Shown here one piece after another: positions 1 to 64,000 of a stretch of DNA of 64,000 nt; the first letter of the stretch is position 1, and every line of letters begins with the position of its first letter. The notes beneath the pieces are model-generated. The model ran no database searches, was not told where the DNA came from, and saw only the letters and a list, made by a program, of their open reading frames with translations. Origin of the DNA: Haloactinopolyspora alba (GTDB lineage Bacteria; Actinomycetota; Actinomycetes; Jiangellales; Jiangellaceae); the NCBI RefSeq assembly GCF_003014555.1, contig NZ_PYGE01000014.1, positions 1 through 64,000 on the forward strand. The letters are read 5' to 3'. Both the position numbers and the translations under genes were made by a program.

Positions 1-1
1 T

Positions 2-667
2 GCTGGTCGTGAGGATGCTGGCCGCGGTGGTGGCCGCGACATGCGCACGTCCGCGCAACGACGCGCCGACGCGCTCGTCGAGCTCGCCCGGCGCCAGCTC
101 GACAGCGGTGAGCTGCCCACCGCCGGTGGCGAGGCGCCACACCTGAACGTCACGTGTGACCTCGACACCCTGCAGGCACGGACCGGCGGACACGGCGAAC
201 TCCCTGATGGAACGATCCTCCGCGGCGAGGCCGTGCGCCGGCTGGCCTGCGACGCGGACATCACCCGCATCATCACCGGACCCGACTCACAGCCCCTCGA
301 CGTCGGCCGCACCCGCCGCACCGCCACCCCGGCACAACGCAAAGCGCTACGCATCCGCGACCGCGGCTGCCGCTTCCCCGGCTGCGACCGCCCCGCCGCA
401 TGGACCCAAGCACACCACGTGACCTTCTGGTCGAACGGTGGCTCGACCGACATCGACGAAATGGTGCTGCTGTGCAGGCACCACCACACCACCGTCCACG
501 AAGGCGGCTGGCACATCCACACCATCGGACCCGGCAGATTCGTGTTCACCAACCCAGCCGGACAGCCCGTCTTCGCTGCCCGGGCCGAATCGACACGGCA
601 CCTCGTCACCCGACTCGTCCACCTCACCACCCAACCCCGCGCCGGCCCGAACCATCGCGCGGCATGA
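2..667 (+). CDS. HNH endonuclease of the DUF222/13E12 type, 5' truncated by the window edge
   Basis: The frame is open from the first bases of the window, so only the C-terminal ~220 residues are visible. The visible part has the typical 13E12-repeat end: an RRADALVELA helix, a stretch on a predicted beta scaffold, an RDRGCRFPGCDRP zinc-knuckle-like motif, then the HNH core with AHHV, the asparagine-containing loop and CRHHHTTVHEGGW. These families carry an N-terminal DUF222 domain and a C-terminal HNH nuclease and occur in many copies in actinobacterial genomes; their role is unclear (nicking or homing-like activity has been proposed). A possible hairpin follows at 737-756. No neighbour suggests a specific function. 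Confidence 0.85.
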   Translation, partial: AGREDAGRGGGRDMRTSAQRRADALVELARRQLDSGELPTAGGEAPHLNVTCDLDTLQARTGGHGELPDGTILRGEAVRRLACDADITRIITGPDSQPLDVGRTRRTATPAQRKALRIRDRGCRFPGCDRPAAWTQAHHVTFWSNGGSTDIDEMVLLCRHHHTTVHEGGWHIHTIGPGRFVFTNPAGQPVFAARAESTRHLVTRLVHLTTQPRAGPNHRAA

Positions 668-736
668 TCACCACGACGGGTGCCGCCTGATCACCGCACC
701 CATGAGCACCACGACAACGGATCAGCGGAATCGGCA

Positions 737-756
737 CGAGCTCTGACGTGAGCTCG
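737..756. terminator. Short hairpin between convergent HNH and WYL genes
   Basis: CGAGCTC, a 6-nt loop TGACGT, then GAGCTCG give a perfect 7-bp stem. It lies between the 3' ends of two convergent genes, so it could serve either strand. There is no T-tract, as is usual for high-GC actinobacterial terminators. Confidence 0.4.
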
Positions 757-787
757 GTGGAACGAGAGGTCGTGGACGTTGAGTCAG

Positions 788-1738
788 TCAGGTCGACTCG
801 ATGAAGCGCTCACCCAGCTGGCGTAGGTGGTCACGCAGCTCCGGCGGCTCGACGATGGAGAAGTCGGCGCCGACCGTCCCCAGCACGAAGGCCGGCCAGT
901 CGAGGGCGTCCACGTTCATGGTCAGCCGACTCGAGCTCTCGTCCAGCGCTTCGACGGTTCCCCAGTCCCACACGGCGCGCTGCACGGTGGCCGCCGGCGC
1001 CTGGACGTCGACCACGACCCGGTACCGCGTCGGTATCGAGGTCAGCCGGTCGCGGACATAGGTCGCGGCGTCGTCGGCCGGCAGCTCGCGGGGACGGAAC
1101 CGGGCGCCGGTAGTGGTCGCGCCCGCGAGCCGGTCCACCCGGAAGGTTCGCCAGTCGTGGCGTTCGACGTCCCAGGCCACGAGGTACCACCGGCGCCCGA
1201 GCGAGACGAGACGGTGCGGCTCGACCTGACGGGTCGCCTGTTCGCCGTCCCGCGTCCGGTAGTCGAAGCGCAACCGCTCGTCGTCACGGCACGCCTGCGC
1301 GATGACGGTGAGGTCCTGCGCCTCGACGGTCGGGCCGCCACCGAACACGGCCGGCACGGTGTAGGTCTGCAAGGCGTCCACGCGCCGGCGCAGCCGTGGC
1401 GGCAGCACCTGCGTCACCTTCGTGAGCGCCCGCACGGACGTCTCGCCGATACCCGCGACGGCGCCACCGGCGGCATTGCGCAACCCCACGGCGATGGCCA
1501 CGGCCTCCTCGTCGTCCAGCAGCAGCGGCGGCAACGCGGCACCGGCCCGAAGCTGGTAACCGCCCGCGACCCCTCGGGTGGCGTCCACGGGGTAGCCCAG
1601 CTCGCGTAGCCGGTCGACGTCGCGGCGCAACGTCCGTGCGCTGACCGCCAGCTGCTCGGAGAGTTCCGTCCCCGGCCAGTACCGATGCGTCTGCAGTAAC
1701 GACAACAGCCGCAGCATCCGTGCGCTCGTGTTCGCCAT
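788..1738 (-). CDS. WYL-domain transcriptional regulator with N-terminal HTH
   Basis: A 316-residue protein. Residues ~1-60 form a DeoR-like winged helix-turn-helix (RMLRLLSLLQ, then LSEQLAVSARTLRRDVDRLRELGYPV). A central WYL domain (HRLVSLGRRWYLVAWDVERHDWRTFRVDR) and a C-terminal WCX extension follow. Start ATG 1738 begins directly before the HTH; upstream in-frame ATGs at 1747 and 1759 are possible, but 1759 lies inside the operator-like palindrome at 1756-1784. WYL proteins bind nucleotides or other ligands and usually control a neighbouring operon. The divergent DrrAB-type exporter is the obvious candidate target, together with autoregulation (inference). Confidence 0.88.
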   Translation of the reverse strand: MANTSARMLRLLSLLQTHRYWPGTELSEQLAVSARTLRRDVDRLRELGYPVDATRGVAGGYQLRAGAALPPLLLDDEEAVAIAVGLRNAAGGAVAGIGETSVRALTKVTQVLPPRLRRRVDALQTYTVPAVFGGGPTVEAQDLTVIAQACRDDERLRFDYRTRDGEQATRQVEPHRLVSLGRRWYLVAWDVERHDWRTFRVDRLAGATTTGARFRPRELPADDAATYVRDRLTSIPTRYRVVVDVQAPAATVQRAVWDWGTVEALDESSSRLTMNVDALDWPAFVLGTVGADFSIVEPPELRDHLRQLGERFIEST

Positions 1739-1755
1739 GAGACTCATCCTCGCGG

Positions 1756-1784
1756 TCATTGAGGTCAGAAAGTGGCCTGAATGA
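1756..1784. promoter_or_regulatory. Candidate operator of the WYL regulator
   Basis: A 29-bp dyad with arms TCATTGAGGTCA and TGGCCTGAATGA (10 of 12 positions complementary) around a 5-nt centre. It sits between the divergent WYL and ABC genes. It covers the ATG at 1781, which argues against 1781 being the translation start of the ABC gene. Confidence 0.55.
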
Positions 1785-1788
1785 ACTC

Positions 1789-1794
1789 TACCGT
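1789..1794 (+). promoter_or_regulatory. -10 box of a likely leaderless promoter for the ABC exporter operon
   Basis: TACCGT (TANNNT class) is followed by exactly 7 nt and then ATG 1802. There is no Shine-Dalgarno sequence before that ATG. The operator-like dyad lies directly upstream, where it would block RNA polymerase. Confidence 0.45.
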
Positions 1795-1801
1795 GGTCGA
1801 C

Positions 1802-2818
1802 ATGGACACAGCGATGATCCGAACCCACGGACTGACCAGGCATTTCACGGTGAAGAAAGAGACGGTCGAAGCCGTACGCGGACTCGACCTGCAGGTCGAC
1901 GAAGGCGAACTCGTCGCCGTGCTCGGCCCGAACGGCGCCGGCAAGTCGACCACGTTGCGCATGCTCACGACGCTCATCCCGCCGACGTCGGGGACGGCGC
2001 GGGTCGCGGGGCACGACGTCGTCGGCGAGCAGCGCGAGGTACGGCGACGTATCGGCTACATCGGCCAGGGCAACGGCGCCGCGCACAGCCAGCGCGGCCG
2101 CGACGAGCTGATCAGCCAGGGCCGCGCCTACGGCATGTCACGCACGGCGGCGCGGCAGCGCGCGGACGAGCTCGTCGAGTCGCTGGACCTGTCGGGCGTC
2201 GCCGACCGGACCGTCTCCTCACTCTCCGGCGGACAGCGCCGGCGCCTGGACATCGCCATGGGTCTCATCCACGCACCCGAACTGCTGTTCCTCGACGAGC
2301 CGTCCACTGGCCTGGACCCGCAGAACCGGGCGCGGCTGCAGGAGCACATCGTCCACCTGCGCGCCGCGTACGGCACCACGATCGTGCTGACCACGCACTA
2401 CCTCGACGAGGCGGACTCGATGGCCGAGCGGATCGTCGTCGTCGACCACGGCCGGGTGATCGCCGACGACACCCCCGCCCGGCTGAAGGCGAACCACTCC
2501 GGCGACCACGTCACGTTGGGCTTCGGCGCCGAGATCGACGCTCGCGCCGCATCCGACGTCGCCCGGCGGATCCCCGGCGCGAATGTCGAGACCCTCGGCG
2601 CCACGGTGCACGTCCGGGTCGTCGGCGGCCCGCAGGTCGTCCCCGGGCTGCTGCGGGGCATCGGGGAGCAGGGCGTGGCCGTCTCATCGGTGGAAGTCGC
2701 CCGGCCCACACTCGATGACGTCTTCCTCAACCTGACCGGCCGCAGCCTGCGCGAGGGCGGCGCCGAACCCGCGGGCACGCACGAGTCCGCCACCACAGAG
2801 CAGGAGATCGCAGCATGA
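1802..2818 (+). CDS. ABC transporter ATP-binding protein, DrrA (daunorubicin resistance) family
   Basis: A 338-residue nucleotide-binding subunit of a drug/antibiotic-type exporter. Walker A GPNGAGKST lies at ~42-50, the signature LSGGQ at ~141-145 and Walker B LLFLDEP at ~161-167, followed by the D-loop STGLDP and the H-loop TTHY. The C-terminal ~80 residues are the DrrA-type extension. The start at 1802 is preferred because a -10 box sits 7 nt before it and because the longer start at 1781 lies inside an operator-like dyad. It overlaps the permease gene by the ATGA at 2815-2818, so the two are translationally coupled. The substrate is not deducible; control by the divergent WYL regulator is likely. 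Confidence 0.93.
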   Translation: MDTAMIRTHGLTRHFTVKKETVEAVRGLDLQVDEGELVAVLGPNGAGKSTTLRMLTTLIPPTSGTARVAGHDVVGEQREVRRRIGYIGQGNGAAHSQRGRDELISQGRAYGMSRTAARQRADELVESLDLSGVADRTVSSLSGGQRRRLDIAMGLIHAPELLFLDEPSTGLDPQNRARLQEHIVHLRAAYGTTIVLTTHYLDEADSMAERIVVVDHGRVIADDTPARLKANHSGDHVTLGFGAEIDARAASDVARRIPGANVETLGATVHVRVVGGPQVVPGLLRGIGEQGVAVSSVEVARPTLDDVFLNLTGRSLREGGAEPAGTHESATTEQEIAA

Positions 2819-3591
2819 GTACGACCATCGCGCCCGTGAGCGCCACCACCATCGTGTCCGACACGGCCACCGTTCTCAGCCGCGAGTTGCGACCGGTCCT
2901 GCGGGACCCGTTCTCGGTGATCTTCAGCATGATCCAGCCGCTGATCTTCCTCGGCCTGTTCGCGCCACTACTGCCGGACCTCGGCAGCCAGGGCTCCGCC
3001 CTGCAGTGGTTCGTGCCCGGCATCGTGGTCATGTCATGCCTGTTCAGCACCTCGTTCACCGGATCCAACCTGCTGTTCGAGATCCAGACCGGCTCGCACG
3101 AGCGGATGCTGGTGACACCGTTGCGGCGGCCGGCGCTGATCATCGGCCGCGCGCTGAAGGAGACCGTGCCGCTGATCGTTCAGACAGCGATCATCGTCGG
3201 CGCCTGCCTGCCGTTCGGCTTCGACCTGCATCTGGGTGGCGCGGTCCTGGGGTTGCTGATCCTGGCGATCACGGCGGTGGGGCTGGGCGCCCTGTCGTAC
3301 ACGCTGGCGCTCGCCTCGAAGAACCAGGAGTGGCTGTTCTGGACCGTCCAGCAGACCGTGCTGTTCCCGTTGCTGTTGCTGGCCGGGATCCTGCTGCCGG
3401 TGGACGGCGGCCCGGGCTGGCTGCGCACCATGGCGGAGTTCAACCCGTTGAGCTACGTGGTCGACGCGGAACGCGCGCTGTTCAACGGCGACTTCGCCCT
3501 GGACACCCTGGGTGCCGGCGCACTTGCCGCGGTGGGGGTCGCCGCACTCGGCCTCGCGGTCGGCACGCGGGCGATGCGCCGCTCGTCCTGA
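2815..3591 (+). CDS. ABC-2 type permease, DrrB family
   Basis: A 258-residue membrane subunit with six predicted hydrophobic segments (for example PLIFLGLFAPLLP, the stretch after PLIVQTAIIVGACLP, and FPLLLLAGILLPV). It ends in the typical ABC-2 C-terminus after a conserved NPLSYVVDAERALFNG motif. It starts in the ATGA overlap with the ATPase gene. Together they should form a two-component exporter of the DrrAB type. A long hairpin at 3617-3670 terminates the operon. Confidence 0.92.
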   Translation: MSTTIAPVSATTIVSDTATVLSRELRPVLRDPFSVIFSMIQPLIFLGLFAPLLPDLGSQGSALQWFVPGIVVMSCLFSTSFTGSNLLFEIQTGSHERMLVTPLRRPALIIGRALKETVPLIVQTAIIVGACLPFGFDLHLGGAVLGLLILAITAVGLGALSYTLALASKNQEWLFWTVQQTVLFPLLLLAGILLPVDGGPGWLRTMAEFNPLSYVVDAERALFNGDFALDTLGAGALAAVGVAALGLAVGTRAMRRSS

Positions 3592-3616
3592 GCCGGCACC
3601 CGAAGACGACGCAACT

Positions 3617-3670
3617 CCTCGTGACCGTCGACCTTCCGCGCCGCGGTGCGGAAGGTCGACGGTCACGAGG
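3617..3670. terminator. Bidirectional terminator, perfect 23-bp stem
   Basis: The arm at 3617-3639 is exactly complementary to 3648-3670, with an 8-nt loop. It lies between the convergent DrrB-type and MFS genes, and the right arm includes the stop codon of the MFS gene (3663-3665). Confidence 0.8.
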
Positions 3671-4850
3671 ACGGCACGGCGAGCAGGCGACCGCCGGCGT
3701 ACATCGCCCCGGCCGCCGACGCCGCGGCGGCCGCAGCCAGCACCCAGGCCGCCGAGTACGAGACGGACTGGGCGAGCGCTCCGAACACGATCGGTCCGAG
3801 CGCGTTCCCGATCGCCAGCCCGGACAGCCCGATCCCGGCCACGGCTCCCGGCCGCAGCGGGTCGGCACGGACGAGCGTCAGGAAGAACAGCGCCGTCCAC
3901 CCCCAGCCACCGGCGATCGCTCCGACCGCCCCGACCTCGAGAAGAACCGCCGTCCCGGTCGCGCCGAGCAGCATCGTCACCGAGCCGGCGACGAGCATCC
4001 ACGGCATCAGCGCCGTGGCCGCTTCGGGGCGGCGATCGGCGAGCATCCCCGATGCGATCCGGACGACCACGCCGACCACGCTGGCGACCCCGAGCAGGAA
4101 CCCCCCGTACGACTGGCTCAGCCCCGCCGAGACGGCGCTGTCGGTCAGGAACACGCTGATCCCGGTCGCCGCCATCGACGCGAGAGCGGCCCCCAGCGCC
4201 AGCGCGAGCGTGGCGGTGCGTCCGGGACTGTGCTGCGGCCCCGACCCCACAGCGGCAGCGGGAGCCGCGTCACGCGGCGACGGCCCGGCGGTGGCGAGCA
4301 GGAGCATGACGGCGGCGAACGGCACCAGCCCGACGGCGAAGACCCAGCGCCAGCCGACCGTCACCGCGATGGTCGGCACCGCGAACCCGGCGACCATCGT
4401 GGCGAGCGGGATCGACGCCTCCTTGATGCCGAAGACCATCCCTCGGCGGCCCGCGGGGACCGACCCGGCGACGAGACGGGTCAGGCCGGGGTCGACGAGA
4501 GCGATCCCGACACCGGCGCACGCCATCAGAATCATCAGTCCGCCCCACCGCTCGGCGAACAGCGCGATGCCGGTCATGGCTCCGGCACTCACCATCGACC
4601 CCAGTGCGATGCTCGTGCGGGCGCCGCGGCGGTCGGCCAGGATCCCGGTGAACGGCGCGGCCGCGGCTCCGGCGATGTACAGCACGGCGACGGCGGCCCC
4701 GAGCACCACCTCCGACACGCCCAGGTCGTCGCGGACCTGCGCGGCGGTCGCGCCGATCAGGAAGGCGGGCAGGGACGGCACGACCAGCCCGATGCCGACG
4801 GTGAGGACGACGCGTACGGACAGCGATCGCGCCTGGGCTGTGTCGGTCAC
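3663..4850 (-). CDS. MFS transporter
   Basis: A ~395-residue major facilitator with about 12 hydrophobic segments. The loop between TM2 and TM3 carries a GxLADRRGAR-type motif A (GILADRRGAR), with a weaker repeat in the second half (GMLADRRPEA). A longer frame from GTG 4907 exists, but that start lies inside the GCAATATATTGC palindrome, so GTG 4850 (VTDTAQ...) is chosen. The gene is divergent from the GntR regulator, 94 bp away, and probably shares its operator. It may move the substrate or an intermediate of the large operon (inference). Confidence 0.85.
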   Translation of the reverse strand: MTDTAQARSLSVRVVLTVGIGLVVPSLPAFLIGATAAQVRDDLGVSEVVLGAAVAVLYIAGAAAAPFTGILADRRGARTSIALGSMVSAGAMTGIALFAERWGGLMILMACAGVGIALVDPGLTRLVAGSVPAGRRGMVFGIKEASIPLATMVAGFAVPTIAVTVGWRWVFAVGLVPFAAVMLLLATAGPSPRDAAPAAAVGSGPQHSPGRTATLALALGAALASMAATGISVFLTDSAVSAGLSQSYGGFLLGVASVVGVVVRIASGMLADRRPEAATALMPWMLVAGSVTMLLGATGTAVLLEVGAVGAIAGGWGWTALFFLTLVRADPLRPGAVAGIGLSGLAIGNALGPIVFGALAQSVSYSAAWVLAAAAAASAAGAMYAGGRLLAVPSS

Positions 4851-4893
4851 GCTCGTCTCGTTCGCTCTCGGCGGCAGTGCCTGTTGATGATAC

Positions 4894-4905
4894 GCAATAT
4901 ATTGC
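4894..4905. promoter_or_regulatory. Candidate GntR operator
   Basis: GCAATATATTGC is a perfect 12-bp palindrome and strikingly AT-rich for this genome. A related half-site (CAATAT on the complementary strand) occurs at 4913-4918. It lies between the divergent MFS and GntR genes. FCD-type GntR proteins commonly bind short AT-rich palindromes. Confidence 0.55.
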
Positions 4906-4932
4906 ACTCTTCATATTGTTCGGAAGCTCTGC

Positions 4933-4938
4933 TATGTT
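4933..4938 (+). promoter_or_regulatory. -10 box before the GntR gene (leaderless start)
   Basis: TATGTT lies 6 nt before GTG 4945 and no Shine-Dalgarno sequence is present. This promoter would drive gntR and, by read-through and coupling, the whole operon behind it. Confidence 0.5.
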
Positions 4939-4944
4939 CACCGC

Positions 4945-5622
4945 GTGTCCGGAGTGAAGCTGAACCGACTACGGCGGGTGTCCCTGCGCGAACGGGTGCT
5001 CACCGAGCTACAGGGCCACATCGTGTCGGGCACGTTCGCCCCCGGCCAGCGGCTGAACGACTCGGAGCTGGCCGAACAGCTCGGCGTCAGCCGCACGCCC
5101 GTGCGCGAGGCCCTGCAGCAACTTCAGGCCATGGGCCTGGTCGAGGCGATCCCGGGCGCGTCCACCAGAGTCACCGAGGTCGACGCGGCCGATGCGGCGG
5201 CCGTGTTCCCGGTCGTGGCCCAGCTGCACGCGCTGGCCACCAGGCTCGCCGTCGACGCGCTGACCGCCGCTGACGTCGAACGTCTGCACCGGCACAACGC
5301 CGACCTGCTCGAGGCGACCAAGTCCGGCGACCGCGACCGCATGATGGACGCCGACACCGCCTTCCACGACGTCTTCATCGAGCTGTCCGGCAACCCCGTC
5401 CTCGCCGAGCTGCTCGACCAGCTGACGCCGCGGGTGCGCAGATTCGAGTACGCGCTCTTCGACGATGCCGCCGGCCACGCCTCGGCGCACGACCACGAAC
5501 AGATCATCGCCGCGTGCGAGGCATCCGACGTCGGCCGGATCGGCGAGCTCGTCGAACGCAACTGGCTCAGCCTCGGCGACGACGTGGTCCGCCAGCTCAA
5601 GATCCAGGAGACGCCGTCGTGA
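4945..5622 (+). CDS. GntR-family regulator, FCD subgroup
   Basis: 225 residues. The N-terminal winged helix (RERVLTELQGHIVSGTFAPGQR, then LAEQLGVSRTPVREALQQLQAMGLV) is the GntR signature. The C-terminal all-helical FCD domain shows the metal/ligand-binding pattern (DADTAFHDVFIELSGNP and HEQIIAACEA). FCD regulators sense small organic acids, sugars acids or related metabolites. Its stop overlaps the GTG of the molybdenum hydroxylase gene (5619-5622), so it is the first gene of the 16-kb operon and very likely its local regulator. Confidence 0.92.
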   Translation: MSGVKLNRLRRVSLRERVLTELQGHIVSGTFAPGQRLNDSELAEQLGVSRTPVREALQQLQAMGLVEAIPGASTRVTEVDAADAAAVFPVVAQLHALATRLAVDALTAADVERLHRHNADLLEATKSGDRDRMMDADTAFHDVFIELSGNPVLAELLDQLTPRVRRFEYALFDDAAGHASAHDHEQIIAACEASDVGRIGELVERNWLSLGDDVVRQLKIQETPS

Positions 5623-7961
5623 CCCGGGAGACCACTCAGGGCACCTCGAGGGCTCCGGCGCACACCGGCGTCGTCGGCAGGTCCCTCCCGGCCGACGACG
5701 CGGCGGCGATCGTGGCGGGCGATCTCGAGTACGTCACCGACCGTCGGGTCGACGGCATGCTGCACGGAGCGGTCCATCGCTCGGCACACCCCCACGCCCG
5801 GATCGTCTCCGTCGACACCGCCCGGGCGGCCTCCGAGCCCGGCGTGGTGGCCGTGCTCACCGCCGGCGACGTGCCGTGCAATCAGCTCGGCACCGACTCG
5901 GAGAACGGCGCCGTGCTGGCCGGCGACGTCGTCCGCCAGGTCGGCGAGGCGATCGCCCTCGTCGCCGCGGCCGATCCCGAAACGGCGCGCCGGGCGGCCG
6001 ACCTGATCGAGGTCGGCTACGAGCCGCTGCCGGTCGTCGACGGACCGGACTCGCCCGCGCCCGTCACCGTGCACCCGCGGGGCAACGTCGCCGGCACCCT
6101 CACGTTCGAGTCGGGAGACGTCGCCACCGCTCTGTCGTCGTCGGACCTCGTCGTGGACGTCGACACGACCACGTCGGCGCAGGAGCACGTCGCCATCGAG
6201 ACGCCGGGCGGGATGGCCGAGTGGGATCTCGGCAAGATCACCGTCTGGTGCGGATCACAGAACCCGGGCCTGCACCGCAAGCTGGTGGCGCACGCGCTGC
6301 GCCTGAATCTCGACGACGTGCGGCTGGTCAGCAACCCCGTCGGCGGCGCGTTCGGGTCACGCAACGACGACCCCGCACCGGTGTACCTGGCGTTGCTCGC
6401 GTGGCACACCACCCGCCCCGTACACCTGCACCTGTCGCGGCGGGAGACGATCGTCGCCGGGCCGAAGCGGCACCCCTACCGCACGCGCGTCCGGCTCGGG
6501 TTCGACCGGGCGGGGACGCTGCGCGCGATCGACAGCCGGGCCGTCGCCGACACCGGGCCGTACGTGACCGCGGGCCGCAACGTCCTGAAGACCTCCGCCG
6601 AGCTGTCCAGCGGGCCGTACGCGGCGCCGAACGCGCGCTTCGACGGCACCGTCGCGTACTCGAACAACGCCAACGCCGGCGCGTTCCGTGGCTTCGGCGC
6701 GCCGCAGGTGGCGTTCGCGCTCGAGACCGCCGTCTCCGAAGCGGCGGTCGAGCTCGGCCTCGACCCGGTGCAGATCCGCCGCGCCAACCTGACCCGGCCG
6801 GGGGACGCACACAGCCTCTACGGGCACACCGTCAGCCGCAGCCTGCGCGCCAGCCAGACGCTCGACGCGGCGGCCGCGCATCCGTGGTGGCGCGACCGCG
6901 ACGCATGGGCCGCCGGTTCGGCCGGTCCCTGGCGCCGTGGCACCGGCATCGCGATGGCGATCAAGGGTGTCGGCATGGGCAGCGGGAAGGGCGACACGGC
7001 ACGGGCCCGGCTCATCGTCTCCGCCACCGGGACGGTCAACATCTGGGCCGGCCCCAACCACACCGGGCAGGCCATCGGCACGGCCTACCGGCAGATCGCG
7101 GCGGACACGCTCGGCATCGACCACGACCGGATCCGGGTGCACGTCGGCGACTCCGAGCTCGTGCCGGAGTCGGGCGCCACCGCGGCCTCGCGCAGCATGT
7201 ACGCCGGAGGCTCGGCGGTGCACCAGGTCTGCGGCCGGCTGCGTGCCGTGCTCGACGAGCCCGGTGTCGACACCGGGGCCTCGTTCGACGACGTCGCCGC
7301 GCATCTGGTGGCGTCCGGCCGCGCCGAGTACGAGGCCGAGTTCGTTCTCCCCGACGTCGACGACATCGGCCGGATCCCTCCCGAGGCGCTGGCCGACTAC
7401 GCGCCGCACGCGGTCTACGGGTGCAGTGCGCAGGTGGTCCGGCTGGAGGTGAACACGCTGACCGGTGAGATCAGGCTTCACGGCGTGGTGTGCGCGGTCG
7501 ACGCCGGCGTCGCGGTGAACCCCGGCGCCACGGTCGGGCAGGCCGAGGGCGGCGTCGCCCAGGGCGTCGGCTTCGCGCTGTTCGAGGAGTACCGGCTGGA
7601 CGCCGGCGTCCCGGTCACCACGAGCCTGGAGAACTATCTGATCCCCACGGCCATGGACGTTCCGCCCATCGAGACCGTTCTGGTCACCGGGCACGAGAAC
7701 ACCGGCCCGTTCGGCGCCAAGGGGATGTCCGAGGTGGTCGTCGTGCCGACCGCGCCGGCGATCGCGGCCGCCGTGGGATCCGCCACCGGCTTCTGGCCGC
7801 GGCACCTGCCGATGACGCCGGAGCGGGTGCGGGCCGGCCTGTCGGCGATGAGCGGCGAGGGGACGAGCGAGCGGAGTGGCCGGCGGAGCGCAGCGGAGCG
7901 AGCGAGGACCCGAGCGCGACCAGAGAACATGAGCGCCGAGCCCGCGGAGGGTGCGTCATGA
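5619..7961 (+). CDS. Molybdopterin-binding (large) subunit of a xanthine dehydrogenase-family hydroxylase
   Basis: A 780-residue subunit that would hold the molybdenum cofactor and substrate. An ald_Xan_dh_C-type domain (GDLEYVTDRR...VLTAGDVP) is followed by the Mo-binding domains. Landmarks are GSQNPGLHRK, the loop AGAFRGFGAPQ near residue 355, and GAKGMSE whose Glu (about residue 705) is the base in this family. The loop is of the xanthine/aldehyde-oxidoreductase type and lacks the Cys of CO dehydrogenase form I. GTG 5619 overlaps the gntR stop. The last ~35 residues are encoded by a low-complexity GAGCGAGCGGAG-type stretch (7858-7925) and look like an accretion on the normal C-terminus. 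The substrate is unknown. Confidence 0.9.
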   Translation: MTRETTQGTSRAPAHTGVVGRSLPADDAAAIVAGDLEYVTDRRVDGMLHGAVHRSAHPHARIVSVDTARAASEPGVVAVLTAGDVPCNQLGTDSENGAVLAGDVVRQVGEAIALVAAADPETARRAADLIEVGYEPLPVVDGPDSPAPVTVHPRGNVAGTLTFESGDVATALSSSDLVVDVDTTTSAQEHVAIETPGGMAEWDLGKITVWCGSQNPGLHRKLVAHALRLNLDDVRLVSNPVGGAFGSRNDDPAPVYLALLAWHTTRPVHLHLSRRETIVAGPKRHPYRTRVRLGFDRAGTLRAIDSRAVADTGPYVTAGRNVLKTSAELSSGPYAAPNARFDGTVAYSNNANAGAFRGFGAPQVAFALETAVSEAAVELGLDPVQIRRANLTRPGDAHSLYGHTVSRSLRASQTLDAAAAHPWWRDRDAWAAGSAGPWRRGTGIAMAIKGVGMGSGKGDTARARLIVSATGTVNIWAGPNHTGQAIGTAYRQIAADTLGIDHDRIRVHVGDSELVPESGATAASRSMYAGGSAVHQVCGRLRAVLDEPGVDTGASFDDVAAHLVASGRAEYEAEFVLPDVDDIGRIPPEALADYAPHAVYGCSAQVVRLEVNTLTGEIRLHGVVCAVDAGVAVNPGATVGQAEGGVAQGVGFALFEEYRLDAGVPVTTSLENYLIPTAMDVPPIETVLVTGHENTGPFGAKGMSEVVVVPTAPAIAAAVGSATGFWPRHLPMTPERVRAGLSAMSGEGTSERSGRRSAAERARTRARPENMSAEPAEGAS
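7858..7925. repeat. Low-complexity purine/GC repeat tract inside the 3' end of the Mo-subunit gene
   Basis: The tract is built from imperfect copies of GAGCGAGCGGAG and GAGCGCAGCGGAGCGAGCGAG, a style of dispersed intergenic repeat common in actinobacterial genomes. It is read in frame as an Arg/Ser/Glu-rich tail, so it extends the subunit beyond its expected end. Confidence 0.5.
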
Positions 7962-8425
7962 GCGGCGACAGCATGAGGGTGAACGGGACCCCGGCGCGCG
8001 GGCACGACCCCGGCGCGCGGCTGCTCGACGTGCTCCGTGACGACCTCGGCCTGCGCGGTGTCAAGGAGGGCTGCGGTATCGGCGAGTGCGGTAGCTGCAC
8101 CGTCCTGCTCGACGGCGAGCCGGTCTGTTCCTGCCTCGTGTTCGCCGGGCAGGCCGAGGGGCGCGACGTCGTCACCGCGGAGGGCCTCGCCCCGGCGGGC
8201 GAGCTCGGCCGCCTTCAGCAGGAGTTCGTCGACCACCAGGCGTTGCAGTGCGGCTACTGCATTCCCGGCGTCGTCGTGTCCGCGGCGGCCCACCTGGCCG
8301 GGGCGGACCACGTCGACGAGAGCAGCGTCCGCGAGGCCCTGTCCGGGAACCTGTGCCGTTGCACCGGGTACTCGAAGCTGGTGGCCGCCGTGCTCGCCAC
8401 GGCCGACGACGGGGACCAAGCATGA
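7958..8425 (+). CDS. [2Fe-2S]-binding small subunit of the molybdenum hydroxylase
   Basis: 155 residues, the usual size. The plant-type cluster uses C39, C44, C47 and C59 (CGIGECGSCTVLLDG...CSC). The all-helical second cluster uses C98, C101, C133 and C135 (CGYC and CRCTGY). It passes electrons from the molybdenum centre to the FAD subunit. The start overlaps the previous stop (ATGA at 7958-7961) and its own stop overlaps the next start, so the L-S-M subunits are made in stoichiometric order. Confidence 0.94.
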   Translation: MSGDSMRVNGTPARGHDPGARLLDVLRDDLGLRGVKEGCGIGECGSCTVLLDGEPVCSCLVFAGQAEGRDVVTAEGLAPAGELGRLQQEFVDHQALQCGYCIPGVVVSAAAHLAGADHVDESSVREALSGNLCRCTGYSKLVAAVLATADDGDQA

Positions 8426-9300
8426 CCGGCCGCGCCCTGGCCCGTGCCGACACGCCCGCGGCGGCGGATGCGCTCTGCGCCCGCGGCCGTCCGCTCGCCG
8501 GGGCCACCGACCTGCTGGTACACGGCCTGGACGGCGTGCGCGGCGAGCTGGTGGATCTCACCGCGATCCACGACCCGCGGCCACCGGTCGAGCGATTGGC
8601 GGACGGCCGCGTCCGGGTGTCGGCGACCGCACCGATCAGCGCGATCGCCCGCTCGCCGGAGCCGGTCCCGGTAGCGCTGACCGACGCCATCGCCCAGTTC
8701 GCCTCTCCGCAGATCCGCAACCGCGCCACCCTCGGCGGCAACATCGCCAACGGCTCACCCGCCGCGGACCTGGTGCCGCCGCTGGTCGTGACCGACGCCG
8801 TCCTCGGCGTGCGCGGCGCGGACGGACGCCGGTCGGTGCCCGTCGGCGAGATGCTGGCCGGCCCCGGGCGCACGACGCTGCGGCCGGGTGAGTGGATCGA
8901 GTACGCCGACCTCGCGCCGGTGCCGCACTCGGGTTTCCGCAAGCTCGGCTACCGCCGGGCACTGGCCGTCGCCGTCGTGAGTCTGGCGTGGTCGTGGTCG
9001 CCGGGTTCTCCCCGCTCCGGCACGGAGCCGGGCGGCGCCGTCGCGCTGCACGACGTCCGCCTCGCCGCGGGCGCGGTCGCACCGACCGTCGTGCGCTGCC
9101 CGCGCGCCGAAGCCGCCCTGAACACGCTCGACGCGACGTGCGTCGACACCGCGGCCACCGCCGTCCACGACGACATCGCGCCCATCGACGACCTGCGCGC
9201 AAGCGCCTGGTACCGCGCCGACGCACTGGCCGGACTGGTGCGAGAGCTTGCACCGGCCGCGACGCGGCAGCTACGAGAAGGGGACACCGCCCAGCCATGA
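8422..9300 (+). CDS. FAD-binding (medium) subunit of the molybdenum hydroxylase
   Basis: 292 residues of the CoxM/CutM type. Residues ~20-35 (ARGRPLAGATDLLVHG) form the first FAD motif. ATLGGNIANGSPAADLVPPLV near residue 110 is the TIGGN-like pyrophosphate-binding signature. The C-terminal CO_deh_flav_C domain follows. It accepts electrons from the Fe-S subunit and passes them to NAD or another carrier. ATGA overlaps at both ends couple it to the Fe-S subunit and to the flavin oxidoreductase gene. Confidence 0.93.
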   Translation: MTGRALARADTPAAADALCARGRPLAGATDLLVHGLDGVRGELVDLTAIHDPRPPVERLADGRVRVSATAPISAIARSPEPVPVALTDAIAQFASPQIRNRATLGGNIANGSPAADLVPPLVVTDAVLGVRGADGRRSVPVGEMLAGPGRTTLRPGEWIEYADLAPVPHSGFRKLGYRRALAVAVVSLAWSWSPGSPRSGTEPGGAVALHDVRLAAGAVAPTVVRCPRAEAALNTLDATCVDTAATAVHDDIAPIDDLRASAWYRADALAGLVRELAPAATRQLREGDTAQP

Positions 9301-10250
9301 GATACGGCATCACCATCCCGCTCGATCGACCGATCGGCCACGTCGGTGCCCTGGCGGCGCACGCCGAGAAGCTCGGTTTCGACGAGCTGTGGCTCGCCGA
9401 CCACTACTACAACCGCGACGTCGCGGTGGCCCTGACGCTGATGGCCGAGCACACCGAGACGCCGACCCTCGGCACCGCGGTGGCCAGCCCGTTCCTGCGT
9501 CACCCCACGCTGCTGGCGAGCCTCGCCGGGACCATCGGCGAGCTGGCCGGCGAGCGTTTCGTGCTCGGCCTCGGCAGCGGCGGCTACGAGTTCGGGCAGG
9601 AGATGGAGATCTCCATCAAGCGGCCGCTGGCCGCCATCGCGGAGTCCACCCGGATCGTCCGGGAGCTCCTGGCCGGCCGCGCCGACGTCGCCGGTGACGT
9701 CTTCAGCGCCCGTGGTTCCGCGCTGCGCTGGCCCGCCGCGCGCACCCCGGTCCACCTGGCCGCTCGCGGCCCGAAGATGCTGGCCCTGGCCGGTGAGATC
9801 GCCGACGGCGTCATCACCCACGGCATCTCGGACACGCACATCGACTACGTCCGCGACAAGACCGGCGGCGGCACCGACGTGTGCCTGATGCTCGACGTCG
9901 AGGTCGGCGACGACCAGCGCGGAGCCTACGAACGGCTGCGCCCCCGCTGCCTGATGATGGCCGGCGGCTCCTACGCGGACGAGCTGATCGACGTGTACGG
10001 GCTACCCCGCGACCAGGTCGCCGCACTGCGCGAGGCCGTGCGCACGGACGGGCGCGAACGCGCCGCCGAGCTGGTCACCGACGACATCGCCGCCGCGTTC
10101 GGCATCGCCGGGCCGGTCTCGCACGTCCGCGAACAGCTCGGCCGGCTCGACGCGCGCGGGGTCGACTCGGTCATCCTCTCCGTGGGTGGCGGCACGGCCG
10201 ACGAGGTCGCCGACCACATGACCCGTCTCGCCGAGGCGGTGCACGGATGA
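9297..10250 (+). CDS. LLM-class flavin- or F420-dependent oxidoreductase
   Basis: A 317-residue luciferase-like TIM-barrel protein. It begins YGITIPLDRP, with GFDELWLADHYY on the second strand/helix, LGTAVASPFLRHP, and ERFVLGLGSGGYEFGQEM in the middle. The overall look is that of methylene-tetrahydromethanopterin-reductase-like proteins that may use F420 or FMN. ATGA overlaps join it to the genes on both sides. It could reduce or mono-oxygenate an intermediate of the pathway; the cofactor cannot be decided from sequence. Confidence 0.88.
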   Translation: MRYGITIPLDRPIGHVGALAAHAEKLGFDELWLADHYYNRDVAVALTLMAEHTETPTLGTAVASPFLRHPTLLASLAGTIGELAGERFVLGLGSGGYEFGQEMEISIKRPLAAIAESTRIVRELLAGRADVAGDVFSARGSALRWPAARTPVHLAARGPKMLALAGEIADGVITHGISDTHIDYVRDKTGGGTDVCLMLDVEVGDDQRGAYERLRPRCLMMAGGSYADELIDVYGLPRDQVAALREAVRTDGRERAAELVTDDIAAAFGIAGPVSHVREQLGRLDARGVDSVILSVGGGTADEVADHMTRLAEAVHG

Positions 10251-11362
10251 GCGCGCTGCCCTCGACCGCCACCGTCCTCGGCTCCGGAGCCGGCGCGCTC
10301 GCCTGCACCGTCGAGCTGTCGCACCACGGCGTGGACGTGACGCTGGCCGACCTGCCGGCGTTCGCGTCCGGCCTCGACACGATCGCCGCCGCCGGGCAGG
10401 TCGTGCTGAAGACGCCGTGGCACGGCGCGGTGCCGGCACCCGTCGCAGCCACCAGCACCGACCCCGCCGCGGCCGTCGGCGGCGCCGAACTGATCGTCGT
10501 CTGCGTCCCGGCGTTCGGTCACACCACGTTCGCCGAGCTGCTCGCCGCGGCCGTCGTGGACGGTCAGCGGGTGCTGTGGGTCGGAGAAGGCGGCGGGAGT
10601 CTCGTGTTCGCCGACGCGCTGCGCCGCGCGGGCAGGCGCCCGGACGTCGAGATCGGCGAGACCAACAGCCTCCCGTACGGCGCGCGCGTCCGCGGGCCCG
10701 GCATCGTCAGCGCCTCCCGCAAGGCCGGCGGCACGCTGGTGTCGGTGCTCGGACCGGACCGCGGCCTGGTGGACACCGCCCGCGCGGTGTGGCCCTGGAT
10801 GTCGGCCGCCGACAACGTGTGGGAGACGGTCCTGCTGAACTTCAACGCCATCGACCACGTCCCCCCGATCATCTGCAACCTCGGCGTGGTCGAGGGCCGC
10901 AACGGCAAGATGCTCCTCTGGGGCGAGGGTGCGTCACCGAGTGTCGCGCGGATCATCGAGACCCTCGACGGCGAGCTGTTCGAGCTGCGGAAAGCCCTGG
11001 GTGTGCGTAACACGAAGCGCTACGCCGACTACCTCGTCGAGCAGGGGTTCGCCCCGGCCGGCACCTCGTCGTTCTTCGAGCTGCTGCAGGCCAGCACGTT
11101 CTCGGACAGCACCTTCCGGTGCGGGCCCGACGCGCTGTCCAGCCGGTACGTCACCGAGGACGTCCCCTACGCGCTGGTGCTGTTCTCCTCCATCGGCCGC
11201 GCCGTCGGCGTGCCCACCCCGACCGTCGACAGCCTGACCCACCTCGCGTCGATCGCGCTGGGCCGCGATCTGTTCGCCGAGGGCCGCACACTCGCCCGCG
11301 TCGGCCTGGACGGGCACGACCGGGACGGTCTCGTCGCCGCCGCCGAGGAGGGCTGGTGGTGA
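10247..11362 (+). CDS. NAD/NADP octopine/opine dehydrogenase-family protein
   Basis: 371 residues. The N-terminal Rossmann fold is unmistakable (ATVLGSGAGALACTVELSHHGVDVTLAD). The C-terminal helical domain resembles octopine/nopaline dehydrogenases: NFNAIDHVPPIICN contains the family's conserved His near the N-H-x-x-P pattern, followed by a Tyr/Asp-rich helix. These enzymes reversibly cleave or form secondary-amine dicarboxylates (opines) from an amino acid and an oxoacid. This suggests the pathway substrate may carry an N-linked carboxylic acid (inference). ATGA overlap upstream, GTGA overlap downstream. Confidence 0.85.
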   Translation: MSALPSTATVLGSGAGALACTVELSHHGVDVTLADLPAFASGLDTIAAAGQVVLKTPWHGAVPAPVAATSTDPAAAVGGAELIVVCVPAFGHTTFAELLAAAVVDGQRVLWVGEGGGSLVFADALRRAGRRPDVEIGETNSLPYGARVRGPGIVSASRKAGGTLVSVLGPDRGLVDTARAVWPWMSAADNVWETVLLNFNAIDHVPPIICNLGVVEGRNGKMLLWGEGASPSVARIIETLDGELFELRKALGVRNTKRYADYLVEQGFAPAGTSSFFELLQASTFSDSTFRCGPDALSSRYVTEDVPYALVLFSSIGRAVGVPTPTVDSLTHLASIALGRDLFAEGRTLARVGLDGHDRDGLVAAAEEGWW

Positions 11363-12717
11363 CCGGCGTCCGCCTCACCGGCGGCACGGTGCTGGCGGCG
11401 GACGGTGACACCGGAACCACGGACGTCACGGTGCGCACCGGCCCGTCCGCCGGTGCCGCGGAGGCGGCCGGCGACGTCGTCGACGTGACCGGGCAACTGG
11501 TCCTGCCCGGTCTCGCCAACGCCCACGATCACCTGCGCTCGCTCCTCCCGGCCACCCGCGAGGCGGAGACGATGCCGCTGCCGGCCATCATCGAGCGGGC
11601 CGGGGCGGCCGGCGCCGCCGCCACCGCCGAGCACTACCGCGACCTGACCGCCCAGGGCGCGGCCCGGATGGTCCTGTCCGGGGTGACCTCGGCGATCGAC
11701 CACATCTACCCGGTTCACGTCCCGGGCATGATCGAAGCGGCCGCCGCCGGCCACGATCGTGTCGGGCTGCGCGCGTCGCTGGCCGTCGGGCTCATGGACT
11801 CCGGTCATCCGGCCGTGCTGCAGGACCCCTCGGTGACCATCGACGACGTCGCCCGCATCGCCGACGACGCCGTACCCGCCGACCGGTTGTTCCTGGCTCC
11901 CGTCTCGCTGCGGCAGTCGTCGCCGGACGTCTACCGGGCGGCGGTGTCCGCCGCCGACCGGCTCGGGATGCGGCTGTACACCCATGTCGCCGAGTCGGCC
12001 GCGGAGGTCGACGCCTGCCTCGCCGAGCACGGCATGCGCCCGGTCGAACTGCTGCACTCGCTCGGGTTCCTGCGTCCGGGCACGGTGCTGGTCCACTGCG
12101 TGCACCTGGACGAGCGGGAGCGGCAGCTGGTTGCCGACACCGGCACGGCCGTGGCCTACTGCCCCTCGAACCATCTGCGCTTCGCGAAGGGATTCGCGCC
12201 GATACGAGACCTGATCGATCGTGGCGTCACCGTCGGGCTCGGCATCGACGGCATGGTGGACGGCTTCACCGAGATCCGGCAGGCCGTCTACGCCCAGGCG
12301 CAGGCCGCAGGAGCCACGGGTGTGCTGACCTCCGCCGAGGCGTTCCGGATGGCGACCACGGCCGCGGCGTCCCTCGCCAGCGGCGACCGTGCCGACCCCG
12401 CGGCCGACCCCACACCCGGCGCCTGGCCCGACGCCGTCGTCGCGTCCCCGAACCGTCTCGAACTACAGCCGGTCGCCGACCCGCTGTGGACCCTGATCCA
12501 CCGCATGACCGGCACCGACGTCACCGACGTCTACATCGGCGGCAAGGCCGTCGTCCGTGACGGACAGTTGACCCGAGTCAGCCATGACGAGGTAGCAGAG
12601 CGCGCCGCGGCGGCCACGGCCGCCATCGCCTCCGCAGCAGGCGTCGACCTCCGTCCCGGCGGTGAACACGCCGCCACCCCGCCCGGCCCGGCTGGGCAAC
12701 GTGCGAGTTCTCGATGA
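11359..12717 (+). CDS. Amidohydrolase (cytosine/8-oxoguanine-deaminase-like)
   Basis: A 452-residue metal-dependent hydrolase. The metal ligands are visible: HxH in LANAHDHLRS, His in YTHVAES, His in VHCVHL and Asp in LGIDGMVDG. This corresponds to the deaminase/chlorohydrolase branch (TrzN/AtzB, 8-oxoguanine deaminase). Two adjacent GTGs (11356, 11359) are possible starts; 11359 gives the GTGA overlap typical of this operon. It differs clearly from the second amidohydrolase at 18031, so the two probably act on different C-N or C-X bonds. Specificity unknown. Confidence 0.85.
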   Translation: MTGVRLTGGTVLAADGDTGTTDVTVRTGPSAGAAEAAGDVVDVTGQLVLPGLANAHDHLRSLLPATREAETMPLPAIIERAGAAGAAATAEHYRDLTAQGAARMVLSGVTSAIDHIYPVHVPGMIEAAAAGHDRVGLRASLAVGLMDSGHPAVLQDPSVTIDDVARIADDAVPADRLFLAPVSLRQSSPDVYRAAVSAADRLGMRLYTHVAESAAEVDACLAEHGMRPVELLHSLGFLRPGTVLVHCVHLDERERQLVADTGTAVAYCPSNHLRFAKGFAPIRDLIDRGVTVGLGIDGMVDGFTEIRQAVYAQAQAAGATGVLTSAEAFRMATTAAASLASGDRADPAADPTPGAWPDAVVASPNRLELQPVADPLWTLIHRMTGTDVTDVYIGGKAVVRDGQLTRVSHDEVAERAAAATAAIASAAGVDLRPGGEHAATPPGPAGQRASSR

Positions 12718-12733
12718 CACGAGGAGGCACCAC

Positions 12734-14062
12734 ATGACACGCAAGAGCAGCGTCGCCCTTGGACAGCACCGTGCCGGCAATCCGTTCGCCCTGGACAGGC
12801 GGCGGTTCCTCGGCCTCGGCGCCGGAGCGCTGGCCGGGGCCGCCCTGGCCGGCTGCGGCGGATCGTCGAGCACCGTGGGCTCCGGAAACGGAGGCAACGG
12901 CGGCAACGGTGGTGGTGGTGACAGTCTCACCGTGTGGGGCAGCAACGCCTGGTCCGAAGGCGACGCCCCGTTCGTGAAGGCTCTCGAGAACTACTCCGAC
13001 GCCGACGTCACGTTCGAACCGTTCCCCGCGAACGACCTCGTCAACAAGATCACCACCGCGATCAACGGCGGTGGCGGCCCGGACGTCATGCTCCTCGACG
13101 TCAGCCAGGTGACCCAGTTCGGCGCCTCCGGCCTGTTCGCCGACATCACCGACCGGTTCGCCCCGATGGCCGGTGACTTCTTCGAGGCCAACGTGCTGTC
13201 CGCGCAGTACGAGGGACGCCAGTACGCCGTCCCGTACGACACGAACAACGTCGGGCTGTTCTGGAACAAGCGGATGTTCTCCGAGGCCGGGATCGACGCC
13301 CCGCCGACGAGCTGGGAAGGCCTCCTCGACGCCGCGCTCGAGCTCACCCACGACGAGCAGTACGGCTTCATGATGGGCGCGCTGGGCTACGGCGCGTACC
13401 TGTGGTGGCCCTGGCTGTGGCAGAACGGCGGGCGGATCCTCACCGACGACCTCACCAAGGCCGCGTTCAACGACGACGCGGGCCGTGAGGCGTGGCAGTT
13501 CTACGCCGACCTCAACCTGGTCCACGGCGTCGTGCCGCCGACCTTCCTCACCGTCACCCAGTCGTGGGACGCCTACACCGACCCGTTCGTGACCGAGAAG
13601 GTCGCGATGATGACCACAGGCGGCTGGGGGATCGCCTCGATCGACGCGATCAACCCCGAGCTCGAGTACGCCGTCGCTCCACTGCCCAGCAGGGACCGCA
13701 GCGCGACCGTCGTCGGTGGCAACGCGCTGGCCGTGTCCGCCGAGTCGGCCAACGCGGACGCGGCCTGGAAGCTGATCGAGTACCTGGTCAGCTCCGAGCA
13801 GCGCTCGGTCCTCGAGGGTGTGTCCCGGATGTCCGCCCGGCGCGACGTGCTCGAGACCGACTACGTGCAGGGCGACCCGACCCGGCAGACGTTCGCCGAG
13901 CAGGCCGAGGTCGCCGTCGCGCGTCCGTCCATCCCGAACTGGGGCGAGATCGAGTGGGGCGTCATGGCCGAGACGTGGGACAGCGTCATCCACGAGAAGG
14001 CCGCACCGCTCGATGCGCTCGCGCAGGCACAGACCCGGGTCGACAAGGTGCTGGCCGGCTAG
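12734..14062 (+). CDS. Sugar-type ABC transporter substrate-binding lipoprotein
   Basis: 442 residues. An RRRFLGLGAGALAGAALAGC signal has a twin-arginine-like start and a lipobox with Cys41, so the mature protein should be lipid-anchored outside the membrane. A Ser/Gly/Asn-rich linker precedes the solute-binding fold of the family that binds oligosaccharides and polyols (TVWGSNAW..., PYDTNNVGLFWNKRMF, MMTTGGWGIASI). GAGGAGG at 12721-12727 is a good ribosome site 6 nt before ATG 12734. It is the first gene after the only small gap in the operon and is followed by two permeases. Confidence 0.93.
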   Translation: MTRKSSVALGQHRAGNPFALDRRRFLGLGAGALAGAALAGCGGSSSTVGSGNGGNGGNGGGGDSLTVWGSNAWSEGDAPFVKALENYSDADVTFEPFPANDLVNKITTAINGGGGPDVMLLDVSQVTQFGASGLFADITDRFAPMAGDFFEANVLSAQYEGRQYAVPYDTNNVGLFWNKRMFSEAGIDAPPTSWEGLLDAALELTHDEQYGFMMGALGYGAYLWWPWLWQNGGRILTDDLTKAAFNDDAGREAWQFYADLNLVHGVVPPTFLTVTQSWDAYTDPFVTEKVAMMTTGGWGIASIDAINPELEYAVAPLPSRDRSATVVGGNALAVSAESANADAAWKLIEYLVSSEQRSVLEGVSRMSARRDVLETDYVQGDPTRQTFAEQAEVAVARPSIPNWGEIEWGVMAETWDSVIHEKAAPLDALAQAQTRVDKVLAG

Positions 14063-14095
14063 AACCGGAGGTCCTCCGATACGGGGGTTCGACAT

Positions 14096-15034
14096 ATGAC
14101 CGTGACCACGCCTGTCCGCGACTCCGCTTCGCGGCCGCCGCCGGCGCAGCAGCGCCCGATCCCGCTGCGCCGGCGGCTCACCCCGTTCGCGTTCGTCGCA
14201 CCGGCCGTCGTGATGCTCGTGATCATGCTCGCGTACCCGGTCGGGAACGCGATCTGGACGAGCTTCAACCACGAGGTCGCCACCGAGCCCGGCCAGGGCG
14301 AGTTCGTCGGGCTCGACAACTTCCGGGCCGTGTTCGGCGACCCCGACTTCGCCGGCACCGCGGTCAGGAGCGTGCTGTGGGTGTTCGGCAACCTGGTCCT
14401 CCAGGTGCTCGTCGGACTCGTCATCGCCTCGGTGCTGAACCAGCGGATGCGCGCCCGCGCGGTGGTGCGCAGCGTCGTCATCATCCCGTGGGTCGTGCCG
14501 ACCGTCGTCGTCGCGCTCATGTGGCGGTTCATGCTGGACCCTTCCAGCGGCCCGCTGAACGAACTGCTGCTGTCCACGGGCGTGGTCAGCGAGCCACCGC
14601 TGTGGCTGGCCGACACCGAGCTGGCGTTTCCCGTGCTGATCCTGATCAGTGTCTGGAAGTGGACCCCGTTCGTCGCGGTCATCCTGCTGGCGGGTCTGCA
14701 GTCGGTGCCGGACGAGGTGCGTGAGGCGGCCCTGATCGACGGCGCGACGATGTTCCAGCGGTTCCGTTACGTCATCATGCCGCACATCAGCACCAGCATC
14801 GCGATGGCCAGCGTCCTCACCATCGCGTACTCGATCAACAACTTCGCCGGCATCTGGCTGTTCACCCGCGGCGGCCCGGCGGGGAGCACCGAGACGCTGA
14901 CCACCCTGGCCTACAGGTACGCGTTCCAGGCGTTCGACTTCGGCAGAGCCTCCGCCGTGGCGGTCGTCCTGTTCGTCTTCGTGTTCCTGGTCAGCTGCGT
15001 GTACTTCTACATCGTCGAGGGGAGGCGGAGATGA
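14096..15034 (+). CDS. Sugar-type ABC transporter permease (MalF-like)
   Basis: A 312-residue membrane protein of the binding-protein-dependent family, with about six transmembrane segments. The cytoplasmic EAA loop is visible as EVREAALIDGATMFQRFRYVIMPHI near residue 205-230. The start ATG lies 33 bp after the binding-protein stop. It overlaps the next permease by ATGA at 15031-15034. With its partner it forms the importer channel. No ATPase gene is present in the cluster; a shared ATPase of the MsiK type elsewhere in the genome would be normal for an actinobacterium. Confidence 0.94.
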   Translation: MTVTTPVRDSASRPPPAQQRPIPLRRRLTPFAFVAPAVVMLVIMLAYPVGNAIWTSFNHEVATEPGQGEFVGLDNFRAVFGDPDFAGTAVRSVLWVFGNLVLQVLVGLVIASVLNQRMRARAVVRSVVIIPWVVPTVVVALMWRFMLDPSSGPLNELLLSTGVVSEPPLWLADTELAFPVLILISVWKWTPFVAVILLAGLQSVPDEVREAALIDGATMFQRFRYVIMPHISTSIAMASVLTIAYSINNFAGIWLFTRGGPAGSTETLTTLAYRYAFQAFDFGRASAVAVVLFVFVFLVSCVYFYIVEGRRR

Positions 15035-15867
15035 ACGCACACGCATCCCACCCCCGCCTGCGCCGGACCGGGCTGTACGCGCTGGTCGCCGTGGTCCTCG
15101 CGACCGTGCTCGTCCCGTTCGGGTGGATGGTGCTCTCGAGCTTCAAGACGCCGGCCGAGATCCGCGGCCTCACGGACAGCTGGCTGCCCGGCGGGCTGTA
15201 CCTGGGCAACTACCAGGGACTGCAGGACACGTCGTTCGTCACCTACTTCGTCAACAGCATGGTCATCGCCGTCGGCACCACGTCGATCGCGATCCTGATC
15301 GCCGTGCTGGCCGGCTACGGCCTGGCCCGGTTCAACTTCGTCGGCAACCGGATGCTGCTGATCGCCATCGTGACGATGCAGATGTTCCCCGCCGTGCTGC
15401 TGGCGGTGCCGCTGTACAAGATGCTCAGCACGGCCCAGCTGCTGGACACACGGGTCGGGCTGGTCGTCGTCTACACCACGTTCGCGATGCCGTTCTGCAT
15501 CTGGATGCTGCGCAACTACTTCCTCACCGTGCCCGTCGAGGTGGAGGAGTCCGCGATGATCGACGGCTGCAACCGCCTCACCGCGCTGTGGCGGGTCGTG
15601 CTGCCACCGACGATGCCGGCGGTCGCGGCGGCCGCCGCGTTCTGCGTGATCCAGGTGTGGGAGGAGTTCCTGTACGCGAACACGTTCATCGACTCCGACG
15701 AACTGCGGCCGCTCTCGGTCGGGCTGAACTCACTGATCGGGCAGTACTCCACCGAGTGGGGACGGCTGATGGCTGCCGGAGTGCTGATGGTGATCCCGGT
15801 GGTGCTGATCTTCGCGTTCCTGCAACGGTTCCTCACCCAACTCGCCGGGGGCTCGGTCAAGGGATGA
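15031..15867 (+). CDS. Sugar-type ABC transporter permease (MalG-like)
   Basis: 278 residues, typical length for this subunit. It starts with RTGLYALVAVVLATVLVPFGWMVLSSFK, has about six membrane segments, and carries the EAA loop VEVEESAMIDGCNRLTALW near residue 170-190. ATGA overlaps join it to the upstream permease and to the downstream enolase-family gene. It pairs with the MalF-like permease in the importer. Confidence 0.94.
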   Translation: MNAHASHPRLRRTGLYALVAVVLATVLVPFGWMVLSSFKTPAEIRGLTDSWLPGGLYLGNYQGLQDTSFVTYFVNSMVIAVGTTSIAILIAVLAGYGLARFNFVGNRMLLIAIVTMQMFPAVLLAVPLYKMLSTAQLLDTRVGLVVVYTTFAMPFCIWMLRNYFLTVPVEVEESAMIDGCNRLTALWRVVLPPTMPAVAAAAAFCVIQVWEEFLYANTFIDSDELRPLSVGLNSLIGQYSTEWGRLMAAGVLMVIPVVLIFAFLQRFLTQLAGGSVKG

Positions 15868-17063
15868 GAATCACCGACGTCCGATGCGTGCGCTACACCG
15901 GCGAGCTGCACCATCCCGAGCCGTTCTGGCCCGAGCGGCTGCGGCGCCCCACCGACGCGTACCCGGAGTTCGCCGCGACCGGCCCCGTCGACCTGCCGCG
16001 CACCGGGCCGGGCCGCTACCGGGTCGAGAGCATCTTCCTGCACATCGACACCGACGAGGGCGTCACCGGGTCGACGGCGCACATCTCCGCCGACCAGGCG
16101 CACATCATCAACGCCACGCTGCGCCGGCTTCTCCTCGGGGCCGACCCGCTGGCGACGGAACGGATCTGGGACATCGGGCGCCGCTCGTCCATCCATGCGC
16201 GGCGCGGCGCCGGAATGCTCGCCCTGTCCGCCGTGGACTGCGCGCTGTGGGACATCCGCGGCCGGCGTTTCGGGGTTCCGTGCCACGTCCTGCTCGGCGG
16301 GCCGACCAGGCAGCGTGTCCCGGTCTACGTGTCGACGCTCGGGACGCCGCTCGATCACGACACCGTCCGGCGCGTCACCCGCGAGGTCGTCGACTCCGGG
16401 GCGAAGGGCGTCAAGTGGTTCCCCCGATGGGGACCGCCGGACGGGCAGGCAGGGGTGCGTGCCGTCGCCGAGCTGGTCGAGACCGTGCGGGCCGAGGCCG
16501 GCGACGACCTCGAGATCATGCTGGACGCGTGGAGCTCGTGGGACGTCGAGTTCACCGTGAACGTGGCCCGGGCCTGCCGCGACCTGCGGCTGCGCTGGAT
16601 CGAGGAGCCGCTCGACACCGACGACATCGGGGGCTACCGTCGGGTACGCGATCTGCTCGGCCGCACCGGCAGCACGGTCGCCGTCGCCGGCGGCGAGCAC
16701 GAGTACGGCCGATGGGGGTTCGCCGGGCTGGTCGCTGACGGCGTCTTCGACGTCTGTCAGCCGGACCCGCACTGGGCCGGTGGGATCAGCGAAGTGACCA
16801 AGATCGGCGCGATCCTCGGCGCGGCGGGCGTGCCGATGGTTCCGCACGGGCAGTCCCTGCAGTGCAACGCCGCGCTGGCGTTCGCCACGTCGCCGCATCT
16901 CACCCCGGAGATGGAGTACCTCGCCAAGCTGGGCCCGCTCTACCAGCACTTCCTCGCGGAGCCGATCGCGCCCTCCGGCGGCATGATCGACGTGCCCTCG
17001 CAGCCCGGCCTGGGCATGGAGCTGGACCAGGACCGAATCGTCGACGCGGAGCCCTTGCCATGA
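15864..17063 (+). CDS. Enolase-superfamily (mandelate racemase/muconate lactonizing) enzyme, L-rhamnonate-dehydratase-like
   Basis: 399 residues. The N-terminal capping domain is followed by a TIM barrel. The lysine motif AKGVKWFPRWGPPDG, the metal ligands Asp (IMLDAWSSW), Glu (RWIEEPL) and Glu (AGGEHEYG), and a late active-site His (VPHGQSLQ) are all present. KWFxRxGPxDG plus GEHEYxRxGF are features of the rhamnonate dehydratase subgroup, so dehydration of a sugar acid is the best guess; a racemase or cycloisomerase is possible. ATGA overlaps on both sides. Its presence suggests that a polyhydroxy acid is an intermediate of the operon's pathway. Confidence 0.88.
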   Translation: MRITDVRCVRYTGELHHPEPFWPERLRRPTDAYPEFAATGPVDLPRTGPGRYRVESIFLHIDTDEGVTGSTAHISADQAHIINATLRRLLLGADPLATERIWDIGRRSSIHARRGAGMLALSAVDCALWDIRGRRFGVPCHVLLGGPTRQRVPVYVSTLGTPLDHDTVRRVTREVVDSGAKGVKWFPRWGPPDGQAGVRAVAELVETVRAEAGDDLEIMLDAWSSWDVEFTVNVARACRDLRLRWIEEPLDTDDIGGYRRVRDLLGRTGSTVAVAGGEHEYGRWGFAGLVADGVFDVCQPDPHWAGGISEVTKIGAILGAAGVPMVPHGQSLQCNAALAFATSPHLTPEMEYLAKLGPLYQHFLAEPIAPSGGMIDVPSQPGLGMELDQDRIVDAEPLP

Positions 17064-18034
17064 CCGGCGCGATACCCAGCACACCGGTGGTGGCGTCGCT
17101 GTGGCGCTACGACGCCGACACGGTCGGCGCGATGGCCGCACCACACGGCGTCAGCGTGCTCGAACCGTCGCCGGGGGTCGCCACCACGGATCTCGTGCGC
17201 AACGCCGACATCGTGCTGGCCGACCCGTCCGGCGAGCGGGCCCTCACCGGTGACGTCATCGCGGCGATGCGCAACTGCCGGCTGATCCAGCAGCCGTCGG
17301 TGGGCCTCGACACCATCGACCTCGCCGCCGCGGCGGCGCACGGCGTGCCGGTGGCGAACACGGCCGGCAGTAACAGCCGGTCGGTGGCCGAGTGGGTACT
17401 GATGGCCACGATGACGCTGTTGCGCGACGCCCACCGCTCCCACGCGGCGATGGCCGACGGCGACTGGCCGCGCCCGGACCCCGGTCGCGAGCTCGGCGCA
17501 CTGACCGTCGGGCTGGTCGGCATGGGCGGCACCGCCCGCGCGGTGGCGCACCTGCTGGCCGGGGTCGGTTCTCCGGTGCTCTTCCACCACCGCAGGTCCT
17601 GCGCGGACCCTCCGGACGGTGCGCGCCAGGTGCCGCTCGACGAGCTGCTGCGCGACAGTGACGTCGTCAGCCTGCACGTGCCGCTCGGACCGGCCACCAC
17701 CGGACTGCTCGGCGCCGACCGGCTCTCGCTCATGAAGACCGACGCGGTCCTGGTCAACACCAGCCGCGGACCGGTGGTCGACGAAGCGGCCCTGGTCGAC
17801 TGGCTCGCCGCCGCCCCGGACCGGAGGGCGGCCCTCGACGTGTTCGACGTGGAGCCGCTGCCGCCGCGTTCTCCGTTGCGGTCCACCGCGCAGGTGCTGC
17901 TCAGCCCGCATGCGGCGGCGCGGACCGTCGACGCCCGCCGTCGCCTCGACGACGTGGTGGCGCAGAACCTGCGACGCGCGCTGTCCGGGCGCGAGATCCT
18001 GCACCTGGTCGACACTGCCGGAGGCCCGTCATGA
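17060..18034 (+). CDS. D-isomer-specific 2-hydroxyacid dehydrogenase family protein
   Basis: 324 residues. The NAD-binding domain has GLVGMGGTARAVAHLLAG near residue 150 (GxGxxG variant GMGGTA). The catalytic region shows SRGPVVDEAALVDWL and a late PLPPRSPLRS...LSPHAA, whose His is the family base. The substrate domain contains VGLDTIDLAAAAAHGVPVANTAG, typical of the family. It could reduce a 2-oxoacid produced by the enolase-type dehydratase. ATGA overlaps join it to both neighbours. Confidence 0.9.
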   Translation: MTGAIPSTPVVASLWRYDADTVGAMAAPHGVSVLEPSPGVATTDLVRNADIVLADPSGERALTGDVIAAMRNCRLIQQPSVGLDTIDLAAAAAHGVPVANTAGSNSRSVAEWVLMATMTLLRDAHRSHAAMADGDWPRPDPGRELGALTVGLVGMGGTARAVAHLLAGVGSPVLFHHRRSCADPPDGARQVPLDELLRDSDVVSLHVPLGPATTGLLGADRLSLMKTDAVLVNTSRGPVVDEAALVDWLAAAPDRRAALDVFDVEPLPPRSPLRSTAQVLLSPHAAARTVDARRRLDDVVAQNLRRALSGREILHLVDTAGGPS

Positions 18035-19410
18035 GCAGTCTGCGTCTGCACTCCATCGACCTGCTGGCGACCATGACCGGCGCGGAGATCGGCGACGGCG
18101 CCCTGCTGGTCCGCGACGGCTGGATCGAGAAGATCGGCACGACCAGCGAGATCACGGACGCGGCCGACGAGTCCGTCGACCTGTCCGGGCACGTGGTGCT
18201 GCCCGGCCTGGTGAACACCCATCAGCACCTCTGGCAGAGCCTGGCCAGAGCCGTGCCGGCCGCGCAGGACGCGGCGCTCGTCGACTGGCTCATGGCGCTG
18301 TTCCCGCTGTGGGAGAAGCTGACACCCGACGGCGTCCGGACGGCCGGGCGGCTGGGCGCCGCCGGGCTGGCGCTGTCCGGGTGTACGACCGTCGCCGACC
18401 ACCACTACGTGTGGCCGAACGGCATCCGGATGGACGACCTCGTCGACGGCGTCGCGCCGGTCGGTGTCCGCGCCCATCTCACCCGCGGCGGCATGAGCGT
18501 CGGCGCGTCGCAGGGCGGCCTGGCCGCCGACGTGCTGACCGAGCGCGAGGACGCCATCGTCGACGCGACCGAACGGGCCGTCAGCGCGTTCCACGACCCC
18601 GAGGCCGGCGCCATGATGCGCATCGCCGCCGGCCCGCCGTCCGTCCTGTCCACGTCGGCGGAGCTGATGCGCGAACTGGGCGCGCTGGCGCGCGAGCACG
18701 GCATCGGACTGCACACGCACCTCGCCGAGACCGCCGGCGAGTCCGAGCGGTGCGTGGCGGCCGTGGGCGCGCCCGCCCTGCCCTACCTCGAGTCGCTCGG
18801 CTGGAGCGGAGAGCACGTGTGGTTCGCGCACGCGGTGCACCTCGCCCCGGACGAGATCCGGTCGCTGGCGGGGTCCGGAACCGGGGTCGCGCACTGCCCG
18901 ACCTCGAACATGCGCCTGGGGTCCGGGATCGCCCCGCTCGGCGAGTTCCTCCGAGAGGGCGTCCGGGTCGGCCTGGGCGTCGACGGCGCGGCGTCCAACG
19001 ACTCGACCGACATGTTCGCCGAGGTGCGGCAGGCGATGCTGCTCGCCCGGGTCATGGCAGGAATGAAGGGAATGGGGGGAATACGGCATGGTTCCGCCGG
19101 GCACCGCCTGCTGACCGCCCGCCAGATGCTGCGCCTGGCCACCGCGGGCGGCGCCGAGGTGCTGAGCCGTGACGACATCGGCACGCTCGCGCCGGGCAAG
19201 GCCGCCGACATCGTCGCCGTCGACCTCGACCGGCTGCGCTTCGCCGGTCAACACGACCCGCTGGCCGCACTGGTCCTCTGCGGCACCGCACACGTCGACC
19301 AGTCGTGGGTGCACGGGCGCCGGGTGGTCGAGGACGGGCGACTGCGCACCGTCGACGTCGACGAGCTGACCGCCGAGCATCGGGCCCGGTCGGCGGAGCT
19401 GACGGCATGA
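18031..19410 (+). CDS. 8-oxoguanine deaminase-like amidohydrolase
   Basis: 459 residues, the family length. It has NTHQHLWQSLARAVPAAQDA, which carries the HxH metal ligands and the 'AxPAAQDA' stretch of the TrzN/8-oxoguanine deaminase group. A later metal His is in HTHLAETAGES, another in HAVHLAPDE, and GVDGAASNDSTDM gives the metal Asp. The C-terminus has the usual GTLAPGKAADIVAVDLD. 8-oxoguanine deaminase turns 8-oxoguanine into urate and ammonia; related s-triazine or isocytosine deaminases are alternatives. In this operon the natural substrate may be another amino-heterocycle. ATGA overlaps on both sides. Confidence 0.87.
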   Translation: MSSLRLHSIDLLATMTGAEIGDGALLVRDGWIEKIGTTSEITDAADESVDLSGHVVLPGLVNTHQHLWQSLARAVPAAQDAALVDWLMALFPLWEKLTPDGVRTAGRLGAAGLALSGCTTVADHHYVWPNGIRMDDLVDGVAPVGVRAHLTRGGMSVGASQGGLAADVLTEREDAIVDATERAVSAFHDPEAGAMMRIAAGPPSVLSTSAELMRELGALAREHGIGLHTHLAETAGESERCVAAVGAPALPYLESLGWSGEHVWFAHAVHLAPDEIRSLAGSGTGVAHCPTSNMRLGSGIAPLGEFLREGVRVGLGVDGAASNDSTDMFAEVRQAMLLARVMAGMKGMGGIRHGSAGHRLLTARQMLRLATAGGAEVLSRDDIGTLAPGKAADIVAVDLDRLRFAGQHDPLAALVLCGTAHVDQSWVHGRRVVEDGRLRTVDVDELTAEHRARSAELTA

Positions 19411-21083
19411 CCGCCGCCACGTCCGGCATCCGCGAGCTGCTGGCCTTCGTCTACGACGGACGGACCGCCGACGACCTCGCCGACCGGCTCGAGAAGCGCT
19501 ACCCGGTCGCCGTGAACGACCGGCGGGTCCGGTTCGACAGCGCGGACGCCGTTCTCATCAGCTACGCCGACACCGTCCGGAACGGGCCGGTTCCGCCGCT
19601 GCGGACGCTGCGGCGGGTCGTCGGCGAGCACGCGCCGGAGTACACCCACCTGCACGTGCTGCCGTTCTTCCCGTCCTCCGGCGACGGCGGCTTCTCGGTC
19701 ACCGACTTCACCGCCGTCGACCCGGCCCACGGCACGTGGGACGACGTGACCGCCCTGGCCGGCGACCGGCGGCTCATGGTCGACCTGGTGCTCAACCACG
19801 TGTCCGCGGAGTCGGCGTGGTTCCGCCGGTTCCTGGCCGGCGACGCCGAACACGCCGGCTGGTTCCACGTCGTCGACCCGGCCGCCGACCTGAGCGCGGT
19901 CTTCCGGCCACGCACGCACCCGCTGCTCACCCGTTTCGAGACCGCCGACGGCCCGGCGCACGTGTGGACCACGTTCTCCGCCGACCAGGTCGACCTCGAC
20001 TTCTCCAACCCCGCGGTCCTGGAGGCGGTCCTGGACGTGCTGGCCGGATACGTCGCGAACGGCGCCCGGATGCTGCGCCTGGACGCGGTCGGGTTCGTCT
20101 GGAAGGAGCTCGGCACACCGTGCCTGCACCACCCGAAGACGCACGCCATCGTCAAGCTCGTCCGCGCCTTCCTGGACCGGATCGCCCCGGGTGTCCAGGT
20201 GGTCACCGAGACCAACGTGCCGCACGCGGACAACGTCGCCTACTTCGGCGACGGCCACGACGAAGCACAGATGGTGTACAACTTCTCGCTGCCGCCGCTG
20301 GTGCTCGACGCGTTCACCCGCGGCAGCGCCGCTGACCTGTCGAACTGGGCGGCGAACCTGCAGACACCGGGCGAGACGACGTTCTTCAACTTCCTCGCCT
20401 CCCACGACGGCATCGGCATGACACCCGCCTCGCCGATCATCGGGCCCGAGCGGGTGGCCGCCCTCGCCGAGCGCGCTCGCCGGCTCGGCGGTGACTGGTC
20501 CGGGCGGACGACCGACGACGGGACCGTCGTGCCGTACGAGCTGAACATCAACTACGCCGACGCACTCGCCGACCACCCCGGCCAGGACGGGCGCGAGATC
20601 GCCGGACGGATGCTGGCGGCGGCGTCCATCCAGTTCGCCCTGCAGGGCGTGCCGGGGGTCTACATCCACAGTCACCTCGGGTCGCGTTCGTGGCGGGACG
20701 GACCGTCGGTGACGGCGGAGAGGCGCTCGATCAACCGGGAACGGCTCGCCCTGGACCGGCTCGACGCGGAGCTGGCCGATCCCCGCGGCGCGCGGGCCGT
20801 GACGGTCGAGGGTCATCGCCGGCTGCTGCGAGCCCGCCGCGACCACCCGGCGTTCGACCCGTACACGCCGCATCACGTCGAGCCGGTCGATCCGCGCGTG
20901 TTCTCGCTGATCAGGCAGAACGAGCACGGCGAGATGTGGTGCGTCACGAACGTGTCGGCCGGCACGGTGGACGTCGACTCGTTACCCGGCTGGGCCCGGC
21001 GCCGGGACGTCCTCACCGGACGGACCGAAACGGGCCGGGTCGAGCTCGGGCCGTACGAGTACCGCTGGTACCGGCGGTCGTGA
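19407..21083 (+). CDS. GH13_18 glycoside phosphorylase (sucrose/glucosylglycerate phosphorylase-like)
   Basis: A 558-residue alpha-amylase-fold enzyme. Visible conserved regions are DLVLNHVSAES (region I), RMLRLDAVGFVWKE with the nucleophile Asp (II), VVTETNVPH with the acid/base Glu (III) and FLASHDGIGM (IV). The C-terminus lacks a starch-binding domain. It resembles sucrose phosphorylases, but sucrose phosphorylases are usually ~490-505 residues; 558 fits the longer glucosylglycerate phosphorylase branch such as E. coli YcjM, whose operon also carries a binding protein and two permeases. It would phosphorolyse an imported glucoside. Last gene of the operon; start overlaps the previous stop. 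Confidence 0.87.
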   Translation: MTAATSGIRELLAFVYDGRTADDLADRLEKRYPVAVNDRRVRFDSADAVLISYADTVRNGPVPPLRTLRRVVGEHAPEYTHLHVLPFFPSSGDGGFSVTDFTAVDPAHGTWDDVTALAGDRRLMVDLVLNHVSAESAWFRRFLAGDAEHAGWFHVVDPAADLSAVFRPRTHPLLTRFETADGPAHVWTTFSADQVDLDFSNPAVLEAVLDVLAGYVANGARMLRLDAVGFVWKELGTPCLHHPKTHAIVKLVRAFLDRIAPGVQVVTETNVPHADNVAYFGDGHDEAQMVYNFSLPPLVLDAFTRGSAADLSNWAANLQTPGETTFFNFLASHDGIGMTPASPIIGPERVAALAERARRLGGDWSGRTTDDGTVVPYELNINYADALADHPGQDGREIAGRMLAAASIQFALQGVPGVYIHSHLGSRSWRDGPSVTAERRSINRERLALDRLDAELADPRGARAVTVEGHRRLLRARRDHPAFDPYTPHHVEPVDPRVFSLIRQNEHGEMWCVTNVSAGTVDVDSLPGWARRRDVLTGRTETGRVELGPYEYRWYRRS

Positions 21084-21087
21084 CCGC
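21074..21087. terminator. Short hairpin spanning the operon's last stop codon
   Basis: GCGGTC-GT-GACCGC is a perfect 6-bp dyad covering the stop codon at 21081-21083, between the convergent phosphorylase and methyltransferase genes. The loop is very short, so it is a weak terminator call. Confidence 0.3.
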
Positions 21088-21096
21088 GGCAAGTCC

Positions 21097-21750
21097 TCAG
21101 CCGGTGGGGCGCCGGAACACCAGGCAGTAGTCGCCGGTCAGCCACTCCGGCTGCTCGTCCCAGCACAGGAACGTCTCGCCGACCATCGTCAGATGCGCGG
21201 ACACCTCGCGCGCGACGTCCCATGCCAACGGCGTGAACACACCGTCGTCGCGCATGTTGCCGACGTTGATCACCACGTGCCCTCCCGGCCGCATCAGCTG
21301 CGCCACCTGCGCGAACACGTCCGTCAGCTCGCGCAGGTACACGGCGTAGTCGCCGTCGAGCGTCTCGTACGCGTTCAGCGGGTTCTCCGGGTGGTTCACC
21401 ATCGCCATGTACGGCGGCGAGGTCAGGCACAGGTCCATCGGCCCCTGCACCAGCGACGCCACCCGGCGCGCGTCGCCGCGGATGACCTGTCCGGTGCCGC
21501 CGAGACGACCGCGCACCAGCTCGGCCCGGTCGCCCAGCAGCTCGACCCCCACGGCGCGGCGTCCGAGCCGGCCCGCGACGACCAGCGTGGTTCCGTACCC
21601 GGCGAACGGGTCGAGGACGACGTCGCCGGGCCCGGTGAACTCCTCGATCACCGTCCGCGCCAGGTTCTCGGTGAAGTGCACGTCCTCGTCGGCGTGCCGG
21701 AAACGCTCGTTCGCCAGGTCCGAACTCCACTGGCGCAGCCACGGTTGCAT
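21097..21750 (-). CDS. Small DNA (cytosine-N4/adenine-N6)-type methyltransferase
   Basis: 217 residues. The SAM-binding motif DPFAGYGTT lies at 47-55 and the catalytic TSPPY at 110-114. The order is FxGxG before PPY only through circular arrangement: the DPFAGxGT motif precedes the TSPPY motif, as in the alpha-like amino-methyltransferases. MQPWLRQW is chosen as the start; AAGGA lies upstream. No target-recognition domain is apparent and no restriction gene is nearby, so it may be an orphan DNA methyltransferase or an RNA/tRNA methyltransferase of the TRM11-like type. It is convergent with the operon and divergent from aldO. Confidence 0.8.
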   Translation of the reverse strand: MQPWLRQWSSDLANERFRHADEDVHFTENLARTVIEEFTGPGDVVLDPFAGYGTTLVVAGRLGRRAVGVELLGDRAELVRGRLGGTGQVIRGDARRVASLVQGPMDLCLTSPPYMAMVNHPENPLNAYETLDGDYAVYLRELTDVFAQVAQLMRPGGHVVINVGNMRDDGVFTPLAWDVAREVSAHLTMVGETFLCWDEQPEWLTGDYCLVFRRPTG

Positions 21751-21806
21751 GAGCACATCCTTGTCGATGCGGTCGGCAGCGCGCCCGCCGGGCAGCCGAG
21801 TGCGGT

Positions 21807-21812
21807 TATTCT
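21807..21812 (+). promoter_or_regulatory. -10 box for aldO (leaderless)
   Basis: TATTCT lies 7 nt before GTG 21820, and no ribosome-binding site is present in between. Confidence 0.4.
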
Positions 21813-21819
21813 TCCCGGC

Positions 21820-23079
21820 GTGACAACGGATCGGACGAACTGGGCCGGCAGCTTCAGCTACGACGCCCGGCGGGTGCACGCGCCGCGATCGGAGGACGAG
21901 CTGCGCGAGATCGTCGCCGCCTCCACCAGGGTCCGGGCGCTGGGCAGCCGGCACTCGTTCAGTCAGGTCGCGAACACCGACGGCGACCTCGTGTCGCTGG
22001 CGGACCTACCGCGGACCGTCTCCGTCGACGCCGCGGGTTCGACGGTGACCGTCGCCGCCGGCATGCGCTACGGGGAGGTCTGCCGCGAGCTGCACGAGCA
22101 CGGCTTCGCCATGCACAACCTCGGGTCGTTGCCGCACATCTCGATGGCCGGCGCGGTGGCCACGGCGACCCACGGCTCGGGTGACGGCAACGCCAGCCTC
22201 GCCTCCGCCGTGTCCGCCCTCGAGATGGTCACCGCCGACGGCGAACTCGTCACCGTGGACCGGGACGCGGACGCCGAGCGCTTCGGCGGCATGGTCGTCG
22301 CGCTCGGCGCGCTGGGCATCGTCGTCCGGATGACCCTGGACGTCGTCCCCACGTTCGAGGTTCGCCAGGACGTGTACGAAGGGCTGGCACTCGACACTTT
22401 CGAGAAGAACGCCGACGAGATCTTCGCCGGCGCGTACAGCGTCAGCCTGTTCACCGACTTCGTCGCACCGACCATGACCGCCTGGTTGAAGAGCCGTGTC
22501 GACGACGTGGACCCCGCCGGCCCCGATCCGGACTGGATGGGCGCCCGGCGCGCCGCGAGCGCGCACCACCCCGTTCCGGGGATGTCCGCCGAAAGCTGCA
22601 CCGGCCAGCTGGGAGTCCCGGGACCGTGGTACGACCGGCTCCCACACTTCCGGCTGGACTTCACGCCGAGCAACGGCGCCGAGCTGCAGTCGGAGTACCT
22701 GGTCCCGCGTGCCGCCGCGGCCGACGCGCTGCGGGCGCTGCACGGCATCGGCGAGCACATCGCTCCGGTGCTGCAGATCTGCGAGCTGCGGACGGTCGCG
22801 GCCGACGAGCAGTGGCTCAGCCCGGCATACCGGCAGGACGTCGTCGCGTTCCACTTCACGTGGGTCCGGGACGCCGCCGCGGTGATGCCGGTGCTGAAGC
22901 TGATGGAACAGCAGCTCGCGCCGTACTACGCCCGCCCGCACTGGGGCAAGCTGTTCACCCACGAACCGGGGCACCTGCGGTCGCTGTTCCCCCGGCTGAG
23001 CGACTTCCGCGCGCTGCGGCACGAGCTCGACCCGAGGGGGACGTTCGGCAACGCGTTCGTCGACCAGCACATCGGCTGA
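21820..23079 (+). CDS. aldO: Alditol oxidase (FAD-linked)
   Basis: 419 residues, essentially the length of Streptomyces coelicolor AldO (418). The FAD domain starts RVRALGSRHSFSQVANTDGD, with His45 matching the His that carries the covalent flavin. MHNLGSLPHISMAGAVATATHG is the second FAD motif. The C-terminal domain keeps the AldO landmarks VPGPWYDRLPHFR, ELQSEYLVPR and RPHWGKLF. AldO oxidises the terminal CH2OH of polyols such as xylitol and sorbitol with O2, giving an aldose and H2O2. It lies divergent from the methyltransferase and is probably monocistronic. Confidence 0.93.
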   Translation: MTTDRTNWAGSFSYDARRVHAPRSEDELREIVAASTRVRALGSRHSFSQVANTDGDLVSLADLPRTVSVDAAGSTVTVAAGMRYGEVCRELHEHGFAMHNLGSLPHISMAGAVATATHGSGDGNASLASAVSALEMVTADGELVTVDRDADAERFGGMVVALGALGIVVRMTLDVVPTFEVRQDVYEGLALDTFEKNADEIFAGAYSVSLFTDFVAPTMTAWLKSRVDDVDPAGPDPDWMGARRAASAHHPVPGMSAESCTGQLGVPGPWYDRLPHFRLDFTPSNGAELQSEYLVPRAAAADALRALHGIGEHIAPVLQICELRTVAADEQWLSPAYRQDVVAFHFTWVRDAAAVMPVLKLMEQQLAPYYARPHWGKLFTHEPGHLRSLFPRLSDFRALRHELDPRGTFGNAFVDQHIG

Positions 23080-23134
23080 ATCACCGACGGCGTCGGCGGC
23101 GGAACCGTCGGGCCGGGCATGCCGTCGAAGCACC

Positions 23135-25054
23135 ATGAGACGACGGTGGTTCGCCGGTCTTGCCGCCTGTGGGCTGATTGCCGGCTGTTCGTTCGGTTCC
23201 GACGGTGACGACGCCGCCCCGGTCGCGACCATGGGCCTGGTGTCCTTCGATGCGTGCGACGAAGTGCTCGCGCATCTGACCAGCGAAGCGCGCCAGCGCG
23301 TCGGGCCGTACGGGCTCGGCCACGGGAACCGGATGGTGACCCTGGACTCGGGTGCCGTGGCCGAGGGCGCAGCCGCGTCCGCCGAGGTGCCGCACTCGAC
23401 CACCAACGTCCAGGAGGCAGGTGTCGACGAGCCAGACGTCGTCAAGACGGACGGCCGGATGATCGTCACCGTCACCGGCTCGGACCTGCGCGTCGTCGAC
23501 GTCGCCGACGGCAGCCCCGAAGCGGTGGGCCGGCTGTCGCTGGGCACCGAGTACGTGAACGCGAACCTGCTGCTGTCCGGCGACCACGCGCTCGTGCTGC
23601 TGCGCGAACACCGGATGGTCCCCCTGGATGAGCCCGCGACGTCTTCGTCGGGCGCGTCCCTGGAAGGATCCGTCGCTCCGCCGGCCCACGGGCCGTCCCG
23701 AGCGTCGACGAAGGTCCTGCTGGTCGATCTGGCCGACCCGTCCGATCCCGAGGTCGACTCGACGCTGCGGGTCGACGGCGACTATCTGGACGCGCGGATG
23801 GTCGACGGCACGGTCCGCCTGGTCGTGAGGTCGCACCCCGGGCTCTCGTTCCCTCTGCCCAGAGGGGCGGACAGGCCGGACGAGGACGAGCTGATCGCCC
23901 GGAACCGCGACATCATCGCGTCGGCCACGATCAACGACTGGCTGCCCTCGTACCAGCTGACGAACGGTGACCGGGAGACGTCCGGACAGCTCGTCGGGTG
24001 CGACCGCCTGGACCGGCCGCCGGAGTTCGCCGGCTTCTCCACGCTCAGCGTGCTGACCTTGGACATCACCGCCGAAGGGCTGTCCGACGGCGACGCAGTG
24101 GGTGTGCTCGCCCGCGGCGAGACCGTCTACGCGAGCGCGGAGCGGCTCTACGTCGCCACCACCCGCTGGGGCGACTCGGCCCCCTTGCCCGAGTGGTCGG
24201 CGATGATGGAACCGCGCGGCGACGTGGACACCGGGATCCACGCGTTCGACATCGCAGGCGACGACGCCGCCGACTACCTGGCCTCGGGTGAGGTCCGGGG
24301 CCGGATCATCGGACGGCACGCGATGTCCGAGCACGACGGCATCCTGCGGGTGGCGACGACGCACCGAAGCGAATCGTCGGCCGGCAAGAAGGTCAGCGCA
24401 CTGGTGACGCTCGACGAACGCGGCAACGAACTGGTACGCGTCGGCTCGGTCGGCGGTCTCGGCAAGGGCGAGGACATCTACTCGGTCCGCTATGTCGGCG
24501 ACACCGGCTACGTCGTCACGTTCCGCCAGATCGATCCGTTGTACGTGCTGGACCTCTCCGACCCGGCGAACCCGGCCGTGCGAGGCGAGCTGAAGATCAC
24601 CGGCTACTCCGCGTACTTGCACGACGTCGGCAACGACCGCCTCATAGGCGTCGGGCAGGAGGCCACCGCCGAGGGACGAACCGTCGGCACCCAGGTGTCG
24701 CTGTTCGACGTCGGCGATCCGTCCGCGCCCACGAAGCTCGACGGGCACGTCGTCCCGGACGCCTGGTCACAGGTGGAACGAGACTCGCGCCGGTTCCTCT
24801 ACTGGCCGGACACCCGGCAGCTGGTCGTCCCGCTCGACGCCGGCGGTTCCAGCCGTGCGCTGGTGCTACGGGTGGACGACGAATCTTTCGCCGCGCAGGG
24901 CATGGTCGCCCGCAGTGACGACGCCCCGTCCGGCGGCCACGGCGACCTGGAACGCTCACTGGTCATCGGCGACACGCTCTACACGCTGTGGACCGACGGG
25001 CTGCAGGCCAACGACCTGGACGACCTCGAACCGCAGGGGTGGACCGACCTGTGA
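23135..25054 (+). CDS. Secreted beta-propeller domain lipoprotein
   Basis: 639 residues. The N-terminus MRRRWFAGLAACGLIAGC is a lipoprotein signal with Cys18. TTNVQEAGVDEPDVVKTDGR is the hallmark of the bacterial family annotated as 'beta-propeller domain-containing' (distantly WD40-like). Repeated blades with LRVVDVAD, DIYSVRYVGDTGYVVTFR and LYVLDLSDPANPAVRGELKI follow. The function of the family is unknown; an extracytoplasmic binding or sensing role is plausible. The gene stands alone, 55 bp after aldO, and is convergent with the DUF885 gene. Confidence 0.88.
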   Translation: MRRRWFAGLAACGLIAGCSFGSDGDDAAPVATMGLVSFDACDEVLAHLTSEARQRVGPYGLGHGNRMVTLDSGAVAEGAAASAEVPHSTTNVQEAGVDEPDVVKTDGRMIVTVTGSDLRVVDVADGSPEAVGRLSLGTEYVNANLLLSGDHALVLLREHRMVPLDEPATSSSGASLEGSVAPPAHGPSRASTKVLLVDLADPSDPEVDSTLRVDGDYLDARMVDGTVRLVVRSHPGLSFPLPRGADRPDEDELIARNRDIIASATINDWLPSYQLTNGDRETSGQLVGCDRLDRPPEFAGFSTLSVLTLDITAEGLSDGDAVGVLARGETVYASAERLYVATTRWGDSAPLPEWSAMMEPRGDVDTGIHAFDIAGDDAADYLASGEVRGRIIGRHAMSEHDGILRVATTHRSESSAGKKVSALVTLDERGNELVRVGSVGGLGKGEDIYSVRYVGDTGYVVTFRQIDPLYVLDLSDPANPAVRGELKITGYSAYLHDVGNDRLIGVGQEATAEGRTVGTQVSLFDVGDPSAPTKLDGHVVPDAWSQVERDSRRFLYWPDTRQLVVPLDAGGSSRALVLRVDDESFAAQGMVARSDDAPSGGHGDLERSLVIGDTLYTLWTDGLQANDLDDLEPQGWTDL

Positions 25055-25121
25055 CGATGCCCGGCGCAGGTGACGAGTTCTCCGGTCGGTGAGAGGCACG
25101 ACGCCGCGTAGCCGTCGTCCT

Positions 25122-26792
25122 TCATCCGCCGTGCACCCAGGCCCGGACGACGTCGTCGAGGACGTTCAGCGGCAGCAGACCGTTGCCCAGCACGACGTCG
25201 TGGAACGCGCGGATGTCGAAGCGCTCGCCCAGCGCACGCTCGGCCTCGGCGCGGATCCGCTGGATCTCCAGCCGGCCCGTCATGTACGACAGCGCCTGTC
25301 CCGGCGCGGCGATGTAACGGTCGACCTCGGTCTCGATCTCGATCCGGCTGGTGGCCGTGTGCGCCAGCATGAAGTCGACGGCCTGCTGCCGGCTCCACCC
25401 CATGGCGTGCAGGCCGGTGTCGACGACCAGCCGGGACGCGCGTAGCGAGTCCTCGCTGAGCATGCCCAGACGGGCGATGTCGTCGGAGTACAGGCCCATC
25501 TCGTCCGCGAGCCGCTCGGAGTACAGCCCCCAGCCCTCGATGTAGGCTGTCACGTCGACGATCTTGCGCAGCAGCGGGAGCTCCGACTGCTCCAACGCCA
25601 GCGTCAACTGGAAGTGATGCCCCGGCACCGCCTCGTGGAACGCGACCGCTTCGGAGCTGAACCGGTCACGCTTCTCGGCCTGGTAGGTGTTCGCGTAGTA
25701 GGTCCCCGGCCGGCTGCCGTCGATGGCCGGCTGCATGTAGTACGCGGCTCCGACACCACGTGCCTCCGCGGGCGGCACCGCTTCGACCACGCACTGCTGG
25801 TCCGGGAGGGTGCCGAACCACCGGGGCGCGACCTGCTCAGCCCGGCGAATCGCCGCCCGGGCCGCCTCGAGAAGCTCGTCGCCGTCCTTCCACCGCATGG
25901 AGGGGTCGTAGCGCAGCCGGTCGAGGATCTCGGTGAGCTCGCCGGTGCGGAACACCCGGCCGCCGACCTCGGCGTACTCGGCGTTCAGCCCGGCGATCAC
26001 GTCCAGGCCGGTCTGGTGCAGCTCGGCGGGGCTGCGGTCGGTGGTGGTGTGCACCCGGGCCAGCCGGGTGTAGAAGTCGTCGCCGTCCGGCAGCCAGTGC
26101 AACCCGGCACGATCGTCCGGGCGCCCGTGCGGCAGTACCTCGGTAGCCAGCACGTCGCGGTAATGCGCCACCGCCGGACGGACCACTTCGTCCAGCAGCC
26201 GGCTGCGCTCGGTGTCGAACCCGTCGACGTCGACGGAGCCGTCCGCCGGCGGTTGCGGCATCAGCAACGGGTCCGTCTGCGGGTCCGCCAGATACCTGTC
26301 GAAATGGTCGACCGTGGCCTCGGTGAGCCGGCGGACCGGCACCCGGCCGGCGGCCATGCCCTCGCGGTGCCGCTCGGCCAGCGCCTCCAGCGCTGCCGGA
26401 ACGCCGGCCAGGCGTGCCAGATACGCGTCGGCGTGCTCCTGGGTGACGAGCCCGACCATCGACAGCGACGAGAACATCCCCACGGCGGGGGCGAAGAACG
26501 TGTCGGTGATCGTGTACTCCGCCGCGCGCGTACGCAGCCGGTCCAGCTCGGCGCCGGCCTGCTGCACCACGACCGCGTGCGTGACCCGATCGGTGCTGCT
26601 CAGCGTCGCCGTGTCGATGGCCCGCGCGCGCTCGAGGACGACCTCGACGCGCCGCCGGTGCTCCTGCTCGGCGTCCTCGCCGAAGTCGGGCAGCAGCTCG
26701 TCACGGTCGCGGACGCCCAGCAGCGTGGCCTCGATCGGGTTGGCGTCGAGAAGGACATCGACGAACTCGTCGGCGAGCTGGACCACAGTCAT
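25122..26792 (-). CDS. DUF885 family protein (peptidase-like)
   Basis: 556 residues, the usual size. The metallopeptidase-like motif HEAVPGHHFQ (an HExxxGHH variant) lies near residue 420. It is followed by YIEGWGLYSERLADEMG, whose Glu could be the third metal ligand. The N-terminus MTVVQLADEFVDVLLDANPIEATLLGVRDRD shows no signal peptide, so a cytoplasmic location is likely. DUF885 proteins are related to M3/M32-type zinc peptidases, but few have known substrates. ATG 26792 is chosen because the upstream extension is low in coding character. Confidence 0.88.
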   Translation of the reverse strand: MTVVQLADEFVDVLLDANPIEATLLGVRDRDELLPDFGEDAEQEHRRRVEVVLERARAIDTATLSSTDRVTHAVVVQQAGAELDRLRTRAAEYTITDTFFAPAVGMFSSLSMVGLVTQEHADAYLARLAGVPAALEALAERHREGMAAGRVPVRRLTEATVDHFDRYLADPQTDPLLMPQPPADGSVDVDGFDTERSRLLDEVVRPAVAHYRDVLATEVLPHGRPDDRAGLHWLPDGDDFYTRLARVHTTTDRSPAELHQTGLDVIAGLNAEYAEVGGRVFRTGELTEILDRLRYDPSMRWKDGDELLEAARAAIRRAEQVAPRWFGTLPDQQCVVEAVPPAEARGVGAAYYMQPAIDGSRPGTYYANTYQAEKRDRFSSEAVAFHEAVPGHHFQLTLALEQSELPLLRKIVDVTAYIEGWGLYSERLADEMGLYSDDIARLGMLSEDSLRASRLVVDTGLHAMGWSRQQAVDFMLAHTATSRIEIETEVDRYIAAPGQALSYMTGRLEIQRIRAEAERALGERFDIRAFHDVVLGNGLLPLNVLDDVVRAWVHGG

Positions 26793-26854
26793 CACACAAC
26801 CCCCAAGCGGTCGTCTACGAACGGTCCAAGCGACCGTACACGCATCCCGCTGAG

Positions 26855-27667
26855 TCAACCCCAGATGTCGTCCACCCACGCCGGATGGTCGACGAACGGG
26901 TTCCGGTTGTGCTGCCAGTCCTCGAAGATCACGTCGTTGCGCCGCCGCTCGTCGGCATCCGGCGGGTCCTGACGATGCCATTCCCGCAACACGTCGAGAC
27001 GTCCGGTGAACGGCTCCGAACCGTTGCCCACGCGGTCGTTCACCTCGAGATCGGCGAAGCCGTCGCCACCTTCGTAGCGCACCGCCATGTAGAAGACCGC
27101 CCGCGCCACGTCACCCTTGACCTCGTCGCGCGGCTCCCACGAGTCGTCGTCGGTGTAGCTGCCCGGGGCTTCGGGAACCGCGGACCCGCCGTCGTCGAAG
27201 TCCTTGTTCCCCCGTTCGGCGTTCACCGCCACGTCGGTGGGACGCAGATGGTGCAGGTCGGTGCCGGGACCCGGTGCCGTCCCCAGGTCGCCGTGCGACT
27301 TCGGCCAGACGTGCTCCCGGTTCCAGTCGCCGGCGGAACCGCCGTTGGCGTCGTCGTCGCGTGGACGGCCGGAGTAGAACAGGCGCACCGCGGACGGATC
27401 GTCCGGGTGCTCGTCGGTGGCGCGCAACGCCGCCCACACCTCGTCGTAGGTGACCGCGGTGCTGTCGGAGACGATCTCGTGCAGTGCGGCGGCGAGTTCG
27501 TCACCGCTCAGCCCCATCGCTCCGGAGTAGTAGTCGGCCGGCGGCTCGGTCGGCAGGACCGACTCGTCGGGCTCCCGCGGATCGGGGTCCAGCACCACCA
27601 CGGACGCCACGGCCGCGCCGACCGTCAACACGATCGGGACGGACCGCTTGAGCAGTGCGGAGGGCAT
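26855..27667 (-). CDS. Secreted endonuclease I family nuclease
   Basis: 270 residues. The first ~30 (LLKRSVPIVLTVGAAVASVVVL) form a signal peptide or anchor. The catalytic core has NREHVWPKSHGDLG, whose His is the beta-beta-alpha metal general base, then DLHHLRPTDVAVNAERGNKDF, whose Asn completes the metal site, as in EndA/NucM. The later DVARAVFYMAVRY and FEDWQHNRNPFVDHP match the family's C-terminus. It should degrade DNA or RNA non-specifically outside the cell, for nutrition or biofilm turnover. The gene is divergent from the histidine kinase gene across 223 bp. Confidence 0.88.
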   Translation of the reverse strand: MPSALLKRSVPIVLTVGAAVASVVVLDPDPREPDESVLPTEPPADYYSGAMGLSGDELAAALHEIVSDSTAVTYDEVWAALRATDEHPDDPSAVRLFYSGRPRDDDANGGSAGDWNREHVWPKSHGDLGTAPGPGTDLHHLRPTDVAVNAERGNKDFDDGGSAVPEAPGSYTDDDSWEPRDEVKGDVARAVFYMAVRYEGGDGFADLEVNDRVGNGSEPFTGRLDVLREWHRQDPPDADERRRNDVIFEDWQHNRNPFVDHPAWVDDIWG

Positions 27668-27890
27668 CGACGTGACCTGCCTCGAGAAGTGGTGCGCCAA
27701 CCGGTGGTAACGCGTCCACTGTCGGCACCGATCGTCGCGAAGTCAACGAACCGGGGTGAGTCGCGGCGTGAACGGTGCGTGACACGCGAGCCGACGCCGA
27801 AAAAGCCCGCTCGCGAGAGTGAGGACACCACCCGCGGCGGCACCCGATACTGGTGGAGCAGCCACACCCACCGATCCGGGAGCAGATCAC

Positions 27891-29057
27891 GTGTCCACAC
27901 CGGCGGCCGGCGAACGCTGGTACTCCGAAGGAGCGCGCCGGCTCCAGAACAGGCTGCGTGCGCTGCCGCCGGTGGCCGTCGACACCGGGATCGCCGCCGT
28001 GTGCGCGGTGTACATCGTCATCCAGAAGGGCGTGGAGGGCGACCTGACCTGGTGGATTCCGCTGCTGGCCGTGGTCAACGCCGTCCCGTTGCTGTGGCGG
28101 CGCCGGTTCCCGTTCATGGTGACGCTGCTCACCGGGATCAGCACGACCTGGCTGGCGATCCTGGGCGCCCTCGGGCACTTCCCCGCCGCGCAGCTGGTCG
28201 CGACGTACACGTTCGCCACCCTGTCGCCGCCGTTCAAACGGCTGGTCGCGGCTCTGGGAACGATCGCCGGAATCCTGATGTCGATCCTCATCCCGGACGA
28301 GGACGCGCTCAACCTCGGCCTCGTCGGTATCGCGTTCGCCACGACGTACGCGCTCGGCACCAACGCGCGGGCTCGCCGCGACCGGATCGAGATGCTGGAG
28401 GAGCGGACCCGCAGGCTCGCCGAGCAACAGGACGCGGCCGCCACGCGCGAACGCGAGCGGATCGCCCGCGAGATGCACGACATCCTCGCGCACTCGATGG
28501 GGCTGGTCGTCGTGCAGGCGGAGGCCGGGCCCGTCGCCGTGCGACGTGACCCGGACAAGGCGTCCGAGATGTTCGACGCCATCTCGGAGACCGCCCGCGA
28601 CTCGCTGACCCAGCTGCGCCGGGCGCTGGGGGTGCTGCGCGCGGAGGACGGAGCACGCGTGCCGGTACCCGATCTGGACGCGATCCCGGGCCTGCTGGCG
28701 CACGTCCGCGACAGCGGCATCGCCGCCACGCTCGCCGAACGCGGTGACCGCCGAACCGTCGCGCCGGAGACGGCGGCCGCCGTGTACCGCATCGTCCAGG
28801 AGTCGCTGACGAACACGCTCAAGCACGCCGCGGCCAGCCGCGTCGACGTCACGCTCGACTGGCACGACGACGCCCTCGACCTCGAGGTCCGCGACGACGG
28901 CAACGGCCCGGCCGGCAGCGCGAACGGCACCGGTTCCGGAGGGCACGGCCTGTCCGGCATGCGCGAACGGGCCGCCGCGCTGGGCGGTGAACTGTCGAAC
29001 GGACCGGACGACGACGGCGCGGGCTTCCGTATCGCGGCCCGGCTGCCCCTACAGTAG
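27891..29057 (+). CDS. Sensor histidine kinase (NarL/DesK type)
   Basis: 388 residues. About five hydrophobic segments occupy residues ~30-155, then a short coiled linker, a HisKA_3 dimerisation domain with the phospho-acceptor His196 in REMHDILAH, and an HATPase domain with QESLTNTLKHAAAS (N box) and GxGxxG-like GGHGLSGMRERAAALGG. GTG 27891 is preferred, with GGGAG shortly before it; an upstream GTG at 27819 would add 24 residues. It ends 3 bp before its response regulator. The signal sensed is unknown. Confidence 0.92.
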   Translation: MSTPAAGERWYSEGARRLQNRLRALPPVAVDTGIAAVCAVYIVIQKGVEGDLTWWIPLLAVVNAVPLLWRRRFPFMVTLLTGISTTWLAILGALGHFPAAQLVATYTFATLSPPFKRLVAALGTIAGILMSILIPDEDALNLGLVGIAFATTYALGTNARARRDRIEMLEERTRRLAEQQDAAATRERERIAREMHDILAHSMGLVVVQAEAGPVAVRRDPDKASEMFDAISETARDSLTQLRRALGVLRAEDGARVPVPDLDAIPGLLAHVRDSGIAATLAERGDRRTVAPETAAAVYRIVQESLTNTLKHAAASRVDVTLDWHDDALDLEVRDDGNGPAGSANGTGSGGHGLSGMRERAAALGGELSNGPDDDGAGFRIAARLPLQ

Positions 29058-29060
29058 GGC

Positions 29061-29759
29061 GTGCCCGCTCAGCAGACCACCAGCGTGCTCATCGCCGACG
29101 ACCAAGCACTCGTCCGCGGCGGCTTCGCGATGATCCTGGACGACCAGCCGGACCTGACCGTCGCCGGCGAGGTCGCCGACGGCGCCGAGGCCATCCGTGC
29201 CGCGCGCGAGCTGTCTCCGGACGTGGTGCTCATGGACATCCGGATGCCCGAAATCGACGGCATCGAGGCCACGGCCGCCATCTGCCGCGACACCGCCGCG
29301 AAGGTGCTCGTCCTGACCACCTTCGACCTGGACGAGTACGTCTACGACGCGCTGCAGGCAGGGGCCAGCGGCTTCCTGCTCAAGGACATGCGCCGCGACG
29401 AGCTGGCCCAGGCGGTCCGGGTGGTGGCGTCGGGCGAGGCACTGCTCGCTCCGACGGTGACGCGGCGGCTCGTCGCCGACGTCGTCAGCCGCCGGCGCCC
29501 CGCCACCGGCTCGGGTCACGCGACGAAGGCCCTCGCCCACCTCACCAGCCGCGAGACCGAGACGCTGCGCCAAGTGGCCCGCGGCCGGTCCAACGCGGAG
29601 ATCGCCGAGGAGCTCCACGTCACCGAGCACACGGTGAAAACCCACGTCAGCAGCTTGCTGAGCAAGCTCGGCCTCCGCGATCGCGTCCAGGCCGTGGTGC
29701 TCGCCTACGAGTCGGGGCTGGTTCTGCCCGGCGAGGCACCGCCGCCGGATCACTCCTGA
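29061..29759 (+). CDS. NarL/LuxR-type response regulator
   Basis: 232 residues. The receiver domain has the acidic pair in IADDQ, the phosphorylated Asp59 (VVLMDIRM), Thr in VLTTFDLDEYVYD and Lys in FLLKDMRR. The C-terminal LuxR HTH is LTSRETETLRQVARGRSNAEIAEELHVTEHTVKTHV. It is the partner of the kinase just upstream. The MMPL transporter 125 bp downstream is a plausible target (inference). Confidence 0.94.
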   Translation: MPAQQTTSVLIADDQALVRGGFAMILDDQPDLTVAGEVADGAEAIRAARELSPDVVLMDIRMPEIDGIEATAAICRDTAAKVLVLTTFDLDEYVYDALQAGASGFLLKDMRRDELAQAVRVVASGEALLAPTVTRRLVADVVSRRRPATGSGHATKALAHLTSRETETLRQVARGRSNAEIAEELHVTEHTVKTHVSSLLSKLGLRDRVQAVVLAYESGLVLPGEAPPPDHS

Positions 29760-29884
29760 GAGCGAGCCGAGCCACTCCCGGGAGCGGGACGAGATTCCGC
29801 TCTTCACGGCGATCCGCCGGACCCCGGCCGCGACGCACGATGACACGGCACGAGGAGTTTCCGGCATCGTCCACGGAGGCAGTC

Positions 29885-32008
29885 ATGATCCGCACCATCT
29901 CCGGGTTCGCGGTACGCCGCCCGGTCGTCACCATCGTCGCGTGGCTCGCCGTGGTGGCCGCTGGTTTCGGCATCGGCACCGGCGTGTTCGAACGCCTCAA
30001 CCCCGACGTGGGAACCGTGTTCGGCAGCGAGTCCGACCAGGCATCCGAGCGGCTCGAGGAGACCTCACCGACCCCCGAAACGGTGACGGCCGTGGTGGTC
30101 GACCCGTCGGCGCAGGACCCGGCGCTGCAGCGGGACGTGGCCGACGCCGTCGAGCAGACCCGCGACGTGCCCGGCGTGGCCGAGGTTTCCGAGCCGCGGC
30201 CGTCCGAGACCGGCGAGGCGCTGCTCATCCAGGTCGTGCTCGAGCCCGGCGACGACGAAGAGGACGCGGCCGAGGCCGCCGCCGACCGGCTCGGCGCGAT
30301 CGACGCGGAGTCCGTCTCGGTCGCGGGCGGACCGCTGTCCGCGTCGGACTTCAACACCCAGGCGCAGGAGGACGTCGCCCAGGCGGAGATGCTGAGCATG
30401 CCGGTCGTGCTCGTCCTGCTGCTGATCGTCTTCGGCGGCGTGCTCGCGGCGGGACTGCCGCTGCTGGTGGCCGGGGTCGGTGTCGGCGCCACCTTCGGCG
30501 TGCTCTACACCTTCAGCCTGGTCAGCGACGTCTCGGTGTACGCGATCCAGATCACCACGATGCTCGCCGTCGGCCTGGCCGTGGACTACGCACTTCTCGT
30601 GGTCAACCGGTTCCGGGAGGAGCGCGCCGGGACACCCGACGTGCCGGCCGCGATCGCCCGGACGGTCGCCTCCGCCGGCCGCACGGTGATGTTCTCCGGG
30701 TTGACGGTCGCGGTGGCCCTGTGCGGACTGGTGGTGTTCCCGGACCCGTTCCTGCGCTCGATGGGGCTGGCCGGCGCGGCGGTCGTGCTGGTGGACATGG
30801 CCGCGGCGCTGACCCTGCTGCCCGCGTTGCTGGCGCTGTTCGGGCACCGCATCAAGCCGGCACGGCCACGATCGGGACGCGGCGTCTTCGCCCGGATCGC
30901 CGGGCAGGTGCAGCGACGGCCGATCATCACGCTGGTCGCGACCGCCGGCGCCATGGTGACCCTGGCCGCACCCGTGCTCGACCTGCACGTCTCGCAGGGC
31001 GACCCGCGGATGCTGCCGACGGAGACGTCGACGCGCCAGATGTTCGACGACCTCACCGCCCATTTCCCCGATCAGGCGCAGTGGACCGGCGACCTCCAGC
31101 TGGTCGCCGAGGCACCCGCCGACGACCCGGGTGTGCAGCAACTACGCAACGACGTCGCCGACGTTCCGGGGATCGCGGATGTCGGGATACGCCCCATCGG
31201 GCCCGACGCCAGCGCGCTGACCGCGGTCCCGCAGGGCCGGCTCGGCGACGACGCGGCCAGCGAGGCCGTCGAGGCCATCCGCGCCATGCCGGCGCCGTTC
31301 GAGGTCGCCGTGACCGGCGACGCGGCGCGACTGGCCGACTACCAGCAGATGCTGGTCGAGCGGACGCCGTGGGCGGCGGCGATCGTGGTGATCGGCACGA
31401 TGCTGCTGCTGTTCGCGTTCACCGGGTCGGTGCTGCTTCCGATCAAGGCCGTGCTGTCCAACCTGCTCAGCATCGCCGCCGCACTCGGCATCGTGGTGTG
31501 GGTGTTCCAGTACGGGAACCTGGCTGGGCTGGTCGGCACCCAGGGCCTCGACTACGTCCACCTCACCGTGCCGGTGCTGATCGGGGCGATCGCGTTCGGG
31601 CTCTCGGTGGACTACGAGGTGTTCCTGCTGTCGCGGATCCGCGAGCGCTGGCTCGCCGGGGTCGGCCCGGAGCGCGCCGTGGCCGAGGGTCTGCAGCGTA
31701 CCGGCGGGATCGTCACCGCCGCCGCGTTGGTGATCGCGGTGGTGTTCGCCGGGTTCGTGTTCGGCGGTTTCGCACCGATCAAGGCGATCGGGCTCGGCCT
31801 GGTCCTGGCGATCGCGCTGGACGCCACCATCGTGCGGATGCTGCTGGTCCCGGCGACCATGACGCTGCTGGGCAGGTGGAACTGGTGGCTGCCGCGGCCC
31901 CTGGCGCCCGTCCACGCCCGGCTGGCGATGTCCGAATCCGCGGACGAGGCGGCACCATCGGACGACACTGGGACGGACAGCGACCCGGTGGTCGCAGGAC
32001 GTGAGTGA
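29885..32008 (+). CDS. MMPL-family RND transporter
   Basis: 707 residues with about 12 membrane segments in two repeats, each after a periplasmic loop. The GxxxDYxxFxxxRxRE-type motifs are visible in both halves: AVGLAVDYALLVVNRFREE and FGLSVDYEVFLLSRIRERW, whose Asp-Tyr pairs are the proton relay of this family. ATG 29885 follows GGAGG; an earlier ATG at 29840 lacks a ribosome site. MMPL proteins export lipids, siderophores or drugs in actinobacteria. It follows a two-component system and may be controlled by it. Confidence 0.92.
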   Translation: MIRTISGFAVRRPVVTIVAWLAVVAAGFGIGTGVFERLNPDVGTVFGSESDQASERLEETSPTPETVTAVVVDPSAQDPALQRDVADAVEQTRDVPGVAEVSEPRPSETGEALLIQVVLEPGDDEEDAAEAAADRLGAIDAESVSVAGGPLSASDFNTQAQEDVAQAEMLSMPVVLVLLLIVFGGVLAAGLPLLVAGVGVGATFGVLYTFSLVSDVSVYAIQITTMLAVGLAVDYALLVVNRFREERAGTPDVPAAIARTVASAGRTVMFSGLTVAVALCGLVVFPDPFLRSMGLAGAAVVLVDMAAALTLLPALLALFGHRIKPARPRSGRGVFARIAGQVQRRPIITLVATAGAMVTLAAPVLDLHVSQGDPRMLPTETSTRQMFDDLTAHFPDQAQWTGDLQLVAEAPADDPGVQQLRNDVADVPGIADVGIRPIGPDASALTAVPQGRLGDDAASEAVEAIRAMPAPFEVAVTGDAARLADYQQMLVERTPWAAAIVVIGTMLLLFAFTGSVLLPIKAVLSNLLSIAAALGIVVWVFQYGNLAGLVGTQGLDYVHLTVPVLIGAIAFGLSVDYEVFLLSRIRERWLAGVGPERAVAEGLQRTGGIVTAAALVIAVVFAGFVFGGFAPIKAIGLGLVLAIALDATIVRMLLVPATMTLLGRWNWWLPRPLAPVHARLAMSESADEAAPSDDTGTDSDPVVAGRE

Positions 32009-32549
32009 CGGACGGACGAGGGTGACGCGACGAGGCACGGACCGGACGGGCCGCACCGCGCACGCGGTGCGGCCCGTCCGGCCGTCACTGTCGAGGGCGG
32101 CGATCGCGGGTGTCGCGGCCACCGTGCTGTCGGGCGCACCGTCGACGATGCACGCGCTCGCTACCGGCCGCGACCCGTTCGCGGCGACACGCGCCGCCGG
32201 AACACTCGTTCCGGGGCGGCGCGACCGTCCGGGCCTGGCTCCCGGCGCGGTCGTCCACGTCCTGGTCTCGGCGACATGGACCACGGTTCTGTCCACGGTC
32301 GAGCGGCGGCGGCACCTCGGCCCGGCCGGCGGGATGCTCGCGGGCGCCGCGGACGCCGTCGTCGATCTGGAGCTCGCCGGGCGCCGCTACCCGGCGATCC
32401 GGTCGTTGCCCCGCTGGCCGCAGTGGCTGGACCACCTGGCGTTCGGCGCCGTCGTCGGCGCGATGACCGGGTCAGCGTCGCCGACGCCGGGCGCGCCGGC
32501 CCGGCGTCAGAATCGCCAGCGGGTCGCGGTGAGACCGTCCGGACCATAG
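32001..32549 (+). CDS. Conserved hypothetical membrane-associated protein
   Basis: 182 residues from GTG 32001, overlapping the MMPL stop by 8 nt. It contains AAIAGVAATVLSGAPSTMHALATGRDP near residue 35, then AATRAAGTLVPG, a VVHVLVSATWTTVLS hydrophobic stretch, and a C-terminal RYPAIRSLPRWPQWLDHLAFGAVVGA segment. I recognise this pattern from small actinobacterial membrane proteins of unknown function. The end overlaps the convergent PNPOx-like gene by 43 nt, so the last residues may not be functionally constrained. Confidence 0.68.
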   Translation: MSDGRTRVTRRGTDRTGRTAHAVRPVRPSLSRAAIAGVAATVLSGAPSTMHALATGRDPFAATRAAGTLVPGRRDRPGLAPGAVVHVLVSATWTTVLSTVERRRHLGPAGGMLAGAADAVVDLELAGRRYPAIRSLPRWPQWLDHLAFGAVVGAMTGSASPTPGAPARRQNRQRVAVRPSGP

Positions 32550-33022
32550 CCGAACGCCGTCGTCGGCGAGATCGCGAAGAACACGTACTCCGGCGCACCC
32601 GGCAGGGTCTCGTCGTACAGGCGACCGTCGCGCACCGCCATCCGCCAGCCGTACTTGGCGTCGAACGCGGCGATCACGGGGTCGAGTTCGCGACCTCCGA
32701 GTCTGCGGGCCTTCCCCTCCACCACCAGATCGATGACCTCGGTGCCGACGGTGACGACGCAACGCGGGTCGCGGACCAGGTTCTGACCCTTGATCGACCC
32801 GGGCCGGGTACTGACGTGGACAGCACCGTCGGACCACACGGCCAGCACCGGCATGACGTGCGGTCGCCCGTCCGCTCGACTGGTGCTCAGCCAGGCTTTC
32901 GGCGCCGCGGCCAGCTCGTCGCGGGCCTGGGCCCAGGGTTTGATCGTGGCCTCGTCGGTGCTCATCGGCGTCGCGTCCGCGGCGCTGAACAGCAACTCCG
33001 CCGTGGGTTCGGTCTCCGGCAT
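32507..33022 (-). CDS. Pyridoxamine 5'-phosphate oxidase-like FMN/F420-binding protein
   Basis: 171 residues of the split beta-barrel fold. WLSTSRADGRPHVMPVLAVWSDGAVHVSTRPGSIKGQNLVRDPRC is the FMN/F420-binding N-terminal pattern. The C-terminus YVFFAISPTTAFGYG...TRWRF is common in actinobacterial members. It is likely an F420- or FMN-dependent reductase or a binding protein of the PNPOx family rather than a true PdxH. It lies 15 bp after the DUF899 gene on the same strand, probably in one transcript. Confidence 0.85.
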   Translation of the reverse strand: MPETEPTAELLFSAADATPMSTDEATIKPWAQARDELAAAPKAWLSTSRADGRPHVMPVLAVWSDGAVHVSTRPGSIKGQNLVRDPRCVVTVGTEVIDLVVEGKARRLGGRELDPVIAAFDAKYGWRMAVRDGRLYDETLPGAPEYVFFAISPTTAFGYGPDGLTATRWRF

Positions 33023-33037
33023 CGCTCGCCCCTCGCG

Positions 33038-33697
33038 TCAGTTCGTGGCTTCGTACTCGTCGTGCAGCCGCCACCAGGTGTACGGCGGCGTCTGCGGCCA
33101 CCCCTCCGGCGAGTCCTCCCAGTCCTCCTGGCGGCCGAACGGGGTGAGATCCAGGATGTTGAACTGGAACAGCAGCCGGTCGACACCGCGGGCAGTGGTG
33201 AAGTACGTCCGGTACACGTCGTCACCCTCGCGGAGGAACACGCTGAGCCCGAAGCCGTCGCCGGCGCCGCAGTCGGCGGCGAAGCCGTTGCCCCGCGACG
33301 AGTACACCGGCGCCGTCCAGCCCATGCGCCGCCAGTACTGCGCGAGCTGAGCCATCGGCATGTCCGAGGTGACGGCGAACGTCGTGTCGCGGGCGTTCAG
33401 ATGGGCCAGGTGCCCGACGTTGTCGACGAAGGTCGCGCAGCCGCTGCAGTAGTCGTCCGGGCCCAGATCCATCATCTGGTAGACGACGAGCTGCCGGCGG
33501 CCGTCGAACAGGTCGCGCAGGCTCACCGTCCCGTCCGGGCCCTCGAAGACGCGTGCCGCGTCGAACGGCGTCATCGGCAACCGGCGGCGCTGTGCCGCCA
33601 GCTCGTCCAGGGCCCTGGTCGCGGCCTTCTCTTTGACCAGCAGTTCGTCTCGGGCCGCCTGCCACTGCTGCGGCGTCACGACGGGTGGAAGAGACAC
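33038..33697 (-). CDS. DUF899 family thioredoxin-like protein
   Basis: 219 residues. LPPVVTPQQWQAARDELLVKEKAATR at the N-terminus is diagnostic of DUF899. The core shows DLFDGRRQLVVYQMM and YCSGCATFVDNVGHLAHLNARDTTFAVTS, a CxxC in a thioredoxin-like position. The C-terminus carries EDWEDSPEGWPQTPPYTWWRLHDEY. GTG 33697 follows GGAGG 6 nt upstream. The family is of unknown function, often redox-linked and next to small regulators. It is divergent from the hxlR-type gene across an 11-bp inverted repeat. Confidence 0.9.
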   Translation of the reverse strand: MSLPPVVTPQQWQAARDELLVKEKAATRALDELAAQRRRLPMTPFDAARVFEGPDGTVSLRDLFDGRRQLVVYQMMDLGPDDYCSGCATFVDNVGHLAHLNARDTTFAVTSDMPMAQLAQYWRRMGWTAPVYSSRGNGFAADCGAGDGFGLSVFLREGDDVYRTYFTTARGVDRLLFQFNILDLTPFGRQEDWEDSPEGWPQTPPYTWWRLHDEYEATN

Positions 33698-33722
33698 TTG
33701 GCACCTCCGACCTGTTTAGTCT

Positions 33723-33771
33723 CTTGAAGGAACTTAATACGTCGGACTCTAGCCGACTGGGTTCCTTCAAG
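33723..33771. promoter_or_regulatory. Inverted repeat, candidate HxlR operator
   Basis: CTTGAAGGAAC at 33723-33733 is exactly repeated in inverse as GTTCCTTCAAG at 33761-33771. A smaller dyad GTCGG/CCGAC (33741-33757) lies between them. The element occupies the whole promoter region between the divergent DUF899 and HxlR genes. Confidence 0.6.
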
Positions 33772-33780
33772 CAACTGACT

Positions 33781-33786
33781 TAGGAT
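33781..33786 (+). promoter_or_regulatory. -10 box of the hxlR-type gene
   Basis: TAGGAT lies 6 nt before ATG 33793. The same bases (AGGATGGGA) could also be read as a ribosome site, so leaderless initiation is likely but not certain. Confidence 0.4.
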
Positions 33787-33792
33787 GGGATC

Positions 33793-34263
33793 ATGCAACG
33801 GACGAACTTCAGCGACATGACCTGCTCGATCGCTCGCACGCTCGACGTCGTCGGTGAACCGTGGTCGCCGTTGATCATCCGCGACGTCTGGGTGGGCATC
33901 ACCCGGTTCGACGACATCCAGCGCGATCTCGGCATCTCGCGCAAGGTGCTGACCGAGCGGCTGCAGTGGCTCGTCGCACACGGAGTTCTGCGCCGTCGCC
34001 AGTACTCGGACCGGCCACCCCGCTACGAGTACGAACTGACCGACAAGGGCGACGAGTTCTGCGACGTCCTGATGGCCATCACCGCCTGGGGCGATCGCTG
34101 GACCGCGGGTGAAGCGGGCCCGCCGGTACTGGTCCGACATCGGGGCTGTGGCGAGTACGTCCACGCCGAGGTGCGCTGCTCGCACTGCGGCGAACGGCTG
34201 CGTGCCACCGACGTCGACCACGAGGCCGGCCCGGGAGCACTCGATCAGCCGGAACCGAAGTGA
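33793..34263 (+). CDS. HxlR-family winged-helix regulator with C-terminal Cys cluster
   Basis: 156 residues. MTCSIARTLDVVGEPWSPLIIRDVWVGITRFDDIQRDLGISRKVLTERL is the HxlR signature. The wing is HGVLRRRQYSDRPPRYEYELTDKG. After the HTH the protein adds a zinc-ribbon-like tail (RGCGEYVHAEVRCSHCGERL) with three Cys and a His that could bind metal or sense redox. It is divergent from the DUF899/PNPOx pair and probably represses it through the inverted repeat at 33723-33771. Confidence 0.9.
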   Translation: MQRTNFSDMTCSIARTLDVVGEPWSPLIIRDVWVGITRFDDIQRDLGISRKVLTERLQWLVAHGVLRRRQYSDRPPRYEYELTDKGDEFCDVLMAITAWGDRWTAGEAGPPVLVRHRGCGEYVHAEVRCSHCGERLRATDVDHEAGPGALDQPEPK

Positions 34264-34312
34264 TCGTCAGGGCTCCGCTACTGCCAGGGCGGTAGTAGAT
34301 CCCTGACGATCA
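34261..34312. terminator. Bidirectional terminator containing both stop codons
   Basis: TGATCGTCAGGG (34261-34272) and CCCTGACGATCA (34301-34312) are perfect complements. An inner CTACTGCC/GGCGGTAG stem matches 7 of 8. The outer ends are the stop codons of the convergent hxlR and hydrolase genes. Confidence 0.75.
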
Positions 34313-35155
34313 CGCGGATTTTCGGTCGAAGAAGCGCAGCAACTCCCGCGCGGTGCCGTCCGGATCGTCCTCGGCGACGAAATGTCCCGCACCGGCCACC
34401 CGGCTCTGCTGCGCACCGGGGATCGCCGCCGCGAGGCGGTCCGCCGTGGACGTGTCCAGCCAGCCGTCCTCCTCGCCCCAGAGCACCAGCGTCTCCGCGG
34501 CGATCCGGTCGAGCCTCGCCACCACGTCGCGCGTGTCGTCGAAGCTGACGCTCGCGACCTGGTCGACCCAGCGTCGCTGCCCGGCCTCGCCTCTCCACGG
34601 CCACAAGTAGGCGGCGGCGACGTCGTCGGGCATCGGCCGATGGACGGCCGTGCGCAGACGCGGCGCGACGATGTCGCCGAAGACGTGCGGCGGCATGGTG
34701 CGGTAGGCCTCGGCGTGGCGCTGCATGTGCTCGGTGAACGTCGTGTTCCACGGCCCCAGCACGGCGGCGTCCAGCAGCGCGAGCTGCAGCGCCGGCACCC
34801 GCTCGATCAGGTGCGTCCGCAGCACGATCCCGCCGCCGATGTCGTGCCCGACGAGCCGGGGCTCGTCCAGACTCCAGTGCTCGATCAGCTCGGCGAGCGT
34901 GCGCGCCTGGGTGGCGATGGACGGTTCGGCACCGTCCGCGAGCCGCGAGTCACCGAAACCGAGCAGATCCCAGACGTGCACGGTGTACCGCCGCGCCAGC
35001 AGCGGGACGACGTCACGCCACAGGTACGACCACGCCGGAGTGCCGTGGACCAGCACCACCGGCGGCCCTTCCCCGAACACTCCGGTGGCCACCTCGCCGG
35101 CGGACACGCCGACCGTGCTCGGGAGCCGCCACGTCACCGTTGCCTGCTGTGTCAC
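34310..35155 (-). CDS. Alpha/beta hydrolase of the haloalkane dehalogenase/epoxide hydrolase type
   Basis: 281 residues. The oxyanion motif HGTPAWSYLW lies near 38-47. The nucleophile elbow is VGHDIGGGI with Asp105, so it is an Asp-nucleophile enzyme (dehalogenase, epoxide hydrolase or fluoroacetate-dehalogenase-like) and not a serine esterase. The catalytic His is in GAGHFVAEDDPD near residue 260. The preceding WxD/halide pocket cannot be judged. GTG 35155 is the start. It may be co-expressed with nothing else; the divergent CGNR gene starts 61 bp away. Confidence 0.87.
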   Translation of the reverse strand: MTQQATVTWRLPSTVGVSAGEVATGVFGEGPPVVLVHGTPAWSYLWRDVVPLLARRYTVHVWDLLGFGDSRLADGAEPSIATQARTLAELIEHWSLDEPRLVGHDIGGGIVLRTHLIERVPALQLALLDAAVLGPWNTTFTEHMQRHAEAYRTMPPHVFGDIVAPRLRTAVHRPMPDDVAAAYLWPWRGEAGQRRWVDQVASVSFDDTRDVVARLDRIAAETLVLWGEEDGWLDTSTADRLAAAIPGAQQSRVAGAGHFVAEDDPDGTARELLRFFDRKSA

Positions 35156-35175
35156 CAGAACCTCCCGACTAAGGG

Positions 35176-35241
35176 GTAACGTCTATCCAAGACAGTTACA
35201 TTAGGAGAGGTAAGAATTGAAAGCAAGTTTAGACAGTTACA
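35176..35241. promoter_or_regulatory. Repeated and inverted operator-like elements before the CGNR gene
   Basis: AGACAGTTACA occurs at 35190-35200 and again at 35231-35241, 41 bp (about four helical turns) apart. An inverted near-copy, GTAACGTCT, lies at 35177-35185. Two sites flank the start codon of the CGNR gene and overlap the divergent promoter. Confidence 0.4.
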
Positions 35242-35816
35242 CGGACGGTGCTCGGCTGGCGACCGACCTGGTGAACACCTCGGCCCGGGTGCGCACCGCG
35301 GGCGACGTCCTGGCCGATCCGGACGCCCTCGCCCGGTTCCTGGCCGAGCACGACCTCGAGCCGGCGGCCCTGGCCGGCGGGCGGTCGCCGGGCCACGACG
35401 ACCTGGAACAGGTCCGTCAGCTCCGCGAGGACGTGCGCGCGGCCATCGAGCCCGGCACCGAGGAGCAGGGCATCGCCGACGCGACCGCCCTGGCGGCACG
35501 CGCGGCCGGCACCCCGGGTCTGCACCGCGATCGCGCCGGGCGGTGGCAGTGGCACCTCACCACGTCACCGCAGGCGTCCCTGGCCGACGAGCTCGCCGTC
35601 ACGATCGGCATGGGCCTGCTCGGCACGCTGCAGGCGCTGAACCACGACCGGTTCCGTCGTTGCGCGTCACCGGTGTGCGACGGCCTGTTCGTCGACACCA
35701 GCAAGTCCGGCCGGCGCCGCTACTGCATGCCCGAGGTGTGCGGGAACCGGCTCAACGTCGCCAACCACCGGGCCCGGCAACGCGCGCACGCGTCGGGCGG
35801 GCGCGGGCGCGGCTGA
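35217..35816 (+). CDS. CGNR zinc-finger (ABATE domain) protein
   Basis: 199 residues with a TTG start at 35217 after AGGAGAGG. The N-terminal ABATE region begins LDSYTDGARLATDLVNTSARV. The C-terminal treble-clef finger is RRCASPVCDGLFVDTSKSGRRRYCMPEVCGNRLNVANHR, which contains the four Cys and the CGNR motif. Members are predicted stress-responsive transcription factors. It is divergent from the Asp-nucleophile hydrolase and likely controls it or itself through the repeats at 35176-35241. Confidence 0.9.
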   Translation: MKASLDSYTDGARLATDLVNTSARVRTAGDVLADPDALARFLAEHDLEPAALAGGRSPGHDDLEQVRQLREDVRAAIEPGTEEQGIADATALAARAAGTPGLHRDRAGRWQWHLTTSPQASLADELAVTIGMGLLGTLQALNHDRFRRCASPVCDGLFVDTSKSGRRRYCMPEVCGNRLNVANHRARQRAHASGGRGRG

Positions 35817-35852
35817 TGTCCCAGCCCTCCGGACGCGATCCTCGTCGATCAG

Positions 35853-35865
35853 TTCGTGGCACGAA
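35853..35865. promoter_or_regulatory. Perfect 13-bp palindrome before the BTAD gene
   Basis: TTCGTG-G-CACGAA, centred about 18 bp upstream of the -10 box. It would overlap the -35 region and is a likely operator. Confidence 0.45.
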
Positions 35866-35873
35866 TAGGCCGG

Positions 35874-35879
35874 TACAAT
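35874..35879 (+). promoter_or_regulatory. -10 box of the BTAD regulator gene (leaderless)
   Basis: TACAAT, close to the sigma-70-like consensus, lies 6 nt before GTG 35886. GGAGG at 35880-35884 is only 1 nt from that GTG, too close to act as a ribosome site. Confidence 0.5.
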
Positions 35880-35885
35880 GGAGGC

Positions 35886-37604
35886 GTGGGCTACGAACAG
35901 CTCACCGTCCAACTGCTCGGGGGGTTCTCGGTCACCGTCGGCGACCACACCACCCCGGACGGACGATGGCGCCTCAAACGCGCTGCCGACCTGGTCAAGC
36001 TGCTGGCCCTGGCGCCGCGGCACCGACTCCCGCGAGAGAAGGTCGTCGAGGCCTTCTGGCCGGACAGCGACCCCCAGTCCGCCGCGGTCAACGTTCGCAA
36101 GGTCGCCTTCCACGCCCGCCGGGTATTGCAGTTGCCGGACGGCATCGTGCTGGAGGAAGGGATGGTCCGGTTGGCGCCGAACCGTCGCGTCAGCACGGAC
36201 GTGCAGGACTTCCTGGCCGCGGCCGACAGGGCTCTGGCGGCGCACGACCCGGAGGCCTGTCGTGCCGCAGCTGCCCAGTACGGTGGCGAGCTACTCCCCG
36301 ACGACCCGTACGCCGAGTGGTGCTCCGACGAACGGCGACGCCTACGCTCTGTCTACCTCGACGTGCTTGCCTGCGGCCAGCTGTGGGGCCGGCTGGTCGG
36401 TGAGGACCCGACGAACGAGCGCGCACACCGCGAGATCATGCGCGTCCAGCTCGAGGGCGGCGACCGCACCGCCGCGATCCGCCAGTTCGAGCAGCTCAGC
36501 GAGACGCTCCGGGATGAGCTGGGGGTCTCCCCGGATCCCGAGACCGTCTCCCTGTACGAGCGGATCCTCGACGCGGAGGGCCGCGCGGCCCCGACCCCCG
36601 CCGAGCGGGCACGGGCCCTGCTGGCCTGGAGCCTCGTGCATTGGCAACGTGCCGATCTCGAGGAGACCGAACGTAGCGCCACCGAAGTTCGCGCTCTCGC
36701 CATCGACGCTCGCCTGCCGCGCGAGCTGACCGAGGCGAGTGAGTTGCTCGGCCTCGTCGCCTATACCCGGGGCGCATGGCGTGAGGTCTTCGCCCGTAGC
36801 TTCCTCGAGAGCCTGACCACCACGCCTGACCTCGCTCCGTTCATCCTCGACGCGAACATGTGCATGAGCGAGTTCGCCCTCGGTGAGGTCACGGGCATCG
36901 GCGACGTCGCCCGGCTGGGCGAGGAGATGATCAACGCGACCGGCGATGCGGATGTCACGCAAGCGAGCGCGCTCGGCCACCTGCTCCGCGGGGAGGCCTC
37001 TCTGCTGTCCGGAAACGACGCCGATCAGGCCCGGACCGACCTCGTGCAAGCATCCGAGCTGCACGAGCGAACATCGTCCGTCACCGGTTGGGCACTGTCC
37101 GTCGCACGGCTCGGCCAACTCGATGCTGTCGAGCACGACCAGCGGGCCGCTCACGATCGGTACCGGTCCGCGCTGCGGATCGCGTACGAGACGTCGGTGC
37201 CCGAGCATCTGCTGCCCTGCATCTACGGCGCGATGTTCGAGGGTGCGGGTGACGTCGAGGCGCTGGCGATCATCACGACGGCCGAATCCGGGATGAGCGG
37301 GCTCGCCGTCTGTGACCCTTGCGCGATGGCGTTCCGGATCGGCGCCTCGATGGCCTGCTCGCGATCAGGCGAGCCGGACCGTGCCCGCGAATACCTGAGC
37401 GAGGCGTCACGAGTGGCCACGATGTGGTCTGGCGGCCCATGGCACGCCGCGGTCGACGAGGCCGAGGCCACCCTGCAACAGGCACAGGGAGCGGAAGCCT
37501 CGACGGTGGGCGGACTGCTCCGGCGCGCCGCGGACGCCTTCGATGCCGCCAGCCGTCCACGCGACTCGACGCGCTGCCGCGCGTCACTCGCCGCCCTCCG
37601 GTAG
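35886..37604 (+). CDS. BTAD-domain (SARP-like) transcriptional regulator
   Basis: 572 residues. An OmpR-like winged helix is followed by a bacterial transcriptional activator domain of TPR-like helices (STDVQDFLAAADRALAAHDPEACRAAAAQYGGELLPDDPYAEWC, AHREIMRVQLEGGDRTAAIRQFEQLSETLRDELG). There is no NB-ARC ATPase. The ~300-residue C-terminus is helical with AxxxG repeats and could be a TPR-type sensor. GTG 35886 is chosen because it follows a -10 box by 6 nt; GTG 35856 lies inside the palindrome. A small DUF4242 gene 83 bp downstream may be its target. Confidence 0.85.
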   Translation: MGYEQLTVQLLGGFSVTVGDHTTPDGRWRLKRAADLVKLLALAPRHRLPREKVVEAFWPDSDPQSAAVNVRKVAFHARRVLQLPDGIVLEEGMVRLAPNRRVSTDVQDFLAAADRALAAHDPEACRAAAAQYGGELLPDDPYAEWCSDERRRLRSVYLDVLACGQLWGRLVGEDPTNERAHREIMRVQLEGGDRTAAIRQFEQLSETLRDELGVSPDPETVSLYERILDAEGRAAPTPAERARALLAWSLVHWQRADLEETERSATEVRALAIDARLPRELTEASELLGLVAYTRGAWREVFARSFLESLTTTPDLAPFILDANMCMSEFALGEVTGIGDVARLGEEMINATGDADVTQASALGHLLRGEASLLSGNDADQARTDLVQASELHERTSSVTGWALSVARLGQLDAVEHDQRAAHDRYRSALRIAYETSVPEHLLPCIYGAMFEGAGDVEALAIITTAESGMSGLAVCDPCAMAFRIGASMACSRSGEPDRAREYLSEASRVATMWSGGPWHAAVDEAEATLQQAQGAEASTVGGLLRRAADAFDAASRPRDSTRCRASLAALR

Positions 37605-37687
37605 GAGGAACGCCCACGGAACGGCCGCTGCCTACGGTACTCGGTGCGGGATGAAGGCCATCGCGCATCGAAGCAAAGGAGCACGTC

Positions 37688-37939
37688 ATGCCGTTGTTCA
37701 TGGACGTCCACCACAGCATCCCCGAAGGCGCCGACGCCGCAGCCGTCGCGAGCGCGCACCTGGCGGACCTGAGGATTCAGGACAAGTACCACGCCCGCTA
37801 CCTCAACTACTGGCTCGACCCCACAGCAGGCAAGATCTTCTGCCTGGTCGACGCACCCGATGCCGAGTCCGCGCATGCGGTCCACCGGGAGGCCCACGGC
37901 CTCGTCGCGGACGAGATCTTCCCCGTCGTTCAGGGCTGA
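37688..37939 (+). CDS. DUF4242 (SCO4226-like nickel-binding) protein
   Basis: 83 residues, full length for the family. It starts MPLFMDVHHSIPEGADAAAVASAHLADL and contains KYHARYLNYWLDPTAGKIFCLVDAPDAESAHAVHREAHG, the DUF4242 core with conserved His and Glu residues. A Streptomyces homologue binds nickel in a ferredoxin-like dimer. AAAGGAG precedes the ATG. It follows the BTAD regulator and overlaps the convergent reductase gene by 10 nt. Confidence 0.9.
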   Translation: MPLFMDVHHSIPEGADAAAVASAHLADLRIQDKYHARYLNYWLDPTAGKIFCLVDAPDAESAHAVHREAHGLVADEIFPVVQG

Positions 37940-38835
37940 TCGCGCTGCCGTCCGGAGGGAAGGGTGACGGCGGTCAGGCCGAGGTCTCCGCGGCCGGCGC
38001 CGATCTCCAGGTCCAGAAGACGGGAGACGTCGGTCAGTCCGCCGTCGCCGAGGGCGGACCCGGCACGCTGCGCGACGAGCTCGTCGACGACCATACGGTG
38101 CTCCCGCAGGTCCGCCGGACCGCGCGGGTACTCGCCGTCGAGCACCTCGCCGGCCGTGTCCGCCGCAGCGGCGACGACGTGTCCCAGCTGGATCGCGGCG
38201 GTCTCGGCGAACCCCGCGACGTCGAGGCCGGCCTCGCGCGCCGCCGTCAGCGCCCGCAGGAGGCCGAGCTGCGCGTCGTACCACACACCGAACAGCGTGA
38301 GGTCCCACACCGCCGCCGCGGCCGGGTTCTCGCCGACGTGCCGGGCGGTCGAGAGCAGCTCCAGGACGCTGAGGTGCCGGTCGAACGCGTGCCGCGAGCC
38401 GCCGTACAGGATCGTCGCCGCCGGCGTGCCGATGTCCTCCGGAGCCGTCTGCACCCCGGCGTCCAGATAGAGCGCCCCGGAGGACTCGGCACGGGCGGCG
38501 GTGCGGTCGGCGTCGGCCGCCGACCCCGTGCACAGCGCGACGACCGTGCGCCCGCCGAGCCCGCCGGGCACCGCGTCGAGCTCGGCGAACACGTCGTCCA
38601 AGGCCGAGTAGTCGGTGACGGTCAGCAACGTCAGCTCCGACGCCAGGACCGCGTCGCCGACCGAGTCGACCGCCGTCGCGCCGTCGTCGACCAGCGCCGA
38701 CGTGCGTGAGCTCGTCCTGTTCCACACCGTCACCGTGAGTCCGGCCTTGAGCAGTGTTCTGGCGACGGCGGTTCCGATGGCGCCGGTGCCGGCGACGGTG
38801 ACGGTCCGGGTGGGCGCGTCCGAGGAGTTCGTCAT
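37930..38835 (-). CDS. NAD(P)-dependent imine-reductase/beta-hydroxyacid dehydrogenase-family protein
   Basis: 301 residues. The Rossmann motif VTVAGTGAIGTAVARTLLKAGLTVTVWNRT is near the N-terminus. The second domain is all-helical, as in 6-phosphogluconate-dehydrogenase-type reductases. YLDAGVQTAPEDIGTPAATILYGG replaces the usual catalytic-Ser loop and resembles the imine reductase group. ATG 38835 is preferred over the earlier frame start. A SoxR-like box and a TTGACC -35 element sit just upstream, so expression may answer to redox-cycling compounds. Confidence 0.85.
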   Translation of the reverse strand: MTNSSDAPTRTVTVAGTGAIGTAVARTLLKAGLTVTVWNRTSSRTSALVDDGATAVDSVGDAVLASELTLLTVTDYSALDDVFAELDAVPGGLGGRTVVALCTGSAADADRTAARAESSGALYLDAGVQTAPEDIGTPAATILYGGSRHAFDRHLSVLELLSTARHVGENPAAAAVWDLTLFGVWYDAQLGLLRALTAAREAGLDVAGFAETAAIQLGHVVAAAADTAGEVLDGEYPRGPADLREHRMVVDELVAQRAGSALGDGGLTDVSRLLDLEIGAGRGDLGLTAVTLPSGRQRDQP

Positions 38836-38850
38836 GCCGCCACCGTGCAA

Positions 38851-38868
38851 CCTCAAGTCTTATTGAGG
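38851..38868 (-). promoter_or_regulatory. SoxR/MerR-like operator
   Basis: CCTCAAGTCTTATTGAGG matches the classical SoxR box CCTCAAGTTAACTTGAGG at 14 of 18 positions, including both CCTCAA/TTGAGG ends. On the minus strand TTGACC (38872-38867) would be the -35 and CACGGT (38847-38842) the -10, with the 19-bp spacing typical of MerR-type promoters. The start codon at 38835 follows by 6 nt. Confidence 0.6.
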
Positions 38869-38882
38869 TCAACCGCCGGCCG

Positions 38883-39269
38883 TCAGCCGTCGTCGCCGGA
38901 CCACCCCGGGCGCAACTCGACCGTCTCGCCGGGGCCGGCGAACTGCGCCGCGACCTCCTCGGCACGCTCCCTGCTCTGGACGTCGATCAGGAAGAAGCCG
39001 GCAAGATGCTCTTTGGCCTCCGAGTACGGGCCGTCCGTGACGACGGAATCGCCGCCGGACCACCGGTAGAGCCTGGCGTCGGCGGGATCTCCAAGCGCCT
39101 CGCCGCCGGCGAGCTCCCCGTTGGCCTGGAGCTCGCTGAGCAGGGTGTCGAAGTCGCGGTTCAACGTGTCCCGCTGCTCCTGAGGCATCGCTTGGACCTC
39201 GGCGACGTAGTCACCGGTCGGGTGGCCCCAGGGCTGGGGGTTGGAGTGGATGAGGATGACATATTTCAT
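38883..39269 (-). CDS. YciI-family (YCII-related) protein
   Basis: 128 residues. The YCII domain begins KYVILIHSNPQPWG and has conserved LLSELQANGELAGGEALGDPADA, the His-free form used by actinobacterial paralogues, and TDGPYSEAKEHLAGFFLIDV. AGGAG lies 8 nt before ATG 39269. Such proteins are often made with ECF sigma factors; none is present here. Dimeric ferredoxin-like fold; function unknown. It ends 48 bp before the imine-reductase gene and could be upstream in the same transcript. Confidence 0.9.
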   Translation of the reverse strand: MKYVILIHSNPQPWGHPTGDYVAEVQAMPQEQRDTLNRDFDTLLSELQANGELAGGEALGDPADARLYRWSGGDSVVTDGPYSEAKEHLAGFFLIDVQSRERAEEVAAQFAGPGETVELRPGWSGDDG

Positions 39270-39387
39270 CGGTGACTCCTGCGATCGTTCGGTGGCCGTG
39301 CGGCCCTTTCACGGGTGACGTCGGAGCCCGATCGCGGCGCTCGACACGGTGGCGCGAAATCGCCGCGGAAAATGCCGTGTGCTCCCA

Positions 39388-40260
39388 TCAATCCAGCGAC
39401 GCGCGCAACGCGGCCGCGAACGCGACCGGGTCGCCGTGCTGGCCGTACTCGCCACCGAGAAACCCGGCGTGGTCACTGGGATACTCGACGACGGTCCGGC
39501 CGAGCTCGCCAGCGACTGACCTGGCGCCTCGGGCGGCGATCTGCTCGCCGGACTCCGCACCGGCCACCAGGACGAGCCGGTCGCCTAAGTCGGTCAACGC
39601 CGCGAAATCGGGCTCGTAGATGTTGCATACCGGCATGTTCCGCATCAGCGGAGCGTCACGGGAACCGTCGTCCTCGGCCGGCAGACCGAACGCGGCCGGG
39701 TCGGGCGCCGGCTGGTCAAGGTAGTCCGCGGGCAGCGGCCCGTCGTACATCACCAGCGCGATGAACTTCGCCATCGCCGGGCCGAGCCCGGCGTCGCGGT
39801 ACGTGGCACGGATGTCGTGCATCGCCGCCACCACCATCTCGCGGTCGGGCAGCAGGACCACGGTCGGCGGCTCGTGCGCGACGACCCGGCGCAGGTCGCC
39901 GGGGTGCGCTGCCGCCAGCGCGAGCGCGTTGATGGCGCCGCCGCTGCTTGCGAACATGTCCACCGCCCCGGCGTCGAGGTCCTGGATGACGCGGTGCAGG
40001 TCGTCGGCGTGCTGCGTGGGTTCGAGATCGGTGGTGTCGGTCGGGTTGCGTCCGGCACCACGAGGGTCGTAGGTGATCACTGGACGGTCGGTGAAGTGGC
40101 TCGCCAACGTACCGAAGCCGACCGCGTCCATCGGCGATCCGATGAGCAGCAGCGCCGGCCGATCCGGGGCCGCCGTACCGAGGTCCCCGCGGACGTCGTA
40201 CGTCACCGCCGCCGCGCCGCTTCCGACCATGTGCGTCCGCACGGTGCTGTTCTCAGCCAT
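39388..40260 (-). CDS. Alpha/beta hydrolase (serine nucleophile)
   Basis: 290 residues. The strand LLLIGSPMDAVGFGTLASHF holds the oxyanion loop. The nucleophile elbow is FASSGGAIN with Ser106. The acid is probably in LVLVAGAESGEQ, and the His is in SDHAGFLGGEYGQHGDP. Actinobacterial members of this type are esterases or hydrolases of unknown substrate. ATG 40260 is the start. It lies upstream of no obvious partner; the P-loop gene ends 88 bp before it. Confidence 0.87.
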   Translation of the reverse strand: MAENSTVRTHMVGSGAAAVTYDVRGDLGTAAPDRPALLLIGSPMDAVGFGTLASHFTDRPVITYDPRGAGRNPTDTTDLEPTQHADDLHRVIQDLDAGAVDMFASSGGAINALALAAAHPGDLRRVVAHEPPTVVLLPDREMVVAAMHDIRATYRDAGLGPAMAKFIALVMYDGPLPADYLDQPAPDPAAFGLPAEDDGSRDAPLMRNMPVCNIYEPDFAALTDLGDRLVLVAGAESGEQIAARGARSVAGELGRTVVEYPSDHAGFLGGEYGQHGDPVAFAAALRASLD

Positions 40261-40347
40261 CAGGCACGTCCTCTCCAGGCTGTCGGCTCACTGTCATGGT
40301 GCAGGTGTGCTCGGGAGATTACCGCCGTTCCGAGTGACCGCCGTCAC

Positions 40348-40860
40348 TCACGCCATACCAGCGTGCCCGAGAACGATGGCGGTCACCTCGTGGACAGAGT
40401 GGACGGAGGTGTCGATCACCAGGCAGGCTCCCGCACTCAACTGCGGCCCGACGGTCTCGCGCAGGTTCAGCTCGCGGCGGAGCTCGTCCGGGCCCTTCCC
40501 GTACTCGTGAACCGTCCTACTGGCCAGCCGGGACATCGCGACATCCGTCGGAACCATCAACGTGACCACGTGTTCGAGAGCCGGATAGAAACTCGCCTGC
40601 CCGGTGGAGGTGCCGGCAACGAACAACGGCCCCGGTGCCGCGTCCAGCAGCGCGCGGACCTCGCCCTCACGCCATCGCCAGTCGAGCGGGGTGTCCGCCT
40701 CCGGGTCGGCGTACTCCGAGCCGTCCGGCACGAGGTGTGACCACTCGTCGGCATCGAGGTCCACGGCATGGTGCCCGAGCTCCGCAAGTCGCCGGATCGT
40801 ACTGGTCTTCCCGGTGGCGGACATCCCGGTGATCAGCGTCCGGGTCGCTGGCACAGACAC
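40348..40860 (-). CDS. Small P-loop (AAA/shikimate-kinase-like) nucleotide-binding protein
   Basis: 170 residues with GTG 40860. The Walker A motif GMSATGKTS is at 12-20, followed by IRRLAELGHHAVDLDADEW. A likely Walker B/LID region is LFVAGTSTGQASF, and basic residues R..R in MSRLASRTVHEYG could be a LID. The size and layout are those of small kinases (gluconate, shikimate, broad-specificity nucleoside), but no substrate-specific motif is recognisable. It follows the hydrolase gene at 40870 by 9 bp and is probably co-transcribed with it. Confidence 0.83.
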   Translation of the reverse strand: MSVPATRTLITGMSATGKTSTIRRLAELGHHAVDLDADEWSHLVPDGSEYADPEADTPLDWRWREGEVRALLDAAPGPLFVAGTSTGQASFYPALEHVVTLMVPTDVAMSRLASRTVHEYGKGPDELRRELNLRETVGPQLSAGACLVIDTSVHSVHEVTAIVLGHAGMA

Positions 40861-40869
40861 GGGTGCGCT

Positions 40870-41700
40870 TCAGGCGTCGTCGGGCATGGGCGCGTCCAGG
40901 AACGTCAGCACCGTGTCCCGGACCAGGTCAGTGCGGGCGAGCCCGGAAAAGTGGGTCGTGCCGGGGAACACCGCCAACTGCGAAGCAGGGACGCCGACGA
41001 AGTCGCCGTTGACGTCACCACCGCGCAGCTGCAGGAACCGCACGGCGTGCTCGAGCCGGACGGCGTCGCAGTCGCCGACGGTGATCAGCGTCGGCGCGGC
41101 GATGCCGCGGATGTCGTCGTCGGACCAGCCGGGGAAGCCTTGGTCGAAGCTGCCGAGCTTGTCGAGCAGATCCTGCAGCCGGTCCGGGTGCGGCGACTTC
41201 TCGCGATACTCCTGCTCCATGGGGGTGCCGGCGACCATGTCGACGGTCATCTCGCCCACCGCCTCCGCGTTCTCCGGGCGGTCCCCGTCCGGATGGAACG
41301 ACACGGACGAGACGATCAGCTTGCGGACCAGTTCGGGCTGCCGGATCGCCAGCTGCAGGGCCACAGCGCCGCCGATGCTGAAGCCGAAGACGTCGGCCTG
41401 CGGTATGTCCAGATGCCGCAGCAGACCGGCAACGTCGGAGGCCAAGCCGGCGCTGGTCAGCGGCCGGTCGATGTCGTTCGTCCGCCCGTGCCCCTGGAAG
41501 TCGGCCGCGACGACCTGGCGGGTCTCGGCCAGGTGCGGGAGCAGTTCGCCGAACTGCAGATCGATGTTGAACAGCCCACCGTGCAACAGCAACAACGGCG
41601 TCCCGCCGGACCCGTGGATCTCGTAGTACATCTGCAGGCCGTTGACCGGAGCGTATCCGGACTTCAGCGCGGACGGTGCTTGCGTGGTCTGGTCGGCCAC
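40870..41700 (-). CDS. Alpha/beta hydrolase (serine nucleophile)
   Basis: 276 residues. LLLLHGGLFNIDLQFGELLPHL provides the oxyanion hole, GFSIGGA contains Ser108, and FPGTTHFSGLART has the likely catalytic His. It resembles proline-iminopeptidase/chloroperoxidase-type esterases. GTG 41700 follows GAGGAGG. It heads a two-gene transcript with the P-loop protein. Confidence 0.88.
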   Translation of the reverse strand: MADQTTQAPSALKSGYAPVNGLQMYYEIHGSGGTPLLLLHGGLFNIDLQFGELLPHLAETRQVVAADFQGHGRTNDIDRPLTSAGLASDVAGLLRHLDIPQADVFGFSIGGAVALQLAIRQPELVRKLIVSSVSFHPDGDRPENAEAVGEMTVDMVAGTPMEQEYREKSPHPDRLQDLLDKLGSFDQGFPGWSDDDIRGIAAPTLITVGDCDAVRLEHAVRFLQLRGGDVNGDFVGVPASQLAVFPGTTHFSGLARTDLVRDTVLTFLDAPMPDDA

Positions 41701-41805
41701 AACAGGCCTCCTCGTCTGTCAGTACGAGCGGAGCGATGTGTGTCGTAGCCAACATCCGCGGCACGGGCTCTGTCCAGTCCCCCGACGCCGCGCGGCACCG
41801 CCGCT

Positions 41806-42408
41806 CTAGCGCAGGCGTCGCGCTCGCAGAACGGTGTCGTGGGTGTGGTGCGTGCCCGCCGGGGCAGGAGCGCTGCGGGCACGGGTCTCGTCGACCAGGA
41901 CGGTCCAGTCGTCGGCGAGCAGGGCGGCGATCTCGCTGGGCTGGTAGTAGTCGCTCGGCTCGAAGCCGTCCTCGGGGCGCGGCGGCACTTCCGCGAGGTC
42001 GTGACCGACGAACAGGAGAGTGCCGCCAGGCGCGACGGCGGCGAGCAGGCCGCGCAGCCCATCGTGGCCCGCCTGGCGCAGGAGCGGGAAGTACTGGACG
42101 GACACCAGGTCGAACGCGCCCGGCGGAGGTGGCGCGGTGGTCAGGTCGCCGTACTTCCACGCCACGCGCCCGTCGACGTCCGTCCCCGCGGCGGCAGCGC
42201 GCTGCAGAGCGACTCGGGAGATGTCGACGGCGGTGACCTGCCAGCCGCGCCGAGCCAGCCAGAGTGCGTCGGCGCCCTCACCGCACCCGACGTCGAGTGC
42301 CTGCCCTGGTGCCAGCTCGCTCACCTCGGCGACGAGCACCCCGTTGGGTTCACCGCTGAAGAGCTGGTCATGACTCTGATACCGCTCGTCCCAGAACTGT
42401 GCGTCCAT
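41806..42408 (-). CDS. Class I SAM-dependent methyltransferase (TehB-like)
   Basis: 200 residues. The SAM motif I is ALDVGCGEGADALWLARRGWQVTAVD; the motif IV region is FDLVSVQYFPLL, and VAPGGTLLFVGHDL is the post-IV strand. It starts MDAQFWDERYQSHDQLFSGEPN, a form seen in tellurite/thiol methyltransferases of the TehB type. GAGGTGAGG precedes ATG 42408. The 26-bp palindrome at 42423-42448 lies 15 bp upstream and probably controls it. Confidence 0.88.
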   Translation of the reverse strand: MDAQFWDERYQSHDQLFSGEPNGVLVAEVSELAPGQALDVGCGEGADALWLARRGWQVTAVDISRVALQRAAAAGTDVDGRVAWKYGDLTTAPPPPGAFDLVSVQYFPLLRQAGHDGLRGLLAAVAPGGTLLFVGHDLAEVPPRPEDGFEPSDYYQPSEIAALLADDWTVLVDETRARSAPAPAGTHHTHDTVLRARRLR

Positions 42409-42422
42409 GCGTGTCCTCACCT

Positions 42423-42448
42423 CGATGTCGGTTCCGGTACCAACATCG
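42423..42448. promoter_or_regulatory. Near-perfect 26-bp palindrome before the TehB-like gene
   Basis: Left half CGATGTCGGTTCC and right half GGTACCAACATCG are complementary at 11 of 13 positions. The size suits a TetR-type or similar dimeric repressor. No such repressor gene is adjacent. Confidence 0.5.
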
Positions 42449-42528
42449 CTCTCGCCCTGCGCGATCGACAAAGTTCGTTGCCAGGACGGCAAAGCAGTAA
42501 GTGTGCCAGCGCTCCCGCACAAACTGAA

Positions 42529-42582
42529 GTGCAACTCATGGGTTGCGCATCCATCCCGTGTCGTGCAACGCTGGGGTTGCAC
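42529..42582. promoter_or_regulatory. Tandem dyads, candidate ArsR operator pair
   Basis: GTGCAAC-N6-GTTGCAC occurs exactly at 42563-42582 and with one mismatch (GTTGCGC) at 42529-42548. Their centres are 34 bp apart, close to three helical turns. Both lie upstream of the SRPBCC-arsR-DUF899 operon. Confidence 0.6.
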
Positions 42583-42606
42583 ATTCCGGGAGGAAGAGGA
42601 GTCCTG

Positions 42607-43053
42607 ATGGATCTGGACCGGATCGAACGCGAGACCGTGATCGAGGCGCCCGTGGAACGGGTGTGGTCGCTGGTGACCGAACCCGGGTGGTGGGCGGCCG
42701 ATGACGCGAACCGGCCCGGCACCACCGCCGTCGAGGGCGAGTCGATGGTGGCGAAGAACGCCGAGCACGGCGACTTCCCGGTGCGGGTGGAGCAGGTCGA
42801 CCCGCCGACGTACGTGGCCTACCGCTGGGTCTCCGCGTTTCCGGGAGAGGAGCTGCGCGAGGACAACAGCACCCTGGTGGAGTTCACGCTGACCCCCGAA
42901 GGCGAGCGGACACGACTTCGGGTGGTCGAGAGCGGGTTCACCGGGCTGACCACGTCCGAGGAGAACCGCCGCAACATCATCGACGACCACACCGCCGGCT
43001 GGGCGGAGTGCCTCGACTGGCTGCACAAGCGCGCCGAACACCCGTCGGCGTGA
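42607..43053 (+). CDS. SRPBCC/AHSA1-like protein
   Basis: 148 residues of the START/Bet v 1 fold. MDLDRIERETVIEAPVERVWSLVTEPGWWAADD, a central VRVEQVDPPTYVAYRWVSAF, and a final helix AGWAECLDWLHKRAE are typical of AHSA1-type proteins. A ribosome site AGGAAGAGGAG precedes the ATG. It overlaps the arsR-type gene by GTGA, an arrangement widespread in actinobacteria. It probably binds a hydrophobic ligand; role unknown. Confidence 0.9.
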   Translation: MDLDRIERETVIEAPVERVWSLVTEPGWWAADDANRPGTTAVEGESMVAKNAEHGDFPVRVEQVDPPTYVAYRWVSAFPGEELREDNSTLVEFTLTPEGERTRLRVVESGFTGLTTSEENRRNIIDDHTAGWAECLDWLHKRAEHPSA

Positions 43054-43397
43054 CGGACGGACCACTCGGTGGCGGCGAGGACACCGTGGACAGCGTCATC
43101 GCCGCGCTGGCCGACTCGACCCGACGCCAGTTGCTCGACCTACTCTCCGAGCAGGGCGAGGCCACCGCCACCACGCTCGCCGAACGGATGCCCGTCTCAC
43201 GGCAGGCCGTGGTGAAGCACCTCGCCGTCCTCGACGCCGCCGGGCTGGTGACCGCCAACCGGGCCGGACGCGAGGTGCGCTACACCGTCCAGCCGGCCGC
43301 ACTGGCGCGGACGGCGCAGTGGATGGCCGCGCGCGCGGCTGCCTGGGACCAACGGCTGGCGAGGATCAAACGGATCGCCGAGCTGGACTCGAACTAG
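43050..43397 (+). CDS. ArsR-family winged-helix regulator
   Basis: 115 residues. VIAALADSTRRQLLDLLSEQGEATATTLAERMPVSRQAVVKHLAVLDAAGLVTANRAGREVRYTVQP is a full ArsR HTH. No CxxC or other canonical metal-binding pattern is present, so the ligand is probably not a metal. GTG 43050 overlaps the SRPBCC stop; GTG 43086, with GAGG before it, is an alternative that would remove 12 residues. It likely represses its own operon through the tandem dyads at 42529-42582. Confidence 0.9.
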   Translation: MTDGPLGGGEDTVDSVIAALADSTRRQLLDLLSEQGEATATTLAERMPVSRQAVVKHLAVLDAAGLVTANRAGREVRYTVQPAALARTAQWMAARAAAWDQRLARIKRIAELDSN

Positions 43398-43424
43398 CAA
43401 CGTCTTCGACAGAAGGGGAATCCC

Positions 43425-44162
43425 GTGAACACCGACACGAGCACACCGGCGCCCCGAGTCGCCGATCGCGCCACCTACCAGGCCGAGATGGACGCACTGC
43501 GGATCCGGGAGAAAGCGCACACCCACGAAGGAGACGCGATCGCTGCGGCTCGCCGACGGCTTCCGATGGTGGAGGTGGACGCCGCCGCCGAGCTGACCGG
43601 CCCGAACGGCCGGACCACGTTGCTGGAGGCCTTCGAGGGCCGCCGGCAGTTGATCGCCTACTTCCAGATGTGGCACACCGGCCAATCAGCAGCCGAACAG
43701 TGCGAAGGGTGCACCTTCTTCAACAGTCAGGTCCGCGAGCTGTCCTACCTGCACGCACGCGACGTCACGTACGCGACGTTCTGCCAGGGGCCGTACGAGG
43801 AGAGCGTCCGCTACCGCGACTTCATGGGCTGGGACGTGCCCTGGTACTCCGTGACGGAGTCGATCGAGGCGCTGATGGCGGGCCGCGGCCCGTTCATGCT
43901 GGCGTGCTACGTGCGGCAAGACGACCGGGTCTTCGAGACGTACTGGACCACCGGCCGCGGTGTCGAGGTGATGGACCAGACGTTGGGTCTGCTCGACCGC
44001 ACCGTGTACGGGCGACAGGAGCCGTGGGAGGACTCGCCCGCCGGCTGGCCGCAGGACCCCGACCACGCAACGTGGCGCACCGACGGTCGGCCCACCGCCC
44101 AGTGGTCCCGCCTCCGAGCCGGACGGTCCGACGACCTCGGCGTCGTCGAACGCACCAGCTGA
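43425..44162 (+). CDS. DUF899 family thioredoxin-like protein
   Basis: 245 residues. It contains RVADRATYQAEMDALRIREKAHTHEGDAIAAARRRLPMVEV, then LLEAFEGRRQLIAYFQMWH and EQCEGCTFFNSQVRELSYLHARDVTYATFCQG, where CEGC is the thioredoxin-like CxxC. The C-terminus EPWEDSPAGWPQDPDHATWRTDGRPT is conserved with the first DUF899 protein at 33038. AGAAGGGGA precedes GTG 43425. It is the last gene of the SRPBCC-arsR operon. Confidence 0.9.
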   Translation: MNTDTSTPAPRVADRATYQAEMDALRIREKAHTHEGDAIAAARRRLPMVEVDAAAELTGPNGRTTLLEAFEGRRQLIAYFQMWHTGQSAAEQCEGCTFFNSQVRELSYLHARDVTYATFCQGPYEESVRYRDFMGWDVPWYSVTESIEALMAGRGPFMLACYVRQDDRVFETYWTTGRGVEVMDQTLGLLDRTVYGRQEPWEDSPAGWPQDPDHATWRTDGRPTAQWSRLRAGRSDDLGVVERTS

Positions 44163-44183
44163 CGGAACCGACGCCGGCTCGGC

Positions 44184-44933
44184 TCACCGACCTGGCGTGT
44201 CCGGCAACCGGTAGACGGAGACATGGGACCCGGACTCGGCGGTGAACTCCGTACCGGACCAGTCGGCATGCCGGCTCTCCAGCTCCATCCCGGCAAGCTG
44301 CGCCATGAGATCGAGCTCGGCGGGCCAGATGTAGCGCTGCGGGGTGCGGAACAGTTCGGCCTCGCGGCCGTCGCCGAACGTGAAGTGGTGCGAGACGAGG
44401 TGCTGGTTCACGGTGTCGTAGGTGTCCACGCCGAGATAGCCGGGCTCGTCGTGAAACACCATGCCCCGCTGCCCGGGCGGCAACACACGCAGATCCGGAA
44501 CCCCGAGTTCGATGACGAACCGGCCGCCGGGCACGAGATGACGTGCCGCGTTGCGGAAGCATTCGACCTGTTCGGACTGGGTGAGCAGGTTCGCGATCGT
44601 GTTGAACACGAGGTAGACCAGCTCGAACTCTCCGGGGACTCGAGCCGTCGCCATGTCACCCGGCACGACGGGGATGCTCGCCTCGTCCACCTTGGTACGA
44701 AGCTGTTCGATCATCGGTGCGGACAGTTCGATTCCGGTCACCGGCACGCCGCGATCGGACAGCGGCACAGCCACCCTGCCGGTGCCGATGGCGAACTCGA
44801 GGGCATGGCCACCGCCGGCCAGCTCAGCGAGCCGGTCGACCGCCGGGTCCAGCACGTCCGGTGCGAACATCCCGGTGCCCGGGGTGTCGTACGCACGTGC
44901 CGCCACGACGTCCCAGATCTCGTCCTGCCTCAT
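44184..44933 (-). CDS. Class I SAM-dependent methyltransferase
   Basis: 249 residues. Motif I is ALEFAIGTGRVAVPLSDRGVPVTGIE. The acidic loop is VPGDMATARVPGEFELVYLVFNTIANL, and LVPGGRFVIELG is motif III. The C-terminal half (GQRGMVFHDEPGYLGVDTYDTVNQHLVSHHF) is of the Methyltransf_25 type used for small molecules. The start ATG 44933 and its own transcript are convergent with the DUF899 operon. Substrate unknown. Confidence 0.88.
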   Translation of the reverse strand: MRQDEIWDVVAARAYDTPGTGMFAPDVLDPAVDRLAELAGGGHALEFAIGTGRVAVPLSDRGVPVTGIELSAPMIEQLRTKVDEASIPVVPGDMATARVPGEFELVYLVFNTIANLLTQSEQVECFRNAARHLVPGGRFVIELGVPDLRVLPPGQRGMVFHDEPGYLGVDTYDTVNQHLVSHHFTFGDGREAELFRTPQRYIWPAELDLMAQLAGMELESRHADWSGTEFTAESGSHVSVYRLPDTPGR

Positions 44934-45038
44934 GCTGCATGACCTTGTCAGCCGGGCTGCCGGCCGTCGAACCGTTTTCCGGCCATGGCGAGACCGAGTC
45001 GTGGGGAGGACGCCACTGCTGGAGCAACGGGTCTACGT

Positions 45039-45497
45039 TCAGCGCCCGCAGCGGTCGGCGCGCTCCCACGGCCACTCGGACACGAGCCAGGAGGCGACGG
45101 CGTCGGCGAGCGGCACGTCGAGATCAGCATGCTCGGCGCTTACCCACGACTGGACGACGACGTCAAACTCCTCGGACTTCGAGGGGTACAGATACACGCA
45201 GCCGATGACCCCGCCGCTGGTCGGGTCGAGCACGGTGAACGTGAATCCGTTACCGGCGGCGAAGTCGGCTTCGTGTCGGCGCAGGTCGTCGAGGTTGGCC
45301 TCGAGCGTCATCCCGTCGAGCGGCGGCCAGCTGCCGTCGGGGTAGCCCGACGTCGCCCGGATGTGCTCGATGCTCGACATCCACGCCGCATGGTCGGACT
45401 CGTTGTGCTGCGGGCCCAGCGGTTCGAGTCGGAACCGATCGGTGACCAGGGAGGTCGGCGGGTCGAAATCGACCGGAACGAACGGGTCGGAAGACAT
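45039..45497 (-). CDS. GNAT-family N-acetyltransferase-like protein
   Basis: 152 residues with ATG 45497. The fold is visible as LVTDRFRLEPLGPQHNESDHAAW, followed by NGFTFTVLDPTSGGVIGCVYLYP and DLDVPLADAVASWL. The acetyl-CoA-binding Q/RxxGxG/A loop is degenerate, so catalytic competence is uncertain. It starts 24 bp after the dnaB stop on the same strand and may be a read-through partner. Confidence 0.8.
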   Translation of the reverse strand: MSSDPFVPVDFDPPTSLVTDRFRLEPLGPQHNESDHAAWMSSIEHIRATSGYPDGSWPPLDGMTLEANLDDLRRHEADFAAGNGFTFTVLDPTSGGVIGCVYLYPSKSEEFDVVVQSWVSAEHADLDVPLADAVASWLVSEWPWERADRCGR

Positions 45498-45520
45498 GGC
45501 TCGACGGTAACCGCAACCGG

Positions 45521-48130
45521 TCACTGCGCCATGTCGACGAAGCGGCTGTAGTGGCCCTGGAACGCCACGGTGATGGTGGCGGTGGGGCCGTTACGGTGCT
45601 TGGCGACGATGAAGTCCGCTTCACCGGCCCGCGGCGACTCCTTCTCGTAGGCGTCCTCACGATGCAGAAGTAGGACCATGTCCGCGTCCTGCTCAATCGA
45701 TCCCGATTCCCTCAAATCGGACAACATGGGCTTCTTGTCCTGCCGTTGTTCAGGACCGCGGTTGAGCTGACTCATCGCGATGACCGGGACATCCAGCTCT
45801 TTGGCCAGGAGCTTCAGCGCCCGGGAGAACTCCGAGACCTCCTGCTGGCGGCTCTCCACGCGCTTGCCGCTGGACATCAGCTGCAGGTAGTCGATGATGA
45901 TCAGCCGGAGATCGTTGCGCTGCTTGAGCCGGCGGCACTTGGCGCGGATCTCCATCATGGTCATGTTCGGTGAATCGTCGATGTACAGCGGCGCGCTGGA
46001 CACCTCGCCGGTGCTGCGGGCGATGCGGTTCCAGTCGTCGTCGGTCATCTGGCCGGAACGCATGTGGTGCAGCGGGACCTTGGCCTCGGCGGACAACAGC
46101 CGCATGGTGATCTCGTTGCGGCTCATCTCCAGCGAGAAGATCACCGAGGCCAGACCGTGCTTGATCGACGCCGCCCGCGCCACGTCCAGACCCAGGGTCG
46201 AATTGTGTGTCGGCACGAAGGAGCGTCCGGCGAGGTAGAGGTGATCGTGCGCCGCAACTTGCACACATCGAACGGGGACCGACGGAACCGGTCGTACGTC
46301 CACGACGGTGCGCGACATCGGTCCTTCGCCGACCCGTACGCGGTCAGCCTTGCGGCGCAGCCGGAAGACCTGATCACGTGGCGTGAACGTGATGCAGTAC
46401 GAGGTCGATGATGCCTCGTGGCGGCCACGCACCGGCTTGGTGGTCAACTGTGCGCGATAGCCGAGGGACTGAATCAGCTCGAGCGTGTCTCTTGCGAGTC
46501 GCTCGCTGGTGACCGCGAACTGAACGACTCCATTGGAGTTCACGTAGCCGTCGGTGTCGAGCAGACCGGCAAGCAGAGCTTTACGTTGAGCGATCGAAGC
46601 TCGCAGATACTCGGCCGGAATGTGCTTGTTCCCGAGGACACCCATCGTACGCAGCACGGCCTGGACGGTCCCGTGCCGGGAATGGTCCTGGCCGGGTATC
46701 TCCGGGTCGTCGGAAGTGAACCGCGCCGCATCGGCATGACCATCGCCCAGCCACACGCCAAGCGCGTACGGCGGCATCGGAAGGTCGAGATCCGGTAGGT
46801 CGACCGCACCGGCCAATCGGACAGTGTGGTTCAACCGGCTGTCGCCGGACTGACATCGCAGCGTTCGGGCCATCTCCGCTGTCGTGACGACGCCACTGTG
46901 GTCGGCAGCATGTCCGGCACCGACCGGCCGTGAAACTCGCGACGCGAGCTCACGCAGCAGTGCTCGGCGAGAGTAGACGGGCGCGTGCCACCCGTACGAC
47001 CTTCGTGCGCCGGCGACCCGACGCGGAGCGCGGCGCCCGGATCCGACCGTCTGCACCGCGCCGTGAATCGCGTGTGCAAACTCGCTTCCTGCCTCTTCCA
47101 CGGCCTCTGCAGCCGTGATCACCCGGTCCGACTCACGCTCTGATCGATCCGCGATCGCACACACACGCTGCACCGCCTCGCGCGCCCAGTAGTAACGGGG
47201 CTGGCGACGCTCGGACGCCGCCTTCCGGCTGGCCCGGGTGGATGTCGCCCACTGATGCTCGGCGTCGGCCACGATGACCGTCCCGTCCGAGAACTCGACC
47301 TCGTAACAGGGACGGCCATGCATGACGTCGGTCGCGGCCACCACCCGAGTCGGCCGCCCGTCGGCCCCGAAGAGGTTGTCGCCGACCTGAACGTCGCCCA
47401 TGGTCGTCCACCCTGTGGGGGTCGGAAGAGGCGTGTCCAGCGCCAACGCCTTGCCAACGGCAGGTCGCGCCGCCAGGATGACCATCTGCCCGGGGTGCAG
47501 CCCGTTGGTCAGCGCGTCCATGTCGGCGAAACCGGTGGGAACGCCGACCATCTGCCCGCCGCGGGACCCGATGGCCTCGATCTCGTCGAGAGCGCCCTCC
47601 ATGATCTCGGACAACGGGAGGTAGTCCTCGTTCGCCCGGCGCTCGGTAACGGCGTAGACCTCGGCCTGAGCACGGTCGACGATGTCGTCCGCGTCGCCGT
47701 CGTCGCCGTAGCCGAGCTGGACGATGCGGGTGCCGGCCTCGACCAGGCGGCGCAGGATGGCCCGTTCGCGGACGATCTCGGCGTAGAACGCGGCGTTGGC
47801 CGCCGACGGCACCGACGAGACCAGCGTGTGCAGGTAAGGCGCGCCGCCGACCCGGCCGATCTCACCGCTCTTCTGCAGCTGCGCGGCGACCGTGACCGCG
47901 TCGGCCGGCTCGCCGCGGCCGTACAGATCGATGACAGCTTCGTAGATGGCCTCGTGCGCGGGCCGGTAGAAGTCGTGGCCGCGCAGGATCTCGACCACAT
48001 CGGCCACGGCGTCCTTCGACAGCAGCATGCCGCCCAGCACGGACTGTTCGGCGGCGACGTCCTGCGGCGGCGTGCGCCCGCGCTCCGCGGGTGGCTCATC
48101 GTGCCGATCGGGCAGCTCCGTGACGCTCAC
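45521..48130 (-). CDS. dnaB: Replicative DNA helicase DnaB, interrupted by an intein
   Basis: The hexameric helicase at the replication fork. After removal of the 416-residue intein the extein is about 453 residues, normal for DnaB. The N-terminal domain begins PPQDVAAEQSVLGGMLLSKDAVADVVEILRG. Walker A is ARPAVGK|S, split by the intein between Lys and Ser. Walker B is LRLIIIDYLQLMSS, and the C-terminus shows VPVIAMSQLNRGPEQR and SGSIEQDADMVLLLHR. GTG 48130 is preferred; ATG 48163 upstream in frame would add 11 residues. Splicing must occur for helicase activity because the P-loop is broken. A DnaA-box cluster lies upstream. Confidence 0.96.
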   Translation of the reverse strand: MSVTELPDRHDEPPAERGRTPPQDVAAEQSVLGGMLLSKDAVADVVEILRGHDFYRPAHEAIYEAVIDLYGRGEPADAVTVAAQLQKSGEIGRVGGAPYLHTLVSSVPSAANAAFYAEIVRERAILRRLVEAGTRIVQLGYGDDGDADDIVDRAQAEVYAVTERRANEDYLPLSEIMEGALDEIEAIGSRGGQMVGVPTGFADMDALTNGLHPGQMVILAARPAVGKALALDTPLPTPTGWTTMGDVQVGDNLFGADGRPTRVVAATDVMHGRPCYEVEFSDGTVIVADAEHQWATSTRASRKAASERRQPRYYWAREAVQRVCAIADRSERESDRVITAAEAVEEAGSEFAHAIHGAVQTVGSGRRAPRRVAGARRSYGWHAPVYSRRALLRELASRVSRPVGAGHAADHSGVVTTAEMARTLRCQSGDSRLNHTVRLAGAVDLPDLDLPMPPYALGVWLGDGHADAARFTSDDPEIPGQDHSRHGTVQAVLRTMGVLGNKHIPAEYLRASIAQRKALLAGLLDTDGYVNSNGVVQFAVTSERLARDTLELIQSLGYRAQLTTKPVRGRHEASSTSYCITFTPRDQVFRLRRKADRVRVGEGPMSRTVVDVRPVPSVPVRCVQVAAHDHLYLAGRSFVPTHNSTLGLDVARAASIKHGLASVIFSLEMSRNEITMRLLSAEAKVPLHHMRSGQMTDDDWNRIARSTGEVSSAPLYIDDSPNMTMMEIRAKCRRLKQRNDLRLIIIDYLQLMSSGKRVESRQQEVSEFSRALKLLAKELDVPVIAMSQLNRGPEQRQDKKPMLSDLRESGSIEQDADMVLLLHREDAYEKESPRAGEADFIVAKHRNGPTATITVAFQGHYSRFVDMAQ
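46202..47449 (-). mobile_element. DnaB intein with class 3 marks and a LAGLIDADG homing endonuclease
   Basis: 416 residues inserted in the P-loop. The first residue is Ala (ALALDTP), not Cys/Ser. The C-terminus is FVPTHN followed by the extein Ser. The class 3 Trp-Cys-Thr triplet is present: Trp67 two residues after the block B His (AEHQW), Cys395 in block F (VRCVQV), and Thr414 in block G (VPTHN). Two LAGLIDADG motifs (LGVWLGDGH near 230 and LLAGLLDTDGY near 292-302) mark a homing endonuclease. In class 3 inteins the block F Cys makes the first branched intermediate. Boundaries follow exactly from DnaB alignment. Confidence 0.93.
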
Positions 48131-48301
48131 CAGACCCCCATTCGACGACGACCTCGCGGCCATACACGTGTTCTAACAGGCGCCACCGACAAGACCCCGT
48201 GCATCGACGACGGCACCGGCAGCCGGTACGGACTGACGTCGAACGTACGGCTGATCGGGAACCCGCACCAAGCCTGCCACGCACATCCCCTGTGGGCGGC
48301 C

Positions 48302-48453
48302 TGTGGACGATCATCCACAAGTCCAGGCCGTTCGTGGAAACGATCATCCCCAGCTGTGGACAACACTGGGGAAACTCGCCTGCCAATCAGCCGCACGATC
48401 ACCATCGAGCGCCACTGACCTGCGATGACGTCAATCCACCGGGGTGTGGACAC
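48302..48453. promoter_or_regulatory. DnaA-box cluster in the 370-bp dnaB/MATE intergenic region
   Basis: Within a gene-free stretch (48164-48532) there are four 9-mers close to the actinobacterial DnaA box TTGTCCACA. They are TGTGGACGA at 48302, TCATCCACA at 48311, TGTGGACAA at 48355 (an exact box on the complementary strand) and TGTGGACAC at 48445. The first two form an inverted pair. A CCCCAG/CTGGGG stem (48348-48371) brackets the exact box. The rest of the interval shows nothing else clear. Confidence 0.55.
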
Positions 48454-48532
48454 AGATCCCCACCCTTGGGGATCTCGCATACCGAGATGAGACCCTCCGA
48501 CGTCAGGGGTAACCCCTAGCGTCGGTGCTGCC

Positions 48533-49882
48533 ATGCGTCGACGTCTCCCCCAGTCCCTGCGCCGTCACCCCGCGGACCACGAGATCCTGCGGCTCGCGCT
48601 CCCCGCGCTCGGCGCCCTCGTGGCCGAACCGCTGTTCCTGCTCAGCGACTCGGCGATCATCGGGCACCTGGGCACGCCACAGCTGGCCGGGCTGGGCATC
48701 GCGTCGACCGTGCTGTCCACACTCGTCAACGTCTCGATCTTCCTGGCCTACGGCACCACGGCCGCCGTCGCCCGGATGCTCGGCGCCGACGACACCGCGG
48801 GCGCGCTGCGCGCGGGCCTGGACGGCTGCTGGCTGGCCGTCGTGGTCGGCGGCGGGACGCTGGCCGTGGGCTGGCCGCTCACGCCGTGGATCGTCGACCT
48901 GTTCGGGCCGTCCGCCGAGGTCGCCGACCACGCCGTGACCTACCTGCGGATCAGTCTGCTCGGCATCCCGTCGATGCTCCTGGTGCTCGCGGCCACGGGG
49001 GTGCTTCGCGGACTGCAGGACACCCGCACGCCCCTGTACGTCGCCGTCTCCGGCGCCGTCGGGAACGTCGCGCTGAACGTCGCCCTGGTCTACGGCCTCG
49101 GGCTCGGGATCGCCGGCTCGGCCATCGGCACGGTCGTGGCCCAGACCGCCATGGCCGCCGTCTTCGTCGTCATCGTCGGGCGTGCCGCGACCCGGCACGG
49201 TGTGGCGCTCACACCACACTGGCCCGGGGTACGGCGCGCGTTCGGGGCCGGCGTCCCGTTGCTCGTGCGCACCGTCGCCATCCGGGTCGCACTGATCGTC
49301 ACCACCGTCGTGGCCACCGGCCTGGGGACGGCGGAGCTCGCCGCGCATCAGATCGCCTTCACCACGTGGACTCTGCTGGCACTGATGCTGGACGCGGTCG
49401 CGATCGCGGCGCAGGCACTGGTCGGCAGGGCGCTGGGCGCCGGCGACACCGCAGCGGCCCGGTCGACGACCCGCCGGATGGTCCAGTGGGGCGTGCTCGC
49501 GGGGTTCGGCCTGGCAGTCGTCCTGCTCGCGACCGGTTCGGTCTACGCCCAGCTGTTCACCACCGACCCGGAGGTCCGCGCCCTGCTGTTCGACGCGCTC
49601 GTCGTCGCCGCCGTGCTACAGCCGATCGCCGCCTGGGGGTTCGTCCTGGACGGCGTGCTCATCGGCGCCGGCGACGGCCGCTACCTGGCGTGGGCGTCGG
49701 TCGTCTCGGTGCTGTTCTTCCTGCCCACCGCGTGGCTGGTCGACGCCCTCGACCTGGCCGGCACGACGGGCATCACGGCGCTGTGGGCCGCCATCGGCGT
49801 CTGGATGCTCGCCCGAGTGGTGACGCTCGCACTCCGCGAACGCGGGGACACCTGGATGGTCACCGGCGCCTCGCTCCCATGA
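48533..49882 (+). CDS. MATE-family efflux transporter (DinF-like)
   Basis: 449 residues with about 12 membrane segments. LALPALGALVAEPLFLLSDSAIIGHLG at the N-terminus is the MATE start. LGRALGAGDTAAARS-type and VLRGLQDTRTPLYVAVSG motifs repeat in the halves. Members expel cationic drugs with Na+ or H+. A MATE gene next to dnaB is a common actinobacterial arrangement, as I recall from Streptomyces. AGGGGTAACCCCT at 48505-48517 is a short dyad in its promoter region. The gene ends in a long hairpin. Confidence 0.93.
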   Translation: MRRRLPQSLRRHPADHEILRLALPALGALVAEPLFLLSDSAIIGHLGTPQLAGLGIASTVLSTLVNVSIFLAYGTTAAVARMLGADDTAGALRAGLDGCWLAVVVGGGTLAVGWPLTPWIVDLFGPSAEVADHAVTYLRISLLGIPSMLLVLAATGVLRGLQDTRTPLYVAVSGAVGNVALNVALVYGLGLGIAGSAIGTVVAQTAMAAVFVVIVGRAATRHGVALTPHWPGVRRAFGAGVPLLVRTVAIRVALIVTTVVATGLGTAELAAHQIAFTTWTLLALMLDAVAIAAQALVGRALGAGDTAAARSTTRRMVQWGVLAGFGLAVVLLATGSVYAQLFTTDPEVRALLFDALVVAAVLQPIAAWGFVLDGVLIGAGDGRYLAWASVVSVLFFLPTAWLVDALDLAGTTGITALWAAIGVWMLARVVTLALRERGDTWMVTGASLP

Positions 49883-49933
49883 TCATCGGCACTTTCCCGC
49901 CCATATGACGGTGAAGTGCCGATGATCATGGGA
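49875..49933 (+). terminator. Perfect 20-bp-stem terminator of the MATE gene
   Basis: The arm 49875-49894 is exactly complementary to 49914-49933, with a 19-nt loop. The left arm contains the MATE stop codon (49880-49882). Confidence 0.75.
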
Positions 49934-50002
49934 ACGGTAGCCGGGCAGTCCTGCCACACTGTCGGCAGTTGAACCCGGCCGGCCGAGGAGCGCACCAACG
50001 AC

Positions 50003-51994
50003 ATGCACCTGCTGACCCTGCCGTTCGCGCTGGCCTTCGGCCTCGGCGTGGCGCTGCTCATCGGGCTCGCGGCGCAGCGCCTGCTCGGTGTGCGTCTCGG
50101 ACTGTTCCGGCTGCTGCTCACCGGCGTGTTCGCGATGTCCGTCGGGCCGCTGATCGTCTACGCGATGCTCACGGAGTTCGTCGCGCCGGCCGACGAGCTG
50201 ACCCGGCAGAACGGGTCGACCGCGTTCTGGTTCGTGCTGCTCGCGGCGGTGTGCACGATCCTGTCGTCGATGGCGTTCCTCGTGATCATCGAGGCGTTCG
50301 TGCCACTGGGGTCGATACCGCCGGCGCTGGTCTGGGGACGCGGCCTGCTCGGACGGCTGAAACGGTCGCGGCGGTACTGGCAGATCGTCGGCATCGCCAT
50401 GCGGCACGGCCTCGGCTCGTACGTCCGCGGCACTCGCGACCGCGCCCTGGACGTGCCCAGCGGACGGGCTCAACTGGGCCGCTCGCTGGCGACGACGATG
50501 AACGCCGGCGGCGTCACGTTCGTGAAGATCGGCCAGATCCTCGCCACCCGGCGTGACCTGCTGCCCGCTGAAGTCGCGGCGGAGCTGGCGAAGCTGCAGG
50601 ACCAGGCCACACCGGTGCCGTGGCCGGACGTCCGGGCCGTCGTCGAGGCGGAGCTGGGCGCGCCGGTCGACCAGGTGTTCGCGGAGTTCGACCCCCAGCC
50701 CCTCGGCGCCGCGTCGGTGGGGCAGGTGCACGCGGCCCGGCTGCGCACCGGAGCCGAGGTCGTCGTCAAGGTGCAGCGTCCCGGAATCCGGCCGGTGGTC
50801 GAGCGCGACCTCGACATCGCCGCACGGCTGGCCTCGCGGCTCGAGACCGGCACCCGCTGGGGGCGCCGGGTCGGGGTGCGCTCGCTGGCCGCGGGCCTGG
50901 CGACGGCGGTCCGCGAGGAGCTCGACTACCGCATCGAGGCCGACAACATCACCGCGATCGCCGGCTCGACCACCCGCGCCGAGGGCGTCGTGCTGCCGGA
51001 GCCGCACCTCGCCCTGTGCACGGAACGGGTGCTGGTCATGGACCGCGTCGACGGAGTCCCACTCACCAAGGCTGCGGCGGTCGTCACCGAGCACGACCTC
51101 GACCGCGAACAGCTGGCGACGACGCTGCTGGACTGCCTGATGCGGCAGATCATCCTGGACGGCGTCTTCCACGCCGACCCGCACGGCGGCAACATCGTGC
51201 TGCTCGACGACGGGCGGCTCGGTCTGCTCGACTTCGGCTCGGTGGGCCGCCTCGACGGCGCGCTGCGTGAGGCGTTACAACGGCTGCTGCTCGGCGTGGA
51301 TCACAGTGACCCGCTGGCCGTGAGCGACGCGCTGCTCGAACTGGTGCCGCGACCGGACGAGATCGACCAGCAGGAGCTCGAGCGCGACCTGGGCCGATTC
51401 ATGGCCCGGCACACGAGCGGAACGCTCACGTCCAGCGCGCGGATGTTCGGCGACCTGTTCCGGGTGGTAGCCGACCACGGGCTCGCCGTCCCTCCGGAGA
51501 TCGCCGCGGTGTTCCGGACACTCGCGACCGCCGAGGGCACGATCTCCACCGTGGCGCCCGAGTTCGACCTGTTCACCAGCGCGAGGCGGCTGGCCTCCGG
51601 ATACGTCGACGAACAGTACGGGCCGGAGAACCTCAGGAACGCGGCGTCCGAAGAGCTGGTGGCGCTGCTGCCGATCCTGCGCAGACTGCCGCGGCGGGTC
51701 GAACGCATCGCCAGCGCCGCCGAGCACGGCCGGCTGGGGATGAACGTCCGGCTGCTGGCCGACGACCGCGACCGCTCGTTCCTGCGGGACATGCTGCACG
51801 AGGTGCTGCTGACGTTCCTGGCCGCGACCACCGGCATCATGTCGGCGATGCTACTCGGCACCGCCGGCGGGCCGATGGTGACCGACAGCGTCTCGCTGTA
51901 CGAGCTGATCGGCTACAACATGCTGGTCATCAGCGCGATCCTGGCGCTGCGCGTACTCGCCCAGATCTTCCGCCGCGGTCCCCGTCACGATTGA
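50003..51994 (+). CDS. ABC1/AarF/UbiB-family atypical kinase
   Basis: 663 residues. Two to three membrane segments occupy residues ~1-105, unusual for bacterial UbiB in their N-terminal position. The kinase-like domain has the family's KxGQ motif (FVKIGQILATR), an A-rich loop (PLGAASVGQVHAA), the invariant Lys (VVVKVQRPG), ExD (EELDYRIEADN), HADPHGGN and LLDFGSVG. Two more hydrophobic segments end the protein. UbiB proteins support isoprenoid-quinone or lipid pathways as ATPases. The gene stands alone. Confidence 0.92.
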   Translation: MHLLTLPFALAFGLGVALLIGLAAQRLLGVRLGLFRLLLTGVFAMSVGPLIVYAMLTEFVAPADELTRQNGSTAFWFVLLAAVCTILSSMAFLVIIEAFVPLGSIPPALVWGRGLLGRLKRSRRYWQIVGIAMRHGLGSYVRGTRDRALDVPSGRAQLGRSLATTMNAGGVTFVKIGQILATRRDLLPAEVAAELAKLQDQATPVPWPDVRAVVEAELGAPVDQVFAEFDPQPLGAASVGQVHAARLRTGAEVVVKVQRPGIRPVVERDLDIAARLASRLETGTRWGRRVGVRSLAAGLATAVREELDYRIEADNITAIAGSTTRAEGVVLPEPHLALCTERVLVMDRVDGVPLTKAAAVVTEHDLDREQLATTLLDCLMRQIILDGVFHADPHGGNIVLLDDGRLGLLDFGSVGRLDGALREALQRLLLGVDHSDPLAVSDALLELVPRPDEIDQQELERDLGRFMARHTSGTLTSSARMFGDLFRVVADHGLAVPPEIAAVFRTLATAEGTISTVAPEFDLFTSARRLASGYVDEQYGPENLRNAASEELVALLPILRRLPRRVERIASAAEHGRLGMNVRLLADDRDRSFLRDMLHEVLLTFLAATTGIMSAMLLGTAGGPMVTDSVSLYELIGYNMLVISAILALRVLAQIFRRGPRHD

Positions 51995-52014
51995 CCACGT
52001 TCACCATCCCCGGG

Positions 52015-52335
52015 TCAGTCGCGCGGCGTCTCACTGTCGGCGCGTGCGTCCAGCGCGTCCTCGAGCCGCTCGACCTTCGCCGTGAGCTCGCCGCTGTAGC
52101 CGGGCCGGATGTCCGCCTTCAGCACCAGGCTGACGCGGGCGCCGTGCCGGCCGACCGCCTCGCACGCCCGCCGTACGACGTCCATGCACTCGTCCCACTC
52201 GCCCTCGATGGTGGTGAACATCGCGTCGGTGCTGTTCGGCAGACCGGACTCGCGCACGACGGCGACGGCGTCGGCCACCGCCGCGGACACCGACTCGCCG
52301 GAACCTGACGGGGCGACGGAAAAGGCTACGAGCAT
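52015..52335 (-). CDS. MTH1187-family thiamine-binding protein
   Basis: 106 residues. It begins LVAFSVAPSGSGESVSAAVADAVAVVRESGLPN and carries TTIEGEWDECMDVVRRACEAVGRHGARVSLVLKADIRPG, the MTH1187/YkoF-like ferredoxin fold used to bind thiamine or its breakdown products. GGAGG sits 4 nt before ATG 52335. It is convergent with the UbiB-type gene. Confidence 0.9.
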   Translation of the reverse strand: MLVAFSVAPSGSGESVSAAVADAVAVVRESGLPNSTDAMFTTIEGEWDECMDVVRRACEAVGRHGARVSLVLKADIRPGYSGELTAKVERLEDALDARADSETPRD

Positions 52336-52409
52336 GGATCCTCCGATCTGCACGTCGAAATCGCGGCAGGATGACCGCTAACCGAGGCGGCCGCGTCCCC
52401 GCCGAAGTT

Positions 52410-52864
52410 TCAGGGCTGCCATGGTGACGGTAACCCGTGACGTCGGTTCACCTGATCGTCGTACTTGTAGTCGAACTCCCACGGGATCGATCGTCCGATA
52501 CGTGCCGCGACGACTCCCCAGTCAGGACCGGGGCTGCTCTTGTCGACAACGAGTTGCACGGCGGCGACGAACTCGTCCGGATTCCAGCGCTCCATCAGCC
52601 AGAGACCAGAACCCGGCGTGATCGTGTCGCTCATGCCCCAGAGCGCGCCACCAGAGAGCAACTGCCAGTTCCCAGCAGATGCCTGCTCGCCAACCAACTC
52701 GGCGAGCACACGAGAACGTCGAAGCTGTCAACCTCGTCAGCACCGACCATTCCGATGAAGATCTGTGCCTGAACACCGAAATGGGCCGCCCCCGCCGGCG
52801 CTTCCTGAAGATGCGGCCAGAAGTAGAGGACCTGCTTGACCTCCGCGTGCACCGAGGCGGTCAT
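52410..52864 (-). pseudogene. Frameshifted Imm8-like immunity protein gene
   Basis: Two reading frames together give a continuous Imm8-type protein. The first (from ATG 52864) has VHAEVKQVLYFWPHLQEAP and QAQIFIGMVGADEVDSFDVLVCSPSWLA. Near 52685-52700 the reading must shift by one base to continue as GNWQLLSGGALWGMSDTITP...VDKSSPGPDWGVVAARIGRSIPWEF, the Imm8 C-terminus. The offset is what one missing base would cause. Imm8 proteins neutralise polymorphic toxins. It starts in an ATGA overlap with the remnant upstream. Sequencing error is the alternative. Confidence 0.7.
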
Positions 52865-52983
52865 CGCAACGACCCGTCGTCCGACCCTTGTCCGACCCTT
52901 CGGACCAGTAGAAACTCGATCTGGAACGTCTCGTCACGAGGCCACGCCTCCAGCAAGCGCATGCCGCCGTCCTGCCACTCTGG
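52861..52983 (-). pseudogene. C-terminal remnant of an unidentified gene upstream of the Imm8-like gene
   Basis: A 40-codon open stretch (PEWQDGGMRLLEAWPRDETF...) preceded by an in-frame TAG at 52984-52986. Its TGA overlaps the ATG of the Imm8-like frame as ATGA, the usual coupling of real genes, and its amino-acid content looks coding. I do not recognise the family; position suggests the end of the cognate toxin or of another immunity gene. Confidence 0.4.
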
Positions 52984-53024
52984 CTATCGACCGCCGGTGC
53001 ACCACGACCGCGCCACGGCCGCAC

Positions 53025-53483
53025 CTACGTCGCCGCGCCCCGCCCGCACACCCGGCACGTTCCACGTCGACGCAGATAGTAGCCGAGCGCCCCCGCGGCC
53101 AATGCCACGCCCCACAACGGCCACAGCAACTCCGGGCCGATCGCGGCCCACGTGTCCGTGCGCAGACTCAGCAGCGCCGATCCGTCGAAGGCGGACCGGT
53201 ACAAGCCCAGTCCGGCCGACGTCACGATGGCCGCGACGAACATCGCCGGCCCGACCGCCAGGCCGATCGGCACGCGCCTGCCGCGCAGCACCGGGATCCA
53301 GCGCGGGAACACCTCACCTCAAGGCCGTAGCAGCCCCACCGTCAACACGCTGCCGACCAGGGCGAACGATCCCAGCCAAGCGCCGGCCCACAGTGACCCG
53401 TCGGCCAGGCCGTCGGCGTGCACACCCTCGGGGATGCCCATCGGGACGCCGGCGACCCAGATCCACCGCATGCTCACCACCAT
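53025..53483 (-). pseudogene. Truncated membrane-protein gene with an in-frame TGA in place of Trp
   Basis: A 54-codon part (from ATG 53483; WIWVAGVPMGIPEG..., SLWAGAWLGSFALVGSVLTVGLLRP) is followed by TGA at 53321-53319. The same frame then continues as GEVFPRWIPVLRGRRVPIGL..., PELLWPLWGVALAAGALGYYLRRRGTCRVCGRG. In the intact actinobacterial family, as I remember it, RPWGEVFPRWIP is continuous, so TGG has become TGA. The N-terminal two thirds of the protein are missing. It is a decayed 3' fragment. Confidence 0.7.
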
Positions 53484-53552
53484 GCGTGCGTGCACACGTC
53501 GACGGGTTCCCGCATGCTGGTGACCGCGGTCCCCCGCCGGTGGGAACGGGCG

Positions 53553-54209
53553 TCACCCGGGGCTGATGAAACCGGACTCGTAGGCGGCGATGACGGCCTG
53601 GGTCCGGTCACGCACGCCGAGCTTGGTCAGCACGTTGCCGACGTGGGTCTTGACGGTCTCGAGACCGAGGAACAACTTCTCGGCGATCTCGCCGTTGGAC
53701 AGCCCGGCCGCCATGAGCCGCAGCACCTCGGCCTCGCGCTCGCTGAGACCGGCCCCGGCGAGCGCGTCGCCGTCCGCGCCCCGGTGCGCGGCCGCCAACT
53801 GGCGGATCGCGGCCGGGAACACCAGCGAGTCGCCACGCGAGACCGTCCGGATCGCCTGCACGATCTGTTCGGGCCGGGTCCGTTTCAGCAGGAACCCGTG
53901 CGCGCCGGCACGCAGCGCCTCGTACACGTAGTCGTCGTTCTCGAACGTGGTCACGACGAGGATGCGCGGCGGCTCGTCGTGTCGTTCCATGAGCAGCCTG
54001 GTCGCGTGGATGCCGTCGATGGCCGGCATCCGCACGTCCATCAGGACCACGTCCGGACGCACCCGCGACACGATCGGGCCCACCTCCGCGCCGTCGGCGG
54101 CCTCGTCGACGACGGTGAGGTCCGGCTCCGCGTCGATGATCGCCCGGAGTCCGGCGCGCACCAGCGCCTCGTCGTCGACCAGGAGGACGTTCACCGGTTC
54201 GGCGGTCAT
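53553..54209 (-). CDS. NarL/LuxR-type response regulator
   Basis: 218 residues. The receiver has VDDEALVRAGLR, the phosphorylated Asp58 (VVLMDVRM), VVTTFENDDYVYEAL and FLLKRTRPEQ. The output domain is LSEREAEVLRLMAAGLSNGEIAEKLFLGLETVKTHVGNVL. The start ATGA overlaps the kinase stop. Targets are unknown; the decayed membrane gene downstream may once have belonged to the unit. Confidence 0.94.
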   Translation of the reverse strand: MTAEPVNVLLVDDEALVRAGLRAIIDAEPDLTVVDEAADGAEVGPIVSRVRPDVVLMDVRMPAIDGIHATRLLMERHDEPPRILVVTTFENDDYVYEALRAGAHGFLLKRTRPEQIVQAIRTVSRGDSLVFPAAIRQLAAAHRGADGDALAGAGLSEREAEVLRLMAAGLSNGEIAEKLFLGLETVKTHVGNVLTKLGVRDRTQAVIAAYESGFISPG

Positions 54210-55483
54210 GGCCGGTCTCCGGAGCCGCGCGCAGGGAGGTGGACGTGGATGTGCCAGCGCCCGTCGTCCACTCCGGCCGTCAGCGTTCCCCGCAGCAGGC
54301 GGGCGCGCTCACGCATCCCGCGCAGGCCGCGGCCACCGCCGGAGCGGGCCCGGGCCGAGCCCGCCGGCAGCGGGTTGGACAGGTCGATGTCGAGGCCGGA
54401 CGTCGCCGCCTCCACGCGCAGAGCAACAGGCACCTGCCCAGCATGCCGTATCGCGTTGGTCAGCCCTTCCTGGACGACCCGATAGGCCTCTCGGGACAAC
54501 GCCGGCGGCACCATCGCCAGGTCGCCCTCCACCGTCATCTGCACCTCCACACCGGTCGCACGGGTGTCGTCGACGAGCCGGCTGAGGTCGTCGAGCGTGC
54601 GTTGCGGCGCCGTGCGCTCATCGGTTCCGTCACCGCCCGCCCGCAGCACGCCGAGGACGTGGTCCAGATCGCTCATCGCGGCGCGGCCTGCCTCTTCGAC
54701 GGCGCTCAGCGCGCGCCGCGCGAACTCCGGGTCGCTGTCGAGCACGCGCCGGGCCGCGGACGCCTGCAGGGTGGTCACGGTGAGGGCGTGGCCGACGGAG
54801 TCGTGCAGCTCCCGCGCCAGGCGGTTGCGCTCGGCGAACTCCTCGGCCTGGGTCTCCAGCGCGAGCATCAGCTCCGCCGGCGACGGCCCCAGCAGCAGCG
54901 GCGCCAGCATCGCCAGGACCCGCCCCAGCAGCGCGAACACGACCCCGACGGCCACCAGCATCAGCGGCGCGACGACCAGCGCCCACCCGCCGGTGACCTG
55001 ATCGAACCACAGCACGGCGTCGTCATCGCCCCACGCGCTGTCCGCGTCGAGGCCCTCCGCCACCAGGAGCACCGACATCGGCACGCAGAACAACAGCGTG
55101 AACATGGCGATACCGCCGCACAGCAGATGCAACGCGTACCAGGCAGCGCCGAGCAGGCGGGTCTCCCACGGCGGGTCCGCCACCGGGTCGGGCAGGTCGA
55201 CGTCCAGCAGGCTACGGGTCGCGGTGATCTCCAGCGCGCGCATGGCGGGCAGGAACGGGGGCACCGCCGCGATGACGAACGTCACCGCCACCAGCACCAC
55301 CAGCGCCGGCCGCGGGACGTTCGGATCGGCGAACATCTGCGCGAACCCCGTCACCAGCAGCACGTACGGGATCAGCACGACGCCGCCGAGCAGCAGGTGC
55401 ACACCACCGCGCACCGTCGTCCGCACGAGCGTGCGCACGGGCCCGCCCACCAGGTCCGGCAGCGTCGTCCGCCAGGCTCTCAC
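54206..55483 (-). CDS. Sensor histidine kinase (NarL/DesK type)
   Basis: 425 residues. About four hydrophobic segments between 28 and 195 form the input domain. The HisKA_3 box has His227 in LARELHDSVGHALTV. The HATPase domain shows VQEGLTNAIRHAGQVPVAL (N box) and GGGRGLRGMRERARLLRGTL. GTG 55483 is the start, and translation is coupled to the response regulator. A strong terminator separates it from the ribosomal protein operon. Confidence 0.92.
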   Translation of the reverse strand: MRAWRTTLPDLVGGPVRTLVRTTVRGGVHLLLGGVVLIPYVLLVTGFAQMFADPNVPRPALVVLVAVTFVIAAVPPFLPAMRALEITATRSLLDVDLPDPVADPPWETRLLGAAWYALHLLCGGIAMFTLLFCVPMSVLLVAEGLDADSAWGDDDAVLWFDQVTGGWALVVAPLMLVAVGVVFALLGRVLAMLAPLLLGPSPAELMLALETQAEEFAERNRLARELHDSVGHALTVTTLQASAARRVLDSDPEFARRALSAVEEAGRAAMSDLDHVLGVLRAGGDGTDERTAPQRTLDDLSRLVDDTRATGVEVQMTVEGDLAMVPPALSREAYRVVQEGLTNAIRHAGQVPVALRVEAATSGLDIDLSNPLPAGSARARSGGGRGLRGMRERARLLRGTLTAGVDDGRWHIHVHLPARGSGDRP

Positions 55484-55539
55484 GTGCCGATTCTCGCAGC
55501 ACCGCCGTCACCGGAGGGTGACACCGTGCTCACGGCGCA

Positions 55540-55579
55540 CGTCTGCCCACGGGCCCGTGGTCGGGCCCGTGGGCAGACG
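55540..55579 (-). terminator. Terminator of the rpsF-ssb-rpsR-rplI operon
   Basis: An 18-bp perfect stem (55540-55557 with 55562-55579) and a 4-nt loop, 38 bp beyond the rplI stop. Confidence 0.8.
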
Positions 55580-55616
55580 GGTGCACACGGCCGGACGCGG
55601 ACGACGCCGCGACCGG

Positions 55617-56066
55617 TCAGGACGCGGCGACGACCTCGAGTTCGACGTTCGCGGCGACCTCGGGGTGCAGCCGTACGGTCACGCTGTGCGCGCCGACGGT
55701 CTTGATCGGGTTGCCGACCTCGACGCGTCGCTTGTCGATCGCGGGGCCACCGGCGTCGGTGACCGCGGTCGCGACGTCGGCGGCGGTCACGGCGCCGAAC
55801 AAGCGGCCGCCGGGGCCGGCCTTGGCCGACACCCGCACCGGCTTGTCCTCGAGCCGCGCCTTCACCGCACGGGCGCTGTCCAGGTCCTCGAACTCACGAG
55901 CCTGCCGCGCACGACGGATCGAGTCGATCTGCTTCTGCGCGCCCTTGGTCCACGGGAAGGCGAAGCCCCGCGGGACGAGGTAGTTGCGGCCGTAGCCGTC
56001 CCTGACCTCGACCACGTCGCCCGCCGAGCCGAGCCCGGCCACTTCCTGGGTGAGAATCAGCTTCAT
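55617..56066 (-). CDS. rplI: 50S ribosomal protein L9
   Basis: 149 residues, the standard length. The N-terminal rRNA-binding domain starts [43 protein letters not shown] long connecting helix and the C-terminal domain ([20 protein letters not shown], then [30 protein letters not shown]) follow. It is the last gene of the operon, 17 bp after rpsR, with a strong terminator behind it. Confidence 0.98.
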
Positions 56067-56083
56067 GACGTCCTCGACCTCCC

Positions 56084-56320
56084 TCAGCGAGCCGTCGAGG
56101 TGTACGGCAGCAGTGCCATCTCTCGGGCATTCTTGATCGCCGTCGCGACGTCACGCTGGTGACGAGTGCAGTTGCCGGTCACGCGACGGGCGCGGATCTT
56201 GCCGCGGTCGGAGATGTACTTCCGCAGCAGTGCCGTGTCCTTGAAGTCGACGTAGTCGACCTTGTCCTTGCAGAAGGCGCAAACTTTCTTCTTCGGCTTG
56301 CGCACAGCGGTCTTGGCCAT
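56084..56320 (-). CDS. rpsR: 30S ribosomal protein S18
   Basis: 78 residues. [64 protein letters not shown] is unmistakable. The CxxC and the NCTRHQ Cys are kept, so this is the zinc-binding (C+) form. The ribosome site GGAGAG is upstream of ATG 56320. It is co-transcribed with ssb and rplI and forms the S6-S18 heterodimer with the rpsF product. Confidence 0.98.
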
Positions 56321-56393
56321 CGTGGTGCTCTCCTTCGAAGAGCCCGGTCGCCTCGCTGGCCGCGGCGGACCGGGATGGGTCGGTTACGGAATT

Positions 56394-56930
56394 TCAGAAC
56401 GGGGGCTCGTCGGCAGCCGCTGCGCCGCCCTGAGCCGCCCATGGGTCGTTGCCGCCGCCCTGCGGCGCTCCACCGCCGCCGACCGGCGTGGCCCAGGGGT
56501 CGTTGCCGGCAGGCGCGCCGCTGGGCGAACCGCCGCCGCCGAAGCCACCGCCACCACCGCCGGAGCGCTGAGTCTTGGTGACCTTGGCGGTGGCGAACCG
56601 CAGACTGGGGCCGACCTCGTCGACCTCCATCTCGACGACCGTGCGCTTCTCACCCTCGCGGGTCTCGAACGAACGCTGCCGAAGCCGGCCCTGCGCGATG
56701 ACGCGCATGCCGCGCTGCAGTGACTCCGCCACACTCTCGGCCGCCTGCCGCCAGACCGAGCAGCGCATGAACAGCGCGTCGCCGTCCTCCCACGTGCTGG
56801 TCTGCCGGTTGAACGTCCGGGGCGTGGACGCGATGGTGAAGTTCGCGACGGCGGCCCCGCTCGGCGTGAACCGGAGCTCGGGGTCGTCGGTCAGGTTGCC
56901 GACGATGGTGATGACGGTCTCGCCTGCCAT
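56394..56930 (-). CDS. ssb: Single-stranded DNA-binding protein
   Basis: 178 residues. The OB fold spans ~1-112 ([38 protein letters not shown]..., [41 protein letters not shown]). A Gly-rich linker with two NDPWA repeats follows. The C-terminal acidic tip is DEPPF, a shortened form of the usual DDDIPF that binds partner proteins. ATG 56930 starts the OB fold exactly. Being inside the S6 operon, it is the essential housekeeping SSB. Confidence 0.98.
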
Positions 56931-56977
56931 GGATGCTCCCAATCGTTGCGGGCGCGGTTCTTGGAGGAACCGGCAGC

Positions 56978-57268
56978 TCAGTGAGCCTCGGGCCGCACGA
57001 CCTTGGTGCGCAGCACCGTCTCGGACAGCCCCAACTGCCGGTCGAGCTCGGCCACGGTGTCGGCCTCGCACGTGACGTCGAGCACCGCGTAGATGCCCTC
57101 GCCCTTCTTGTCGATCTCGTACGCGAGCTTGCGGCGGCCCCAGATGTCGACCTTCTCGACCGAGCCACCGGCCTCACGTACGACCCCGAGATACTGCTCG
57201 AGGCTGGGGGCAACGGTGCGCTCCTCGGCCTCGGGGTCGAGGATCACCATGACCTCGTAATGACGCAT
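56978..57268 (-). CDS. rpsF: 30S ribosomal protein S6
   Basis: 96 residues. [30 protein letters not shown], then [29 protein letters not shown], is S6. ATG 57268 follows AGGAGGTGATCC, a nearly full anti-Shine-Dalgarno match. It is the first gene of the operon and overlaps no other. In other bacteria the S6-S18 complex can bind its own leader; the ~90-nt leader here was not resolved into a known motif. Confidence 0.98.
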
Positions 57269-57357
57269 TGCCGGATCACCTCCTGTGGTCTTCACGGCCA
57301 CGGCATCTCCGCGGCAGGAGGGCTATGTCGTCTGACGGCCCGGGCGAACGTCCTCAT

Positions 57358-57385
57358 GTCGTACGCACGTCCGGACCGAGTGCAA
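57358..57385 (-). promoter_or_regulatory. Promoter candidate of the rpsF operon
   Basis: On the minus strand TTGCAC (57385-57380) and TACGAC (57363-57358) are separated by 16 bp, about 90 bp before rpsF. The remaining 57269-57524 interval between the divergent rpsF and MFS genes shows no other clear signal. Confidence 0.4.
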
Positions 57386-57524
57386 GGCTACCAGCGTCAC
57401 CGGCCAACGCCGACCCGGTCGTCCACAACCACCGCGGACGGTCCGGCATGCGGCAATTCTCGGAACTGTCGGCGTGGCGCGGGATACTACGTTCGCCGGC
57501 CGTTCCGACCGCGAAAGGATCCGC

Positions 57525-58811
57525 ATGCGCGTCAACCGCGGCGACGCCCCCACCGGTCCCACCGACCACCTGGCCGCCGTTCAACGCCGCACGCTGACCC
57601 TGCTGGTCGTCGCCCAGGTGGTCGGTGGGCTCGGCATCGGCTCGGCCATCTCCGTCGGCGCGGTCCTCGCGTTGCGGCTGTCGGGCTCCGAACAGTGGTC
57701 CGGCCTCGCCGGGACGATGATCACCCTCGGCGCCGGAGCGCTGGCCATCCCGCTCGCGCGGCTCGCCGCCGCCCGCGGACGCCGGATCAGCCTCAGCACC
57801 GGTTGGGCCGTCGCGGCCGCGGGCGCCCTGGTCACATTGCTCGCCGCCGTCGTCTCGTCGTTCCCGGTCTTCCTGGCCGGGCTGCTGCTGTTCGGGGCCG
57901 GCTCGGCCACCAACCTGCAGTCGCGTTACGCCGCGACCGACCTGTCCGCGGCAGGCTCGCGTGCGCGGCACCTGTCCGTCGTGGTGTGGTCGACGACCAT
58001 CGGCTCGGTGCTCGGGCCGAACCTCACCGGTCCCGGCGAGGTCGTCGGCAGGTTCCTCGGTATACCCGCCATCGCGGGACCGTTCGTCTTCTCCGCCGCG
58101 GGGTTCGTCTGCGCGACGGTCCTCGTCGCCGTGCTGCTGCGCCCCGATCCGCTGCTCACCGCGCAGTCGGCGCGCACCGCTGCCACGTCACCGACCGAAC
58201 CGGCGGTGACGAGAGCGCGCGGCTCGGCCTGGCGCCGGGTGCGGAGCACGCCGGCGGCCACGGTCGCGCTGTCGGCCATCGTGCTCGGTCACGCCGTGAT
58301 GGTCGCCGTGATGACCATGACACCGGTGCAGATGACCCGGCACGGCGCGGAGCTCGAACTCGTGGGCCTGACCATCAGCCTGCACATCGCCGGGATGTAC
58401 GCCCTGTCGCCGGTCTTCGGATGGGCGGCCGACCGGCTCGGGCGCCGTCCGGTCATCGTCACCGGGCACGTCCTGCTCGTCGCGGCCGCGGTCGTGGCCG
58501 GCACCGCGGGTGAATCGACACCGCGTCTGGTGACCGGGCTGGTGCTGCTGGGGCTGGGCTGGTCCGCCGGACTGGTGGCGGGGTCGGCGCTGCTGGCCGA
58601 GTCGGTGCCGGACGACGAGCGACCGGCCGTGCAGGGCGTGTCCGACCTGCTGATGAACCTGGCCGGTGCGCTGGGCGGCGGACTGTCCGGCGTCGTGCTC
58701 GGCTGGCAGGGCTACGGCGGCCTGACCGTGGTGGCCGGGCTGCTCGTGCTGCCCACGCTGGCGCTGCTCGCGGCGGAACGGACGCGTCACCTCCGTGATC
58801 ATCAACGATGA
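57525..58811 (+). CDS. MFS transporter
   Basis: 428 residues with about 12 membrane segments. The loop after TM2 has RLAAARGRRISL (motif A-like), and the central loop shows GWAADRLGRRPVIVTG, a clear motif A in the second half. ATG 57525 with AAAGGAT before it is preferred over GTG 57474. It resembles Bcr/EmrD-like or sugar-efflux-like exporters; the substrate is unknown. It is divergent from rpsF and ends in a hairpin. Confidence 0.9.
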   Translation: MRVNRGDAPTGPTDHLAAVQRRTLTLLVVAQVVGGLGIGSAISVGAVLALRLSGSEQWSGLAGTMITLGAGALAIPLARLAAARGRRISLSTGWAVAAAGALVTLLAAVVSSFPVFLAGLLLFGAGSATNLQSRYAATDLSAAGSRARHLSVVVWSTTIGSVLGPNLTGPGEVVGRFLGIPAIAGPFVFSAAGFVCATVLVAVLLRPDPLLTAQSARTAATSPTEPAVTRARGSAWRRVRSTPAATVALSAIVLGHAVMVAVMTMTPVQMTRHGAELELVGLTISLHIAGMYALSPVFGWAADRLGRRPVIVTGHVLLVAAAVVAGTAGESTPRLVTGLVLLGLGWSAGLVAGSALLAESVPDDERPAVQGVSDLLMNLAGALGGGLSGVVLGWQGYGGLTVVAGLLVLPTLALLAAERTRHLRDHQR

Positions 58812-58830
58812 TCCGGGTCACGGCACGGAG
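58791..58830 (+). terminator. Terminator of the MFS gene
   Basis: Inner stem GATCATC-AAC-GATGATC (58797-58813) contains the MFS stop (58809-58811). An outer CTCCGTG/CACGGAG pair (58791-58797 and 58824-58830) could extend or compete with it. Confidence 0.5.
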
Positions 58831-58863
58831 GATCGTCGATGAGCACGGCGTCCGCCCGCCTCG

Positions 58864-59286
58864 TCACGGAAAGTCGGCTCCGGCCGCCGCCCGGCGCGCC
58901 AGCAGCTCGTCCAGCGGCATCGACTCGCCGTCGCGCGCGCCGGCACCGACGATCAGCGGCGGGTCCGACGGTGTGATCACCGCTCCGAACAGCCGCGCAC
59001 GCACGCTGGCCGGCACGTCCAGGATGTAGAACTCGCCGTCGGCGCCGATGGCCAGCGACCGGTTGCGGCGCACGTACCAGCCGGTCAGCCCGGTGCGGTA
59101 CGTCGCCCTGCCGTCGCCGGTACGAGCACGCAGCGGGTGCGCGGCGACGCCCTCCTCGCGCATGCGGGTCACGAAGTCCGCGATCTGCGCACGTGCCCGC
59201 TGCGTCTCGGCCGCCTTGCGCCGCTCCAGGGCGGCGGCGTGCGCCTCGAACGCCTCCTTGCGGTGCTCGCGCCAGTCGCCGTTCAT
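58864..59286 (-). CDS. Conserved hypothetical protein
   Basis: 140 residues from ATG 59286. The N-terminus is a charged helix (WREHRKEAFEAHAAALERRKAAETQRARAQIADFVTRM). A beta-rich part has RTGLTGWYVRRNRSLAIGADGEFYILDVPASVRARLFG and DPPLIVGAGARDGESMPLDELLARR. I do not know a function; the WYVRR...IGxDGxFYxL core is shared with uncharacterised actinobacterial proteins. It follows the truncated SnoaL-like gene on the same strand. Confidence 0.75.
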   Translation of the reverse strand: MNGDWREHRKEAFEAHAAALERRKAAETQRARAQIADFVTRMREEGVAAHPLRARTGDGRATYRTGLTGWYVRRNRSLAIGADGEFYILDVPASVRARLFGAVITPSDPPLIVGAGARDGESMPLDELLARRAAAGADFP

Positions 59287-59308
59287 CGCCGCGCTCCGGT
59301 CCGGTCCG

Positions 59309-59500
59309 TCACGCCGTGCAGGCCTCGGCGACGTCGGCGCGCGTCGACCGGTTCCGGATCCACGGGATCGTGGCACCGTGCCGGTCCTCCGGCCAGTCCA
59401 GAGCCCAGTCGACCCGGTCGGCGTACATCTCCGAGATCTTCTCCGGCTCGCCCGCCCCGATGCGGCGCAGCAGCTCGTCGATCGTGTGTCGCGTGGTCAT
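59309..59500 (-). pseudogene. Truncated SnoaL/NTF2-like gene
   Basis: 63 codons. TTRHTIDELLRRIGAGEPEKISEMYADRVDWALDWPEDRHGATIPWIRNRSTRADVAEA is the N-terminal half of a SnoaL-like polyketide-cyclase-fold protein. The rest (about 60-70 residues of beta-sheet) is absent; the frame ends in TGA 59309-59311 just before the next gene. It is likely a truncated gene, although a short product could still dimerise. Confidence 0.6.
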
Positions 59501-59510
59501 GCTCGCTCGT

Positions 59511-59542
59511 CTCTGCCGGGAACGGTGCTCTGCCGGGAACGG
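59511..59542. repeat. Two-copy 17-bp tandem repeat
   Basis: CTCTGCCGGGAACGG occurs at 59511-59525 and 59528-59542 in the upstream region between the divergent SnoaL-like and nfo genes. Confidence 0.6.
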
Positions 59543-59660
59543 CGCCGCGGCGTGGCCGGCCGCATTCCATCGTGCCGTCCGTGCCATCCGCCCCCGGACG
59601 CGACCCGGTCCGCGGCCGCCGCGCTGGGGACGTACGCCTCGGGCTGTCGGTGCCGCACGA

Positions 59661-59666
59661 TACCGT
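59661..59666 (+). promoter_or_regulatory. -10 box of nfo (leaderless)
   Basis: TACCGT lies 7 nt before ATG 59674, with no Shine-Dalgarno sequence. Hexamer and spacing are identical to those before the ABC exporter gene at 1802. Confidence 0.45.
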
Positions 59667-59673
59667 CGACGAC

Positions 59674-60462
59674 ATGGTTGAGCAGCGCATCGGAGCGCAC
59701 GTGAAGCAGGGCGACCCGCTGGAGGAGTCCCGGGCCGGCGGCGCCACCGCCGTGCAGATCTTCCTCGGCGACCCGCAGGGGTGGAAGGCACCCACCGTCG
59801 ACTACCCGGGCGGCGCCGAGGCGCTGCGCGCCGACGCCGAGGCCGCCGACATCGCCCTGTACGTGCACGCGCCCTACGTCCTCAACGTCGCCACCACCAA
59901 CAACCGCATCCGCATCCCCAGCCGCAAGATCCTGCAGCAGCAGGCCGACCTCGCGGCCGAGATCGGCGCCCGCGGCCTCGTCGTGCACGGCGGGCACGTG
60001 CTCAAGGACGACGATCCCGAGGTCGGCGTCGACAACTGGCGCAAGTGCGCCGAGCGGCTCGAGACGACGGTTCCGGTGCTGGTCGAGAACACCGCCGGCG
60101 GCGACTACGCCATCGCCCGCCGCGTCGAGCGCATCGCGCGGCTGTGGGAGGTCGTCGGCGATCTCGGTCTCGGCTTCTGCCTCGACACCTGCCACGCTTT
60201 CGCCGCCGGCATCGACCCGGCCGAGATGGTCGACGCGGTGCGCGGGGCAACCGGCCGCATCGATCTGGTGCACGCCAACGACAGCCGCGACCCGTTCGAC
60301 TCCGGCGCCGACCGGCACGCCAACCTGGGGTCGGGCACCATCGGCGCCGAGGCGGTGGCATCCGTCGTGGCCGCGGCCGGTTCCGACGCCATCGTCGAGA
60401 CTCCCCGGGACGGTCAACGTGGCGACGTCGAGTACCTGATGACGCACGTCCCGTCGGCCTGA
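59674..60462 (+). CDS. nfo: Deoxyribonuclease IV (endonuclease IV) family AP endonuclease
   Basis: 262 residues. The TIM-barrel metal site is visible: RIGAHVKQGDPL (first strand), YVHAPYVLNVATTN, VVHGGHVL, VLVENTAGGDYAI (Glu), FCLDTCHAFAAGIDP (Asp, His), LVHANDSRDPFDSGADRHANLGSG (His, Asp, His) and a final VETP Glu. It cuts DNA 5' to abasic sites in base excision repair. ATG 59674 follows a -10 box, so the message is probably leaderless. Confidence 0.93.
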   Translation: MVEQRIGAHVKQGDPLEESRAGGATAVQIFLGDPQGWKAPTVDYPGGAEALRADAEAADIALYVHAPYVLNVATTNNRIRIPSRKILQQQADLAAEIGARGLVVHGGHVLKDDDPEVGVDNWRKCAERLETTVPVLVENTAGGDYAIARRVERIARLWEVVGDLGLGFCLDTCHAFAAGIDPAEMVDAVRGATGRIDLVHANDSRDPFDSGADRHANLGSGTIGAEAVASVVAAAGSDAIVETPRDGQRGDVEYLMTHVPSA

Positions 60463-60490
60463 CCGTCGCCACCGGCGCACCCGCGCCACG

Positions 60491-60985
60491 TCACCCGGGC
60501 GTGGCGGCCGACGTCTCGGCGCCGGCGACGGCGTCCGGCCAGACGGCGTCGCGGACGATCCGCAACGCCTCCGTCAACGCGTGCAGCTGCTCGGCGCTCA
60601 GCAGCCCGGTGTACCAGCGCTCGATGTCCCCGACGTGGTCGGCCACCGCGGCCGACACCCGCTCCATACCGTCCGCGGAGATGCTCGCCCAGGTTCCGCG
60701 CCGGTCGCTGTCGCAGGTCACCCGCTCGACCAGACCGGAGCGCTCCAGCCGGTCCACGACGCGGGTGACGCCACTGGTCGTCAGCGTGGTCTGCGCGGCC
60801 AGATCGGACATCCGCAGCTGCCCGTTCGGGGTCCGGCCGAGCCGCAGCAGGATCTCGAGCTCGTTCTCCGACAGTCCGTGCGCAGCGAGCCCGGGCGCGA
60901 ACTTGCTGGTCAACCCTTCGTGCACCTCCATGAGCAGTCCCACGGCGGTGAGGCGGTCGTCGTCGAGCGGGTGTCTGGGCGCCAT
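60491..60985 (-). CDS. MarR-family regulator
   Basis: 164 residues. LSENELEILLRLGRTPNGQLRMSDLAAQTTLTTSGVTRVVDRLERSGLVERVTCDSDRRGTWASISADG is a full MarR winged helix with the DxR wing. It is convergent with nfo and divergent from the femX-like gene. TAAGAT at 60999-60994 lies 8 nt before its ATG. ATTGTCGCGATTGCG (61003-61017) in the shared promoter is a possible binding site. Confidence 0.9.
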   Translation of the reverse strand: MAPRHPLDDDRLTAVGLLMEVHEGLTSKFAPGLAAHGLSENELEILLRLGRTPNGQLRMSDLAAQTTLTTSGVTRVVDRLERSGLVERVTCDSDRRGTWASISADGMERVSAAVADHVGDIERWYTGLLSAEQLHALTEALRIVRDAVWPDAVAGAETSAATPG

Positions 60986-61122
60986 GCCGCTCGATCTTAG
61001 GGATTGTCGCGATTGCGGTCATCACCGCGTGTTCCACGCGTCACCGGCGAAGTGACTCCGACGACACCGAGGACGGAGCCACCGACCGACATGATCGTTC
61101 TCGAGCGGCGCGGCGGAACGGG

Positions 61123-61128
61123 TACTCT
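61123..61128 (+). promoter_or_regulatory. -10 box of the FemX-like gene (leaderless)
   Basis: TACTCT lies 6 nt before GTG 61135; no ribosome site intervenes. Confidence 0.4.
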
Positions 61129-61134
61129 CGGCGC

Positions 61135-62274
61135 GTGACGCACGCCCCAGCACTTCTCGTACGACGGATCACCCGCGCCGAGCACCTCGCGGCCATCGGC
61201 GAACGGTCGGCCGTCAGCTTTCTGCAGACACCCGCATGGGGCGACGTCAAGCGGGACTGGCGCTCGGAGTCCGTCGGCTGGTTCGACGGCGACGCACTGG
61301 TCGGCGCGGGCCTGGTGCTGTATCGCAAGGCGCCGCGGATCCGCCGGTATCTCGCCTACCTGCCGGAGGGCCCGGCCATCGACTGGGACGACGCGGCGAA
61401 GCAGGACGGCCTGCAGCGCTGGCTGGACCCGCTGGTCGAGCACGTCAAGGGCCAGGGCGCCTTCGGGCTGCGGATGGGGCCGACGGTCGTCAGGCGCCGT
61501 TGGAGCAACGGCACCGTCAAGGAAGCATTCGCCGACGACGGGGTCCACCGGCTCAGGGACGTCACCCCGGACGAGACCACCCCGGTCGGCACCTCGGTGA
61601 CCGACCAGCTCACGGCGGCCGGCTGGCGCCCGCCGCCCGAGGTCGACGGTTTCGCCGCGGGGCAGCCGCAGCACGTGTTCCAGCTTCCGCTGTCCGGCCG
61701 GTCCACGGAGGACCTGCTGCGCGGTTTCAACCAGCTCTGGCGGCGCAACATCAAGAAGGCCGACAAGGCCGGCGTGACGGTGACCCTGGGGACGGCCGAC
61801 GACCTCCCTGCGTTCCACGAGCTCTATGCGCAGACCGCCCATCGGGACGGGTTCACCCCTCGGCCGTTCTCGTACTTCCAGGGCATGTGGGACGCGATGA
61901 CCACGGAGGCGGCAGAGCGGCTCCGGCTGTACCTCGCTCACCACGAAGGCGACCTGGTCGCCGCGACGACGATGGTCCGGGTCGGCGAGCACGCGTGGTA
62001 CTCCTACGGCGCGTCGTCGACGGCCAAGCGCGACGTGCGCGGGTCCAACGCCGTGCAGTGGCGCATGATCCGCGACGCCCTCGACGACGGCTGCGAGGTC
62101 TACGACCTGCGTGGCATCACCGACACGCTGCGCGAGGACGACCCGCACGCCGGCCTGATCCGGTTCAAGCTCGGCACCGGCGGGGAGGTCGTCGAGTACG
62201 TCGGCGAGTGGGACCTGCCGATCTCACGGGTGCTGTACTCGGCGTTCGACCTGTACATGAAGCGGCGGAGCTGA
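61135..62274 (+). CDS. FemX/FemAB-type peptidoglycan bridge aminoacyltransferase
   Basis: 379 residues of the double-GNAT fold. FLQTPAWGDVKRDWRSESVGWFDGD opens the first domain. LRGFNQLWRRNIKKADKAGVTVTLG and LPAFHELYAQTAHRDGFTPRPFSYFQGMWDAM are characteristic. The end has GSNAVQWRMIRDALDDGCEVYDLRGI and GLIRFKLGTGGEVVEYVGEWDLP. Fem enzymes add amino acids from aminoacyl-tRNA to the lipid II stem peptide. It is followed 5 bp later by the alanine-racemase-like gene, so the pair probably acts on the same wall component. Confidence 0.92.
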   Translation: MTHAPALLVRRITRAEHLAAIGERSAVSFLQTPAWGDVKRDWRSESVGWFDGDALVGAGLVLYRKAPRIRRYLAYLPEGPAIDWDDAAKQDGLQRWLDPLVEHVKGQGAFGLRMGPTVVRRRWSNGTVKEAFADDGVHRLRDVTPDETTPVGTSVTDQLTAAGWRPPPEVDGFAAGQPQHVFQLPLSGRSTEDLLRGFNQLWRRNIKKADKAGVTVTLGTADDLPAFHELYAQTAHRDGFTPRPFSYFQGMWDAMTTEAAERLRLYLAHHEGDLVAATTMVRVGEHAWYSYGASSTAKRDVRGSNAVQWRMIRDALDDGCEVYDLRGITDTLREDDPHAGLIRFKLGTGGEVVEYVGEWDLPISRVLYSAFDLYMKRRS

Positions 62275-62279
62275 CACCC

Positions 62280-63350
62280 GTGCCCCTGACACTGCACATC
62301 GACACTCCCCGCTGGCGAGAGCACGTACGCGACCGGCTCGCCGACCCGTCCGGTCCCGACGACGGCACGGCCGCGGTCCGCGTGGTGCCGGTCACCAAGG
62401 GCAACGGATACGGCTTCGGCAACGGCCTGCTCGCCGCCGAGGCCGCCGCGGCGGACGTGCCGACGCTGGCCGTGGGGACCTCCGACGAGGTCGAGACGGT
62501 CAGGCGCGCGTTCGACGGTGACGTCCTGGTCCTGGCTCCGTTGCGGCCGTGGGACGCCGCCACCGCTGACGACCGGGTCGTGCGCACCGTCTCACGGGTC
62601 GAGGATCTGCGCCGCCTCGCCGCGGCCGGCGGCCGCCCGCGGGTCGTCATCGAGCTGCTGACCAGCATGCGCAGGCACGGGGTCGCACTGGCGGACCTGC
62701 CCGAGGCGCTCACCGCCTGCGAGCCGCTGCGGGTCGAGGGGTTCGCGTTGCACCTGCCACTCGCCGGCCAGCACGGCGCCGAGGCACGGTCCCTGGCCGA
62801 GCAGGCGTTCGCCGCGGCCGGCGAGCACGGGCCGGACGTACCGCGCCGGCTCTGGGTCAGTCACCTGTCCGCCGCCGAGGCCGCCGACCTGGCGCGGCGG
62901 ACGGCCGCGGACGTGAACCTGCGTGTGGGTACCGCGTTGTGGCTGGGCGATCGCGCTGCGCTGACCGCCCGTGCCACCGTCATCGACGTGCACGACGTCC
63001 GCAGGGGCGACACGTTCGGCTACCGGCAACGACGGGCACGGCGCGACGGCACGGTGGCCGTGGTGGCCGGCGGGACGGCGCACGGGGTCGCGCTCGAGGC
63101 ACCGACACCGGCGACGGGTGTGCGCCAGCGCGCGGTCGCCCTGGCGAAGGGCGGGCTGGAGTCGGCGGGACGCGCCCTGTCGCCGTTCCGGGTCGCCGGA
63201 CGGCAGCGCTGGTTCGCCGAGCCGCCGCACATGCAGTGCTCGATGATCTGGCTTCCCGGCGGGGTCGAGGTCCCTGCCGTGGGCGACGAGGTCGACGTCG
63301 ACGTCAGGTTCACCATCACGCACGTCGACCGGATCGCCTGGGACGGGTGA
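62280..63350 (+). CDS. Alanine-racemase-like PLP enzyme
   Basis: 356 residues with GTG 62280. The PLP lysine lies in VPVTKGNGYGFGNGLL (canonical Alr has VxKADAYGHG). VVIELLTSMRRHGV corresponds to the KxxTGMxRxG barrel strand, though GM is replaced. NLRVGTALWLGDR matches RxGxxxYG. The C-terminal beta domain carries DTFGYRQR and MQCSMIWLPGG. The motifs are divergent, so it may racemise a different amino acid or be a non-racemase. It is coupled to the FemX-like gene. Confidence 0.82.
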   Translation: MPLTLHIDTPRWREHVRDRLADPSGPDDGTAAVRVVPVTKGNGYGFGNGLLAAEAAAADVPTLAVGTSDEVETVRRAFDGDVLVLAPLRPWDAATADDRVVRTVSRVEDLRRLAAAGGRPRVVIELLTSMRRHGVALADLPEALTACEPLRVEGFALHLPLAGQHGAEARSLAEQAFAAAGEHGPDVPRRLWVSHLSAAEAADLARRTAADVNLRVGTALWLGDRAALTARATVIDVHDVRRGDTFGYRQRRARRDGTVAVVAGGTAHGVALEAPTPATGVRQRAVALAKGGLESAGRALSPFRVAGRQRWFAEPPHMQCSMIWLPGGVEVPAVGDEVDVDVRFTITHVDRIAWDG

Positions 63351-63407
63351 GCACCGGGCGCTCGACCACGAGATCCGCGGCGCCGGCGCTGGATCGGACC
63401 GGGCGGG

Positions 63408-64000
63408 TCAACCGGCCCAGCGGCCGGTGAGGAACGCCGCGGCCCACACCACCATCAGCGGCCCGCTGACCGCGAGATAGGCCCACAGGACCCATCGACG
63501 TCGAGCCGCCAGCACGGCGATGCCCACCCACAACGGCCACCACAACAGCGTCGCGCGGGGAACCGAGAAGTACCAGGTGGACGTGCCGAACGCGACGACC
63601 TGCAGACCCACCCAGGTGGCCTCGCCCCAACGGCGCCACCACAGCATCGCGACCGTCACCACGACCCCGACCAGCATCGCGACGATCTCGGCGCGGAACA
63701 TCCAGGCGAAACCGGGCGACTGGGTGCCGCCGAACGCGGCCTCCCAGGTCCGGTCGAACGACGCCCACGGTGTGGTGAACTCCCGGTTCCATCCCTCGGA
63801 CTGCGCGTGCAGCCAGCGGAGCCAATCTCCCGAGCGCTGCTGCAGGTACAGCGACCACGCCAGCAACGGGACGGCGGGCAGGAACAGCCAGCCGAATCCG
63901 GACCAGCGCCACCGCGGCGTCGCGGCCTCGTCGTCACCGGTACCGCTGCTGCGCCGCGTCACCAGCCAGTGCACGACGATCGCCGCCGCCAGGAACACCC
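63408..64000 (-). CDS. C-terminal part of a polytopic membrane glycosyltransferase (PIG-V-like), truncated at the window edge
   Basis: The frame is open to the right edge; about 197 C-terminal residues are seen. WLFLPAVPLLAWSLYLQQRSGDWLRWLHAQSEGWNREFTTPW is the PIG-V/mannosyltransferase pattern, followed by four to five hydrophobic segments ending RRWVLWAYLAVSGPLMVVWAAAFLTGRWAG. Such proteins transfer mannose from a polyprenyl carrier to lipids or proteins. It is convergent with the racemase-like gene. Confidence 0.7.
   Translation of the reverse strand, partial: VFLAAAIVVHWLVTRRSSGTGDDEAATPRWRWSGFGWLFLPAVPLLAWSLYLQQRSGDWLRWLHAQSEGWNREFTTPWASFDRTWEAAFGGTQSPGFAWMFRAEIVAMLVGVVVTVAMLWWRRWGEATWVGLQVVAFGTSTWYFSVPRATLLWWPLWVGIAVLAARRRWVLWAYLAVSGPLMVVWAAAFLTGRWAG

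Follow-up and report, generated by a model that had tools for sequence, protein, structure and literature searches.

A coupled run of 14 genes in Haloactinopolyspora alba, together with a divergent MFS transporter gene, tentatively represents one GntR-controlled catabolic pathway for a compound that bears a glucosylglycerate unit and an aminated N-heterocycle. We prefer this reading, with a confidence somewhat short of even. The genes lie in a window of 64,000 nucleotides, which is the whole stretch of DNA that was analysed. The first-pass annotation had proposed that the gene set matches no known catabolic pathway, and this was borne out: no described pathway matched, and the literature searched held no description of the pathway or of its substrate.

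Architecture, regulation and conservation of the operon

The run had been described as 14 translationally coupled frames from 4945 to 21083, and this description holds. All 14 open frames were confirmed in a same-strand run on the forward strand, with a start-stop spacing of -4 (ATGA or GTGA type) at 11 of 13 junctions, and gaps of 16 before the binding-protein gene and of 33 before the gene for permease 1. A scan of the 14-gene run detected no terminator-like site on the coding strand. The enzyme families named earlier agree with both Pfam and NCBIfam. The run opens with a GntR-family regulator (4945-5622; NCBIfam GntR-type models), and the divergent MFS gene precedes it on the reverse strand (3663-4850; Pfam MFS_1, E=2e-29), in a frame that is open to 4907 with a probable start at 4850. 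A sugar-type importer is encoded by the genes for a substrate-binding lipoprotein (12734-14062), which matches maltose-type binding proteins in NCBIfam and the PDB, and for permease 1 (14096-15034) and permease 2 (15031-15867), both assigned from position and conserved order. An ATPase gene for this importer was found in none of the four operon copies, and we assume that a shared genomic ATPase is used.

The region between the MFS and gntR genes contains a perfect palindrome, GCAATATATTGC (4894-4905), as a candidate GntR operator. P. limicola (see below) has the counterpart CCAATATATTGG at the equivalent place, with the outer pair altered on both sides, and the second species of the window's genus has the imperfect counterpart GCAATATATCGG. 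The window's genome and that of P. limicola each contain the shared sequence SCAATATATTGS a single time, in both cases between MFS and gntR, against an expected count of about 0.07-0.08. The GntR regulator probably binds the palindrome. A putative -10 element, TATGTT (4933-4938, forward strand), ends 6 bases before the gntR start and is conserved in an alignment of three genomes; a sigma-70 consensus scan found no promoter. The gntR transcript may well be leaderless.

The operon is carried in Jiangellaceae by the window's genome (G000), by Phytoactinopolyspora limicola HAJB-30 (G008) and by a second species of the window's genus (G001). In P. limicola, the 14 genes and the divergent MFS gene occur in identical order with 64-81% protein identity (74% for the regulator, 78% for either permease). 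In the second species, the same genes are split over two short contigs, with 66-92% identity (81% for the regulator, 85% and 92% for permeases 1 and 2). The -4 overlaps are found at nearly every matching junction in both genomes, and the two gaps recur at matching junctions (17 and 45 in P. limicola, 17 and 35 in the second species). A chance origin of the overlaps is rejected because the pattern recurs in four genomes. Above the limits used, window ORFs outside the MFS-to-GH13 block had no match in P. limicola, with roughly 15-25 kb considered on each side, which argues for conservation of the block as a whole. The earlier claim of a single unit is thus supported by conserved synteny, by the lack of syntenic flanks in P. 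limicola and by the single operator. We also checked whether homologues occur only apart in related genomes, and found the core set together in four genomes from two families. Judged from these comparisons, the 14 genes form one conserved unit, to which the divergent MFS gene also belongs.

Several neighbours lie outside the unit. Upstream (788-3588) are genes for a WYL-domain regulator and for an exporter pair of the ABC-2 type, made up of a DrrA-like ATPase and a membrane protein. Directly past the operon, an N6_N4_Mtase DNA-methylase-like ORF is present on the reverse strand (21100-21954), and does not adjoin the operon in P. limicola. Further downstream (23135-26786), a beta-propeller protein (PF09826) and a DUF885 protein are encoded, which have no known link to the operon.

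Candidate enzymes for the glucoside, acid and heterocycle parts

The glucoside-cleaving step is the best defined. Glucosylglycerate phosphorylases are marked by a TETN-type (T/S)ETN motif at strand 5 and a Glu in loop A (PMC7178133). The GH13 enzyme of the window (19407-21083) and its counterparts in the other two Jiangellaceae share TETN with E. coli YcjM, and this motif is absent from sucrose phosphorylases. Their loop A reads PYELN (with the Glu), versus YQ (Gln) in sucrose phosphorylases. In a tree of 11 sequences, with long branches and an unresolved inner order, the GH13 enzyme clusters with YcjM and a Meiothermus enzyme (glucosylglycerate-type cluster), apart from the sucrose phosphorylases, with a support of 100/100. 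Sucrose phosphorylase was rejected as an assignment, with a score of 155 versus a cut-off of 334 and absent signatures. The earlier claim of an alpha-glucoside phosphorylase is thus supported, and the signatures narrow it: by signatures and grouping, the enzyme is of the glucosylglycerate phosphorylase type (GH13_18, EC 2.4.1.352). Given the small tree and its long branch, the acceptor may be a related 2-hydroxyacid. A glycerate kinase is encoded elsewhere in the genome, as in all seven genomes checked, and free D-glycerate could therefore be used. On a Paroceanicella profunda plasmid (L066:22271-30233), a set of ring-hydroxylating dioxygenase, dihydroorotate-dehydrogenase-like and xanthine-dehydrogenase-like genes lies near a GH13_18 phosphorylase of the glucosylglycerate type, which may be a coincidence.

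The acid part may involve a D-2-hydroxyacid dehydrogenase (HADH, 17060-18034; Pfam 2-Hacid_dh, 2-Hacid_dh_C) and an enolase-superfamily, acid-sugar dehydratase-like protein (MLE, 15864-17063; Pfam MR_MLE_N, MR_MLE_C). MLE reaches 185 bits with the L-rhamnonate dehydratase model, under the NCBIfam equivalog cut-off of 393. Plasmid relatives of MLE (Pantoea, Rhizobium) are about 42% identical and have unrelated gene contexts. The opine-type dehydrogenase (ODH, 10247-11362; Pfam Octopine_DH, PF02317) matches N-(1-D-carboxyethyl)-L-norvaline dehydrogenase (1bg6) over residues 7-366 with E=2.5e-37, and appears suited to the oxidation of a secondary amine or hydroxyacid. Searches of plasmids and of other Actinomycetota gave relatives of ODH with 28-35% identity, and those of their neighbourhoods that were read were uninformative.

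The molybdenum hydroxylase consists of XdhL (molybdenum-cofactor subunit, 5619-7961; Pfam MoCoBD_1, MoCoBD_2, Ald_Xan_dh_C), XdhS (2Fe-2S subunit, 7958-8425; Fer2, Fer2_2) and XdhM (FAD subunit, 8422-9300; FAD_binding_5, CO_deh_flav_C). XdhL retains the Glu of the GxxGxxE active-site motif, scores 472 bits with the PucD model, under the cut-off of 784, and is about 34% identical to enzymes from purine clusters. The deaminase AH2 (18031-19410) passes the NCBIfam equivalog for 8-oxoguanine deaminase (NF006055; 545 vs 532 bits). Alignment places HQHLWQ of AH2 and HDHLRS of AH1 at the HxHxxQ position. A Gln is important in the active site of the guanine-deaminase cluster (PMC12828455), and presumably corresponds to the last residue of this motif, which AH2 keeps. 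In other actinobacteria, relatives of AH2 are encoded next to xanthine dehydrogenase, in clusters with uricase or allantoicase genes, which suggests a purine-like ancestry of Xdh and AH2. The earlier proposal that a deaminase and a molybdenum hydroxylase act on an N-heterocycle is supported. Uricase (PF01014) was not detected by profile search, which does not cover FAD-type urate hydroxylase, in the three Jiangellaceae carriers, and it is present in the relatives G002 and G007. Classical oxidative purine catabolism in the carriers was rejected because of this absence.

The second amidohydrolase, AH1 (11359-12717; Pfam Amidohydro_1), is by alignment a subtype-III enzyme without the guanine-deaminase Gln. 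It reaches no NCBIfam cut-off, and scores 102 bits with the SsnA model TIGR03314 (cut-off 456). Its structure model, with a pLDDT of 53, was of insufficient quality for use, and its plasmid relatives are about 30% identical. For the LLM protein (9297-10250), the family given by the first-pass annotation stands, and can be sharpened from a generic oxidoreductase. The best model is the equivalog for methylenetetrahydromethanopterin reductase (Mer), with 175 bits, below the cut-off of 276. The predicted fold has a pLDDT of 81, and its top 14 PDB matches are all F420-dependent enzymes, with Mer first and FMN monooxygenases later. The modelled fold places the protein among reductases of the F420-dependent type, as a luciferase-like hydride transferase. 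All four copies have Thr at residue 6 (alignment; window 9297-9330), and the Mer structure 8qq8 is an E6Q mutant; the active-site Glu of Mer seems to be missing here. Close relatives of MLE, LLM and AH1 were absent from nearly all other genomes searched, which were samples; the collection scan with AH1 used two short peptide patterns.

The search with the LLM protein yielded one further carrier genome, G718, from a different family of the same class. In its operon, the order XdhL-XdhS-XdhM-LLM-ODH-AH1, binding protein, permease 1, permease 2, then MLE-HADH, is kept at 47-62% identity, core junctions are mostly -4, and the same two gaps are present (11 and 66). GH13, AH2 and gntR are not found at this operon. 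It encodes a glucosylglycerate hydrolase (NF047898, 590 vs a cut-off of 550), a CodA-type deaminase and an F420-reducing G6P dehydrogenase (Fgd; TIGR03554, 466 vs 420). The exchange of the phosphorylase for an unrelated hydrolase gives strong and independent support to the view that the glucosylglycerate bond belongs to the pathway. Likewise, the exchange of a guanine-type for a CodA-type deaminase supports a ring deamination step, and the additional Fgd gene favours F420 as the LLM cofactor. Among the substrates reported for the two deaminase clusters, isocytosine alone is common to both (PMC12828455). Genes for a DUF6986 protein (HpcH/HpaI aldolase-like) and a malic enzyme lie near the variant operon (L123:8741-11473), and DUF6986 is also present in the actinobacterial purine clusters L094 and L096.

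Proposed pathway and rival readings

According to the preferred reading, the importer and the shared ATPase would take up a compound with an alpha-glucosyl-glycerate unit. Phosphorolysis by the GH13_18 enzyme would release glucose-1-phosphate and D-glycerate or a close 2-hydroxyacid, and HADH and MLE would handle the acid part. AH2 would deaminate the N-heterocycle part, the molybdenum hydroxylase would oxidise the ring, the F420-dependent LLM protein would reduce it, AH1 would open it or hydrolyse it further, and ODH would oxidise the resulting secondary amine or hydroxyacid. By analogy with the reductive uric-acid pathway (see below), the heterocycle is probably broken down in a stepwise and reductive manner, and reductive dearomatisation followed by hydrolysis is suggested. 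We infer the enzyme activities, the order of steps and the presence of sugar acid and heterocycle in one molecule. Literature searches retrieved no compound or cluster that joins glucosylglycerate to an N-heterocycle, and we know of no such compound. Against a single pathway, guanine-type and CodA-type deaminases prefer different rings, and D-glycerate alone would require no acid-sugar dehydratase such as MLE. Of the earlier interpretation, the single unit, the glucoside phosphorylase and the N-heterocycle enzymes thus stand, but an opine as the substrate of ODH, a single molecule and a concrete substrate are unsupported.

The operon could instead serve two separate nutrients under joint control: the compatible solute glucosylglycerate would supply carbon, and nitrogen would come from a free base of the purine or pyrimidine kind, both being set free together when cells lyse or are under nitrogen stress. 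Mycobacteria use glucosylglycerate as a solute under nitrogen starvation (PMC6608630), AH2 and Xdh resemble purine-cluster enzymes, and around a constant core both the glucoside-cleaving gene and the deaminase gene can be exchanged. However, the operon has a single binding-protein importer (the base might enter through the MFS transporter), neither known route has a place for MLE, ODH or AH1, and the combination has been kept across two families. We regard two nutrients as an unlikely explanation, albeit one to be taken seriously. A pure purine route, with Xdh, F420 reductase and amidohydrolase acting on urate or 8-oxopurines as an actinobacterial reductive uric-acid pathway and the sugar genes as passengers, appears improbable. 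The published pathway does combine a reductase with an XDH homologue and the amidohydrolase SsnA, with a putative F420-dependent luciferase-family reductase in Chloroflexota variants (PMC12507026), and the missing uricase of the Jiangellaceae carriers would fit. However, AH1 falls far under the SsnA cut-off, genes of the HyuA, YgeW, UacY, YgeY and YgeX type are absent from the operon, and all four copies have a sugar importer and an enzyme that cleaves glucosylglycerate, the latter exchanged for an isofunctional one in G718.

Two further readings are very improbable. Biopterin glucoside is a known cyanobacterial compound, and a pterin alpha-glucoside of this kind could lose its glucose to the GH13 enzyme, be hydroxylated by Xdh and be deaminated at the 2-amino-4-oxo ring by AH2, with the LLM protein acting on the reduced pterin. 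The proximity of the LLM protein to Mer would agree with this, as would the match of AH2 to 2paj, which we take to be an isoxanthopterin deaminase. But AH2 scores higher as an 8-oxoguanine deaminase, the GH13 signatures fit a glycerate acceptor, G718 substitutes a glucosylglycerate hydrolase, and its CodA-type replacement is a poor fit to a pterin. There is similarly little to expect from a biosynthetic or detoxifying cluster for secondary-metabolite modification, although the MFS protein of the unit is possibly an exporter, and secondary metabolism, too, makes use of F420 reductases and molybdenum hydroxylases. Assembly enzymes, ligases and glycosyltransferases are absent, importer genes are present, and each of the four copies is dominated by hydrolases, phosphorylase and deaminases.

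The operon offers a compact set of orphan enzymes tied to a known bond type, namely AH1, ODH, MLE and LLM, for which the genomes searched held few close relatives or none. If the pathway is confirmed, a catabolic role would be added for F420. The two swaps in G718 (phosphorylase for hydrolase, guanine-type for cytosine-type deaminase) are a natural experiment that narrows the substrate. The operon would then suggest an unrecognised natural glucosylglycerate conjugate, or a joint programme of carbon and nitrogen scavenging.

Relation to known systems

The operon shares single elements with several known systems. ODH matches N-(1-D-carboxyethyl)-L-norvaline dehydrogenase over the full length, whereas ODH relatives elsewhere lie near unrelated transporters. 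Actinobacterial purine clusters have in common with the operon a three-subunit Xdh beside an AH2-like deaminase (46-48% identity), but differ in XdhL (only about 34% identical) and in the uricase, which the three carriers lack.

The glucosylglycerate clusters (E. coli ycj, Meiothermus) combine a YcjM-type phosphorylase or a GH63 hydrolase with a CUT1 importer, and share with the operon the importer and the phosphorylase with TETN and loop-A Glu. In Meiothermus, the phosphorylase lies beside a glycosidase of the trehalase family that shares 37% identity with the G718 hydrolase, and these two enzyme types interchange in the operons described here. The glucosylglycerate clusters that were read lack a molybdenum hydroxylase, an F420-type LLM protein, amidohydrolases and an opine-type dehydrogenase, all of which are present in the operon.

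The reductive uric-acid pathway (XdhD, YgfK/UacX or an F420-type reductase, SsnA, HyuA; PMC12507026) shares the trio of molybdenum hydroxylase, F420-type LLM protein and amidohydrolase. Its pairing of an XDH homologue with a reductase (F420-type in some phyla) is present in the form of the Xdh subunits and the LLM protein. However, the AH1 of the operon is not SsnA, and Pfam and NCBIfam identify none of HyuA, YgeW, UacY, YgeY and YgeX among the operon genes. Membership in this pathway was rejected, since SsnA and the downstream genes are missing. The operon differs from it in that the trio is linked with a sugar importer and an enzyme that cleaves glucosylglycerate.

Follow-up and report, generated by a model that had tools for sequence, protein, structure and literature searches.

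The stretch of DNA analysed here, called the window, comprises 64,000 nucleotides of the genome of Haloactinopolyspora alba. Three genes follow one another on its plus strand: an SRPBCC gene of the AHSA1 type (PF08327, 148 aa; 42607–43053), an ArsR gene (115 aa; 43050–43397), assigned by profile matches (HTH_20/HTH_5, NCBIfam NF033788) and overlapping the first by 4 bases, and a DUF899 gene (PF05988, 245 aa; 43425–44162). A purine-rich stretch, GGAGGAAGAGGAG (42589–42601, plus strand), precedes the SRPBCC start and would, judged by its sequence, serve ribosome binding. Upstream, the minus strand carries a methyltransferase gene with its start at 42408, which makes the region divergent. Between the two starts lie the features of interest, two predicted operator dyads on the plus strand that are kept in relatives: dyad 1 (GTGCAACTCATGGGTTGCGC, 42529–42548; half-sites GCAAC at 42531–42535 and GTTGC at 42542–42546) and dyad 2 (GTGCAACGCTGGGGTTGCAC, 42563–42582; half-sites GCAAC at 42565–42569 and GTTGC at 42576–42580). 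The SRPBCC ATG (42607) is situated 25–78 bp downstream of the two.

An earlier note on this DNA had reported a duplicated dyad, GTGCAAC-N6-GTTGCAC, with its copies 34 bp apart and placed upstream of an SRPBCC-ArsR-DUF899 operon. The duplication is indeed there, dyad 2 being perfect and dyad 1 deviating by one mismatch, in that it ends in GTTGCGC. As to the operon, the SRPBCC-ArsR part recurs in relatives, while the DUF899 part was found in one other scanned locus (L128, where the gene lies downstream of ArsR as in the window, with 68% identity and a spacing of 25) and was absent from beside ArsR in every other locus scanned up to L131; DUF899 is an occasional passenger outside the conserved core.

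The ArsR protein scored 73.2 bits against the ArsR/SmtB family model NF033788 (cut-off 55) and stayed below the cut-offs of the SdpR-type autorepressor model NF033789 (55.7 against 100) and of the CmtR model (50.1 against 150). Its recognition helix is encoded by the codons for R51, Q52, A53, V54, V55, K56 and H57 (43200–43220, plus strand; numbered from the GTG at 43050). The protein contains no cysteine, its single histidine is H57 within this helix, and cysteine or histidine ligands at alpha3, alpha5 or the termini, where metal sensors carry them, were looked for in it and not found; the remark in the earlier note that known metal motifs are lacking was thus borne out, and a metal or thiol signal is therefore unlikely. 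The protein is 77% and 71% identical to ArsR proteins of other families (L058 and L063) versus 62% to the copy from its own genus, which suggests horizontal transfer. Elsewhere in the window, an 880-aa DnaB-like reading frame (45521–48163, minus strand) appears, by eye in the translation, to contain an intein-like insertion.

Conservation of the Dyad Pair

A search of the motif through the 5.54-Mb genome, as the earlier note had proposed, found the core GCAAC-N6-GTTGC in four exact copies, two of which are the dyad pair, with none in the reversed control. With the 14-base pattern and 0–1 mismatch, dyads 1 and 2 were the sole sites, and a third site that would indicate a regulon outside the operon was looked for in this genome at the same stringency and not found. 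At up to 3 mismatches the pattern was not enriched, either in the window (5 found, 3.3 expected) or in the whole genome (133, against 158 in the reversed control). The other two exact cores (G000:C7:63792-63807 and G000:C32:16046-16061) are single dyads, and may be further targets or chance occurrences.

A scan of named genomes with the single ArsR sequence gave at least 4 loci, and a family set of 32 loci, the locus of the window among them, was fetched with the ArsR sequence from its own genus and family. The N6 dyad pair was present in 18 of the 32, the window included, always upstream of an SRPBCC gene and with the dyads 34 bp (15 loci) or 33 bp (3 loci) apart; in the alignment of these 18 loci the bases around and between the dyads vary and the dyads are kept. 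The remaining 14 comprised two distant ArsR loci of the window's genome (L003 and L004) and 12 paralogues, ten of which had tandem dyads built from this half-site around N5 instead of N6 (perfect in 8 of the 10), one a weak GTAAC pair (L030) and one no pair (L026). Perfect N5 pairs, counted over all loci at that stage, occurred in 19 loci, at 45 bp (13), 46 bp (5) and 35 bp (1).

The approach was then reversed by searching for the motif only, with the ArsR gene left out of the query. When distances of 31–37 bp were allowed, the pair appeared in 27 of 393 genomes of the class, once in each, versus 1 genome in the reversed control, and the distances were 33 bp (13) or 34 bp (14), with no others. 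Widening the range to 17–47 bp raised the number to 49 of 393, again with one pair per genome and with the same single genome in the control; the further 22 pairs were at 25 bp (3), 28 bp (5), 29 bp (2), 45 bp (1), 46 bp (9) and 47 bp (2). On inspection of all 49 places, 47 proved to have an ArsR gene that is read away from the pair, at a distance of up to 1.9 kb in 46 of these and of 2.6 kb in the last (G282), in whose operon ArsR is preceded by a double SRPBCC gene and by an RRXRR-HNH (IscB-like) gene. Of the 47, 45 have an SRPBCC gene between the pair and ArsR, preceded in two (G217 and G008) by an MFS gene as the first of the operon, and in the other two (L130 and L131) ArsR and SRPBCC form a single protein. 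One of the two remaining pairs (G140) was rejected as a chance occurrence, being located inside an RNase J gene. The other (G177) lies upstream of an MFS gene with no ArsR nearby; the SRPBCC-ArsR operon of that genome is on another contig and carries a separate pair, spaced 33 bp and with one deviating base.

An RRXRR-HNH (IscB-like) gene was recorded at L094:3-1613 (minus strand), between the SRPBCC and ArsR genes of its operon. The same double operator heads MFS genes at L092 and L143 (G177), L093 (G217) and L116 (G008), once unlinked from ArsR, and the occurrence of such genes under these operators in three genomes (G008, G177 and G217) suggests the export of something.

Spacing of the Dyads and the Putative Core Promoter

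The spacing of the dyads is best read together with the putative promoter. In the class of pairs at 33 or 34 bp (28 loci, namely the 27 from the 31–37 bp motif search plus L033), the third base of N6 is T in 27/28 loci for dyad 2 and in 2/28 for dyad 1, the mirror-image A is found in dyad 2 in 2/28, and a T stands directly before GCAAC in 27/28 for dyad 2 and in 18/28 for dyad 1, these being counts over related genomes, 14 of the 28 from the window's own family, so that they overstate independence. The conserved T was also found in five other GTDB families and in PHSC20C1; one relative of the class (L083) is without it. As the T of dyad 2 rarely has a mirror A and is rare in dyad 1, it is not an operator feature. 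The non-symmetric TG-C-AANNNT of dyad 2 rather looks like an extended -10 element, and the hexamer beginning with TTGC in dyad 1, 17 bp (33-bp class) or 18 bp (34-bp class) upstream, looks like the -35 element. Transferred to the window, whose helix of the RQA..K type, two GCAAC-N6 dyads within the 33/34-bp spacing and TG-C-AANNNT at dyad 2 place it in this tandem-operator clade, the putative -35 element would be TTGCGC in the right arm of dyad 1 (42543–42548, plus strand), at the conserved 17/18-bp distance from the -10 candidate, and the putative extended -10 would be TGC-AACGCT in the left half of dyad 2 (42564–42572, plus strand), with the last T kept in 27/28 loci. The 33/34-bp spacing puts TTGCGC 17–18 bp from the extended -10, so the operators would lie on the promoter itself. 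The hexamer AACGCT is missing the usual first T, and a scan of 42400–42620 with the sigma-70 consensus returned no promoter.

The other spacing classes support this placement of operators on promoter elements. In the 25–29 bp class, dyad 1 is preceded by TTGAC, with TANNNT 17/18 bp further on, in 10/10 loci. In the 46/47 bp class, TNNNNT is found 17 bp (46) or 18 bp (47) after the TTGC arm in 11/11 loci, with the form TANNNT in 6 of the 11, and dyad 2 falls at the ribosome-binding site, in many cases as GCAACCAGGAGGTTGC immediately followed by ATATG (L117–L126 and L141). The pattern fails in the sole locus with 49 bp (L088), where TNNNNT is absent at both 17 and 18 bp.

The earlier note had explained the spacing differently, as near three helical turns, so that two ArsR dimers would sit on the same face of the DNA and repress cooperatively. 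According to this explanation, the spacing was selected for contact between the touching dimers; it is supported by how tight the spacing is in the clade (33 or 34 bp in 27/27), and cooperativity has been proposed for Rv2034, but between the half-sites of one dyad (PMC3338718). However, 34 bp amounts to 3.24 turns at 10.5 bp per turn, about a quarter turn off, and related ArsR genes have their tandem dyads spaced 25 to 37, 40, 45–47 and 49 bp, which covers all helical phases. As a general rule, same-face phasing was rejected once free spacing in the motif-only search had given 25 to 47 bp. Within the window's own clade, the tight 33/34 bp is explained equally by a 17/18-bp spacer between -35 and -10. 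Selection for contact between dimers is therefore improbable, and the 34 bp would reflect the -35/-10 spacing of the promoter rather than a rule of helical phase.

ArsR as the Probable Binder and a Proposed Helix-to-Base Code

Loci were collected by protein, with the half-site left free, and tandem dyads were found with the helix RQA in 53 of 58, all of them GCAAC (the other 5 had no tandem pair), and with the helix RQS in 27 of 29, of which 25 were GCAGC and 2 GCAAC; shuffled upstreams gave a tandem pair in 21 of 1780.

The comparison was extended to 236 loci collected protein-first (207 distinct upstreams), using a dyad caller that was blind to the code. It called a dyad in 148 of them, and in 234 of 2070 shuffled upstreams. 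The called dyads sort by helix: RQA..K goes with GCAAC (47/51), RQS..K with GCAGC (24/29), RQS..Q with GCAGG (14/17) and RQS..E likewise (3/3), RPA..Q with GTAAG (7/7), RPA..R with GTAAC (6/7), RFG..K with GTGAC (7/7), FAA..K with ACAAC (4/4), MPA..R with TTAAC (3/3) and RQA..Q with GCAAG (2/2). Mutual information between helix residues 50–59 and the bases had its maxima at residue 51 with base 1 (0.58), 52 with base 2 (0.39), 53 with base 4 (0.46) and 56 with base 5 (0.48). From these data four rules may be proposed: residue 51 would set base 1 (Arg for G, others for T or A), residue 52 base 2 (Gln for C; Pro, Phe or Tyr for T), residue 53 base 4 (Ala or Gly for A, Ser for G) and residue 56 base 5 (Lys or Arg for C, Gln or Glu for G). 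All four hold in 127 of the 148 loci, which are related, so that the counts are not independent events; permuting the helices among the loci gave a mean of 26.7 and a maximum of 42 in 1000 permutations. The 21 loci that disagree are about the number of false dyads expected from the 11% shuffle rate. By helix type, 17 of 24 agree with the code, and the other 7 rest on one dyad each.

A first version of the code was written down before 43 predictions were made, these coming from 60 newly fetched family stretches and 11 earlier loci with repeats dropped. The outcome was 12 hits, 1 other half-site and 30 loci without a dyad of the eight code types at up to one mismatch. Among the hits, 7 of the 8 with GTAAG were of the already-known RPA..Q type (the eighth, L261, is RPG..Q), L151 duplicates L003, and one mismatch had to be allowed for L282 and L289, whose real base 1 is T with Ala at 51. 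In many of the 30 dyad-less predictions residue 51 is not Arg, which lay outside the first version, and in three SRPBCC-first loci (L143, L149 and L030) the wrong stretch had been scanned. The code received its rules on residue 51, Arg56 and Phe/Tyr52 only once this output was known, and the agreement in 127 of 148 is therefore partly a fit. Fits are also found outside the combinations used to state the code, namely RQA..Q with GCAAG (L154 and L160), LPS..Q with TTAGG (L156, which fits except at base 1) and RPS..E with GTAGG (L240, missed by the stricter dyad caller). Other RPS..E loci had no dyad (L004, L267, L271 and L283) or an unrelated one (L269), RPA..K and RPG..K showed unrelated dyads, one each, against the code, and the distant L003-like loci were mostly without tandem pairs.

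Some further arrangements were seen in passing. ArsR genes of the RQS..Q and RQS..E types (L202–L204, L210, L213, L214 and L217–L219; also L198) often have a single perfect dyad of the TGCAGG-N6-CCTGCA type, in L211 (RQS..E) two GCAGG dyads form a pair spaced 28 bp, and three loci with the helix RPAVSRHLR (L250, L251 and L257) show an even closer tandem, their GTAAC dyads being spaced about 16 bp.

The motif-only search that leads to ArsR genes, the covariation of helix and half-site, and an operator geometry like that of Rv2034 (see below) together make the assignment of both dyads to the operon's own ArsR, as the earlier note had it, well supported, although binding by a paralogue of this ArsR would in principle be conceivable. 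That the dyads serve another regulator, for instance one of the methyltransferase gene, is suggested by the divergent layout with the start at 42408, but tblastn found this methyltransferase in the window's locus only, among the 32 family loci, whereas the dyads follow ArsR genes and the half-site letters track the ArsR helix, which leaves this explanation very unlikely. Even less credible is an action of the dyads as RNA hairpins, in an attenuator or terminator: a scan for terminator-like structures did pick up dyad 1 on the minus strand (one hit, where shuffles predict 0.1), but the stem has 5 pairs with 3 G-C, dyad 1 lies upstream of the presumed operon start, and the letters of the arms are fixed rather than merely paired, and vary along with the ArsR helix. 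That the pair arose by chance duplication in a G+C-rich promoter, with which the lack of enrichment at 3 mismatches would agree, is refuted by conservation, the pair being kept in 18 of 32 family loci and in 27 of 393 class genomes, and two of the four exact cores of the genome, against none in the reversed control, being located here.

The dyads are thus very probably autoregulatory operators of ArsR, set on the core promoter, through which bound ArsR would shut off its own operon. One ArsR dimer would bind each GCAAC-N6-GTTGC dyad by the recognition helix R51-Q52-A53-x-x-K56. Dyad 1 would provide the -35 and dyad 2 the extended -10 together with the start region, and since the dyads would be superimposed on the core promoter, ArsR on both would cover the -35, the -10 and the start and exclude RNA polymerase, leaving SRPBCC-ArsR (and DUF899) off. 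Release from the dyads would be brought about by a non-metal small molecule.

The SRPBCC Protein and the Signal

In the RQS branch, and in the RQA members L130 and L131, ArsR and SRPBCC are encoded as a single protein, the SRPBCC half being in the same frame in 32/32 frames examined (31 loci, as L130 and L185 are one place). Such a fusion, L003, is found in the window's own genome and has 266 aa with HTH_20 at 8–58 and AHSA1 at 116–254; L131 is alike. What are two genes in the window are one fused gene in relatives, which points to a working partnership of ArsR and SRPBCC and suggests the SRPBCC protein, separate in the window, as the sensor partner of ArsR. Because the related branch has the fusion under the same kind of tandem operator, SRPBCC is also the candidate holder of the signal; that it both holds the releasing small molecule and partners ArsR is put forward tentatively.

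The AlphaFold model of the SRPBCC protein (mean pLDDT 91) has a START/AHSA1 fold, and a fold search matched START/AHSA1 proteins, including AHSA1-like proteins, CalU16, DynU16 and ZhuI. Proteins of this fold often hold hydrophobic small molecules. In the PDB, sequence relatives of the SRPBCC or the DUF899 protein were searched for at E 0.001 and none was found.

The L003 gene (G000:C11, about 106190), with the helix RQSVSKHL, constitutes a second tandem-dyad system of the window's genome, with two GCAGC-N6-GCTGC dyads 29 bp apart and the elements TTGACA and TAATTT.

Relation to Known Systems

Paired operator sites are known from SmtB, and the metal sensors SmtB, CzrA and NmtR, like the protein of the window, are winged-helix ArsR dimers acting on inverted repeats in promoters, with more than one operator site known; they have metal ligands, whereas the window ArsR is without them. 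The closest PDB chain by profile, the ArsR-family protein 2OQG (E 3.4e-29), belongs by sequence to the same clade, with the helix RQAIAKHL, and is annotated in the search result as a possible regulator only; we know of no DNA or ligand for it.

Among the nearest described systems is the Rv2034-Rv2035-Rv2036 operon of Mycobacterium tuberculosis, in which the ArsR protein Rv2034 is an autorepressor beside the SRPBCC-type Rv2035 (Polyketide_cyc2), and whose operator was footprinted as CCGTAAGT-N4-ACTTACGG, i.e., GTAAG-N6-CTTAC (PMC3338718). As in that kind of module, the SRPBCC gene of the window adjoins the ArsR gene and a 5-6-5 inverted repeat lies upstream of the operon, the geometry being the same (GTAAG-N6-CTTAC versus GCAAC-N6-GTTGC). 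The Rv2034 system has one dyad and ArsR first, in contrast to two dyads, other half-site letters and SRPBCC first in the window, and Rv2034 has a Cys61, which was tested there, where the window ArsR has no cysteine (PMC3338718). When up to one mismatch was allowed, 8 of 78 genomes of one genus contained the Rv2034 pattern (3 exact; reversed control 4 of 78), and all 8 sites adjoin an ArsR gene with the helix RPAVSQHL. The proposed code reads RPA..Q as GTAAG, which fits the footprinted operator.

In M. smegmatis, the ArsR gene of the pair MSMEG_6762-MSMEG_6760 is co-transcribed with a gene of SRPBCC fold, in a paper that deals with cell death on overexpression (PMC9416677); the available part of its text contained neither of the terms looked for, "palindrome" and "binding site". 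The structure 3UID, returned by the SRPBCC fold search, is Ms6760 (MSMEG_6760). In a search of an open library, covering titles and abstract openings, none of the papers listed dealt with an SRPBCC-linked ArsR with such tandem operators.

Significance

A tandem operator is ordinary for an ArsR system, and its merging with the promoter is neat; the code and the fusions are the parts worth testing. The balance of the comparisons moderately favours a wider picture, in which actinobacterial non-metal ArsR proteins would read their operators by a near one-residue-one-base code, and their SRPBCC branch would use tandem operators merged with the promoter and SRPBCC, separate or fused, as the sensor. 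Many ArsR proteins are without metal ligands, and for most of these no target or signal is known. If the code is true, the operator and part of the regulon would become predictable from the protein alone for many uncharacterised repressors, and orthogonal repressor-operator pairs could be built. The MFS transporters in some of these operons, unlinked in one genome, hint at the export or detoxification of a small molecule, and the ArsR-SRPBCC fusions offer a testable idea of where a small molecule may bind. For the window itself, the dyad becomes a specific, testable candidate operator.
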